From positions 1 through 40,085 of IMG/VR virus record IMGVR_UViG_3300029319_000139: 40,085 nucleotides of DNA; one strand, given 5' to 3'. Positions within the stretch are counted from its first letter, which is position 1, and every line of letters begins with the position of its first letter. The notes beneath the pieces are model-generated. The model worked only from the letters and a program-made list of their open reading frames with translations. It did not search any database and was not told where the DNA came from. Origin of the DNA: a virus. This document shows, in pieces, positions 1 through 40,085 of this stretch. The translations under genes were made by a program, and so were the position numbers.

Positions 1-1871
1 ACCTGGCTAAAGGTTTGCTGTCTTGTTCCTCTAACAGTGAGTATAGCATATTGTGTTACGCTGCCAATGTTAGGATTACTTTGTATCGGATAACTTATCT
101 TTTCTACAACACCTCTAATTATTTCTGCAGGGTCAAACAACTCTAATGTAACAGCATCACCTTCTTTTTGTTTCAGTGATTGGTAAATTGTTTCACCTAA
201 GTTTTTTACTCTTATAGGTTTTCTAAAAGGTCTTTCTACCCTATCAGAAATATTTACAGGTATTTGTACAACTACTAATTCAGGTCTTGCTAACGCTCTT
301 ATTTGTAATGATTTGAATTTAGGTGTTGTTGTACCATTACTATTAAGTTCTATCTTAGCGGTAACATATCTTGCAACTCTTTGTAGCTGTACTTCTTCAC
401 CACCAGTTCCAGACTGTTGACTTAATTCAAGTTGCCATGTACTATCAGATGAATCATTTATTGATTCAAACTTATTAGATATAAAAACATCTATACTTTC
501 TCCAGATACAAGTTCTTCTGTTTCTATTTCAGCACCAACAAATTGTTTTGATTCTGCAGTAAAAAAATCTGCAGGCGGTGTAATTATAAATCCATTTTCT
601 TCAAAGTTATCTGTTTGTAGATATAATCCACTTCCTGTTACAACAAATAAAAACTTTTCATTTACTCTACAAATGTCTTCTACAATACCTCCAGCAGCAG
701 CTTTATAATATCTAGCTATTCCAGCTGTTGGTAAATAGTATCTCCATAAAAAACTTGTAGATGCTGATTCTTTTACACCTACATAAACAGAATCTCTTGT
801 TGCATATAATTTATTTGGCGAAGCATCAATACTATCTATATCCCATTCTTTAATTAACTGATTGTTTCCAAGAACATATAAATCATCAGCAGTTTGTAAA
901 GTCGCTCTATAAAATCTTCCAATTTTTTTAGCACCTGTTTGGTCTTCTTTTGTACCATAAAAAACAATTCCATTAGATTCTACAATACATGTTGGAGTTT
1001 CATTAGTTATTTCTGTTTGACCTTTTACTGTAAAAGCTGCAGAAACATCTTTAAATGAATATATTCTTCCATCAGTTGCAGTTGCTAGTGCAACAGCTCC
1101 TGCGTCTGTAACATCTGTCCATGTTTCTCCAGATGCTAACGTTACTTTTGCTGAAGAAACAGTAGTAGCTCCATCATATTCATAAATAGCATTACCAGCA
1201 GATACTAAAAATTTATTTTTAACAGCCCAAATCCCATCAAATGTTTGTGCTGTAGATTTTTGTGTAGATGTACCATCACTTGTAAGTGTCTCTATTTCTC
1301 CTGCTGAACCATTGTTAGCCACTATATATAGTAGGTCTCCATGTGCAGCTAAACCTTTTATGTGATAACCAGCAGTTAATCCTGTAGATTGTGTGGAAAA
1401 AGTTGTTCCACCATCAGTAGATTTATAAAGAGTTGCATCATCAGATACATAGATAGTTGTGCCAACAACTGCTAAATAATTATCACCATCAGAAGAAGAT
1501 AGTGACCTAGTATTGGTTGTCGTATTTAATAATTGTATATTGTAAGAACTGCCTAAATCTTTTTTAAAAACATCTATACCTTGGCTATCCCAAAACCTTA
1601 TTGTATCTTTATCTGTTCCATCTCTTCTGTGTGCTGTATCTAAATTAGAACCACCAGAAAAATTATTACGTGAAAAAACTCTACCAAGGTTAGATGTAAA
1701 GTCTTCTGCGTTTTGTCTAACATTTACTTGACCACCTTCAACATCAGAAGATTGTATAGTCATATCTCTTCCTGGACCTACAGCACTTCTGTAAAGTTGA
1801 TTGTCAATACGAAAATCATATCCTTTTCTTTTTGGATTAGATACTTCTGCTTGTGTAGTTAACCTAGGCAT
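1..1871 (-). CDS. Tail protein with beta-propeller N-terminus, C-terminus cut by window edge
   Basis: An open frame runs from the ATG at 1871 to the left edge without a stop (623 full codons seen), so the C-terminus is missing. The first ~400 residues are short beta-strand-like repeats rich in Gly, Asp, Ser and Thr, with an Asp-box signature (STDGGTTF, near residue 150), as in sialidase/BNR-type beta-propellers. The later part looks like a tail-structure domain. The start codon overlaps the stop of the upstream 330-residue gene by 8 bases, so the two are co-translated. By position, downstream of the capsid and connector genes, it is probably a tail or host-contact component. The fold comes from motif reading only and the exact role is inferred. 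Confidence 0.75.
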   Translation of the reverse strand, partial: MPRLTTQAEVSNPKRKGYDFRIDNQLYRSAVGPGRDMTIQSSDVEGGQVNVRQNAEDFTSNLGRVFSRNNFSGGSNLDTAHRRDGTDKDTIRFWDSQGIDVFKKDLGSSYNIQLLNTTTNTRSLSSSDGDNYLAVVGTTIYVSDDATLYKSTDGGTTFSTQSTGLTAGYHIKGLAAHGDLLYIVANNGSAGEIETLTSDGTSTQKSTAQTFDGIWAVKNKFLVSAGNAIYEYDGATTVSSAKVTLASGETWTDVTDAGAVALATATDGRIYSFKDVSAAFTVKGQTEITNETPTCIVESNGIVFYGTKEDQTGAKKIGRFYRATLQTADDLYVLGNNQLIKEWDIDSIDASPNKLYATRDSVYVGVKESASTSFLWRYYLPTAGIARYYKAAAGGIVEDICRVNEKFLFVVTGSGLYLQTDNFEENGFIITPPADFFTAESKQFVGAEIETEELVSGESIDVFISNKFESINDSSDSTWQLELSQQSGTGGEEVQLQRVARYVTAKIELNSNGTTTPKFKSLQIRALARPELVVVQIPVNISDRVERPFRKPIRVKNLGETIYQSLKQKEGDAVTLELFDPAEIIRGVVEKISYPIQSNPNIGSVTQYAILTVRGTRQQTFSQ

Positions 1872-2856
1872 AAGTTATTTTATTTAAGGCGACTGGTTCT
1901 GGATACCTTGCTCTTAAATCTTTCCTAGCTTGCTCGATTAAATCATTTTGATATCTTAATAAAGATGTTCTAATGTTTGCTGCAGAGTTCACAGGAAATG
2001 TAGATGTTGATAATTGGTCAGTTATATAATCAGCTGTTGCTGTTGGTATATCTCTTCCTGCAATTATTTGTGCTGCTACACCTGCCATAATAATTGGTTC
2101 ATATTCATTTTCTAAACCTATTTCAGCTAGTGTATTATCTTCTGCTGTTGGTTCTATAAATTTTTTTTTGAATGTAACAAACACTGTATGTCCTGATGAT
2201 ACTCCATACACTTGCAGAGCATTCACTTTATTAGGTCCATTGTTAGTATAAGTTATTGTTTGAGAGTTTCCATCAGCATCTGTATAGGTAAATGGATTTG
2301 GTAAATCAACAAGCTCAACAGCAACACCTTGATAAATTATTCCTGTTTCATCAGAACCAGCAGAAAAATCTGTCATTTGTGATATTGCACTTATTGGTGC
2401 AACTAAATAATTATCACTTGTTCCACTTAATGGAATGTATCCAACTTTTGCTGAAACTGATTTAGTTTCTACTGCAAATAAAGTAGGATATAAATTTTTA
2501 ATCTGGTCACATACTGCATCAAAAACATTTTTTCTTGGAAATGGTGGAGCTATTTTAATTGTTGCACCTGAGCTATGTGCAGAAGCAGTAGTTCCTCTTA
2601 CACCTCTTACAACATCTACTGTATCAAGAGTTGTGCTAAGTGTTTTACAAAGCATAAGTTCTTGTCCAATTTCTATAATAGAACCTGCTTCCATAATATC
2701 TTCTTCTTCTTGTGTTAATAAATCACCATTAAAAGATACTGTTGTATCAGAGTCTGTAAGACTTGAAGTCAATAATGTATAAGGTTGTAAGTCATCCATA
2801 GGTTCTAGATATTCTCTATATGTTCTATCTACTAATCCTTGTATGTTTGTACTCAT
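1864..2856 (-). CDS. Probable head-tail connector or tail structural protein
   Basis: This is a 330-residue protein with no signal peptide or membrane segment. The N-terminal half has beta-rich, Thr/Ser/Asp-rich sequence, including a VVRGVRGTTASAH stretch of the kind seen in phage baseplate or connector proteins. The C-terminal third is helical and ends in Arg-rich helices. It lies three genes after the major capsid and just before the large tail protein, overlapping both neighbours by a few bases. That is where connector, adaptor or tail-tube proteins usually lie. I do not recognise a named family, so the structural role rests on context and composition. Confidence 0.6.
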   Translation of the reverse strand: MSTNIQGLVDRTYREYLEPMDDLQPYTLLTSSLTDSDTTVSFNGDLLTQEEEDIMEAGSIIEIGQELMLCKTLSTTLDTVDVVRGVRGTTASAHSSGATIKIAPPFPRKNVFDAVCDQIKNLYPTLFAVETKSVSAKVGYIPLSGTSDNYLVAPISAISQMTDFSAGSDETGIIYQGVAVELVDLPNPFTYTDADGNSQTITYTNNGPNKVNALQVYGVSSGHTVFVTFKKKFIEPTAEDNTLAEIGLENEYEPIIMAGVAAQIIAGRDIPTATADYITDQLSTSTFPVNSAANIRTSLLRYQNDLIEQARKDLRARYPEPVALNKITYA

Positions 2857-3041
2857 TATGCAGCTCCTTCTTCTACTAATTCTGCAGCGAATATTGCTTG
2901 ACCGAATGCACCTAATGCAAATAGACCATCATTTGCTTTTATGTCAGGATTGACAATAGGAAATGAAGGTTCTAATGGTTGGTCAGGAATACTTTCTATA
3001 TCTAGATTTCTTCCCTCTTTAAGTACTAAGAGCATACTCAT
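2856..3041 (-). CDS. Small structural-operon protein, 61 aa
   Basis: A 61-residue protein sits between the decoration-like and connector-like genes. Its stop overlaps the start of the next gene by one base, as expected in this tightly packed operon. It has a Pro/Asp-rich middle and an Ala/Gly/Phe-rich hydrophobic tail (residues ~40-58) that could be a weak amphipathic or membrane segment. No family was recognised. Position suggests a minor head or connector component. Confidence 0.55.
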   Translation of the reverse strand: MSMLLVLKEGRNLDIESIPDQPLEPSFPIVNPDIKANDGLFALGAFGQAIFAAELVEEGAA

Positions 3042-3049
3042 TGTTGCTC

Positions 3050-3382
3050 CTAACTGTGTCTAAAGTGTAATATTATTGCTCTATCTGCAGCTTCGCTACC
3101 ATTTGATGTAACTCTAATGTAACCATTACTTGCAAAAGCCCAACCTGAAGGGTCTACTCTTACAACATCACCAGCTGATACTGTATAACTTACTTCAGTA
3201 CCATCTGTTTCTTTTACATCTGCCCATGTACTATTGTCAAGTGCAAAATCAAATGTAACAGCAGTTCCTGTCATAGCTGCAGGAAACTGTATAGCACAAA
3301 GCAACATGCCTTCGGCTTGAACTCCTAATGAATTATTTGCATCTGCAGATTGGTCTATTAACGCTTGTTTTGATTTAATCAT
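3050..3382 (-). CDS. Probable capsid decoration or head-fibre protein
   Basis: A 110-residue protein lies directly downstream of the major capsid gene. After a short helical N-terminus it is almost all beta-strand in character, rich in Thr, Val, Ala, Gly and Ser, and ends in an IILHFRHS strand. Small beta-rich proteins immediately after the capsid gene in tailed phages are often head decoration or head-fibre proteins, and similar small proteins are common in marine phages. The assignment rests on place, size and composition. Confidence 0.55.
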   Translation of the reverse strand: MIKSKQALIDQSADANNSLGVQAEGMLLCAIQFPAAMTGTAVTFDFALDNSTWADVKETDGTEVSYTVSAGDVVRVDPSGWAFASNGYIRVTSNGSEAADRAIILHFRHS

Positions 3383-3450
3383 ATCTTCCTTACTATAGCA
3401 GAAGAAAAGGGTGGAGGTGGAGTTCCACCCTAATCTTCAATGTTAAATTA

Positions 3451-4569
3451 TTAACTAACTGCTTGAATTTTGCAGTGATATGAAGGAGGTCCGAACTCGA
3501 ATCCCATCTCCATATAAATTGCTTTTCCAATTCTAGCGTTTGCATCTTGGTCAATGTCACGTACGAACACAGTTCCATATCCTGGGATATTGGTGAATAC
3601 TGGTTGTATGTAAGCAAGGTCTAAGATGAAAGCAGTATTGTCAGGCATGATATCTGGGTCAATAACCATTAAGCCAATTTGACCGAATGGTGTAATGACT
3701 GTATCAATGTCGACACCTGCAACATTTCTATCTCTAGGAATGATTGCTCCTGCTATATCAACTGTTCCTTTAACAAGTTCATTGTTAAGGTCTAGTAATT
3801 GTTTTGGACTAACAGCAAGAACAGGATTTGTCATTGGTGCATGGTTGTCATACATTCTCTTTAACGCACCTGAAATGGTTGCGAAAGAAATGACTTGTGT
3901 TGAACCACTGCCATCACCTGCTGTGTCGTTGTAGAAGCAGTTTCCTCCTAATGGATTTACTGCTGCTGAGTTTGAAGCGTTCTTGTTTAGTGTTATCCAC
4001 ACGTCAAGACCATACATTTCTCTAGTTCCAGACCCAGGTGTTACGTTAGCACCATCTGAGAAAGAACCATTGAATGCAAACCACTCAACTTCTCTTGCTA
4101 CTTTTTCCATTGCTTTTTCCATTTGGAAAGCAAATTCATCTGCCACTGGGCTACCACCAAAGAAAGCCAATTTGTCTGCAGCTGTTGTTGTTCCATCTCC
4201 ATCGGAGGTATTTACAATGTTAGCTGACAAATCAAATGGATTTTGATTAGCAGTAGATGCCAAAGCGGTATATGTCATTTGTACACCCTTGTGAAAGATT
4301 TGTGTTACATAGGTATATGCAGCCCTGTCTCTTCCAAGAAATTCTGTAGGTGTAGAACCTTCTTGTCCTTTAGTTGGTTCGGTAGAAATTTTTGCATTGT
4401 CTTCTACTTGGACTTGCCAATATGTAGAACTAATGCTTTTTCCACCATTTAATCCACCAACTGCGGATAATAAAGGTGTTCTTTGACCACCAACTTTAAA
4501 CAATTCACCAGCGAAGTTATTAATATTTTGAGCATATAACGTATTATTAGTTAACGATATTTCTGCCAT
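3451..4569 (-). CDS. Major capsid protein
   Basis: The 372-residue product has the size and composition of an HK97-fold major capsid protein. The N-terminus begins MAEISLTNNTLYAQ, followed by a Gly/Ser-rich stretch and a long central domain. It contains capsid-like segments such as FQMEKAMEKVAREVEWFAFNG (residues ~125-145, an E-loop to spine-helix type helix) and ends in a strand-rich section with MVIDPDIMPDNTAFILD. It follows a coiled-coil scaffold-like gene, and a strong purine-rich ribosome site (AGGAGA) precedes the ATG. Codon use is more balanced than in its neighbours, as expected of a highly expressed gene. The call combines fold-like features with the portal-scaffold-capsid order. Confidence 0.85.
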   Translation of the reverse strand: MAEISLTNNTLYAQNINNFAGELFKVGGQRTPLLSAVGGLNGGKSISSTYWQVQVEDNAKISTEPTKGQEGSTPTEFLGRDRAAYTYVTQIFHKGVQMTYTALASTANQNPFDLSANIVNTSDGDGTTTAADKLAFFGGSPVADEFAFQMEKAMEKVAREVEWFAFNGSFSDGANVTPGSGTREMYGLDVWITLNKNASNSAAVNPLGGNCFYNDTAGDGSGSTQVISFATISGALKRMYDNHAPMTNPVLAVSPKQLLDLNNELVKGTVDIAGAIIPRDRNVAGVDIDTVITPFGQIGLMVIDPDIMPDNTAFILDLAYIQPVFTNIPGYGTVFVRDIDQDANARIGKAIYMEMGFEFGPPSYHCKIQAVS

Positions 4570-4588
4570 TTTTATCTTCTCCTATAAA

Positions 4589-5071
4589 TTATTTTTTGTC
4601 TTCCTTAAGAGTATCTAACATACGCAATTTAGCGTTGATAGAATCTCTTGTGCTTGTGTTGGAATCATTAATGAAGTTGTTGAACTCTTGTGATATATCA
4701 ACAGGTTCAGCGTTTATACCAAGTTTATTAAGCTGTTCAACTCTTCCTTGAGCTTCAGTAACATTATCTGCAACTTTATTTTCAACGACAGGTTCAGCAT
4801 TAATAGCATCACCGAACTCGTTGTTGACAAAATCTTTGATGTCAGTTACATTCATTTCTCCATCGTAAAGTTTTGTTACAGCTTTTCCAATGCCTTTGTC
4901 AGCTTCTAAACCTAATGACTCTAATGCAGTATTCATGGCTTGAGCCTTGAATGCTTTGTTCTCAGCTTTGAGTTTTTTAAACTCATCTCTAAGTTGCTTT
5001 ATATTGTCGTTAGATTCTACAGCTTCCTCAATTGCATCTTCTGTAGCTTGGTCTAATTTATTTTCTTCCAT
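4589..5071 (-). CDS. Scaffold-like head assembly protein
   Basis: This acidic, Glu/Lys/Asn-rich protein has an N-terminal coiled coil (residues ~15-50) and a flexible, helical C-terminal region. That is the usual build of internal capsid scaffolds, and it lies immediately upstream of the major capsid gene. The ATG at 5071 is chosen over one at 5095 because GGAG lies six bases before it, giving 160 rather than 168 residues. No protease domain is visible, so it is scaffold-like only. It is the first gene after an internal promoter and a structured leader, so scaffold and capsid can be transcribed apart from the long upstream operon. Confidence 0.7.
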   Translation of the reverse strand: MEENKLDQATEDAIEEAVESNDNIKQLRDEFKKLKAENKAFKAQAMNTALESLGLEADKGIGKAVTKLYDGEMNVTDIKDFVNNEFGDAINAEPVVENKVADNVTEAQGRVEQLNKLGINAEPVDISQEFNNFINDSNTSTRDSINAKLRMLDTLKEDKK

Positions 5072-5095
5072 TATTTTCTCCATTTTCTCTAGCAT

Positions 5096-5231
5096 ATAAA
5101 TAATCCCATATACATAATCGCTAGGTAATTAAAGGGATTTCACAAGGATTTACGAATGTCAAACGACACACCTTGGCTGTGTCATCGCGTTTGCAGCCCT
5201 ATATTTTGTGTGCCGAATCCTGCCAGGCACT
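5096..5231 (-). promoter_or_regulatory. Structured leader upstream of scaffold and capsid genes
   Basis: This non-coding leader can form several perfect stems: GTGCC/GGCAC (5210-5230), GGCTG/CAGCC (5175-5198) and GACACA/TGTGTC (5165-5183). The last two overlap, so they exclude one another. The stretch breaks the otherwise overlapping gene order. A role in transcript stability or processing for capsid expression is inference. I checked for a tRNA and did not find one. Confidence 0.45.
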
Positions 5232-5237
5232 ACATCT

Positions 5238-5264
5238 AGTATAGCAGGTTTATTGCTCTGTCAA
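5238..5264 (-). promoter_or_regulatory. Internal late promoter for scaffold and capsid
   Basis: On the minus strand a perfect -35 (TTGACA, 5259-5264) is followed after 15 bases by TATACT (5238-5243) with an upstream TG, an extended -10. The 15-base spacer is short, but the TGn element compensates in many bacterial promoters. The -35 lies in the last codons of the 361-residue gene. Confidence 0.5.
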
Positions 5265-6335
5265 GCCTGTTACTTGACCTTCTCTATTTTGTCTTGCACC
5301 TGTTGCTGCTGCACTAACTGACTCTGCTTGTGCTGATAAAGAACCTACTTGGTCCATAAAATCTGTGTCAGGAGCTGCTCCAAACTCTGCAAATTCTAAT
5401 GCTGAATATGTTTCATCAGGTCTATTAAATCTTCTAGCTAATCTTGATGCTGTAATAGCTCTAGCTGCAGCTGTTTCAAACTCTCCAGCTGCTCTTTGTG
5501 CAGTTATACCACTACCTATCAATCTTTGAACTGAATCAAAATCTATATCTTCTCCAGTAACTCTTTCAAATGTTGCACTGATTTGTGCTACATTTAATCT
5601 TCTATTTAATATTTGTGCATTTACTTCAGGGTCAATAGCTAAAGCAACTAGTGTTGATGCTTTAGGTTCTACAAACTCACCAAGTTCATTCGAATAATAT
5701 TCTTGATATTGTCCTAAAATTTGTGATTTTTGCTCCTCAGGAACAGCATCTATTGTTTGTTGTACTGCACTTAATCTCTGTCTCATCTCATCTGGTGAAA
5801 CATTATTAGCTAAAAGTTTTGGAAATACTGTATCAATATTTTCTTTTGCATAACCACCTAAATTAAATTCATTAAAATGTACAATTACAGCTTCTTTATT
5901 TTGTAAATATTGTGCTTCTGTCATTCTTAAAGAACCATCAGTTCTTTGAATACCTTCAAACATTTCGTTATATTCAGGAGCTGAACGCATTGCAGCTAAA
6001 GCAAAAGTTTCTTTCCCAGACTTAATATATCCATCTACATATGCTTTAATTAATTTTTCACCTCTCTGAGGGTCAAGTTTTGTTATGTATGGTAATAAAA
6101 CTTTTGCTTGTTCAACTGTAAAATTAGCTGAAAATGTTTCTGATAAAGGTTTGTCTGCTGCTGCAGAAGTATTACCTTTAAAATTTTGTCCACCAGCTGT
6201 ATAAGATTCTGCTTCTGCTTTTGCATAATTAGTTGTATAATTATTTGCTTCTAATTTTTCTATTAAAGCTGTATTACTTGTATCAATTGTATATCCTGTA
6301 AGAAAGTCACTTCTATAATAAGTTACTGTTGCCAC
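5250..6335 (-). CDS. Probable virion protein, 361 aa, helical, Ala/Glu-rich
   Basis: The product is mainly helical and rich in Ala, Glu, Gln and Asn. The segments after residue ~180 could form coiled coils, and the Ala-rich end (residues ~285-345) has repeated EFETAAARA and AESVSAAAT type patterns. It is the last of five genes between portal and scaffold and overlaps the preceding gene by one base. No catalytic motif or known family was recognised. An internal-virion or DNA-ejection component is the best guess, from the company it keeps with the giant protein. Confidence 0.6.
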   Translation of the reverse strand: MATVTYYRSDFLTGYTIDTSNTALIEKLEANNYTTNYAKAEAESYTAGGQNFKGNTSAAADKPLSETFSANFTVEQAKVLLPYITKLDPQRGEKLIKAYVDGYIKSGKETFALAAMRSAPEYNEMFEGIQRTDGSLRMTEAQYLQNKEAVIVHFNEFNLGGYAKENIDTVFPKLLANNVSPDEMRQRLSAVQQTIDAVPEEQKSQILGQYQEYYSNELGEFVEPKASTLVALAIDPEVNAQILNRRLNVAQISATFERVTGEDIDFDSVQRLIGSGITAQRAAGEFETAAARAITASRLARRFNRPDETYSALEFAEFGAAPDTDFMDQVGSLSAQAESVSAAATGARQNREGQVTGLTEQ

Positions 6336-7687
6336 TATATACTCCTAACTACTGGACCACCTAATGATTTATTCATAAGGTCTGCTACGCTATATCCAAA
6401 AAACTCATTACCTGTATCATAAGCGTTTTGTCTAAAATTAATAGCTGATGTATTGTAATCGTTTTGAAACTGTGATAAAAAGAAATCAGATTCTTCATCT
6501 GGTGCTTCACCATAAATTGAAGCATAAAGTTTGATGTAAGGTGCTGCTACTTTATTGTAGTTCAATCCTTTACCTGCAAATCTTTCAAAGTATGGATTGT
6601 TGTCAAATAAATTTTGATAATATGCATTTGCACTTTCTTCTCCCTCAGTAGCAAACAACATAGCACCTTTTCTTTTATCTGCTTCTGATAAACTATTAAA
6701 TGCACCTGCACCTAGATATGAAATACCTTTTGCATTATTTTTATTATTGTAAATAAAATCAGATAAATCTAATCCAGAACTATCTGAAGTCAACTTTGTT
6801 TGCTGTGATTTAAACAAATTGTAATATGGACTGTCAACAGCCACTTCATATCCATCAATGTTTTCTACATATCCTAAAAATTTAGGTAGTAGTGCAACAG
6901 AAATTTGTCCTTCTACAGCTCTCTGCAATAGCTGCTCATATAGTTCTGGATTGTCTTTTTTGTAGTTGCTTGGATTAATACCTAATCTTACAAAAGCTCC
7001 GTCAAGTTGTGTTGCTCTTGTTTCACGTAAAGCTAATAACTTTTGGTTAGGCTTTCCGTTTATTGTGTAACCTTCAGTTCCTAATGCATTTAAATATTGT
7101 ATTGTTTCTGTTGTATAAGGTGCTTGTATCTCTAATAATCTTGGGTCATCTTCTGATATTGGTGTTCCATTTATAATAAAATCAAAAAGTAATTCCATAC
7201 CTGGATAATCAGTATTACCATCTGCATCAACTACTGCATCAAAAAACCAAGGAGCTACATCTTCATAAAGTAATATTCTGTCATCAAATGTTTCTCCTGG
7301 ACTCCAATTATCAAGGTTTGCATACTTATTAGATATATCACCTAACATAAGAACATCTTCACCTAAAAGTATTCCAGGTGGTGTTGTAACTGCTCGTGGT
7401 CCTACTCTTTTGTTTCCAGAGATAGTATCGCCAAAACCATAAGGATTATATTTTTTTCCAGCATTGTATGCTAGATAAGAAGTTCCTTGTGGTTCATCAA
7501 GTGTTGAAGATATATCCCAAAGAAAATAATAGAAGTCTCCATCGTAATAAACTTCTTCAGGTGTAGGTTTATTTGAATATGAAAATACACCAGCACTTGC
7601 TGTATTTACCTCTGTATTATCAGTCTTTGTAAAATCTTTCATATTATCTACAGTAGGTTCTTCATTATGTCCAGGTTCGTGTGGCAT
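6335..7687 (-). CDS. Probable virion protein, 450 aa, family not recognised
   Basis: A soluble-looking 450-residue protein with an acidic, Pro-containing N-terminus and many Tyr, Phe, Asn and Asp residues. No signal peptide, membrane segment or known motif was seen. It overlaps both neighbours by one base and so belongs to the same translational chain as the giant 2209-residue protein. Its place inside the structural operon suggests it is packaged in the virion, possibly with the neighbouring 241-, 361- and 483-residue proteins. Function unknown. Confidence 0.6.
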   Translation of the reverse strand: MPHEPGHNEEPTVDNMKDFTKTDNTEVNTASAGVFSYSNKPTPEEVYYDGDFYYFLWDISSTLDEPQGTSYLAYNAGKKYNPYGFGDTISGNKRVGPRAVTTPPGILLGEDVLMLGDISNKYANLDNWSPGETFDDRILLYEDVAPWFFDAVVDADGNTDYPGMELLFDFIINGTPISEDDPRLLEIQAPYTTETIQYLNALGTEGYTINGKPNQKLLALRETRATQLDGAFVRLGINPSNYKKDNPELYEQLLQRAVEGQISVALLPKFLGYVENIDGYEVAVDSPYYNLFKSQQTKLTSDSSGLDLSDFIYNNKNNAKGISYLGAGAFNSLSEADKRKGAMLFATEGEESANAYYQNLFDNNPYFERFAGKGLNYNKVAAPYIKLYASIYGEAPDEESDFFLSQFQNDYNTSAINFRQNAYDTGNEFFGYSVADLMNKSLGGPVVRSI

Positions 7688-8412
7688 TATCTCCTCATCG
7701 CTTCTAATATTGCATCACTTAATATACCTTTAAGTTTAATAGATGCTTTCCAAGCTCGTTGTTTCTTTCTAAGTTCAGCTGCTGTAAATACTAATCTTTT
7801 ATCACTAGGTAAAACTTTGCCATCTACAAGTGGTAAACCTGTACCAGGTTGTCTATCTGGAGTGTAAAGTCTATCTGGGTCAACAGCATCTGATGGTATA
7901 TTCATATCATCAATTTTTTCATAAGTATATTGTTTTGCATAATCAATGAATTGTGGTGTTCTAGGATTAGTAACAAAACTATTCCAAGTAGACCAGTTAT
8001 TATATCCATTTGCACTTTGCAAAACAATCAAATATGCTTTTGCTGCTAACGAAGGATTGGTTGATATTAATTCACTTAATTTTGGTCCATCAATATTTTG
8101 AAATTCTGGAACAAATTTATTATTTACAACTGTTACATCTACATCACTTGTATCTTTACCCCAAGTTTGTTCATAGATTTGAGCAGGTGAATATGATTTT
8201 TCATCTCCTATAGCTTTACCCATACCTGGTCCATCTAAATCTACTTGATTACCTTTTCTCCATTCAGCAGCAGAAATAGCAATCATATTGTGTAAAACTT
8301 GTAAATCTTCTGATGGGTCTAAATCTAATGGCATACCTGCTTCTTTTAATTCTTCTGCAGCAGCTACTATTTCATTTATCCAATCTATCCATGAAATTTG
8401 TTCTCCATCCAT
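7687..8412 (-). CDS. Virion protein with lysozyme-like SanGynnWsTw segment
   Basis: A 241-residue protein. Residues ~118-150 (SLAAKAYLIVLQSANGYNNW, then STW) resemble the part of phage lytic transglycosylase or lysozyme-like modules in which an Ala-rich helix is followed by a Gly-Tyr/Asn...Trp-Ser/Thr-Trp motif. The usual catalytic Glu in the helix is not evident, so the module may be inactive or only superficially similar. The C-terminus is Lys/Arg-rich and helical. It overlaps the neighbouring virion genes by one base each. A cell-wall contact or degradation role during genome entry is possible but not shown. Confidence 0.55.
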   Translation of the reverse strand: MDGEQISWIDWINEIVAAAEELKEAGMPLDLDPSEDLQVLHNMIAISAAEWRKGNQVDLDGPGMGKAIGDEKSYSPAQIYEQTWGKDTSDVDVTVVNNKFVPEFQNIDGPKLSELISTNPSLAAKAYLIVLQSANGYNNWSTWNSFVTNPRTPQFIDYAKQYTYEKIDDMNIPSDAVDPDRLYTPDRQPGTGLPLVDGKVLPSDKRLVFTAAELRKKQRAWKASIKLKGILSDAILEAMRR

Positions 8413-9863
8413 TATCTACCTGCACTAAATGCAGCAACAAGTCTTGCTGTTCCTTCTTTTCTAGCTTGGTCAACTTGGTTTGATTCTATTAGTTCACCAT
8501 ACGTAGAAAGTATGTATTTATTAAGTTCATATTCAAATGCATTACTTACATCCTCAGAACTCATGACTGATTGTATTTCATATTGTTTATCAGGCAAATT
8601 AAATTTCTTTCTTCTTAAAGCATCTTCCTGAGCCATTCTTAATTGATTAGCATTAAGTCTATATGAATCACGAGCTTCTTGGTTTAGTTCTTTTATCTTA
8701 TTGTTTGCCCAATCTTGTATTGCATATACAGATAAATCAGTATTAGGAAGTCCAACAGATGTAATTGCATTTTCTATTTGTTGATTAAGAAGTCCTGGTT
8801 TTGGAATATAAACTATATCAGGTCCTGTAAATATAGGATTTGTATCTGTAAATTTGATACTATCTAAACTATCTAAATAAAAATCTCTTATAAATCCTAA
8901 GAAAACTGCATTGTTTCCACCTGATGCAACCGCAATATCTTCTAAATCATTTGTATCTATTCCAAATTCTGTTTTTGGATTCATATAATAAAATGATTGT
9001 GTAACAGCAGTTTGCGTTGCTTCATCATATCTACCCTCTGCAAAACTATTTGGTTCTAAAAATCCTGCTTGTACTAATGCTATTTGAAAATCAATAACTC
9101 TCTCAGGTGGTAAATTTTCTAAAAATCCAACTTCTAAACCTTGATTATATAATGGTGTAAGATTTTGATTATTTGCTGAATCTCTGTATGTTTCTAAAGC
9201 AAATGGGTCATTCGATAACCCATAATATCCTAAATCACTTCCCTGTGTAAAACCTAATTCGTATTCATAAGCACCTGTCAAAAGTTCTTCATTATTTGCA
9301 ATTTGGTCTATTTCAGCAAAAGCATTCATTAATTTATTTACATTGCCATCTTCTGTATATTGTTTGTAAGCTGCATCTCTAAGCTCTTGTGGAGATGGTT
9401 TTTCTTCTGCTTTTACTCTAGCTCTTGATGTTTCTGCAACTCTTTGAGTAATGTTAGAATATGATACTTGAGATTCTTCAACACTATCTCCAGCAATAAG
9501 ACCAGCAGCTTCTCTTTGTGCATCTATTTCATCAGGAGTTCTTTCTTCTAATGCACCATCTGCAACACCTTGTTTAAAGTTATTTACACCTTCAGCTAAT
9601 CCTTGACCCATAACATAGCCAAAGTATGCTTCTCCTGTCATTCCAAGCATTTCAGGATTACCAAACTCTTCAAATATTTCGTCTGCTAATTCATCTGGTA
9701 AACTATCAAAAAAATCTGCAATCTTCTGACCAAGCAAAGAACCAATAAAAGATTCAGGACTTTGTCCTAAATATGCAGGGTCTACAGAAGTAAATCCAGA
9801 TGCTTTGGTTTCTGACCAAGCTCTTCCTAATCTATAAAAAAGACTTTTTTTCTTTTTATTCAT
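8412..9863 (-). CDS. Probable virion protein with peptidoglycan-binding-like module
   Basis: A 483-residue protein with a basic start (MNKKKKSLFYRLGRAW). Residues ~252-296 carry DFQIALVQAGFLE followed by GRYDEATQTAV. This matches the pattern of the peptidoglycan-binding domain 1 family, in which a helix with Q-x-x-L and a G-x-[FY]-D-x-x-T-x-x-A-V motif pack together. The rest is helical and Gln/Asn/Glu-rich. It overlaps the stop of the giant gene by one base. A cell-wall-binding ejection or tail-tip protein is a reasonable inference. No hydrolase motif was found. Confidence 0.6.
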   Translation of the reverse strand: MNKKKKSLFYRLGRAWSETKASGFTSVDPAYLGQSPESFIGSLLGQKIADFFDSLPDELADEIFEEFGNPEMLGMTGEAYFGYVMGQGLAEGVNNFKQGVADGALEERTPDEIDAQREAAGLIAGDSVEESQVSYSNITQRVAETSRARVKAEEKPSPQELRDAAYKQYTEDGNVNKLMNAFAEIDQIANNEELLTGAYEYELGFTQGSDLGYYGLSNDPFALETYRDSANNQNLTPLYNQGLEVGFLENLPPERVIDFQIALVQAGFLEPNSFAEGRYDEATQTAVTQSFYYMNPKTEFGIDTNDLEDIAVASGGNNAVFLGFIRDFYLDSLDSIKFTDTNPIFTGPDIVYIPKPGLLNQQIENAITSVGLPNTDLSVYAIQDWANNKIKELNQEARDSYRLNANQLRMAQEDALRRKKFNLPDKQYEIQSVMSSEDVSNAFEYELNKYILSTYGELIESNQVDQARKEGTARLVAAFSAGR

Positions 9864-12800
9864 TAATACTCCATAGGTGTAAATACATCAGTAAACTCTT
9901 CCTCTACTTCAAACCTTAGTATATCATCATAAACATAGTAGAAATCTGGAAACTGTGAAAATAGTTCTTGTGCTTTTCTTCTTAATACTTCTCTAAAATA
10001 TGTATATTCTTGTCTTTTAAGAGTTGCTCTAGGTCCATCTCTTCTTTGTATTTGTGCAAGAATACTATCTCTTATCTCTAAATATTGTACTAAACCTTGC
10101 ATTGATGGTAACTCTTTGAGAGCTAATGATTCTCCATTAGGTAGTGTTACTGCTCTTTCGCCTTCTCTTTCAATCATATCAATAAGTTGTAGTCTTTTTG
10201 ATTCAGCATCAATAGCTTTTGCAGTTGTAGATGTTTGTCCATAACCTGGATATTCTTGACGAAGTGCCATTCTATAATCTGTAAGTATTTCGTACTTTCT
10301 TTCAGGAGTTAAATTATTGTGCGCTCCTGATTCAAATAATAATCTTCTTTGATATTCATAAGCTAATCTACCTTGTGCTTGTCTTACAGCTGTAACATAT
10401 TCATCTTCAGATAAATCTACTCTATCTCTATCTGCAAATGAATCAGCCCACGCTACAAAACTAAACTCATCAAGTGGATTATCAGGAAATAAATAATATC
10501 CAACATCTGGATATATCTTTAATATTTCTTCATTATCTCTTGCAAACTTTACACCTTCATCTGTATAACTTCTTTTTTTAATTTCTTTTGATTTAGAAAC
10601 TAACAATGCTGTTGGGTCTAATCCAAACTGATTAACAAATTCTTTTGTAGCAAGAACTTGGTCTCCTCCATATTTTGCAAGTATTCTGTAATATGCATCT
10701 GTAAGTATTGACATTCCATAAAAATGATGTTTAGGGTCATCGCCTTTTGTTTGTAAAGGGTCTACGAATAATTGTCCTCCTGGTGCAACTTCAATATCAT
10801 ATCTAATAACTGCACCTGTAGGAGCAGCAAACTGTATAAAAGTTCTTGCTGCAGTCAAAAACATAGCTGTCTTTTTAGCTTCTTCTAACATTCTTGCTTG
10901 TTTAGCTGGTGTAGAATCATCATATAATCCTGTAGTAACAAACATCTTAATTACATCTTTGTAAGTATTTGCAAATCCTCTTTGCATATCAGGGTCTGAT
11001 GCACCCATTGACATTGCTTTTTTTGCCCAAGAAGGTATAAGTGCATTTGCATATGTAGCTGGACTTAATGCACTTTTTGTTTCTCTTCCATATGGAAAGA
11101 ATACTTTGTCTATTAATTCTGTTTCAGGTAATATCTTTGATGCAGGTATACCAACTAAAGGTCCAAGACCAGGAGCAGGATTACCTACAATCATATTCAA
11201 AGAAGATACATAACCTTTTAGATTTATTTTTGCATCTGGAGCAGCAAGTTCTTCTCCTGTTACAGGGTTTTTGATTGTCCTTGAATCTCTATTACCCTCA
11301 AACATCCAATTTGTTAAAAACTCAGAACCAGGAAAGAAAAACATTTCTTCTCCTGTCATAGCATCTGTATGAAAGAATCCTTCGTCATCATTATTTAAAT
11401 CAGCTTTTCTTGCACCATCAATACCCCTTGTAATTTTTCTTGTTGCAAGGAATTTTTTTTGATTTAATAATCTTGACCAAGTACCCATTATTTCTATATA
11501 TACTTCTGCGAATGGAAATGCTAAACGTAACATATCAGAAACAACGTGTCTTCTGTTTAAGTCATAAAGAAGTGATTGTGTTTCTGCTAATGCATATGCT
11601 TTTGCTGTATCATCTAAAGCATCTAAGTCAGCTAACCTAAGAAGTTTACCTTCATCTGCTGATACCTTACCTGTTGTATCAAGTGATTTTATAAATTTCT
11701 TTGGTAAGTTAGAAGCCTTTGCTTGTTGTTTAATCTGTTGTCTAAGTCCATCATCAAAATAAGCAATGTTAGTTTCTATAAACCTCCAATAGAATTGTCT
11801 AAATGCAGGAGAACGTGAAAGTCTATTTGTAGGTGCTGACATAACAATACTAAATAATCTTTCTACAGCAGCATCATAAGAACTAACTCTATCTGCATCC
11901 ATATCAAAAACAGATTTTTTCATAACATGTGCTTGTGTATAAGGGTCTTTTTTAGCAAGCCATTTTGTATATGCTTTTTTATTTGCAATACTAGCTTTTC
12001 TTCCTATGGCAACAGTTTTACCATCAATATCTACAAGTATTGCTTTATCATCTATAGCATTTCTACCTCTAGATATATGCTCTAATAATTCTGCATCTCC
12101 AGTTTCAATAAGTTCAAATTCTATTTCTGATTGTGGAGACTTTCTGACTCTTGTCATACCTTCCATATCTTCAAAAACTACACGTGTACCATCTGGTTTT
12201 ACTTCTGTAACTCTATACTTTCCACCTGTTTTATAATGAACTCTAGCTGCTACGGAGTCAATATAATCATCAGCCCATTTTCTATCATTTAATATTTTTA
12301 TTTTTTGATATTTTCCTGCCTCATCAGAACCATAAGCTAGAGCTGTTCTCCAACTACTTAAGTCTCCATCTTCATTCCAAAATCTATCTTTTATATTTTG
12401 TAGCCCAGATTTTATATCATCAACACTTCCTTTGAGTGTTGCTATTTCTGCAGCAATAGGGTCATCTACTAATTGAAATATTTCTGAAGTTGCAGCTCCG
12501 TGATATCCCTCTTTACCTTTTTCAACTCTTTTAAAAGCAAAAGTTCTTTTTAGTTTATCTCCATCTAAAATACCATTATGTGACATAGACATACTTGATT
12601 TGTGATAAATACTATCACCTAACAATTCATTATCTCGTATGCTAAACATACCTCTTTGAATTGTTCTATCTATATCAAGGTCTTCATATCCTCTTACTCT
12701 TCTTAAAACAGATTGTCTATCTTTACCTAATATCCAAGCAAATGCTGACAATGGGTGTGTAAATACATTATCTAAATCTGCAGCCCACATTCTAATTTGT

Positions 12801-15800
12801 TCTTCACCAACAACTCTGGCTGTCCATGCTCCTCTAATAAGTATGAATGGTTTCCAAGCTCTATTCATATAGTTATCTCCTAGCTTAGATAACCAACCTT
12901 GAACTAATGCATTAGCATCTGTGTCATCTGCAGATAAATCGAATCTTTTTCTTGCAGTTTTAACAGTCATCTTCAACCAATCTGTTATACCTTTTTGGTC
13001 ATTTGTTTGCAATTCAAATAATTCAGCAACTGGTTTTGCTAACATTTCTTCAAATTCAGAAACTTCAAACTCTCTTCCATCTTCTAAGTCAACAGTTTTT
13101 CTTGCAGAAGTTACTCTTGGTCTTTTAGAACTAGGAATTATTCTTGTCCAAAACTCTCTTGCTGGTGAAAACACTCTTAAAAATAATCTTGCATCTGGTA
13201 AAGGTAATGAACCTGATGCTAAATACTCTGAAATTAAATGTGCCGTAGGTCTTCCAACAACTGATTCTAATTCACCAAAATTAGCACGTTTCATTAAAGT
13301 ATTTGTAGCTGTTGTCAATACATCATCTTCTGTTGTTATGTCAGAAAAATAATTAAGTATTTGGTTTGGAGATACTTTTGCATTTTTAAATACTTTAAAT
13401 CCTGCTTTAGTATCAAAAGCATCTTGTGTTTTTGTAAATAAAGTTTTTAGTACAGGAGTTATTTTTGATGCATCTCCTGTTCTAGGTCCAATAATATTTA
13501 CAGTTGGATATTTTTTAATTAATTCATGTATTTCTTGAACAAATTTATTATCTATTTTTTGTGCGGTATCAACTATTACTAATGGTCTGTTACCTTGATA
13601 TACACCTTGCTCAGGTATTTTAGCTTGTGACCACTTACCTTTTCTTGCATAGTTTATTGCACCAGTAGTTCCTTTACCTGCTGGATTAGTAACAGAATCT
13701 ATTATTGCAATAGTAATATCTGCATCATCAATATTCTTTTGACTTCTTGCAACAAAATATTTATTAGCTGGCATCTTGTCATTTATATTTTCAGAAGTTA
13801 ATCTATTTCTTTCTCGTTGTAATGCCTCTAATTTTTTTACAGCAGAGTCATCATTTATGTCATTAAGACGTGCTTGTAATTGTGTTTCGTGTTTTGCAAG
13901 AGCTTGTTTTTCAGTATTAATTCTTTTTTGTAAGTTTTTATATGCTCTTTGATAACCAGGCATATCAAAACTATCATATTGCAATATTTTATTTGGACCT
14001 TCTTCTACTAAGTTTGTTGCATATCTAAGTATTGCTGCTTTAGATTCTAGCTCTAATCTTGCACCAATAGATAATTCAGGAGCATCTCCATTTTTTATTC
14101 TTACATCATCGGCATCTAATGCTTTTCTTGCAATATAACCAGCTTGTAATTTATTTTGTATTTTTAAATCATCTCTTACTGGAGATAACTCTAATTCTTT
14201 ATATGCTTTTTCTAACCCTTTTATTCTTGCTTTGTCTTCAGCAACTCTTTGTTTTAATCTATTGTATGTTGTAGTTAAAGCTCCAACTCTTTTATTTTTA
14301 AATACTGCTTCACTTTCAGTTCTTTTTATTGTTTCATCAATAAATCCAACTTGTCTTGCTGCATCATCTGTTAATCCATAATCTATTAGTTCTGCTTCGT
14401 GAAGCCCATAACTACCTGTTTTAGTTTGTGCAGAGTCTCCAAAACCAGGAGTTCCTGTACCTCCTGTTTCTATATCAAGTTCTTTTGCAACCCTTAATGC
14501 TTGTATTTCTGTACCTCTACCACCATTTGATATAACTTTTGCAGGTAAGATTTCTGCCTCTGCTAAATCTGTTGGTACTCTTTGTGCTGAATCAACTTTA
14601 GATAAAAAGTCATCTTTTATATCTTGTATAGTTCTTAATCTTCCAGACTTTTTAAAATTAGAGTTACTTATTATTTCATCAATAATATCTAAGGTTTGTT
14701 CCATGTTAAAAGAAACATTATCTAAATTATTTCTACCTTTATCTAATATGTCAATTTTTTGTAAGTTCCACGCTTCTTCGCCATATGCACTATAAAAATA
14801 TTTATTAGCTTCATCTACACTAGCGACTAATTTACCAACTTGATTTACCACACCTCTTGGAATATTTACAGCTTCGAATTTATCCATGATGTGTCTAAGA
14901 ACACCACCTTCACCTCCGTATATATCTAACATCATATTTAATTTTTGGAGTGATGCAGGACCTCCTTCAAGAGCTTGTATTACTTCGTCATCCATAGCGT
15001 CAACTATTCTATCTAATGCTTTTGTTGCAATATCATCATCAACTTTTGCAAACTTCATAAAATCTTTTAGTTCAAAAAATGTTCTATTTAAATCATCTGT
15101 TTGTATTCTTGGTGCAGGAAAAACATTAAACAATCTTTCAAAAACACTATTTTTGCTGTTTAATTTCATTGCAGTTCTGAATCCAACTGCTGATGCTTTA
15201 TCACCATATACAAATTTTGCTGCAGCTTTTGACAATGAACCATTAAATACTAATGATGTAGGGTCAAGTCTTTTCATAGCATCTGCAGTAGGGTCTTCAG
15301 CAGCATTAACAAGAATATTTTTTATTGCTTGTTTGTCTTTAGTATCTCTTAATCTCCTATAAAGTTTTGCTCCACCTGCTGTTCTTGCTATTGTTTTATC
15401 TGAAAGTGATTTACCTTGTCCACCTAATAATATTTGTACTTCATCGTATGTATCCGCTTGAGCAAACAAATCTGCAATATCATCACCAGCTTTTGTTTCA
15501 AAATAAAACTCTCTAGCTTTTGGTATCTTAACTGTTTTTCTAACAACACCATCAATAAGTCCACTTGCTTTTTTAGTTTCGGTAAGATTAAAAGATTTTT
15601 TCATTGCACCAGCTTTTGCTAATGCACCACCAGCATAAGTTGAAGGGTCAGTAAGTACTGTATAAACTCCATCAATAATTCCTGATAATAAATTAAATGA
15701 TTTTGTTCCTGGTTCAAATACTTCAACAGCAGCTACACGACCAGGAGATAATTTAACAGTACCTTTTCTACCTCTATAAGTACCTGCATGACCTTCTCTT

Positions 15801-16492
15801 GTATTCATTTCTAATTGTGTAATTGGTTTACCATAATATTCTTGTATGATTTGTTTTACTTCATCAGGATTTGCACCTCTACCAACTAACTCTTTATATA
15901 CTTCTGTATTCTCTGCAACTGTTGAATTACCAAAATATCCTTCACCTAAGTTTACTTTTCTTCCTTGACGTAATTCTTGAAAGGCTCTAGTAGCAACTGT
16001 AGGTCCTTGGTCTTTTAAAGATTGTACAAACTCATTTCTACCATTAGGGTCAAGTAATGGTACTAATGTGCCTATACCTGTAAAAGCAAGTAATGGATTC
16101 ATTTTTCTTGCAGCGTAATATTTCATACCTGCTTGTCCATATTTTTTAACAAACTGTGATGCAGACTCCATTCCAACTACTGCACCTCTAATAGCACCTC
16201 TTCCTGCAGCTTTTACACCCTCCCACCATGATGTTTCTTTTTCTAGAAATCTTTCTACAATACTTGTAAATTCTGGTGAGTCTTTTGTTAATCCCATTAA
16301 TGCACCTGCAACTTGTACATCTTTTGGTAAGAAACCATAAGTCTTAGATATCTCAGACATGTTATAAGGTATTGATGGATTGTTAGCAAAGAAATTATCT
16401 ATCTGTTGTGCTTGTCCTAGTAATTCTTCTTTGTATATATCATCCTGGTCTTCTTGCCAGGGAGCTACCCAGTTCCACCTGAAAGCGGTCAT
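9863..16492 (-). CDS. Giant internal virion protein with interrupted SLOG-like domain
   Basis: At 2209 residues this is by far the largest gene in the window. Residues ~85-150 include Gly/Ala-rich amphipathic or hydrophobic helices (AAGRGAIRGAVVGMESA). Residues ~651-700 (VISNGGRGTEIQALRVAK, then a GGTGTPGF loop) and ~911-1010 (ARSQKNIDDADITIAIID, then RPLVIVD and VNIIGPR) match the two halves of a SLOG/putative molybdenum-carrier Rossmann domain, split by a ~200-residue charged helical insert. The C-terminal ~800 residues include LRLAFPFAEVYIEIMGTW, a type of segment I associate with giant phage inner-virion proteins. It lies between portal and capsid in a chain of overlapping genes. A DNA-ejection or internal-core role is inferred. 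No RNA polymerase motif of the N4 type was found. Confidence 0.75.
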   Translation of the reverse strand: MTAFRWNWVAPWQEDQDDIYKEELLGQAQQIDNFFANNPSIPYNMSEISKTYGFLPKDVQVAGALMGLTKDSPEFTSIVERFLEKETSWWEGVKAAGRGAIRGAVVGMESASQFVKKYGQAGMKYYAARKMNPLLAFTGIGTLVPLLDPNGRNEFVQSLKDQGPTVATRAFQELRQGRKVNLGEGYFGNSTVAENTEVYKELVGRGANPDEVKQIIQEYYGKPITQLEMNTREGHAGTYRGRKGTVKLSPGRVAAVEVFEPGTKSFNLLSGIIDGVYTVLTDPSTYAGGALAKAGAMKKSFNLTETKKASGLIDGVVRKTVKIPKAREFYFETKAGDDIADLFAQADTYDEVQILLGGQGKSLSDKTIARTAGGAKLYRRLRDTKDKQAIKNILVNAAEDPTADAMKRLDPTSLVFNGSLSKAAAKFVYGDKASAVGFRTAMKLNSKNSVFERLFNVFPAPRIQTDDLNRTFFELKDFMKFAKVDDDIATKALDRIVDAMDDEVIQALEGGPASLQKLNMMLDIYGGEGGVLRHIMDKFEAVNIPRGVVNQVGKLVASVDEANKYFYSAYGEEAWNLQKIDILDKGRNNLDNVSFNMEQTLDIIDEIISNSNFKKSGRLRTIQDIKDDFLSKVDSAQRVPTDLAEAEILPAKVISNGGRGTEIQALRVAKELDIETGGTGTPGFGDSAQTKTGSYGLHEAELIDYGLTDDAARQVGFIDETIKRTESEAVFKNKRVGALTTTYNRLKQRVAEDKARIKGLEKAYKELELSPVRDDLKIQNKLQAGYIARKALDADDVRIKNGDAPELSIGARLELESKAAILRYATNLVEEGPNKILQYDSFDMPGYQRAYKNLQKRINTEKQALAKHETQLQARLNDINDDSAVKKLEALQRERNRLTSENINDKMPANKYFVARSQKNIDDADITIAIIDSVTNPAGKGTTGAINYARKGKWSQAKIPEQGVYQGNRPLVIVDTAQKIDNKFVQEIHELIKKYPTVNIIGPRTGDASKITPVLKTLFTKTQDAFDTKAGFKVFKNAKVSPNQILNYFSDITTEDDVLTTATNTLMKRANFGELESVVGRPTAHLISEYLASGSLPLPDARLFLRVFSPAREFWTRIIPSSKRPRVTSARKTVDLEDGREFEVSEFEEMLAKPVAELFELQTNDQKGITDWLKMTVKTARKRFDLSADDTDANALVQGWLSKLGDNYMNRAWKPFILIRGAWTARVVGEEQIRMWAADLDNVFTHPLSAFAWILGKDRQSVLRRVRGYEDLDIDRTIQRGMFSIRDNELLGDSIYHKSSMSMSHNGILDGDKLKRTFAFKRVEKGKEGYHGAATSEIFQLVDDPIAAEIATLKGSVDDIKSGLQNIKDRFWNEDGDLSSWRTALAYGSDEAGKYQKIKILNDRKWADDYIDSVAARVHYKTGGKYRVTEVKPDGTRVVFEDMEGMTRVRKSPQSEIEFELIETGDAELLEHISRGRNAIDDKAILVDIDGKTVAIGRKASIANKKAYTKWLAKKDPYTQAHVMKKSVFDMDADRVSSYDAAVERLFSIVMSAPTNRLSRSPAFRQFYWRFIETNIAYFDDGLRQQIKQQAKASNLPKKFIKSLDTTGKVSADEGKLLRLADLDALDDTAKAYALAETQSLLYDLNRRHVVSDMLRLAFPFAEVYIEIMGTWSRLLNQKKFLATRKITRGIDGARKADLNNDDEGFFHTDAMTGEEMFFFPGSEFLTNWMFEGNRDSRTIKNPVTGEELAAPDAKINLKGYVSSLNMIVGNPAPGLGPLVGIPASKILPETELIDKVFFPYGRETKSALSPATYANALIPSWAKKAMSMGASDPDMQRGFANTYKDVIKMFVTTGLYDDSTPAKQARMLEEAKKTAMFLTAARTFIQFAAPTGAVIRYDIEVAPGGQLFVDPLQTKGDDPKHHFYGMSILTDAYYRILAKYGGDQVLATKEFVNQFGLDPTALLVSKSKEIKKRSYTDEGVKFARDNEEILKIYPDVGYYLFPDNPLDEFSFVAWADSFADRDRVDLSEDEYVTAVRQAQGRLAYEYQRRLLFESGAHNNLTPERKYEILTDYRMALRQEYPGYGQTSTTAKAIDAESKRLQLIDMIEREGERAVTLPNGESLALKELPSMQGLVQYLEIRDSILAQIQRRDGPRATLKRQEYTYFREVLRRKAQELFSQFPDFYYVYDDILRFEVEEEFTDVFTPMEY

Positions 16493-16857
16493 ATCTGAAA
16501 TCGTTCAGATTCAGATTGTGCTGTCCCATCATTCATTAATGCTATTATTTCTTTACTCTGTAACACATTTGCCATTCTTCTTAATACCATGTCCGCATCA
16601 TAAATAGGTTGCCCTGAAGCTGCCTTATATTGACTTGTTGATACATCTTCACCAGGTAAGTTTGTAGGAGTATCAAAAATAGATTTACCTGGTTGCATAA
16701 ATTTTCTAACTCTATTCATTCTTGGATTGCCTTGTGTTTCTTGTACTTCATCAACAAACATTTCAGCAGAGTTTTGTAGAGCATTTAACTCTTCTCCTTG
16801 TCCATAACTTTCTGATTCAAATTGTGCTTTATTTGTTGTAGGATTAAATCTGGTCAT
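16489..16857 (-). CDS. Small virion-operon protein, 122 aa
   Basis: A 122-residue, polar, Gln/Asn/Glu-rich protein lying between portal and the giant protein, overlapping the giant gene by four bases. The middle contains RMNRVRKFMQPGKSIFD. No membrane segment or known family was seen. It could be a head-completion or ejection-associated protein, but only its place suggests so. Confidence 0.55.
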   Translation of the reverse strand: MTRFNPTTNKAQFESESYGQGEELNALQNSAEMFVDEVQETQGNPRMNRVRKFMQPGKSIFDTPTNLPGEDVSTSQYKAASGQPIYDADMVLRRMANVLQSKEIIALMNDGTAQSESERFQI

Positions 16858-17083
16858 TTAAATCTCCATAATCAAAATCTTCTGGTACAACTAACAAATC
16901 TATTCTTCCTAAACTTGGAATAAAAGCTATTGTTATTGCATCAATAATGTAACTTGGTTTTTGTTGTTGACTAAAAAGTCCTTCATTAAAAGCATCAGAA
17001 TACATTTCCCACATAGGTTGTTCATCTGCTGTATAGTTGTTTGCAATTATTTGTGCAAACTCAAAGTTTTCTGATTTATCCAA
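16844..17083 (-). CDS. Small acidic protein after portal, 79 aa
   Basis: A 79-residue acidic protein overlapping the portal gene by 8 bases and the following gene by 14. It has a helical N-terminal half with aromatic residues (QPMWEMYSDAF) and a short beta-like C-terminus (RIDLLVVPEDFD). No family recognised. A portal-associated minor head protein is possible. Confidence 0.5.
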   Translation of the reverse strand: MDKSENFEFAQIIANNYTADEQPMWEMYSDAFNEGLFSQQQKPSYIIDAITIAFIPSLGRIDLLVVPEDFDYGDLNDQI

Positions 17084-18830
17084 CTGCTCCTCCTAACAAT
17101 GCTGCAAGATTTGGTGGTCCTTGTTGTTGAACTTGTTGTGCTTGTTGTAACACAGCTTGTTCTTGTGGACTAGGTTCTTCACCACTAGCTGTAAAATATT
17201 TTTCTAAAATGTCTCCAATATCTTTTGGATTGTTATAGATTTCAACTACAGCCATCATTGCACCTTTATCTCCTTGTTGTGATTGTTGTAACAACATAGA
17301 AAATAATATTTCTTCAGTTTTTTGTTTAGTAATTCTTTCGTTTATTTGACTAAGATTTTCTAAACCATCCATTTCCTGTTGCATAGTTTCTTTGTCTATA
17401 ATACCTGCCTGTAACAATTGCAATCCAGTAATAATTTTATTAGGTGCATCGAATGAAGCCATTGCACCATACTTTCTTTTTGTAACATAATTTTTATCAA
17501 TATCAGTTGCAGGTGTGTAACTTTCTGAAAAAGATGCACCTTTGTACGTACCACTTATAGGTTTTCTTTTTTTACTAAATAAAGTTTCATCTAACTCTAA
17601 TCTTTTTGAATCTACCTCTTGTAATGCATTTTCAAGTATTGTGTGGTATTCAGATACCATTGCTCCAACGCCTGCTTCAAGTTCCTCTAGTCCTCGACCT
17701 GTAACAAAAGAATTTGGTGATATTGCATCATCCTGTACAGGATAACCTGCGACAACTCTTAACTGTCTTTCTAATCTACCAACAGACTCAAATAATTGAT
17801 ATGGTAAATTATTGACAGGTTTAACAACTTGTGAACCAGGAGATAAATAATTTATAGAGTTTCTACCTTTTCTATATTGTCCTGACTCAAGTTCTCCAAT
17901 AATGTTTGTTTCTGTAAATACTGCATCTTCCATAGCTATTACAGATAAAATATTTATTTTTGCCATAGATGCCATAAGTCCTATGACTTGGTCAAATTGA
18001 CCTTGTAATTTATCAAAACTAAATCTTTTTGCAATAACAAATGCAGGACCTGATTTTAATGGATTAGGAACAAAGTCTACAATTTTTTTAGATGCAGGGT
18101 GAAGAATATAAGTTCCTTCAGCATTCATGTATTCTACAATTACTTCTCCACTTTCATTTGTATTTTCCCAACTACCATCATTTGTATATTGATTGTAAGA
18201 AATGTTATAGAACTGTTCTTGTGTTTCTTTATTGTCAGCTTCAAAATATGCTTTAAGTTCTGGATACATAGATATAAGATTTTTTACAGGAACTTTTTGT
18301 ATTATGGCAAGTTCTTGTGGTTCTTGCATGTTTCCATAATATCCAGGAAAACAATCATAAGGATTGCGTAATTCTGCACAAGGATACATATTTCCATTTG
18401 CATCTGGTTTTGATGTAATTACCCAAACTGCAAATCCATATCCTGGTAGCCATCTAGCTACTTGTGGAAGTTGTAAATCTAATCTTTGCATTTTGTCAAA
18501 TGCAGTAACAATTCTTTCTAATTTATCTTTTTTACTTTTATTTCTTTGACTATCTCTAGCATTTGTAATATGCACATCTAATGTTGGAACTTTGCCAATT
18601 TTTTGTGCAAGTCTATCTAAAGCAGATAGTAAAAGGTTTGGTGCTGGTAAAGTATAAGAATCCATACTATCCATACCTGCACCTAGTAAATCTCTTATAC
18701 CATGCTCACCACCATTTAAAATATTTCTAAATCTACTTCTATCTAAAAGAGAGTCGTCATGCATCTTTTTAAGATAAACTGCTCTGTCTATAATCTGGTC
18801 AGGTGTCACATTAACTCCATGGTATGTCAT
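17076..18830 (-). CDS. Portal protein
   Basis: The 584-residue product has the length and build of a dodecameric portal. The N-terminal helical region is followed by wing and stem-like segments, including a long helix-rich section with GRGLEELEAGVGAMVSEYH (residues ~380-400). There is a GYPVQDDAISPNSF stretch typical of portal tunnel-loop surroundings and a Gln/Pro-rich flexible tail (QQAQQVQQQGPP). It follows the large terminase gene with a 20-base overlap, the standard order in tailed phages. The portal is the head vertex through which DNA is pumped in and ejected. Confidence 0.85.
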   Translation of the reverse strand: MTYHGVNVTPDQIIDRAVYLKKMHDDSLLDRSRFRNILNGGEHGIRDLLGAGMDSMDSYTLPAPNLLLSALDRLAQKIGKVPTLDVHITNARDSQRNKSKKDKLERIVTAFDKMQRLDLQLPQVARWLPGYGFAVWVITSKPDANGNMYPCAELRNPYDCFPGYYGNMQEPQELAIIQKVPVKNLISMYPELKAYFEADNKETQEQFYNISYNQYTNDGSWENTNESGEVIVEYMNAEGTYILHPASKKIVDFVPNPLKSGPAFVIAKRFSFDKLQGQFDQVIGLMASMAKINILSVIAMEDAVFTETNIIGELESGQYRKGRNSINYLSPGSQVVKPVNNLPYQLFESVGRLERQLRVVAGYPVQDDAISPNSFVTGRGLEELEAGVGAMVSEYHTILENALQEVDSKRLELDETLFSKKRKPISGTYKGASFSESYTPATDIDKNYVTKRKYGAMASFDAPNKIITGLQLLQAGIIDKETMQQEMDGLENLSQINERITKQKTEEILFSMLLQQSQQGDKGAMMAVVEIYNNPKDIGDILEKYFTASGEEPSPQEQAVLQQAQQVQQQGPPNLAALLGGAVG

Positions 18831-20718
18831 TTAAGTCTAACATATTGTAACCCTCATAACTAGGAGTGTAATCTAATCCCATATCTGCATATGTTAGTTT
18901 CTGCAAGTTTCTAATAACTTTCATTGGAAACCAGCTTGCCATAACTATATCACTTTTATAAGAGTTTTTGTTGCCTTTTGAAGCAAAATATGATAGTTGT
19001 TTTGTGTATGCAATACTCTTAGATTGTGCTTCTGGTGAGTAAAAAGGTAAAACAATTTTGTTTTCTGCAAACATTGGTGCTAATGCTGTAACACCGAATC
19101 TTTCGTCCCATTTGTTTTTGTGTGTTTCATGTCCTTCTAATTTTATGCCATGCATATTTGCAAATTGTTTTGTAGTTTCATCTTGACGTATAGCTTTCTG
19201 AAAACCATTTTCTTCTATAACCCAGTGATAACAACCATACATATCAAACCATTTCTTTATAAGATTACGTGCTTCTTCAAGACCACCACCTTGTTGATTC
19301 TCCATATCTACCATTTGTAACTTAATATCATCAGCAGATGTTTCTACTGCCCATAAAAATCCTGCTTGATAACCTGTAGCAGCTGGGTCAAGTCCTGCTA
19401 CAAGATAAGATGATTGAGGTACATTACCTAAATCTATATTTTGGTCGTAACATTCTTTGATTACTTCAGGATTAAACAAAGATAAACCTTTAGCTTGTGC
19501 TTTGTTCAGATATACCATTTCAAATCTTTGTACACCACCAGTAGTCATAGCATCACGCTTTCTATTCATAAGCCACTTAAAACTTCTTTTGTCTTCCCAT
19601 AACATACAATCTTTATGGTCTTCTTCTTCAAACTCTGGTATTACACACATAGAATCGTGAGCTTCTTCTACTATTGTTTCCCATGCATCGTTTTCTAATA
19701 ATGCTGAATATAAATCATCTGGGTGTTGTCTTGAGCCAATAACAACCATTGCTGTATGTTCTTCTTTTCTAGAACCTAATGTTGTTGTCCACCAGTTTTT
19801 TGTATTTCTTCTTGATGCAGGTTGCATAGTTGATGAAAAATCTTCAATGTCATCTGCAATAATAATGTCACAGTCTCTAGATAGAATCTTACCACCTCTA
19901 CCTAAACCAACCATTGTAGGTGATTTTATACCTGAAACAGTCCTTGTAGATACTGTGAAACCATTTTGTGACCATGATTTACCAGTTCTTGTAGCTGGTT
20001 TGAATGAACCATTAGGTCCACAAAAATCTTCTTTTAGTTTTTCATTATTCTCTAAAGTGTCAAGAACAGAAGATACAGAGTTTTTTGCAATATCTTCATT
20101 ACCACCTATCCAAAGTATTCTGATGTTTGGATTTCTGCATATAAGCCAAACTACAAAGTGTATAAGTAATTCTGTTTTGCCATGCCTTGGTGGTGATAAT
20201 ATCATTTGTTGTCCACCATTAAGTAATGCTTTATTTATAGACTTAATCCATTTATTGTGAAAGTCTGCTGTTTCAAAAGGTACACCTAGTTCTGTAAGAA
20301 AGTATCTATCTCTAAAACCTTTGAACTCTTTTAGTGATTGCTTTGCATCATCAGATAGTTCCCAATTTTGTGTTGCTGCTTCTATTTCAATATCTTCACG
20401 ATATGCAGCCATAAGTCTTGCTACATTACCAACAGTACAACCTAGACCTGAAGCAACTTCTTGTCTAGTAATCTTTCCATTTAAAAGTTCTAATGCATAA
20501 CCTTCATTGATAAATTTTTCATAATATTGTCCACGTCTTACTGTTGCAGCTTGTGGTTGATTTACATCTTTGATAGGTAGTTTATATTCTTCACCTTTGT
20601 CTTTTGCTCTTTTAATACGCATAGATATTCTTCTATAACATTTTTTAGAACAATACTTTGTAGCGTTTGGTGGTAAAGAATTATTACAGTCGTCTGCTAT
20701 ACATACAACATTTACCAT
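18811..20718 (-). CDS. terL: Large terminase subunit with N-terminal Zn/HTH extension
   Basis: The 635-residue DNA-packaging motor has an ATPase with Walker A SPPRHGKT (175-182) and Walker B DIIIADDIED (284-293). An RNase H-like nuclease follows with acidic residues at LDPAA (D444), EEN (502-504) and KSDIV (D590). Unusually, ~160 residues precede the ATPase. These include four Cys (6, 11, 23, 27) in a zinc-knuckle arrangement and a helix-turn-helix-like stretch (81-105, TRQEVASGLGCTVGNVARLM). No separate small terminase gene is seen, so this extension may supply DNA recognition. It overlaps the portal gene by 20 bases. Confidence 0.92.
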   Translation of the reverse strand: MVNVVCIADDCNNSLPPNATKYCSKKCYRRISMRIKRAKDKGEEYKLPIKDVNQPQAATVRRGQYYEKFINEGYALELLNGKITRQEVASGLGCTVGNVARLMAAYREDIEIEAATQNWELSDDAKQSLKEFKGFRDRYFLTELGVPFETADFHNKWIKSINKALLNGGQQMILSPPRHGKTELLIHFVVWLICRNPNIRILWIGGNEDIAKNSVSSVLDTLENNEKLKEDFCGPNGSFKPATRTGKSWSQNGFTVSTRTVSGIKSPTMVGLGRGGKILSRDCDIIIADDIEDFSSTMQPASRRNTKNWWTTTLGSRKEEHTAMVVIGSRQHPDDLYSALLENDAWETIVEEAHDSMCVIPEFEEEDHKDCMLWEDKRSFKWLMNRKRDAMTTGGVQRFEMVYLNKAQAKGLSLFNPEVIKECYDQNIDLGNVPQSSYLVAGLDPAATGYQAGFLWAVETSADDIKLQMVDMENQQGGGLEEARNLIKKWFDMYGCYHWVIEENGFQKAIRQDETTKQFANMHGIKLEGHETHKNKWDERFGVTALAPMFAENKIVLPFYSPEAQSKSIAYTKQLSYFASKGNKNSYKSDIVMASWFPMKVIRNLQKLTYADMGLDYTPSYEGYNMLDLNDIPWS

Positions 20719-21002
20719 TTAACCTTGTTAGCCCAGTATGCTGCAGACATTTTACCTTTTTTGATATTTTTTGCATGTCTAGCTTTAAAAGACTTTCTCC
20801 TTGCCTTCGACCTTGCATCTTGTTTTTTACCTGCAGTAGATACTCCTTGTTGACCAAACCTAATTAGTTTAAGTTGATGACCTTCTTGTGCTAAAACAAT
20901 ATGTGATTTAGTTTTATGTTTAGGTGTACGTTTAGGTTTGTTGACACCTTTAAGTCCGTGTTTTTTAAGTAAATTCTTTTTACGTTCTGTATTATGTGGC
21001 AT
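20712..21002 (-). CDS. Basic conserved phage protein, DUF6321-like
   Basis: A 96-residue, strongly basic protein with the segments HGLKGVNKPKRTPKHKTKSH, IRFGQQGVSTAGK and KARHAKNIKKGKMSAAYWAN. These patterns recur in a small protein family of tailed phages, which I believe is the one labelled DUF6321; the number is from memory. The role is unknown. High charge suggests nucleic-acid binding. Its gene lies just upstream of terL with a 7-base overlap, so it may act in packaging or nucleoid handling. Confidence 0.7.
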   Translation of the reverse strand: MPHNTERKKNLLKKHGLKGVNKPKRTPKHKTKSHIVLAQEGHQLKLIRFGQQGVSTAGKKQDARSKARRKSFKARHAKNIKKGKMSAAYWANKVKW

Positions 21003-21136
21003 TAGCTCATCTTTGGTTTTCTTTTACCGTTCTGACGTAATTTTTTAAAATCAGCTCCAGTAATCTTATCAAAAGGTGGTGCAACTGCTGCAATCTTTTT
21101 TTGAGCTGCTGAATATTCTCCATTACCCTTTGGCAT
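21002..21136 (-). CDS. 44-aa basic protein
   Basis: This frame encodes 44 residues (MPKGNGEYSAAQKKIAAVAP, then PFDKITGADFKKLR and a basic end). It shares one base with each neighbouring frame (TAATG at 21136 and a one-base overlap at 21002), which argues strongly for translation by coupling. Very similar short proteins occur in other marine phages as far as I recall. No function known. Confidence 0.65.
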   Translation of the reverse strand: MPKGNGEYSAAQKKIAAVAPPFDKITGADFKKLRQNGKRKPKMS

Positions 21137-21309
21137 TATTTACCTACTTTCTTCTGTGCGTTAACGTGAGCTTTATTAAAACTAGCTCCTCTTCTCATAC
21201 TATTATACATATACTGCATGTGTTTTTTAGTATGATGCTTAGAATGTTTCTTCATAGCATTTTGTTGTGACTTAGTAAGTTTTGATATATCTACGCCTTT
21301 TACTTTCAT
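21136..21309 (-). CDS. 57-aa His/Lys-rich conserved phage protein
   Basis: The product (MKVKGVDISKLTKSQQNAMK, then KHSKHHTKKHMQYMYNSM) is 57 residues and strongly basic, with a His/Lys cluster at residues 20-30. The pattern DISKLT..Q...MKKHS.HHTKKHM and the ending AQKKVGK recur in small proteins of tailed phages. The ATG overlaps the preceding stop (ATGA). DNA or RNA binding is likely from charge; no direct evidence. Confidence 0.65.
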   Translation of the reverse strand: MKVKGVDISKLTKSQQNAMKKHSKHHTKKHMQYMYNSMRRGASFNKAHVNAQKKVGK

Positions 21310-21437
21310 TTCTTTTTCTTCTTTACTATTTTTTTAATCTTACCATTTTTAGTTCTAGCAAACTTATGTGTTTTAGTTTCTCTAATAAGAGTTCCATAAT
21401 ATCTTTTGCCTTTCCACATCCAACTAACTTGTGCCAT
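21306..21437 (-). CDS. 43-aa basic protein with KKKKK end
   Basis: A 43-residue frame (MAQVSWMWKGKRYYGTLIRE, ending in five Lys). The TGATG join with the frame before and the ATGA join with the frame after show coupling in the operon. The aromatic, strand-like N-terminus resembles a small SH3-like or OB-like strand pair, but it is too short to assign. Function unknown. Confidence 0.6.
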   Translation of the reverse strand: MAQVSWMWKGKRYYGTLIRETKTHKFARTKNGKIKKIVKKKKK

Positions 21438-21493
21438 CAATCATCACCTGCCCAGTTAGGATTACCTGAATATTCTATTTCTTTTTCTTCCAT
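21437..21493 (-). CDS. Possible 18-aa acidic peptide
   Basis: An 18-codon frame (MEEKEIEYSGNPNWAGDD) fits exactly between two neighbours: its ATG overlaps the upstream TAA by one base and its TGA overlaps the next ATG. It may be a true micropeptide or simply a coupling device that keeps ribosomes running between the two basic genes. It is the only acidic product in the cluster. Confidence 0.4.
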   Translation of the reverse strand: MEEKEIEYSGNPNWAGDD

Positions 21494-21690
21494 TATCTTT
21501 TTTTTCTTTTTTTTACAGCTCTAGATTTTTGTACAGCTTTTAAATCTATATATCGTCCTTCTTTATAAGCCTTAGCTGTACTTCGAATTTCACGTGCCAC
21601 AGACGCTTTAGAGTTTCTTTTATTCTGTAAATACTTAGCAGGTACACCTTTCTCATATTTGACCTTTCTTTTACTTTTTTTTCTTGGCAC
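21493..21690 (-). CDS. 65-aa basic conserved phage protein
   Basis: A 65-residue protein starting at GTG (21690), inside the end of the upstream gene (20-base overlap). The middle, GVPAKYLQNKRNSKASVARE and then AKAYKEGRYIDL, follows a pattern common in small phage proteins (a GVPKKY-like start, then a basic helix and AYKEGK). Both ends are Lys/Arg-rich. Likely nucleic-acid binding; the role is not established. Confidence 0.65.
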   Translation of the reverse strand: MPRKKSKRKVKYEKGVPAKYLQNKRNSKASVAREIRSTAKAYKEGRYIDLKAVQKSRAVKKRKKR

Positions 21691-21931
21691 TCTTGCCTCT
21701 CTTTATGTCATTATCTTGAGAATGACCACCCCTAATAAAACTATTAACTCTCCCCATAGCCCAAGCAGCCATGGAAGCTGACCTAGAACCTGATGATAAA
21801 TATGCTCCTTGTCCACGCCTATAAACTCTTGCGAGCTGTCCGTAAGTGTATTTTGACTTTGCAGCTTTTTTTCTAAGAGTTGCTTTTGTTTTTTCATTCA
21901 AAGGTTTCCTTGCAGGTTTCTTTTTCGCCAT
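21671..21931 (-). CDS. DUF5824-like small basic protein
   Basis: An 86-residue basic protein. Residues ~12-68 match the pattern of the DUF5824 phage family: LRKKAAKSKYTYGQLARVYR, then a Ser/Gly loop, then AAWAMGRVNSFI and an acidic DND. The family is common in tailed phages including those of actinobacteria, and its function is unknown. The start overlaps the stop of the upstream frame by one base. The Lys-rich C-terminus overlaps the next gene. Confidence 0.72.
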   Translation of the reverse strand: MAKKKPARKPLNEKTKATLRKKAAKSKYTYGQLARVYRRGQGAYLSSGSRSASMAAWAMGRVNSFIRGGHSQDNDIKRGKSAKKKK

Positions 21932-22140
21932 TATTCCTCTTCCATGCTATTTTTTAAATTTACCATATCTTGCATATTAATATTATAGTCAGAAACAAAC
22001 TTCTCTATCAACGCATCTATTTTAGATACATTATGTTTTTTATTTATTAATTTAGACCCACAGGCTTCTGATAAGTCAATAGCCCAACTTTTTAAATCCT
22101 CTGGTGTCTTAAAAATGTTTTGTCGATTTTTTATGGACAT
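21931..22140 (-). CDS. 69-aa helical protein
   Basis: The ATG at 22140 is preferred over the GTG six bases upstream because AGGAGG lies five bases before it. The product (MSIKNRQNIFKTPEDLKSWA...) is mostly helical and near neutral, unlike its very basic neighbours, and ends in acidic residues. No family was recognised. Confidence 0.6.
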   Translation of the reverse strand: MSIKNRQNIFKTPEDLKSWAIDLSEACGSKLINKKHNVSKIDALIEKFVSDYNINMQDMVNLKNSMEEE

Positions 22141-22169
22141 GTCCACCTCCTATCAAATAGAAAAGTAAC

Positions 22170-22349
22170 TTAAGTTACATCTTCTTTTTTTTCTTTTTGC
22201 CTTTTTTCATTCCGTAATGTTTTGGCATTAAGTTTACCTCCATATCGCTTGTTATATTCTGTACAGCCAAGATTACCACACTTTCGGTAGTCTGACTCTA
22301 TTTTGAATTTAGTATGACATGCTTTGCACGCCAACACTAATCTACTCAT
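22170..22349 (-). CDS. Zinc-ribbon miniprotein, 59 aa
   Basis: A 59-residue protein with CKAC (8-11) and CGNLGC (24-29), the four ligands of a small zinc ribbon, followed by a Lys/Glu-rich helical tail. The start overlaps the stop of the nuclease gene (ATGA), so it is translated from the same mRNA. Such ribbons bind nucleic acids or proteins. A second frame with a strong ribosome site lies inside its 3' half. Confidence 0.65.
   Translation of the reverse strand: MSRLVLACKACHTKFKIESDYRKCGNLGCTEYNKRYGGKLNAKTLRNEKRQKEKKEDVT
22175..22228 (-). CDS. Possible nested 17-aa lysine-rich peptide
   Basis: Inside the 59-aa gene, in another frame, an ATG preceded by GGAGG at a good distance (8-9 bases) opens a 17-codon frame (MPKHYGMKKGKKKKKKM). 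The ribosome site is better than that of the host gene. It could be a true micropeptide resembling the Lys-rich neighbours, or chance in an A-rich stretch. Confidence 0.35.
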   Translation of the reverse strand: MPKHYGMKKGKKKKKKM

Positions 22350-22879
22350 GCAATAAGTATCTCATCTACAATATGGTAGCTGACTGTAATCTCCTTTACG
22401 ACATTCGTAGCTAATAAATCCTTTTTTGGCACAAGCAGGGTTCGTGAAAAAAAATTTTTATTTTGGGCTTCTACTATGTTATATTTCCTGTCATACATCC
22501 AGTCTATAATGTAAGGCACTAACTCTTGTGGATTCCAATAATATAAAGTCGAAGTTGGGTATTCCCAGTAGAATAAAAAATCTGCAAACGTTTTAAGAGC
22601 AGCACCGATTTTTTTGTCTCCGTTATCTTGAACAATCATTATCTCTAATGCAAAGTTGTCTGTATCTTTTATTTGTGTATCTGTTTTTACTTCAACATAC
22701 CTAGCACCTAATTCATTGTTTATAATAAATAAATCAGCACCTTTCATTTGGTCATCGAATGTAACATCCCTGCAAATAAACTGTCGTTTACCTTCTTCGT
22801 CTGTTTTTGATTCATAATATTTTTTGACAAGGGTCTCCCCTTTTTTACCAATAGCATTTTGTGTTTCGAAATCAAACAT
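22346..22879 (-). CDS. PD-(D/E)XK-type nuclease-like protein
   Basis: The 177-residue product has the order of acidic residues expected for the restriction-endonuclease/Holliday-resolvase fold: GKKGE (E15) on a first helix, GADLF (D49), then YVEVKTD with E63-V-K65 as the E-x-K pair. Length and motif spacing fit a compact single-domain nuclease, and the C-terminal half has no clear motif. It is the first gene of the leftward operon, with AGGAGG just upstream. Roles could be branched-DNA resolution before packaging, host DNA degradation or nicking. The fold assignment is by motif only. Confidence 0.6.
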   Translation of the reverse strand: MFDFETQNAIGKKGETLVKKYYESKTDEEGKRQFICRDVTFDDQMKGADLFIINNELGARYVEVKTDTQIKDTDNFALEIMIVQDNGDKKIGAALKTFADFLFYWEYPTSTLYYWNPQELVPYIIDWMYDRKYNIVEAQNKNFFSRTLLVPKKDLLATNVVKEITVSYHIVDEILIA

Positions 22880-22897
22880 TATCCTCCTGTAAATAAC

Positions 22898-22926
22898 TTG
22901 TTTTATTCTAGCATTATGTTTATACT
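22898..22926 (+). promoter_or_regulatory. Candidate rightward promoter of the structured RNA
   Basis: TTGTTT (22898-22903), a 17-base spacer and TATACT (22921-22926; five of six consensus bases) predict a start near 22933. That is just before the first stem-forming sequences of the structured region. No coding frame lies within 850 bases downstream, which fits a promoter for a non-coding RNA. Confidence 0.45.
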
Positions 22927-22934
22927 ATCCACAA
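22905..22934 (-). promoter_or_regulatory. Candidate leftward promoter of the late operon
   Basis: On the minus strand TTGTGG (22929-22934) and TAGAAT (22905-22910; five of six consensus bases) are separated by 18 bases, placed just before the nuclease gene. It overlaps the rightward promoter on the other strand, so the two would compete for polymerase. The -35 is only a partial match. Confidence 0.35.
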
Positions 22935-23755
22935 CAAATAGTTTTTTTTAACTACAGAGTTACAGGTAAGAGCTATCGGACGGCAAAAAGCTGACTGCAT
23001 CTTATAGATGGACTGGGATTACCACAAAGTCAGTACCCAAGGACTCTTGAAAGAAAAAAATTCAAAAAATATGCATATATGTCCGCTATGCCCGAAAACA
23101 CACTACACAGTCTACTAGTAAATAATACGTGTTTTAGACTATACATACTACTAAAACGTGTTAATATACTACATAGGGAGACTAGTGTAGTCCTTGTTTG
23201 GTAATACCTGTAAGTAACCTGTAACAATAAACATCACGCAAGTGATGGTTCAACAAACATCTTGCTGGTCTCCCACTTTTTTCTAAGTAAAATTACCAGA
23301 ATATCTCGGAAACCTTACGTATATACATACCCCACCCCCTATGTTAAGACATAGGTAGCCCGACACAACGCACGGAGCATACCCCCCATTACTCTATAGT
23401 TACTCTGTAATCAAACGTTATGTCAATGAAAAGAAACGTAATACTCTAGGTACATACTGTAGTGTTTTGTATAACAAATGGTAGCCCTATGCATTGAACC
23501 ATACAAAGTACAATCATCATTGCTCAAAGTACGTTATCCCAACAAAACATTGTCCCCAAGACTGCATATCAACGCCAAGCACTTGTGCATGTCGTTGCAT
23601 ATACATGCAGTCATTAACGGGGTACTACTACTAGTTCCCCCTTACAGAAGTAGCTTTGCTACTTGGTCGGGGTGTGCTTCTAGCACATGTTTCCTTATGA
23701 GTAAAGTATTTCTACGAAATACCTAGCAATAAAAAAACGCCCACAGGCGTTTTGA
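22933..23755 (+). ncRNA. Candidate large structured non-coding RNA, about 820 nt
   Basis: No convincing gene lies here, but the stretch is packed with perfect inverted repeats. Examples are CATCT/AGATG (22998-23010), GTTTTAG/CTAAAAC (23131-23157), CATCAC-GCAA-GTGATG with a GNRA loop (23232-23247), CCTATGT-TAAG-ACATAGG (23338-23355), and GACTGCAT/ATGCAGTC (23560-23612) enclosing CAACG/CGTTG and a CUUG-loop hairpin. Three hairpins with 7-bp stems and 3-base loops follow (23648-23722). GNRA and CUUG loops appear on the plus strand only. A promoter precedes it and a terminator hairpin ends it. Long-range pairing GTTACAGGT (22959) with ACCTGTAAC (23217) would make a pseudoknot. Size and style recall GOLLD-type phage RNAs, but I cannot match a known consensus. 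Confidence 0.65.
23734..23754. terminator. Bidirectional intrinsic terminator
   Basis: AAAACGCC / GGCGTTTT with loop CACA forms a GC-rich stem, with T runs on both strands (four on plus, seven on minus). On the plus strand it would end the structured RNA before the next gene. Confidence 0.7.
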
Positions 23756-23762
23756 ATTATTG

Positions 23763-23797
23763 TTGACACATAAGGGACAAATGCTCTTGCACCCTTA
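23763..23797 (+). promoter_or_regulatory. Perfect -35 and hairpin or operator upstream of the 126-aa frame
   Basis: TTGACA (23763-23768) is a perfect -35, but no recognisable -10 lies 16-18 bases downstream. Instead TAAGGG (23771-23776) and CCCTTA (23792-23797) form an inverted repeat across the place where the -10 should be. This could be an activated promoter with a regulator site, or part of an RNA leader. Confidence 0.35.
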
Positions 23798-23825
23798 GTA
23801 GTAGCTCAGTAGAAAGGATAAAACA

Positions 23826-24206
23826 ATGAGTAATTACGTAAATAAAGAAAAGAACTACGACCCTATTGGCTCGTCTGGATACTTCGGCGTAAAACGCCTT
23901 AGTGTTCCGAGCCGAAAAGGGCAGAGTTCTTTTTATCTTGTTAAGATGAATGACTTTTGGAGTTCCAAAAGTAATTCTGTTGGAACTGTTATTAATCAAG
24001 AGCCATTGACAAACTATGATTGTATCATACAGTTTGAGGCTCTTGTAAATAACAAGAAGTTCCAACTCAACAAGAACGGAACAATGCCTAAAGAACTTGT
24101 ATCCATGATGGGAACTAACGAACTCGCACGCGAGTTCGAAGGAGTTCCATCATTAGACCAAATCAAAGAAATCAAGTCTGGTTGGTCTAAAAATCGTAAG
24201 GCATAG
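23826..24206 (+). CDS. 126-aa protein encoded within an extensively paired mRNA
   Basis: A reading frame with a good ribosome site (AAAGGA, 7 bases before ATG) encodes an unrecognised, polar 126-residue protein (MSNYVNKEKNYDPIGSSGYF...) without membrane segments. The mRNA is highly paired: GGCTCG/CGAGCC around GGCGT-AAA-ACGCC (23868-23913), ACTTTTGG/CCAAAAGT (23953-23972), CAAGAGCC/GGCTCTTG around AAACT/AGTTT and ATGAT/ATCAT (23997-24045), ATGATGGGAACT/AGTTCCATCAT around CGAACTCG/CGAGTTCG (24105-24153), and TTAGACCAA/TTGGTCTAA (24153-24190). It uses CGC, CGA and CCG codons that the neighbours avoid. It stands alone between two terminators. It may be coding, a structured RNA with a chance frame, or both. 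Confidence 0.55.
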   Translation: MSNYVNKEKNYDPIGSSGYFGVKRLSVPSRKGQSSFYLVKMNDFWSSKSNSVGTVINQEPLTNYDCIIQFEALVNNKKFQLNKNGTMPKELVSMMGTNELAREFEGVPSLDQIKEIKSGWSKNRKA

Positions 24207-24217
24207 TTCCTATGTTG

Positions 24218-24261
24218 TATAGCTCGGGGGGATTTATCCCCCCTTGCTATATATTTTTTTT
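24218..24261 (+). terminator. Strong intrinsic terminator
   Basis: TATAGC and GCTATA flank GGGGGGA-TTTA-TCCCCCC, giving two stacked stems with a small internal loop, followed after two bases by a run of eight T. It ends the transcript of the 126-aa frame. Confidence 0.85.
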
Positions 24262-24264
24262 ATT

Positions 24265-24480
24265 CTAAAAAAAAGTTTTAGCTAGTATCATACCGAAACC
24301 TACCCCCCCATACAAGAAAGAGAACCCCATACAGACCTCAAAAATTTTTTTTTCTTTCGGATATGCTATGGGGAAGTGTTCTCTTTACACGCGTGAAAAG
24401 GGATTGTCAAGTCTTGCTCTTACATGGGGAAAGTTGCAAAGCAAAAATTTTGGCGTAAGATTTTCGGCAAGACATTTTTT
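24265..24480 (+). promoter_or_regulatory. Structured leader or small RNA with pseudoknot and attenuator-like stem
   Basis: AAGAGAAC-CCCATA (24318-24331) pairs with TATGGG and, after a 5-base bulge, GTTCTCTT (24367-24385). CCGAAA (24293-24298) pairs with TTTCGG (24355-24360) inside that loop, forming a possible pseudoknot. An 8-base palindrome CACGCGTG follows at 24388. GTCTTGC-TCTTAC (24411-24423) then pairs with GTAAGA and GCAAGAC (24455-24473), followed by six T, like an intrinsic terminator just before the zinc-finger gene. It could be a regulatory leader with an attenuator, or a separate small RNA. No known riboswitch was recognised. Confidence 0.5.
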
Positions 24481-24519
24481 GTTCTTATATTTATTTATAT
24501 TGTAGAAAGGAAATAGATT

Positions 24520-25002
24520 ATGGGTAGAAAAAAGTATGTTCAACATACTCCTAAGACAAAGAAAGCATTGACTAAGGTTGTCGAGAGAAATGGTAAGTTA
24601 GTTCATATCTATGTAGATACGGGATTACCTATCATCTCTAGTACAGCAGAGTATATGCACAATGTAGAGAATGCAGTTATACCTCATACTGACTGTAGGT
24701 ATTGTGGTAAATCTACTGACGCTATATCAAGTCTTTGTTACGAGTGTAGAGAATTGAACAAGGATTTAGAGATGAAGATGAAAAGGATTGCTAAGGTAAC
24801 GAGAGAGCAAGTCAAGGAAGGTACTGTTACTGAAACCGATAAAGGTTTAGTTCCTGACAAGTTCGGGGTTACTGATGCAAGTTGGAAGCCCTATGCAGAT
24901 ACGCCTGTCATAGAGGAAGCCTATAGAACATGCAGTAAATGTTACATTGTCTTACCAAGAGACTTTGGTCGTAAAAGACTTTGTGAATCCTGCAGAAGCT
25001 AA
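24520..25002 (+). CDS. Double zinc-finger protein, 160 aa
   Basis: A 160-residue basic protein with two treble-clef or ribbon-like Cys4 modules: CRYC...CYEC (Cys 59, 62, 73, 76) and CSKC...CESC (Cys 138, 141, 155, 158), joined by a charged helical linker. The N-terminus is Lys-rich. Cys4 modules of this kind usually bind nucleic acid, so a transcription or RNA-binding factor is plausible. AAAGGA precedes the ATG. The gene starts the rightward early operon and lies between two structured RNA stretches. Its own mRNA also has several nested stems (for example AGTATGT-TCA-ACATACT near the start). Confidence 0.65.
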   Translation: MGRKKYVQHTPKTKKALTKVVERNGKLVHIYVDTGLPIISSTAEYMHNVENAVIPHTDCRYCGKSTDAISSLCYECRELNKDLEMKMKRIAKVTREQVKEGTVTETDKGLVPDKFGVTDASWKPYADTPVIEEAYRTCSKCYIVLPRDFGRKRLCESCRS

Positions 25003-25600
25003 GTAATTAGCTAGAGTACATAGCTTAATATACAGTCCCGATTAGTGTATACGTACGGGTTATGTACTCTGTGGTAATTATATTTATAGAGTGAGTATGC
25101 CTTTCTACAACCCTGTAGACATACCAACTACTACTAAGATATGCTCACTCTGTAAAGCTACCTACCAAAAGACCAAAGCCCAAGTACTTAATCGCTTTCG
25201 TGCTTGGGTTGTAGGTAGCTAGATACTCATGCAGAACTATGTTCTCCCTGTTAAAAATTGTTATTAGTCGTGTGGGTATCTAGCTATCTATGAGTAAGAG
25301 TTGTATTCAGCCCTGTTTTTCAACGACTGAAAGTAGATAGCTTAGTGCAGATATTTCATAATGTGCCTCCGTACAAATATGAGAACTCTATATACAAAGA
25401 GTTATGGGTAAGTTAACTGCTTATCAGCGTAGTAGGTGTTTATATTTTTCCCTACATAGATTGTTACGCTGTATATAGAGCGATAGTGTCTGCACTAGGC
25501 TATCTATACAGATAGCTTTCATACGAAGTTCGGTTAGGGTTAGTTCTCTATAAATTTATTTCCATAAAATAATCGCAGAGACTAGCCCTTGCCGAGAACC
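25003..25600 (+). ncRNA. Candidate second large structured RNA, about 600 nt
   Basis: This gap between genes is a chain of long stems. They include AGAGTACATA/TATGTACTCT (25013-25070), a stem of up to 15 bp from 25085-25099 with 25140-25154 around TCTACA-ACCC-TGTAGA, and AGCTACCTAC/GTAGGTAGCT (25156-25220) around an 11-bp stem (25177-25187 with 25200-25210). Further on are TAGATAC/GTATCTA (25220-25282), AGCTATCTA/TAGATAGCT (25282-25342), TAGTGCAGA/TCTGCACTA (25343-25497) around CTCTATATAC/GTATATAGAG and AGCGTA/TACGCT, GCTATCT-ATAC-AGATAGC (25499-25516), and a long imperfect stem at 25528-25599. No terminator or promoter is obvious, so it may be cut from the operon mRNA. Size is near that of ROOL RNAs; identity unproven. 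Confidence 0.62.
25097..25222 (+). CDS. Doubtful 41-aa CxxC frame inside the structured RNA
   Basis: A 41-codon frame (MPFYNPVDIPTTTKICSLCK...) contains one CxxC pair, like other miniproteins of this operon. Its ribosome site is weak, and it lies exactly across two long RNA stems, which explain the sequence better. Kept only as a possibility. Confidence 0.25.
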   Translation: MPFYNPVDIPTTTKICSLCKATYQKTKAQVLNRFRAWVVGS

Positions 25601-25621
25601 ATAGAAAGAGAGAGATAAATT

Positions 25622-25771
25622 ATGATATGTGATTTGTGTCATCAAGACACATACATAAAGTTATTGGTAGAAGCCAACGTGAAATCCTCTGTTTATCACA
25701 GAGTTTTGTGTCGCACTTGTGGTTACCAAACAGTAAAAAGAATGAATACAAAGAAAGGTGGTGTTTATTAA
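25622..25771 (+). CDS. Zinc-ribbon miniprotein, 49 aa
   Basis: A 49-residue protein with CDLC (3-6) and CRTC (30-33), a Cys4 zinc ribbon, and a basic end. Its ribosome site is GAAAGAGAGAGA, directly after the last stem of the upstream RNA. The stop overlaps the next ATG (TAATG), so the two genes are coupled. Nucleic-acid binding is likely, but the target is unknown. Confidence 0.65.
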   Translation: MICDLCHQDTYIKLLVEANVKSSVYHRVLCRTCGYQTVKRMNTKKGGVY

Positions 25772-26301
25772 TGCCAGTGTATAAGAAACGCCCTGATGAT
25801 GAAGAAGCTAAAGAGTATCTAAAGCATATTCAAAGTCTGGGATTTGAAAACCATTTGCAGTATCGACCTACAAGGTTGAAGACTTTATACGGAGCTAACG
25901 TTGTGCAAATTACTCCAAGTGAAGAAAGAGTAATCAAGCATAAGTTCTCTGTTGAAGCTGCGAATTATCCAGAAGCTATGACAAAGCTATGGGAAACTAT
26001 GATACAAACTGCTGTAGCAACACAGCTAAAAGCTATTGGCTCTTTGATAAAAGCATTAGTCAAAGACCAAGACTTTAAAACAACAGAAGAAATACTAGAT
26101 AATGTAAGCAATATGCTTACTGATGACACATTTGCAGAAACATTCTTTGATGCAATGTATCAAACACAACCCGACATGATTGTCTTAGGTAATCCTGAGA
26201 TTGTTGGCTCTATGCAAGTAGGTAGCATAAATGAAGAACAAGCTAGTGATGTTGTAGAGAAGCTAATCAAAGATGTGTTGGGGGGTGATGAAGAAGAATG
26301 A
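25771..26301 (+). CDS. 176-aa acidic early protein, unknown
   Basis: The start is the ATG at 25771 (MPVYKKRPDDEEAKEYLKHI), because it overlaps the previous stop by one base; longer in-frame extension upstream is antagonised by the 49-aa gene. The protein is mixed alpha/beta with a helical middle (residues ~65-100) and an acidic tail (GGDEEE). It overlaps the next gene by four bases (ATGA). No known family recognised. Confidence 0.65.
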   Translation: MPVYKKRPDDEEAKEYLKHIQSLGFENHLQYRPTRLKTLYGANVVQITPSEERVIKHKFSVEAANYPEAMTKLWETMIQTAVATQLKAIGSLIKALVKDQDFKTTEEILDNVSNMLTDDTFAETFFDAMYQTQPDMIVLGNPEIVGSMQVGSINEEQASDVVEKLIKDVLGGDEEE

Positions 26302-26477
26302 GTAAAGCAAAACTAGAACACAATAGGGATACATTTTCTGTTGTGGTTGATGATGACTTGTATCTAAGAGTAAAACTTGGACTTACTCAAAAGTATCTTA
26401 CACAAGAGCAGTTAGATATTGTTGATGAAAAGACGGGAAAAATGGTGCAAAGAATACTCAAAGAGAAAGGAAAATAA
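26298..26477 (+). CDS. 59-aa early protein
   Basis: A 59-residue charged protein (MSKAKLEHNRDTFSVVVDDD...). Strand-like residues 12-27 are followed by two helices. It is joined to its neighbours by ATGA and TAATG overlaps. It could be a small DNA-mimic or regulator, but nothing specific was recognised. Confidence 0.6.
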   Translation: MSKAKLEHNRDTFSVVVDDDLYLRVKLGLTQKYLTQEQLDIVDEKTGKMVQRILKEKGK

Positions 26478-26674
26478 TGAGACTAAAAGAAGATAGTGAA
26501 ATCTTTGAATACGAAGACAGTAATCCTAAGCGAGTTACTAATGAACTTGCTGTAGATTTTGTTTTCCCTATGGACGTATCTAAAGATGAAGCGATTAAGT
26601 TTGTTACAGAACAACTTGAAAACTATCCAATGGATTGGAGTATCAATATGTGGACTGTACCAAATGACGAGTAA
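26477..26674 (+). CDS. 65-aa acidic early protein
   Basis: A 65-residue acidic protein with a strand (ELAVDFVFPMDV), a helix (SKDEAIKFVTEQLEN) and a final strand, in a ferredoxin-like beta-alpha-beta order. The start overlaps the previous stop by one base, and an 11-base overlap joins it to the next frame. No family recognised. Confidence 0.6.
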   Translation: MRLKEDSEIFEYEDSNPKRVTNELAVDFVFPMDVSKDEAIKFVTEQLENYPMDWSINMWTVPNDE

Positions 26675-26855
26675 AAGCGAGATAGAACTATTTATTCATT
26701 GTAGTAAGTGCCTTAAAGAAAAGCCAAGCTACCTAACACCAAGAGATTATTCAATGGTGGAAGTTGGTAGGACAAGTATTGGTTTGCAAGTTTGGTGCAT
26801 AAGACACGAAGAAAGCATAGTTCACTTGGACTTTAGAGAAGTTGAAAGGAAATAG
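26664..26855 (+). CDS. 63-aa zinc-finger early protein
   Basis: The ATG at 26664 gives 63 residues (MTSKSEIELFIHCSKCLKEK...). CSKC at 13-16 and WCIRHEE near residues 44-50 provide Cys3His ligands, a pattern I recall from widespread small phage zinc-finger proteins (CxxC, then G-L-Q-V-W-C-x-R-H). An alternative upstream start would run inside the previous gene and lacks a ribosome site. Function unknown. Confidence 0.65.
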   Translation: MTSKSEIELFIHCSKCLKEKPSYLTPRDYSMVEVGRTSIGLQVWCIRHEESIVHLDFREVERK

Positions 26856-26856
26856 T

Positions 26857-27000
26857 ATGAAATGTAAGAACTGTAATCAAGAAGTTAACAAAGCAGTAGT
26901 GTCAATAGACGATATTTTGGCTCACCCTGATATAACTCTTGATGCAGATTATTGGATAAAACAATCACACAAAAAAGAATGTAAAGGAGTAAAGACATGA
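26857..27000 (+). CDS. 47-aa zinc-binding early protein
   Basis: A 47-residue protein with CKNC (3-6) and a later H-x-x-x-C (HKKEC, 38-42), a possible Cys3His site. GAAAGGA lies before the ATG, and the stop overlaps the next ATG. It is another member of the run of metal-binding miniproteins in this operon. Confidence 0.6.
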   Translation: MKCKNCNQEVNKAVVSIDDILAHPDITLDADYWIKQSHKKECKGVKT

Positions 27001-27521
27001 GTGAGATTGACAAAGTAAGAGAGATGAGTGAGAGACTGAAGAACTGTGCTATTACAGTAGACATTCTTCGCTATCTCAATGACTTGGCTATTGATATGGG
27101 CTACAACAGAAGTCTAAATCCAGAGTTTCTTGATGAGACAATGGATACAGAACTAGCTATGAAAATGGACATAGTTGCTGACACTAGATTTCCTGTAGTT
27201 TTGTTGATGGCTACACCTCATTACTACAAGAATGGAACAGCAACTGATATGCATGTAAGACTAATGCTTGATGTTGTTGTCAAAAGCAAAGTCGGTGTTC
27301 CACTTGACAAGGAGTATGCAACTGTAACAGTTGATGTTCCTGTGGAAGTAATCAATCATCTACCGAACATACCAGAAGTTAGGTGGATTGATACAGATAC
27401 CGATAGAAAAGAATGGATAAAAGTATGGGACAAAGTAGATAAGTCTAAGCTAAGTGAAGACTTTATCAAAGACTTTGAGACCTACTTACAAGAAAGGGAA
27501 GAAAGAGATGAAGAAGAATAA
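26997..27521 (+). CDS. 174-aa early protein, unknown
   Basis: A 174-residue acidic protein. The N-terminal half is helical; the middle has alternating strands (RFPVVLLMA, HVRLMLDVVV, ATVTVDVPV); the end is a charged helix (LQEREERDEEE). No motif was recognised. It overlaps the AAA+ ATPase gene by 14 bases, so it could be a partner or substrate of that system, but this is guilt by neighbourhood only. Confidence 0.6.
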   Translation: MSEIDKVREMSERLKNCAITVDILRYLNDLAIDMGYNRSLNPEFLDETMDTELAMKMDIVADTRFPVVLLMATPHYYKNGTATDMHVRLMLDVVVKSKVGVPLDKEYATVTVDVPVEVINHLPNIPEVRWIDTDTDRKEWIKVWDKVDKSKLSEDFIKDFETYLQEREERDEEE

Positions 27522-28197
27522 TTGGGAATTGCTAGACCTAGTTATTGCTCATTCGCCAAGAATACTTTTGTATGGTGTTGCTGGTACGGGCAAAACTTAT
27601 CAAGCTAATACTCTCAAACTAAAGAAAAATCAAAATAGCTACAATACTACGCTTACTGCAGACAGCACGGCAAGTGAATTGATGGGGCATTACATAGCTA
27701 CTGATAAAGGTGGTTTTGTCTGGAAAGATGGCGTTGGTATTAAGAGCTGGAAAGAAGGTGCAAGACTTGTTATCAATGAGATAGACCATGCTGGTGTAGA
27801 TGTTATGACATTCCTACATGCTCTACTTGATGACAAGGAGTTCGCAAAGTTTACTTTACCGAACATGGATAAAGAAACTGTAAGACCAGACAAAGACTTT
27901 CAAGTTATTGCAACTATGAATGGTACGCCTGATGACTTACCAGAGCCTCTTGCAGATAGGTTTCCTATCAAACTAGAGATTGATGAAGTACACCCAAGTG
28001 CTTTGGCTTCTCTACCAGCTAAACTAAAAGCTGTTTACTACGACTACAACAATGGGCAGTTCTCTGTTCGTAAATGGATTGCTTTCAAGCAACTGCTTGA
28101 TAGTGGTGTTGATGAAAAAGACGCTTGTAGTGTTGTATTCAAAGATGATGCTTATGATATTCTTGAAGCACTAGGTGTGCAAGATGTCATTATTTAG
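27508..28197 (+). CDS. MoxR/CobS-type AAA+ ATPase
   Basis: The start is ATG 27508 (MKKNNWELLDLVIAHSPRIL), giving 229 residues; GGGAAG lies upstream. Walker A is GVAGTGKT (23-30), Walker B LVINEID (87-93), sensor 1 ATMN (135-138), followed by LADRF (148-152) and a short helical lid. This is the compact MoxR/CbbQ/CobS type. Such ATPases work with von Willebrand A partners as metal-insertion or protein-remodelling chaperones. The next gene encodes exactly such a partner with a 14-base overlap. Target in the phage cycle is unknown. Confidence 0.85.
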   Translation: MKKNNWELLDLVIAHSPRILLYGVAGTGKTYQANTLKLKKNQNSYNTTLTADSTASELMGHYIATDKGGFVWKDGVGIKSWKEGARLVINEIDHAGVDVMTFLHALLDDKEFAKFTLPNMDKETVRPDKDFQVIATMNGTPDDLPEPLADRFPIKLEIDEVHPSALASLPAKLKAVYYDYNNGQFSVRKWIAFKQLLDSGVDEKDACSVVFKDDAYDILEALGVQDVII

Positions 28198-29827
28198 CAG
28201 TAGTGTAAAAAGCTCAATCAAAGTAAAGAGCCAAAAGATACTTCCTAACTTATCTCTTGTTGGAGATGAAGTAAGGAAACATGATGTTGTATACTCTGCA
28301 ACTCCATGGGAAGAAGAACTAAAAGACAGAAATGTCATTGCAGTTCCTAAATCTATCTTGTCTAACAAAATGACAGATAGAGAACATGTAGTTAAGGCTC
28401 TAATTATGAAGCATAAACTATTCAAAGGTTGGCGTTTTCTAAACAAGAAGCCTGATTTATTGTATTATGCTTTGTATCTTTGGTCGTTCAAAAGACATGC
28501 GCACTATCAAAAGGGAATGCGAAAAAAGTTACTAACTCCTGAAGAAATCAGTAGTTTACTTAGATTGCACCGAGATACAGAAGATACAGATGAATTGTCT
28601 TATGAACAGAAAAGATTGATTGAGCTAGCAAGGGAAGTACACCTTCCAGAGATAGACACTAAGTTGTATGAGATTTCTCTCATGAGACTTATTGGTAACC
28701 TTTACAGAACTAACGATATTGCTATGTTTATTAGAGATTACATTAGAGAAAATATCTTTACTGTGTATTCTTACAAAGCAAACAATAGAGAGTTGGTAGA
28801 AGTTGCAGTAGAAAGTTACGTTGATGTTCGTTTACCAAAAAATGTAATTCAACAAGACAAAAACTATCTCAACATGCTAGTAAGTTATTGTCTTACAAAA
28901 GTGCAAACTGTTCAAAGATACGCCATGAATACACAAACGGGACATTGGTATTGGAATGAAGATACGGGACGTTGGAGTAGAAAAGAATATTGGGACAAAA
29001 CTAAAGTAAGAAGAAGAATTAACAAAATCTACAACTTGCTTGACAATACAAACTCCAATGATAGCTATGTAAGTGGTGGACTACCTAGTGCTAGTTATGT
29101 TGAAGTTCCAGAAGATGATACAAAACTAACATTACCTCCAGAACTCAAAGGCAAACTTGCCGAAGATATTATGGAAGATGCCGATAGAAAGCACAAACGT
29201 GCTTTTGAATGGTATTCTGGTAATGGTACTCATGGTAAGGCAAAGACTTACAAATTTCGTGGTACTAGAAAAATACACAAAGCTATTAGAGAGCTAAGGC
29301 GAAACAATAGTGATGTTGGCGTTGTACCTAGAAACATGCACAGAATGACTACAGACAGAAAAGTATTCTCTACAAAGAGAAGCGTAGCTGGGGGTAGTAT
29401 GCTGATTGACTGTTCTGGAAGTATGGGCTTGAGTACACACGATATTGAAGAAATTATCAACGACTTACCTGCTAGTACTATAGCTGGGTATGTTGGTTAC
29501 ACAGGTGAAAGGTCGGGATTTCATGGCGACCTTCGTATCATTGCTAACAATGGTCGTATTGATGATGAAGCCATGCGAGAATTGGGAATGCATGGTAACA
29601 ACTCTATTGACAAAGAAGCTCTTGAATGGTTGGCTCAACAACCAGAGCCAAGAATTTGGGTTAGCGACCAACAAGTTGTTGGTGTTTCCGAAAATGGTGG
29701 TTTTCCTACCAACTTGGATAGACAAGGGCTAGATGAAATCAAACGAGTTATGATGTTGAACAACATAATTCCAATAGAAGAAGTGGAAACTGTTAAGGCA
29801 GTAGCTAAAAAACTTGCCTTAAAATAA
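28184..29827 (+). CDS. CobT-like protein with von Willebrand A domain
   Basis: A 547-residue protein (ATG 28184, AGGTG upstream). The long N-terminal region is helical and charged. The C-terminal ~160 residues carry the MIDAS signature DCSGSMG (409-415) after a hydrophobic strand, with a later strand ending VSD (Asp495). This matches the VWA half of the MoxR-VWA and CobS-CobT pairs; the acidic linker typical of CobT is short here. It is coupled to the ATPase gene and ends at a strong terminator. Assembly with the ATPase into a remodelling complex is known for the family and inferred here. Confidence 0.8.
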   Translation: MSLFSSSVKSSIKVKSQKILPNLSLVGDEVRKHDVVYSATPWEEELKDRNVIAVPKSILSNKMTDREHVVKALIMKHKLFKGWRFLNKKPDLLYYALYLWSFKRHAHYQKGMRKKLLTPEEISSLLRLHRDTEDTDELSYEQKRLIELAREVHLPEIDTKLYEISLMRLIGNLYRTNDIAMFIRDYIRENIFTVYSYKANNRELVEVAVESYVDVRLPKNVIQQDKNYLNMLVSYCLTKVQTVQRYAMNTQTGHWYWNEDTGRWSRKEYWDKTKVRRRINKIYNLLDNTNSNDSYVSGGLPSASYVEVPEDDTKLTLPPELKGKLAEDIMEDADRKHKRAFEWYSGNGTHGKAKTYKFRGTRKIHKAIRELRRNNSDVGVVPRNMHRMTTDRKVFSTKRSVAGGSMLIDCSGSMGLSTHDIEEIINDLPASTIAGYVGYTGERSGFHGDLRIIANNGRIDDEAMRELGMHGNNSIDKEALEWLAQQPEPRIWVSDQQVVGVSENGGFPTNLDRQGLDEIKRVMMLNNIIPIEEVETVKAVAKKLALK

Positions 29828-29854
29828 CAAGCTATAACTCTCTTTCTAGCTTGT

Positions 29855-29890
29855 AAAAATAGCTCGGTGTAAAAGCCGAGCTATTTTTTT
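29855..29890 (+). terminator. Intrinsic terminator of the MoxR-VWA operon
   Basis: ATAGCTCGG and CCGAGCTAT form a 9-bp stem with loop TGTAAAAG, followed by seven T. A weaker hairpin CAAGCT/AGCTTG precedes it (29828-29853). Confidence 0.9.
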
Positions 29891-29936
29891 AATCTTTCTT
29901 ATGCATTGCATATAAATATATTTATCTATACAGTTG

Positions 29937-29965
29937 TTGCAATCTAATCACAATGTGCTTATAAT
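29937..29965 (+). promoter_or_regulatory. Promoter for a leaderless transcript
   Basis: TTGCAA (29937-29942), a 17-base spacer and perfect TATAAT (29960-29965). The ATG of the next gene lies six bases after the -10, where transcription should start, and no ribosome site is possible. This arrangement is typical of leaderless mRNAs, which are common in actinobacteria. Confidence 0.75.
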
Positions 29966-29971
29966 TAGCGT

Positions 29972-30247
29972 ATGAATACAGAAAATACTAAACAAGACAT
30001 TGCTAGTGATATTGATAAAGCTACTAAAAGAACTCGTGGTGGTATGGAACATTGGTACGAAAGACTACCTAAAGAAGCTGTACCTTTCATTAATACACTT
30101 GCAGACAGGGTTGAAAATCACGGACAGAAGGCTAACGCTAGAGTTGTTAGCGAAATACTCATGGATAAATATAACTTCGCAGTATCAAGAAGCAGAGTAA
30201 GAGTATGGCTAGTTAACTTAGAGAAACGCTATGACGAAAAAAATTGA
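29972..30247 (+). CDS. 91-aa HTH-like DNA-binding protein
   Basis: A 91-residue basic protein. Residues ~50-85 (ENHGQKANARVVSEILMDKY, then FAVSRSRVRVWLVNLEKRY) look like a helix-turn-helix with a basic recognition helix. It is the first gene of a transcript made from a leaderless promoter and overlaps the phosphoesterase gene by 17 bases. A regulator or DNA-binding accessory factor is likely; no family assigned. Confidence 0.6.
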   Translation: MNTENTKQDIASDIDKATKRTRGGMEHWYERLPKEAVPFINTLADRVENHGQKANARVVSEILMDKYNFAVSRSRVRVWLVNLEKRYDEKN

Positions 30248-31295
30248 TAACGAATTAGCAAAACTGATAGCTGAAGCTGAGAGCGATAAGATAAGAGACC
30301 TTAAAGACACAAATGCACGATTACTCAAACAGATTGATAAACTCAAAGATAAGAAAGCCGACATGGTAGAAGCCGTGTTTTCTGGTGCTAGAGATGGAAT
30401 GCGAACACTTCAATTTCCAGATATATCTAATCCTAAAATCAAACATAAACCCAAAACTCAAACAGAAATTTGTGTCCCATTACTCTCTGATATTCAGCTC
30501 GCAAAGAGAACCCCAGACTACGACACTGCTGTAGCTGAGGTTAGAGTTAGAAGATACGCAGAAAAGATAGTTAAGCTCACAGAAATACAAAGAGCTACTC
30601 ACAATGTAAATCAATGTGCAGTGCTTGCTCTGGGGGACATTGTTGAAGGTGAGCTTATATTTCCAGGACAGTCACATTTAATAGACAGTTCATTATACAG
30701 ACAAGTGACAGTTGATGGTCCAAGAATATTGCACACGTTTTTTTCAATATTACTAGAAAATTTTAAAGAAGTAGACGTATACTGGGTAATAGGTAATCAT
30801 GGAGCTTTGGGTGGTAGGTCTCGTAGAGATTACAACCCTGAGACAAACGCTGATAGAATGTTAGGAAAAATACTACAGACAATGTTTGCGGGAGAAAAAC
30901 GCATCAAGTTTATAATTCCTGAAGGCGTTGATAATCACTGGTATACTGTTGCTAGACTTGGTCCAAAAGCCAAGTTTTTTTGTTTTCATGGAGATAATAT
31001 TCGTGGAACAATGGGTGTGCCATTCTATGGTTACAACAAAAAAATTCTGGGTTGGAAAGCACTTGCATCACAGGGACTGATGGAAGACTTTACACACGCA
31101 GTCTGTGGTCATTACCATACACCAACATCTTTATACATTAATGATGTACGTGTATGGGTTAATGGTTCTACAGAAAGTTACAACAGCTACGCACAAGAAC
31201 AACTAGCAAGTATGGGTAGACCTTCACAATTTTGTTTGTTTGTGAAACCTACTAAAGGAGTTACTGCTGAGTATCTTGTCAATTTAGAGGAATAA
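30231..31295 (+). CDS. Calcineurin-like metallophosphoesterase
   Basis: A 354-residue protein with an N-terminal coiled coil (residues ~5-45) and then the metal-site motifs in order: LSDIQ (85-89), ALGDIVEG (133-140), VIGNHG (186-191), FHGD (252-255) and CGHYH (292-296). The first motif reads D-x-Q instead of the usual D-x-H, a variant I recall in phage members. Enzymes of this fold cleave phosphodiester or phosphomonoester bonds with two metal ions. In phages they are linked to DNA processing or cyclic-nucleotide signals; which applies here is unknown. Confidence 0.85.
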   Translation: MTKKIDNELAKLIAEAESDKIRDLKDTNARLLKQIDKLKDKKADMVEAVFSGARDGMRTLQFPDISNPKIKHKPKTQTEICVPLLSDIQLAKRTPDYDTAVAEVRVRRYAEKIVKLTEIQRATHNVNQCAVLALGDIVEGELIFPGQSHLIDSSLYRQVTVDGPRILHTFFSILLENFKEVDVYWVIGNHGALGGRSRRDYNPETNADRMLGKILQTMFAGEKRIKFIIPEGVDNHWYTVARLGPKAKFFCFHGDNIRGTMGVPFYGYNKKILGWKALASQGLMEDFTHAVCGHYHTPTSLYINDVRVWVNGSTESYNSYAQEQLASMGRPSQFCLFVKPTKGVTAEYLVNLEE

Positions 31296-31442
31296 ATGAG
31301 TACAAAAACAAAAGTGGTTGCCGTTGAGTATGCAGGGGTTGGAAGTATACCTCAGTTTATTGTTAAAATAGACGGCTCATATCAATATGTACCTGTGAAA
31401 ACAGGTGTAAATCCTATTGATTCACTAACAGAAGAAGAATAA
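31296..31442 (+). CDS. 48-aa small early protein
   Basis: A 48-residue protein (MSTKTKVVAVEYAGVGSIPQ...) with a strand-rich middle and an acidic end, immediately after the phosphoesterase gene (no gap), with GAGGAA before the ATG. No family recognised. Confidence 0.6.
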   Translation: MSTKTKVVAVEYAGVGSIPQFIVKIDGSYQYVPVKTGVNPIDSLTEEE

Positions 31443-31466
31443 AAGCTAATACAAAAGGAGAGTGGA

Positions 31467-32162
31467 ATGGCGAAATTCAATTTGGACGACTATGAATTGG
31501 TCGAAGATAGATTAAAAAAATATTGGAAAGATAATCCTGAAGGTATGATTAGTACAAATGTTGTACACATAACTGAAGATGGAACTTGTGTAACAATCAA
31601 AGCAGATGTTACTGACAATAATGGAAGGCTTGTAGCTACAGGTATTGCTCAAGAGACCAAAGGAGATGGGTTTGCAAACACAACATCATGGGTGGAAAAC
31701 TGTGAAACATCTGCGATAGGTAGAGCATTAGCTAATTGGAAGTATCAAGGAAATAAAAAGGCAAGACCGAGCCGTGAAGAGATGGCAAAAGTCAAGAGAA
31801 ATTCAGTAACGCCAACCACTGATAAAAAGGAGAAGGACTTAGCTCAGGAGGATGGGAAAAAGGCTATGCCTCCGTCCTCCACTTCTCCAAAGTCTGAGGA
31901 TGTAATCATAGTTACAGAAGGTACTATGAAACCTCAATGTTTATCTTGTGGTAGTGATTTGTGGGACAACAGGCAAGACAAAGCTAGTGGAAAAGTTAAA
32001 ACTACATATCCTGATTGGAAATGTAAAGACAAAACATGTACAAGAATTTGGTACATAGACAGTTATGCCAATGATAAGAAAGCTCCTGAACAGTGGTATA
32101 TGCCTGAAATGCCTAAAGCAAAGAGCATAGACGACATTAAAGAAGGCGAAGCTCCATTCTAA
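31467..32162 (+). CDS. Probable ssDNA-annealing or binding recombination protein
   Basis: A 231-residue protein. Residues ~10-90 contain strands followed by WVENCETSAIGRALANWKY (75-93). The ETSAIGRALA pattern is found in phage proteins related to single-strand annealing (Rad52/ERF-like) or ssDNA binding. After a flexible Pro/Ser/Lys linker, a Cys4 zinc module follows (Cys 158, 161, 186, 191). GGAGAG lies before the ATG. It probably acts in recombination or DNA metabolism. It is the last gene of the rightward arm. I cannot separate annealing from simple ssDNA-binding function. Confidence 0.6.
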   Translation: MAKFNLDDYELVEDRLKKYWKDNPEGMISTNVVHITEDGTCVTIKADVTDNNGRLVATGIAQETKGDGFANTTSWVENCETSAIGRALANWKYQGNKKARPSREEMAKVKRNSVTPTTDKKEKDLAQEDGKKAMPPSSTSPKSEDVIIVTEGTMKPQCLSCGSDLWDNRQDKASGKVKTTYPDWKCKDKTCTRIWYIDSYANDKKAPEQWYMPEMPKAKSIDDIKEGEAPF

Positions 32163-32165
32163 AAT

Positions 32166-32210
32166 AGCAGAAGCTGAGGGAGAAAGGATTAAAAAAACCT
32201 CAGCTTTGCT
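32166..32210. terminator. Shared terminator of convergent arms
   Basis: AAGCTGAGG (32171-32179) and CCTCAGCTT (32198-32206), extended by AGCA/TGCT with one bulge, form a 13-bp stem. It stands between the rightward operon and the leftward lysis genes. A-rich and T-poor flanks make it an imperfect intrinsic terminator. Confidence 0.6.
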
Positions 32211-32217
32211 CTAAGAT

Positions 32218-32508
32218 TTACTTACTGATTTGTTTTTTTGCGTATGCTTTCACAACTGCTAAAGCTGCACCACCACCTGCAATTGCTGCTAACTGCAATG
32301 AATCTGCGTCAACACCTGCAAGTGGAGCTACTACTAAAGCACCGATGAACGCTTCAATAAACGTCCACACAGTTCGTTCTAGCATATCTTTGAGTTCTTC
32401 ACTCATTTTATAACTCCATGCTTCATTCCAAGGAGTCCACCCCACATCTTTCTTAAATGTGCCGTCTTGGTTTCTTCTTCTATTATTTTTTTCAAATAAA
32501 TCTGACAT
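32218..32508 (-). CDS. Holin-like protein, r1t type
   Basis: A 96-residue protein: a polar 40-residue N-terminus, then ERTVWTFIEAFIGALVVAPL (44-63) and an Ala/Gly-rich second hydrophobic segment (70-88), ending in Lys-rich residues. Two membrane helices with this AAIAGGGAALAVVKA pattern fit the r1t holin family, common in phages of Gram-positive hosts and actinobacteria. Holins open the cytoplasmic membrane at lysis. It is the last gene of the lysis block, sharing one base with the DUF5675 gene. Confidence 0.7.
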   Translation of the reverse strand: MSDLFEKNNRRRNQDGTFKKDVGWTPWNEAWSYKMSEELKDMLERTVWTFIEAFIGALVVAPLAGVDADSLQLAAIAGGGAALAVVKAYAKKQISK

Positions 32509-33071
32509 TATGTAATATTCCTACCACTAAGTTTAGCATTCAAAACTTTGATTTCTCCACTTATCTCTTGTAGCTTTTCGTACACATCTGATTGTTCTGC
32601 AGGTTTGTCAAGCAAGTTCTGTATAGTTGTATATTCTATTGTAACTTTCTTACCTTGAAGTAATTGATTTGCTACTTTTGCATACATTTTCTTGTAAGCA
32701 ACTGTGCTTGAACCTATAAATCCATCTTTAGATATTTCTAAATCTTGTTGTGTTTCTCCAACTATAAGACAACCTGATGTGTGTTCATCAGTGTTACCTG
32801 TGTGAATTAAGATATAGGTAAAGTTTGGTACGTCTTGTACGTGGAGCATACCATAATGTGCGTTCTTATATCTTTCTGAATATTTTGCATGGAATCCACC
32901 AGTTTTTCTAAATTGTATATCGTATGTTCCTTCTGGTATACAAGTTTCATGCATGACTTTTACAGCTTGATACTGGTCTTCTAATGTATAACACTCAAAT
33001 AATCCATCAATAAATAATAAACCATTTGTTGCATCTGTACCAAACTGCGTTCTAACTACTGTAAGTTTCAT
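32508..33071 (-). CDS. DUF5675 family protein
   Basis: The start is ATG 33071, with AGGAGG just before it, giving 187 residues. The first ~120 residues follow the DUF5675 pattern: strand start MKLTVVRTQFG, TLED (29-32), CIPEGTY (44-50), YILIHTGN (86-93) and TSGCLIVG (98-105). The family is found in phages and bacteria, often near lysis or tail genes, and its biochemical role is not established. It could be the cell-wall-acting partner of the holin, since no standard endolysin was found. A C-terminal extension (~65 residues) is helical. Confidence 0.8.
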   Translation of the reverse strand: MKLTVVRTQFGTDATNGLLFIDGLFECYTLEDQYQAVKVMHETCIPEGTYDIQFRKTGGFHAKYSERYKNAHYGMLHVQDVPNFTYILIHTGNTDEHTSGCLIVGETQQDLEISKDGFIGSSTVAYKKMYAKVANQLLQGKKVTIEYTTIQNLLDKPAEQSDVYEKLQEISGEIKVLNAKLSGRNIT

Positions 33072-33152
33072 AATCCTCCTATTTGCTTGGGTATTTGCAG
33101 TTACAAATAGACACATTTGTGTACCCATTTGGGTGTTTAAATGTCCGACACT

Positions 33153-33335
33153 TTACTTTCGGAAGCCTATTGTTAGTAACCATATACCTAATGTTATTAT
33201 AGTGGCTAACCCAGTAACTTGCTGGGCAGAACCAGTTAATGTAAGTGTAGCTATAACTAAACCAACCAAAGTCCAACTTAGGTTAAGGGTTTCTTTTATA
33301 GCTTCTACAAACCAATCCCATACTTTTTTAATCAT
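33153..33335 (-). CDS. Small two-helix membrane protein
   Basis: A 60-residue protein: amphipathic N-terminus (MIKKVWDWFVEAIKETLN), then hydrophobic segments at ~20-36 and ~43-57, and a basic end. It sits in the lysis block and shares four bases with the large secreted protein gene. It may be a second holin, an antiholin or a spanin-like helper. Confidence 0.55.
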   Translation of the reverse strand: MIKKVWDWFVEAIKETLNLSWTLVGLVIATLTLTGSAQQVTGLATIITLGIWLLTIGFRK

Positions 33336-35329
33336 ATTTGTCTCCTAAAAACAAATGCAGCCATACTTGCTATTCTAGTCAGAATAACTGGGACTACCAC
33401 CTCTTGTGCTTTTTCTTTTTGGTCTTGTGTCATATCATCTCCTATACTTGCAATACTTATATCTTCAAAATCTATATCTACAAATGTTTCTATTGGATTT
33501 TCTAAAAATGTTTCAAACTGTACTTCTGTAACTACATCAGCAAGTGTATAGTTTTCTACGTCTGCATTCTCTACAGCTCTCTCAACATACTCTTCAACAG
33601 CTTCTGCAACTACTTCATCTTCTTTTACAGCCTCTGCAATAATCTCTACGTCTTCTGTTTGTACCTGCAATACCTCTGCAACTACTTCAACCTGCTCCTC
33701 TGTAAGCTCTTCTATCTCTTCTATAGCCTCTTCTACAACAGCCTGAACTATCTCTTGTACTTCTTCTGTAGCTTGTTCTAGATTCTGTACACCTATGTCA
33801 TTAACTTCTTCTAATACTTCTACAACTTCTTCGGTGTCGAGTTCTTGCACAAAAGTTTCAATTGCTTCTTCGATTTCTTCATCTGACAAATCTTCTTCTT
33901 CTATATCAGGTATTTCTATAATTTCTTCTAATACTTCTTCTAACTCTTCAATCTCTTCTTCAACCACCTCTTCAGTAAGTATCTCCTCCAACTCTTCGGT
34001 AATATCTTCCAATGGTTGAACTTCAGGTTTTGCAGTGTCATCTCTTCGTATATCTTTTTCATTTGGCTCATCTTCTATCTCCTCAAATTCTGTATCCCAA
34101 TCATCAATGTTTATTTCAATTTCTTTTATGTCTTCTATAATTATAATCTCTACTTCTTCAAAAGTTTCTAAGTATTCTTCAACTTCAAGGACTGTATCAT
34201 TAAATTCACGGATTTCTTCATCAATATTTTCTTCTTCATCTTCTTCATATTTGGATTCATCTTTATATCTATCTTCATCAACATCAGGTATATCAACATC
34301 ATCAGGAAGCTCTTCTCCGTCTTCAACCATATTTTCTTCATCAATGATTTCAATATCATATTGTTCTAAATCTCCTCTCTCAATTTGTTCATCAGTTAAT
34401 TCTACACCATAGATTTCAAAATTCTTTTTACGTTGATTATCTCTCTCTACTGTACCATCATCTATTTCATGCTGTTCATACTCAGCTTCTTCTCCATTGT
34501 CTAATATAACTACAAATGTCTCTGGTTCAGGTGGAGGTGGAGGTATGTATGGCTCTGGTTCAGGTTCGGGCGGTGGCGGTAATGTAGTAGTCGTGGTTGT
34601 TGGTTGTATATACTTAAAACTTATATCATCTAACAAAGACCAGTCATTAATTCTTATTGTAAAACTTTCGATAAATGTTTCTAATGTGTCGTAAATGTTG
34701 TAAACAACATCTTCAAACATATTTTCTATATCTGTATTATCTTGACCTTCAAGCACATTAACCTGTGTAGTTTCATCAGTATGTGTGTATGTAACTGTTC
34801 CATCATTATTCAATGCACCAATCCTAAAACCTACCTCGTATATATCTATTTCTAATTCTTCCTCATCTACTGTTGTAGTTTCAGGTAATGTAAATGTATA
34901 GTCATTGCTATCATTACCATGTTGAAAGTAGTGTAGATTCATATGAAAGTCTGTCATACCACAGCAAGACCAGTTACCATTACTATGATTACTATCAATC
35001 TGTATATTGTTTTCTACTTCATTACCTTGACTATCTAACTCATCTTCAGGTAACTCTATATCTGTAGATTGTTCCCATTCAGGAATAGTTGTTGTAGTAG
35101 TAGTTGTTGTAGTGTTATCTTCTGGAACAGTTGTAGTCGTAGTTGTTTCCTCTGGTCCATCAAATGTTTCTATTTCTTCTACTTCTCCTGGGATAGTCGT
35201 AGTAGTAGTATCAGGTACAGTAGTGGTAGTAGTAGTTGTAGTATTATTTGATTCATTTGCTAAAGCCGATAATGGCATAACAATAAGTGATAGTACTAAC
35301 CACCATTGCAACAGCCGTGTCCGCAGCAT
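33332..35329 (-). CDS. Secreted Thr-run and Glu-rich protein, 665 aa
   Basis: The N-terminus is a clear signal peptide (WWLVLSLIVMPLSALA, then NES). Thr runs with Val-Pro or Ile-Pro follow (residues 30-45, 62-67, 73-81, and near 240), of the kind used as linkers in secreted actinobacterial proteins. A middle region of ~150 residues may be a folded beta domain (with NWSCCGMTDF). Residues ~330-610 are extremely Glu/Asp-rich and helical. A hydrophobic segment with RR (VVVPVILTRIASMAAFVFRR) ends it, like a membrane anchor. Position among lysis genes suggests action in the cell envelope. No family recognised. Confidence 0.7.
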   Translation of the reverse strand: MLRTRLLQWWLVLSLIVMPLSALANESNNTTTTTTTTVPDTTTTTIPGEVEEIETFDGPEETTTTTTVPEDNTTTTTTTTTIPEWEQSTDIELPEDELDSQGNEVENNIQIDSNHSNGNWSCCGMTDFHMNLHYFQHGNDSNDYTFTLPETTTVDEEELEIDIYEVGFRIGALNNDGTVTYTHTDETTQVNVLEGQDNTDIENMFEDVVYNIYDTLETFIESFTIRINDWSLLDDISFKYIQPTTTTTTLPPPPEPEPEPYIPPPPPEPETFVVILDNGEEAEYEQHEIDDGTVERDNQRKKNFEIYGVELTDEQIERGDLEQYDIEIIDEENMVEDGEELPDDVDIPDVDEDRYKDESKYEEDEEENIDEEIREFNDTVLEVEEYLETFEEVEIIIIEDIKEIEINIDDWDTEFEEIEDEPNEKDIRRDDTAKPEVQPLEDITEELEEILTEEVVEEEIEELEEVLEEIIEIPDIEEEDLSDEEIEEAIETFVQELDTEEVVEVLEEVNDIGVQNLEQATEEVQEIVQAVVEEAIEEIEELTEEQVEVVAEVLQVQTEDVEIIAEAVKEDEVVAEAVEEYVERAVENADVENYTLADVVTEVQFETFLENPIETFVDIDFEDISIASIGDDMTQDQKEKAQEVVVPVILTRIASMAAFVFRRQI

Positions 35330-35342
35330 TCCATATAACCTC

Positions 35343-35525
35343 CTACATTAGTGCGTTGACTAACACCACCAATGCAGAGCCTGCAACCAACCAACCACTT
35401 AGTTCTTGTCGTGATATCTTTGAATTTACTTTTTCGTGGAGTAAATCAATTCTCTCGTTTGTTTTTTCTTGCGTTTCAATAATTATATTTAAAAGTTCTT
35501 TATTTGTATAACCATTACCATTCAT
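35343..35525 (-). CDS. Coiled-coil plus one membrane helix, holin-accessory-like
   Basis: The ATG at 35525 is used rather than an in-frame TTG 15 bases upstream. The 60-residue product has a charged coiled-coil helix (KELLNIIIETQEKTNERIDL) followed by one membrane helix (WLVAGSALVVLVNAL). This is the build of XhlA-type hemolysin or holin-accessory proteins. It shares an ATGA overlap with the preceding small membrane gene. Confidence 0.55.
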   Translation of the reverse strand: MNGNGYTNKELLNIIIETQEKTNERIDLLHEKVNSKISRQELSGWLVAGSALVVLVNALM

Positions 35526-35647
35526 GTTATCCAATCCCAATCCTCTTCTTGATAGTTATCAGGTACTTTTGGCGTAGCAAAATTATCTAACCATGTTAAA
35601 AAGTTTTTTATAAAGTATCCTAACATAAAACCGATTACATAATCCAT
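35522..35647 (-). CDS. 41-aa small membrane protein
   Basis: A 41-codon frame (MDYVIGFMLGYFIKNFLTWL...) with one hydrophobic segment and an acidic, aromatic tail. It starts exactly six bases after a TATAAT and has no ribosome site, fitting a leaderless start. Its stop overlaps the start of the next gene (ATGA). It is the first gene of the lysis transcript. Confidence 0.55.
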   Translation of the reverse strand: MDYVIGFMLGYFIKNFLTWLDNFATPKVPDNYQEEDWDWIT

Positions 35648-35653
35648 CAAGGG

Positions 35654-35681
35654 ATTATATCATATTACTTAGTCCTGTAAT
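35654..35681 (-). promoter_or_regulatory. Candidate extended -10 promoter of the lysis genes, leaderless
   Basis: Minus strand: ATTACA (35676-35681; four of six), a 16-base spacer and TGA-TATAAT (perfect -10 at 35654-35659 with TGn extension). The predicted start falls on the ATG at 35647. It has the same -10 to ATG spacing as the promoter at 29937. Confidence 0.5.
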
Positions 35682-36369
35682 TTTTATCTGAAGAAAATAG
35701 TTCAAACATATCCGCATACATTTCATCATAATCTTTCTGTGTGCCTTGGTCCATAACAAGCTTTAATGGTTCTTCTCTCTTATATACAAGACAATGTATT
35801 AAAGGCGTACCTACTTCCATAACAAAATTATCAGATAATATTTCAAATGGAAATGCTACATATCCCCATTTATCTGCTTCAACTATGCCAGGTAAGCACC
35901 TTATGTCTTTTCTAAAATGATAAAAAGGGTCACTATATTTTATATTGTAACCTTCAGGTACAACTATTTTGTATGGTAAACTCATTTTCAATACATCTCC
36001 ATTCAAAGTCGGTTTTAAATCCATTCCTTTAACTTGAGATGGATAATGAAAATCTAAATGAGTTTCTAATTGTTCTCCTGTTGCAACTGCTATTCCAAAA
36101 TTCCAATTCTGAGCTATAATTTCTCCATCATCATTTCTTGTAGTTGCATACTCTAATCTACTCCATAATGGTATTACAAATCCTGTGCTTAAAGTGTCTT
36201 GTATAGCAGGACATTTCTTTGCAGTTTTACCTTTTAGACCAGTGTCTAGAGGAATTGTTCTTGTTAAATCTTTATACCATTTAGGTAATGCTTGATTAGC
36301 AGGAATAGGTGGTGTTAATTCTAATACTGGTCTATATTCTTTTTTCTTAGGTATAAATTTAATTTCCAT
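35665..36369 (-). CDS. Marine-phage paralogue A, unknown function
   Basis: A 234-residue protein with segments IPANQALPKWYKDLTRT, KKCPAIQDTLSTGFVIPLWS, then HLDFHYPSQVKG, and LPYKIVVPEGYNIKY. I recall relatives in many marine phages, always of unknown function, near tail-fibre genes. The next upstream gene is a diverged tandem copy. It has a mixed beta-rich character with no signal peptide. The stop lies just past the promoter of the lysis block. Confidence 0.6.
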   Translation of the reverse strand: MEIKFIPKKKEYRPVLELTPPIPANQALPKWYKDLTRTIPLDTGLKGKTAKKCPAIQDTLSTGFVIPLWSRLEYATTRNDDGEIIAQNWNFGIAVATGEQLETHLDFHYPSQVKGMDLKPTLNGDVLKMSLPYKIVVPEGYNIKYSDPFYHFRKDIRCLPGIVEADKWGYVAFPFEILSDNFVMEVGTPLIHCLVYKREEPLKLVMDQGTQKDYDEMYADMFELFSSDKNYRTK

Positions 36370-37097
36370 TATTGTGTTCCTTTTAGTTTATTAACTGTAT
36401 ATTTAAAAGCACCATTTAATTTTACATAGTATTTTTTAAATCTTTGTATGTATTTTTTATTTGTATTCATATCAACAATATTTAATTGATAACTTTGTCT
36501 TTTAAATGGTATGTATATAGCCAAAGGTGTTCCTTGTTTAATTAATATTTCTTTATCACTACTGGTAATAATTAATTGTAAGTTAATTTCATGTATTTTG
36601 TCTGTGTCAAAAATACCATAAGGCACATACCAATCATCATTGTATGAATATGGATATGACATTTGGATAGAACTAAAACCATTGTTTGTAAATATTGTAT
36701 AAGGCAGATGTATTTTAAGAACTACTTTATCTTTGGAATTACTAGGTACATAATCTACCATTTGATTTTTATTATGTGATACTATAACTTCTGTTCTGTC
36801 AAACATTGTATTCCACAAGTAAGACACCTCCCAAATATAAGTTTGTGCTTTGTCATCATATTTAATTATTATGTCAGTAGGTGCATATATAACATAACCA
36901 TTATTAAAAACATTTATAAAACTAGAACAAGACTTAACAGTTTTTGTTTTGTTTAAATATTTAAAAGGATATTCTTTTTTTATATTTGCAGGTACTTTTT
37001 TATACCAATCAGGTATTTGTTTAGATATATGTTTTGGGTGTATAGATTTTTCTTCATACAAATAACTATCTGTGATTCCAAAAGTTATTTCATTCAT
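36369..37097 (-). CDS. Marine-phage paralogue B, unknown function
   Basis: A 242-residue protein aligned by eye with paralogue A: KQIPDWYKKVPANIK, KTVKSCSSFINVFNNGYVIY, KVVLKIHLPYTIFTNNGFS and GTPLAIYIPFKR match the same blocks in the same order. It is more Lys/Asn-rich and more diverged. The two overlap by one base, suggesting tandem duplication and divergence. Function unknown. Confidence 0.6.
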   Translation of the reverse strand: MNEITFGITDSYLYEEKSIHPKHISKQIPDWYKKVPANIKKEYPFKYLNKTKTVKSCSSFINVFNNGYVIYAPTDIIIKYDDKAQTYIWEVSYLWNTMFDRTEVIVSHNKNQMVDYVPSNSKDKVVLKIHLPYTIFTNNGFSSIQMSYPYSYNDDWYVPYGIFDTDKIHEINLQLIITSSDKEILIKQGTPLAIYIPFKRQSYQLNIVDMNTNKKYIQRFKKYYVKLNGAFKYTVNKLKGTQ

Positions 37098-37114
37098 GCT
37101 CCACCTTGTTTAAA

Positions 37115-37525
37115 CTACTCGGTTATTTCTTCCCAACCTGTAGTGTTATCTGCTTGATATGCCTCTTCATTCCATTGATATATAACTTCATTACTGTCTG
37201 CAGGTAAATCTAATGGTGCTTTCCAACCACTAATATCAGTATCTAGCACCCAACTTGCATAAGGTTTTGGAGGTAAAAATATATCATTACCACTGTCGTA
37301 TGTATATCCTATACCTGCGTAATTACCACGAAATGGTGTACCACCATCAGTATGTTGATTACCTATTGTATTATATGAAGTTCTTTTACAAGCATCTTGT
37401 CCTGGTCTTTTTGTTAAATAATATTCTTCCCAATCAGCAAATCCATCAGGAGCTGTTTCGGTTTCATCTTTACCAGTGATTACTTCTGTTACTATGTTGT
37501 CTTTTATAAACGCGTAATGTGCCAT
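37115..37525 (-). CDS. Conserved marine-phage fibre-associated protein
   Basis: The 136-residue product follows a pattern widespread in marine phages: MAHYAFIKDNIVTEVITGKD, then KRTSYNTIGNQHTDGGTPFR, NYAGIGYTYD, FLPPKPYASWVLD and a Trp-rich end. These proteins are usually coded beside tail fibres and are probably virion components, but no function is established. It has a clear ribosome site (GGAGATAG). Confidence 0.75.
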   Translation of the reverse strand: MAHYAFIKDNIVTEVITGKDETETAPDGFADWEEYYLTKRPGQDACKRTSYNTIGNQHTDGGTPFRGNYAGIGYTYDSGNDIFLPPKPYASWVLDTDISGWKAPLDLPADSNEVIYQWNEEAYQADNTTGWEEITE

Positions 37526-37544
37526 ATCTATCTCCTATTATACA

Positions 37545-38474
37545 CTAAGCCCACGAAACTGTGTCAGTTCCTGCAGTAAAAGTTGTAATTTTATCATCTC
37601 CATCTGTAGTTGTAGAAGATGTAAGCCCACCACCAACAGTTATAGTGTAAATATTTGGGTAACGAATAATAACTATACCACTTCCACCATTACCACCTGT
37701 TCTTGAACCATAAGCGTTGCTGTTGTAACTAGCACCTTGACCTCCACCACCTTTATTTGCAGTAGCGTTTCCACCTGAAGTAGTACCACCAGAACCTGCT
37801 CCACCTGATGAACCTCTTGTTACTGCAGCACCTGTAATTGATGATGATAAACCTGAACCACCTGAATTATTTGCACCACCACCAGAGCCACCACTTGAAT
37901 TAGTACCTGGATTTCCTGCAGTACCTTGTGTTGGTGTAGCTAATGTATGGACTCCTGAAATATCTGTAACTTTCTTTCTACCTCCACCACCAGAACCTAC
38001 TGTTCCTCCGTTAGGTGTATTTGTTGTATTATAAACACCACCACCACCTTTAGTAGCTGTGTGACTTCCAAAAACACTGTCGTTACCATTGTAACCATCA
38101 AATTGTCCACCCGCACCATTGTTGTTTCCTCCACCATTACCTCCACCACCAACTGTGACAGTATATGATTGACCTATAACAACACCTATTTTAGCTTCTG
38201 TAGATGTTGAACCACCTGAATTTTCTGTGTCGTATGAGTTTCTATAACCACCTGCACCACCTCCACCACCTGAGTTAGCGTTACCACCTGAAAATGCACC
38301 AGTACCACCTCCACCTCCTGCAATATTTAATACTTCAAATGGTACTGTTTGTAAAGTAAATTTACTTGAATTAAGTAAATCAACTATATCGTTAACTTCA
38401 AATACACCTGAATTAGCACTACTACTTTGAGTAGGTCCATCTTGTATATATCCATATTCGTTTGATTTACTCAT
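37545..38474 (-). CDS. Glycine-rich fibre or adhesin-type protein A
   Basis: A 309-residue protein. A short N-terminal head-like part (residues 1-50, QSSSANSGVFEVNDIVDLLN) is followed by ~200 residues dominated by Gly runs with Asn, Ser and Thr, and a beta-strand end (SGIVIIRYPNIYTITVGGGL, then TFTAGTDTVSW). Polyglycine-rich domains form glycine-helix sandwiches in some phage adhesins. The gene next to it is a paralogue with the same architecture. Probably a receptor-contacting tail fibre part. Confidence 0.7.
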   Translation of the reverse strand: MSKSNEYGYIQDGPTQSSSANSGVFEVNDIVDLLNSSKFTLQTVPFEVLNIAGGGGGTGAFSGGNANSGGGGGAGGYRNSYDTENSGGSTSTEAKIGVVIGQSYTVTVGGGGNGGGNNNGAGGQFDGYNGNDSVFGSHTATKGGGGVYNTTNTPNGGTVGSGGGGRKKVTDISGVHTLATPTQGTAGNPGTNSSGGSGGGANNSGGSGLSSSITGAAVTRGSSGGAGSGGTTSGGNATANKGGGGQGASYNSNAYGSRTGGNGGSGIVIIRYPNIYTITVGGGLTSSTTTDGDDKITTFTAGTDTVSWA

Positions 38475-38482
38475 AAAATTTC

Positions 38483-39478
38483 CTAACTAAAAACTATTGT
38501 ATCTGTTCCTGCAGTAAATGTTGTTACTTTGTCATCTCCATCTGTAGCAGTAGATGAAGTTAAACCTGAACCTACTGTTATAGTAGCACTGGAAGGGTAA
38601 CGCAATATTACCACACCACTACCACCTGCATATGATGTAGCATTAAATCCAGTTGTTTCAGAGCTACCGCCTCCACCGCCACCAGTGTTAGCTGTTCCTG
38701 CAGCACCATTATAATTATTTGCACTTGCTCCTGCTCCACCACCGCCTGAGCCTCCTGCACCACCATTGCTAAGACCTCCACCGCCTCCACCACCTGCTCT
38801 AGTTACACTAGAACCTGTAATAGATGAGGCTAAACCAGTACCTCCTGCACCACCATTAGCAGTAGAACCACCTGAAAAAGTACCATTAGAACCTGATGCA
38901 CCTGCACCTCCACCGCCTCCTGCGGATTTATCTGTAAAACCATGACCTCCACCAAAACCTTGGTCTGCTGTTCCATCATTACCTAGTCTTTCATCATTGT
39001 TATTTGTAAGAGATGCACCACCACCACCTGAACCACCAGTTGCGGCAGGTGTTTGAAAATAAGTATTACCTCCACCACCTTTTAATGATGTAATTGTAGA
39101 GAATACACTGTCATTACCCATGTTTCCTCTATTAGCATCACTTGCTGCTGCTGCACCTGCACCAACAGTAACTGTATAAGTAGTTGAACCATCAGGAATA
39201 AGAGTTATTGGAGTTTCTGTAGAACTGTTACGCCCTGAAGTTTCAGAGGCAAAGGAATTACGATAGCCACCTGCACCACCTCCACCACCTGATTGGTTAG
39301 CTTGTCCACCACCTGCACCACTACCTCCACCTGCAATTACAAGGTATGAAACATCAATTGATTGTAATGGATATAGGCTTTGGTCTAAAAGATTAGCTAC
39401 ATCATTAACAGAAAATACACCACTAGATGATGAGCTTGATTGTGTAGGTCTTGCACCTAGATATCCGAATTTACCCAC
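38483..39478 (-). CDS. Glycine-rich fibre or adhesin-type protein B
   Basis: A 331-residue paralogue of the preceding protein, with the same three parts: N-terminal QSSSSSSGVFSVNDVANLLD, Gly-rich middle (GGGGGAGGYRN and similar), and C-terminal GVVILRYPSSATITVGSGL ending TFTAGTDTIVF. The ends are well conserved between the two copies while the Gly-rich cores differ, as expected when the core carries host specificity. Likely a tail fibre or tip protein. Confidence 0.7.
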   Translation of the reverse strand: MGKFGYLGARPTQSSSSSSGVFSVNDVANLLDQSLYPLQSIDVSYLVIAGGGSGAGGGQANQSGGGGGAGGYRNSFASETSGRNSSTETPITLIPDGSTTYTVTVGAGAAAASDANRGNMGNDSVFSTITSLKGGGGNTYFQTPAATGGSGGGGASLTNNNDERLGNDGTADQGFGGGHGFTDKSAGGGGGAGASGSNGTFSGGSTANGGAGGTGLASSITGSSVTRAGGGGGGGLSNGGAGGSGGGGAGASANNYNGAAGTANTGGGGGGSSETTGFNATSYAGGSGVVILRYPSSATITVGSGLTSSTATDGDDKVTTFTAGTDTIVFS

Positions 39479-39490
39479 AGGTACTCCTTA

Positions 39491-39823
39491 CTAGGTTATT
39501 TCTAATACAGAAACAAATGCCTCTAAATCACCTGATGCAGCACCACCTGTGAGGTCAATCTTGTCTCCTGCCTCTAATACAATTTTAGATGTACCTGCTA
39601 ACTCGATAGAGCTATCTGCAGGAACAGTCATAGTGTGTGCTATTTTTGCATCAGTAGAACCATCTTGGTCAACAACATTTGCTGTTATTGTGTCGTTTGA
39701 TGAGCCATCAACATTTGTAACTCTTAATGTAAGAACTATTGCAGTTGTTGACCCAGGACATGTGTAGATAGTCCTTGCTGAATTTGTAAGATTGTCATAA
39801 CCATTTTTGAATGTATTTGCCAT
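39491..39823 (-). CDS. Small beta-rich virion protein, 110 aa
   Basis: A 110-residue protein (MANTFKNGYDNLTNSARTIY...) composed almost wholly of beta-strands rich in Thr, Val, Ala, Asp and Ser. Similar small proteins accompany fibres in marine phages. AGGAAA lies before the ATG. It is a probable fibre-associated or minor structural protein. Confidence 0.6.
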   Translation of the reverse strand: MANTFKNGYDNLTNSARTIYTCPGSTTAIVLTLRVTNVDGSSNDTITANVVDQDGSTDAKIAHTMTVPADSSIELAGTSKIVLEAGDKIDLTGGAASGDLEAFVSVLEIT

Positions 39824-39830
39824 TTTCCTC

Positions 39831-40085
39831 TTATCCTAACGCTATTACTAATCCAATATCTGCAGTATTTTGTTCTACAAAATCTTTCACTGCTGCAGAA
39901 GTTGGAATTGTTGTGTCATTATCGTTTGATGAAATACCTTCTGATTCTGTAACAAGCGTACCTGCAGCAATATCTGATGAGGTAACTGATACAGTAAAGG
40001 TTAGGTCGTATGGGTCACCATCTGTACCATTATCTGTATCGGTCCAGTCAATGTCAATACCACCACCTTCAACAAACTTTACTTC
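39831..40085 (-). CDS. C-terminal end of a fibre-type protein, cut by window edge
   Basis: An open frame enters from the right edge and stops at 39831; 84 residues are seen (EVKFVEGGGIDIDWTDTDNG..., then AAVKDFVEQNTADIGLVIAL). The repeat-like Asp/Thr/Gly pattern with DLTFTVSV and an AAVKDFVEQ helix occurs at the ends of marine phage fibre proteins. Its start lies outside the window, so it is not joined to the left-end gene here. Confidence 0.65.
   Translation of the reverse strand, partial: EVKFVEGGGIDIDWTDTDNGTDGDPYDLTFTVSVTSSDIAAGTLVTESEGISSNDNDTTIPTSAAVKDFVEQNTADIGLVIALG

Follow-up and report, generated by a model that had tools for sequence, protein, structure and literature searches.

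A structured RNA in the divergent region of a phage genome

This locus raises the question of what a phage keeps between its divergent gene blocks. The window, by which we mean the whole 40,085-nt stretch of DNA analyzed, is an IMG/VR virus record. Its large genes run leftward from 22879 to 1864 and from 39823 to 32218, and rightward over 23826-32162, giving a map with one divergent point, the region in question, and one convergent point near 32 kb. The candidate RNA therefore occupies the only divergent promoter region of the phage, at the head of a rightward operon that we infer, as we do its timing, to be the early operon.

22934-23755, plus strand: whole candidate RNA, ∼820 nt, between the divergent genes 22346-22879 (minus) and 23826-24206 (plus); supported by the fold z-score, a three-sequence consensus fold, and the lack of a conserved ORF

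A sequence-only reading of this region had proposed a structured phage RNA of giant size that might represent a new class, and held that folding no better than shuffled sequence, absent covariation, or a conserved protein frame would refute it. Upon folding, the plus strand reached −204.9 kcal/mol (z −5.1) and none of 20 shuffles was equally good, so that the proposal passed on this count; the minus strand gave a z-score of −3.4. Several of the perfect short stems it listed are present, as is its GCAA hairpin (23232-23247). Its remark that the region holds no convincing gene was borne out as well. We found no conserved ORF in the RNA region, where ORFs of at least 50 aa differ in frame, size, and place among relatives, and this lack of a conserved frame rules out a protein-coding reading. 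When the whole 823 nt were folded as a consensus of the three closest sequences, the result was −333, compared with −249 to −274 for 12 column shuffles, with six compensatory pairs (0-4 in shuffles) and 17 broken pairs (28-45 in shuffles). Four of the six compensatory pairs fall in the 3′ half. In the structures counted, G-U pairs outnumbered A-C pairs by 16 to 0, 13 to 0, and 78 to 12, which implies that the RNA strand is the plus strand. We are thus practically certain that 22934-23755 encodes a real, conserved structured RNA on the plus strand rather than stems arising by chance.

The terminase, portal, and capsid of the window find their nearest likeness in actinobacteriophage genes, at 23-29% identity, and an Actinomycetota MAG contains a contig identical to one relative, L082. 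On these grounds a marine actinobacterium is the likely host, although this has not been shown. A 58-kb contig of an Actinomycetota MAG (G001:C30; loci L142, L143, L263, and L264) repeats itself after ∼43.9 kb and is therefore probably a phage genome, circular or circularly permuted, that was read beyond its start and binned with its host. Elsewhere in the window, a minus-strand ORF of 2209 aa without annotation here spans 9863-16492, and related genes stand in two tandem pairs at 35665-37097 and 37545-39478; phrog_7084 and phrog_2295 each have two members here, and a glycine-rich domain is present in one of the phrog_2295 genes.

Homologues and size range

Relatives were gathered by a terminase search (80 loci) and a motif scan (63 stretches in all). 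By blastn, the intergenic region was recovered from ∼35 of the 80 terminase loci at 67-93% identity, with the best agreement across the first 460 nt. Across marine IMG/VR contigs, 99 loci carry the 5′ domain of the window (type I) and at least 136 carry a different one (type II). There is overlap among these loci, which, having been collected by motif or terminase similarity, are no census. Conservation is best in the 5′ ∼400 nt, while the 3′ third is variable and far below the 5′ half.

The RNA differs in length by lineage, from ∼290 nt in L149 and ∼450 nt in L265 to ∼820 nt in the window and up to ∼1100 nt in L061. In L149 and its relatives the RNA is compact, ends in a hairpin of its own, is followed by a separate promoter, and stands among other genes. 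L265 is a very divergent type I homologue matched by covariance model R1 (50.8 bits); its RNA lies between the terminase and the rightward genes and keeps compensatory pairs in helix H2. Judged from these sequences, the compact L149 form and the divergent L265 homologue favor a core formed by the 5′ domain, the parts that follow having expanded to differing extents among lineages.

A blastn search of cultured phages with the type I RNA and with three RNAs of type II gave no real match, a pattern scan of genome contigs returned only the phage contig in the Actinomycetota MAG and one chance match in Nitrosovibrio, and model R1, run across 42 genomes of the order of that MAG, hit the same MAG only.

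The type I 5′ domain

22948-23055, plus strand: type I 5′ domain, ∼110 nt, the best conserved part (alignment A1, covariation, covariance model R1)
22956-22959 with 23044-23047, plus strand: helix H1, AGAG/CUCU; both-side changes in 4 of 4 pairs, two pairs significant in the tree-aware test
22991-22996 with 23028-23033, plus strand: helix H2, CUGACU/AGUCAG; both-side changes in 4 of 6 pairs
22998-23002 with 23006-23010, plus strand: hairpin H3; both-side changes in 4 of 5 pairs
22965-22969 with 23019-23023, plus strand: probable pseudoknot GGUAA/UUACC; invariant in 25 of 25 sequences, so that covariation speaks neither for nor against it
23014-23017 with 23036-23039, plus strand: probable pseudoknot UGGG/CCCA; one pair goes from U-A to U-G in five sequences, the rest is invariant
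22977-22981 with 23081-23085, plus strand: probable long-range helix CGGAC/GUCCG; invariant in the 20-sequence main clade

The sequence-only reading had named covariation among homologues as its decisive test, and covariation proved strong in the type I domain, the type II domain, and helix M1. Alignment A1 holds 25 distinct type I sequences, in which 99.0% of cells are paired and 12 of 24 pairs show changes on both sides (0 of 500 shuffles did as well). Both-side cells numbered 86, compared with 20 in shuffles, and the covariation score was 0.457, compared with 0.140 in shuffles and 0.02-0.07 when the strands were slid. For instance, one pair of H2 occurs as G-C, A-U, C-G, and U-A. We also applied a tree-aware test whose null replays substitutions along a FastTree tree, which approximates R-scape but is not R-scape. 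It gave four significant pairs, all four canonical, in H1, H2, and H3; on the 20-sequence main alignment it gave only two, both in H1. The single-stranded and junction motifs GUUACAGGUAA, GCUAUCGG-ACGGC, GGACUGGGAUUACCACAA, and GUACCC are near-invariant, and the helices that join them vary freely in sequence with pairing kept. Lineages in which a U bulges between CGG and AC keep the CGGAC/GUCCG helix as well. A further complementarity, between GUUACAGGU at the start of the domain (22959-22967) and ACCUGUAAC in the middle domain (∼23213-23225), occurs in 20 of 20 main-clade sequences; this pairing would compete with the GGUAA/UUACC pseudoknot.

An alternative 5′ domain at the same locus

Loci with a terminase ∼72% identical to that of the window lack the type I domain. 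At the syntenic place they have a region of 840-1150 nt with another 5′ domain, type II, and share a recognizable middle part, clearest in comparison with the L082 clade. The type II motif scan yielded at least 120 stretches, with 70 representatives under 95% identity. In an alignment of 30 type II sequences, 91.6% of cells are paired and 16 of 23 pairs show both-side changes (0 of 500 shuffles). The domain contains a pseudoknot in which each of the two crossing helices varies, one of them (19-23/73-77) being 100% paired with both-side changes in three pairs. Helix a is imperfect at 80.5% paired, owing either to local misalignment or to real variation. Past the 5′ domain, the outer type II loci L151, L154, L165, and L198 carry several near-repeats of ACTATATGTAGTA.

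None of the 235 loci listed with either motif, some of which are overlapping pieces of one contig, has both. The well-supported branches of a 53-row terminase tree cannot be reconciled with fewer than two switches between type I and type II at the same locus; the tree program flagged long branches that join close to the root. The gene that comes first after the RNA is homologous in 67 of 69 loci of type I, compared with 24 of 99 type II loci.

The middle domain and 3′ region

23176-23185 with 23265-23274, plus strand: helix M1, closing the middle domain and followed by a U-run; 10 of 10 positions paired in 16 of 16 loci
23232-23247, plus strand: GNRA hairpin CAUCAC-GCAA-GUGAUG; loop GCAA or GCGA in 30 of 30 main-clade sequences, with stem changes
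23560-23612, plus strand: 3′-region stem-loop closed by GACUGCAU/AUGCAGUC; compensatory C-G to A-U at 23573/23594 in L002
23643-23669, plus strand: 3′-region stem-loop around GAAGUAGC/GCUACUU; compensatory A-U to U-A at 23649/23663 in L004

Both strands of M1 differ among lineages, yet all 10 pairs form in each of the 16 loci checked. Its 10 distinct versions show both-side changes at 7 of 10 pairs and 100% of cells paired, compared with 27-62% when slid (0 of 500 shuffles). We extracted the M1 strands and set them in register by hand, guided by flanking conserved motifs; RNAalifold missed M1 in the 20-sequence main alignment, where its two strands are one base out of register. A U-run follows M1 in most main-clade loci and is absent from most of the type II loci examined. 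The three-sequence consensus fold, with its compensatory pairs in the 3′ half, indicates that the 3′ part is structured too, on thinner evidence.

Other features of these parts were noted. In the middle domain of, for example, L083, L077, and L082, GGUGUAG can pair with a near CUAUACC or a far CUACACC, both conserved, which would fit a conformational switch. Past the middle domain, many relatives have a near-palindrome CGCACGGUGCA (∼23370-23381 in the window, where it reads CGCACGGAGCA), possibly a self-complementary contact. L028 carries within the RNA a ∼44-nt tandem duplication (CTTACGTATATATACTACCCCTACCCC...) that is absent from its close relatives.

Promoter, 3′ end, and downstream signals

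22898-22926, plus strand: putative promoter TTGTTT-17-TATACT; from sequence only, 8 of 12 match, no RNA data
23734-23753, plus strand: terminator-like terminal hairpin; compensatory C-G to U-A at 23741/23746 in L002
23763-23768, plus strand: TTGACA, a possible −35 of the early operon directly past the RNA; the window's own −10 is poor

The RNA had been credited with its own sigma70-type promoter and terminator. For the promoter this holds only in part. TTGTTT (22898-22903) and TATACT (22921-22926), 17 nt apart, match at just 8 of 12 positions and missed the scan cut-off, but many relatives have a TATAGT/TATACT-like −10 in the corresponding position. Use of this promoter is inferred, with transcription expected to start near 22933. 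At the other end, a terminator-like hairpin does close the region, but its U-tract is poor on the plus strand and better on the minus strand; the 3′ end of the transcript is therefore unsettled and a terminator of its own unproven. TTGACA or TTGACT recurs just 5′ of the first early gene in relatives. The −10 downstream of the RNA is poor in the window and several relatives, and read-through from the RNA into the early genes, as expected of a leader and not a free RNA, is thus possible.

The segment 22898-22926 also overlaps a possible minus-strand promoter of the leftward genes (TTGTGG-18-TAGAAT). The promoter region of many relatives holds a palindrome such as CACTATAGTG, and that of type II loci has ACTACCA...TGGTA arms. 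This overlap and the palindromes suggest an operator, with mutually exclusive early and late transcription.

Comparison with known RNAs

At its gathering threshold, Rfam matched neither the window nor any of 20 related loci, and a permissive search with the RNA regions of the window, L083, L149, and L265 gave chance matches or none; GOLLD had no match up to E=10. The RNA is therefore a new family, by membership neither GOLLD nor ROOL, which answers the Rfam check that the sequence-only reading had put forward. There is likewise no match to those of the marine metagenomic RNAs found by covariation, IMES among them (Weinberg et al. 2010; PMC2864571), that are included in Rfam 15. We found no published description of this RNA in the open-access literature, a scope that leaves out work on bioRxiv only. 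Homology, structure, plus-strand reading, domain exchange, and position at the head of the rightward operon are shown by these analyses, and the proposal of a giant structured phage RNA is supported by covariation, by a fold better than shuffles, and by the unconserved frame.

The general kind, a large structured phage ncRNA, is met in being long, covarying, non-coding, and phage-encoded. GOLLD is a large phage-encoded structured RNA of unknown role with many members above 800 nt, whose 3′ region is universally conserved and whose 5′ region is less so (PMC12286853). Our RNA likewise has one strongly and one weakly conserved half, but in the opposite arrangement, with conservation or exchange in the 5′ part and variability in the 3′ part. 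Also, GOLLD often lies near tRNA genes, whereas the window has no tRNA. GOLLD assembles into a homo-oligomeric cage. ROOL is large, pseudoknotted, and encoded by phages or prophages, with no known function or protein partner (PMC12286853). A complex secondary structure with pseudoknots is common to both (covarying in type II; plausible but invariant in type I), while the present RNA matches no ROOL covariance model, sits in no tRNA island, and has two alternative 5′ domains. Its likeness to GOLLD and ROOL is one of analogy and lies in large size, pseudoknots, encoding by phages, and the lack of a known partner.

What the RNA may do

Our preferred reading, held tentatively and at somewhat under even confidence, is an early-expressed, stand-alone, multi-domain RNA that acts in trans; its function, promoter use, early timing, and trans action are all inferred. 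Shortly after infection, host RNA polymerase would initiate at the 22898-22926 promoter. The 5′ domain would be the part that recognizes a partner, which may be a host or phage protein, polymerase, or ribosome; in type I the junctions are near-invariant while the helices drift. The middle and 3′ parts may act as a scaffold that positions or multiplies the 5′ domain, and the two 5′ types could be alternative recognition modules. We prefer trans action because the downstream gene varies and because the compact form has its own end hairpin and a following promoter. Against it, there is no expression evidence, no partner has been identified, the plus-strand terminator is weak, the poor downstream −10 leaves room for read-through, and the 3′ third falls far short of the 5′ half in conservation. 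A riboswitch for one gene was ruled out, since the first downstream gene differs among lineages and the L149 context differs. A bolder version, which is possible but doubtful, has marine phages using a modular giant RNA machine for early host takeover, perhaps RNA-only and multimeric like GOLLD and ROOL, with a shared scaffold on which pseudoknotted 5′ domains of two unrelated kinds are exchanged as cassettes.

The put element is ∼70 nt long. A put-like cis leader of the early operon, whose 5′ domain would bind the emerging polymerase so that later terminators are ignored, among them possibly a terminator made of M1 and its U-run, is unlikely in our estimate, with polymerase binding and antitermination both inferred. 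It nevertheless stays a serious rival because the position is 5′ and the window has only a weak −10 following the RNA: the domain stands at the very 5′ end of the plus-strand transcript, ahead of all early genes, whichever gene follows, and most main-clade loci have the U-run after M1. There is also a precedent in HK022 putRNA, which suppresses pausing and termination of early genes and is a structured RNA at the start of the early transcript, independent of downstream genes (PMC9378689); early timing is an inference in our case. Yet the phage RNA is much larger, 290-1100 nt exceeding a put element, its action on polymerase is only inferred, the L149 lineage has a strong-looking separate promoter past the RNA, and the U-run is missing in most type II loci examined.

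The remaining explanations fare worse. As an origin or primer RNA, the transcript would form an R-loop and prime DNA synthesis at the divergent region. This is improbable: the region is the sole divergent intergenic one and GC skew changes sign there, but that change is fully explained by gene orientation and flips also at the convergent point near 32 kb (GC skew was ruled out as origin evidence for this confounding), and priming needs no GNRA loop, pseudoknots, or exchangeable 5′ domain. A packaging RNA like phi29 pRNA, assembling on the terminase motor, could account for the place of the RNA near the terminase in most loci, adjoining it in L265. Late expression would then be expected, yet the RNA is read in the early direction, and types I and II are exchanged without a matching split of the terminase, leaving this reading highly improbable. 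We give scarcely any credence to a regulatory or structural DNA element that yields no RNA and whose stems serve as DNA cruciforms or binding sites. The palindromic promoter region of relatives and the intergenic place would suit it, but one strand is fixed by changes that are often G-U and seldom A-C, covariation extends to pseudoknots and long-range helices, and the fold z-score is better on the plus strand.

Few very large structured RNAs are known, and their function is a long-standing puzzle. To these the family adds an RNA that is widespread among marine phages, absent from Rfam, and rich in natural variants. Its compact forms of 290-450 nt are tractable for structure determination and activity assays. 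The two alternative 5′ domains at one locus amount to a natural experiment, in which the function they share should indicate the partner. Phages thus appear to employ a type of RNA device not described before, fitted with one of two interchangeable front ends.
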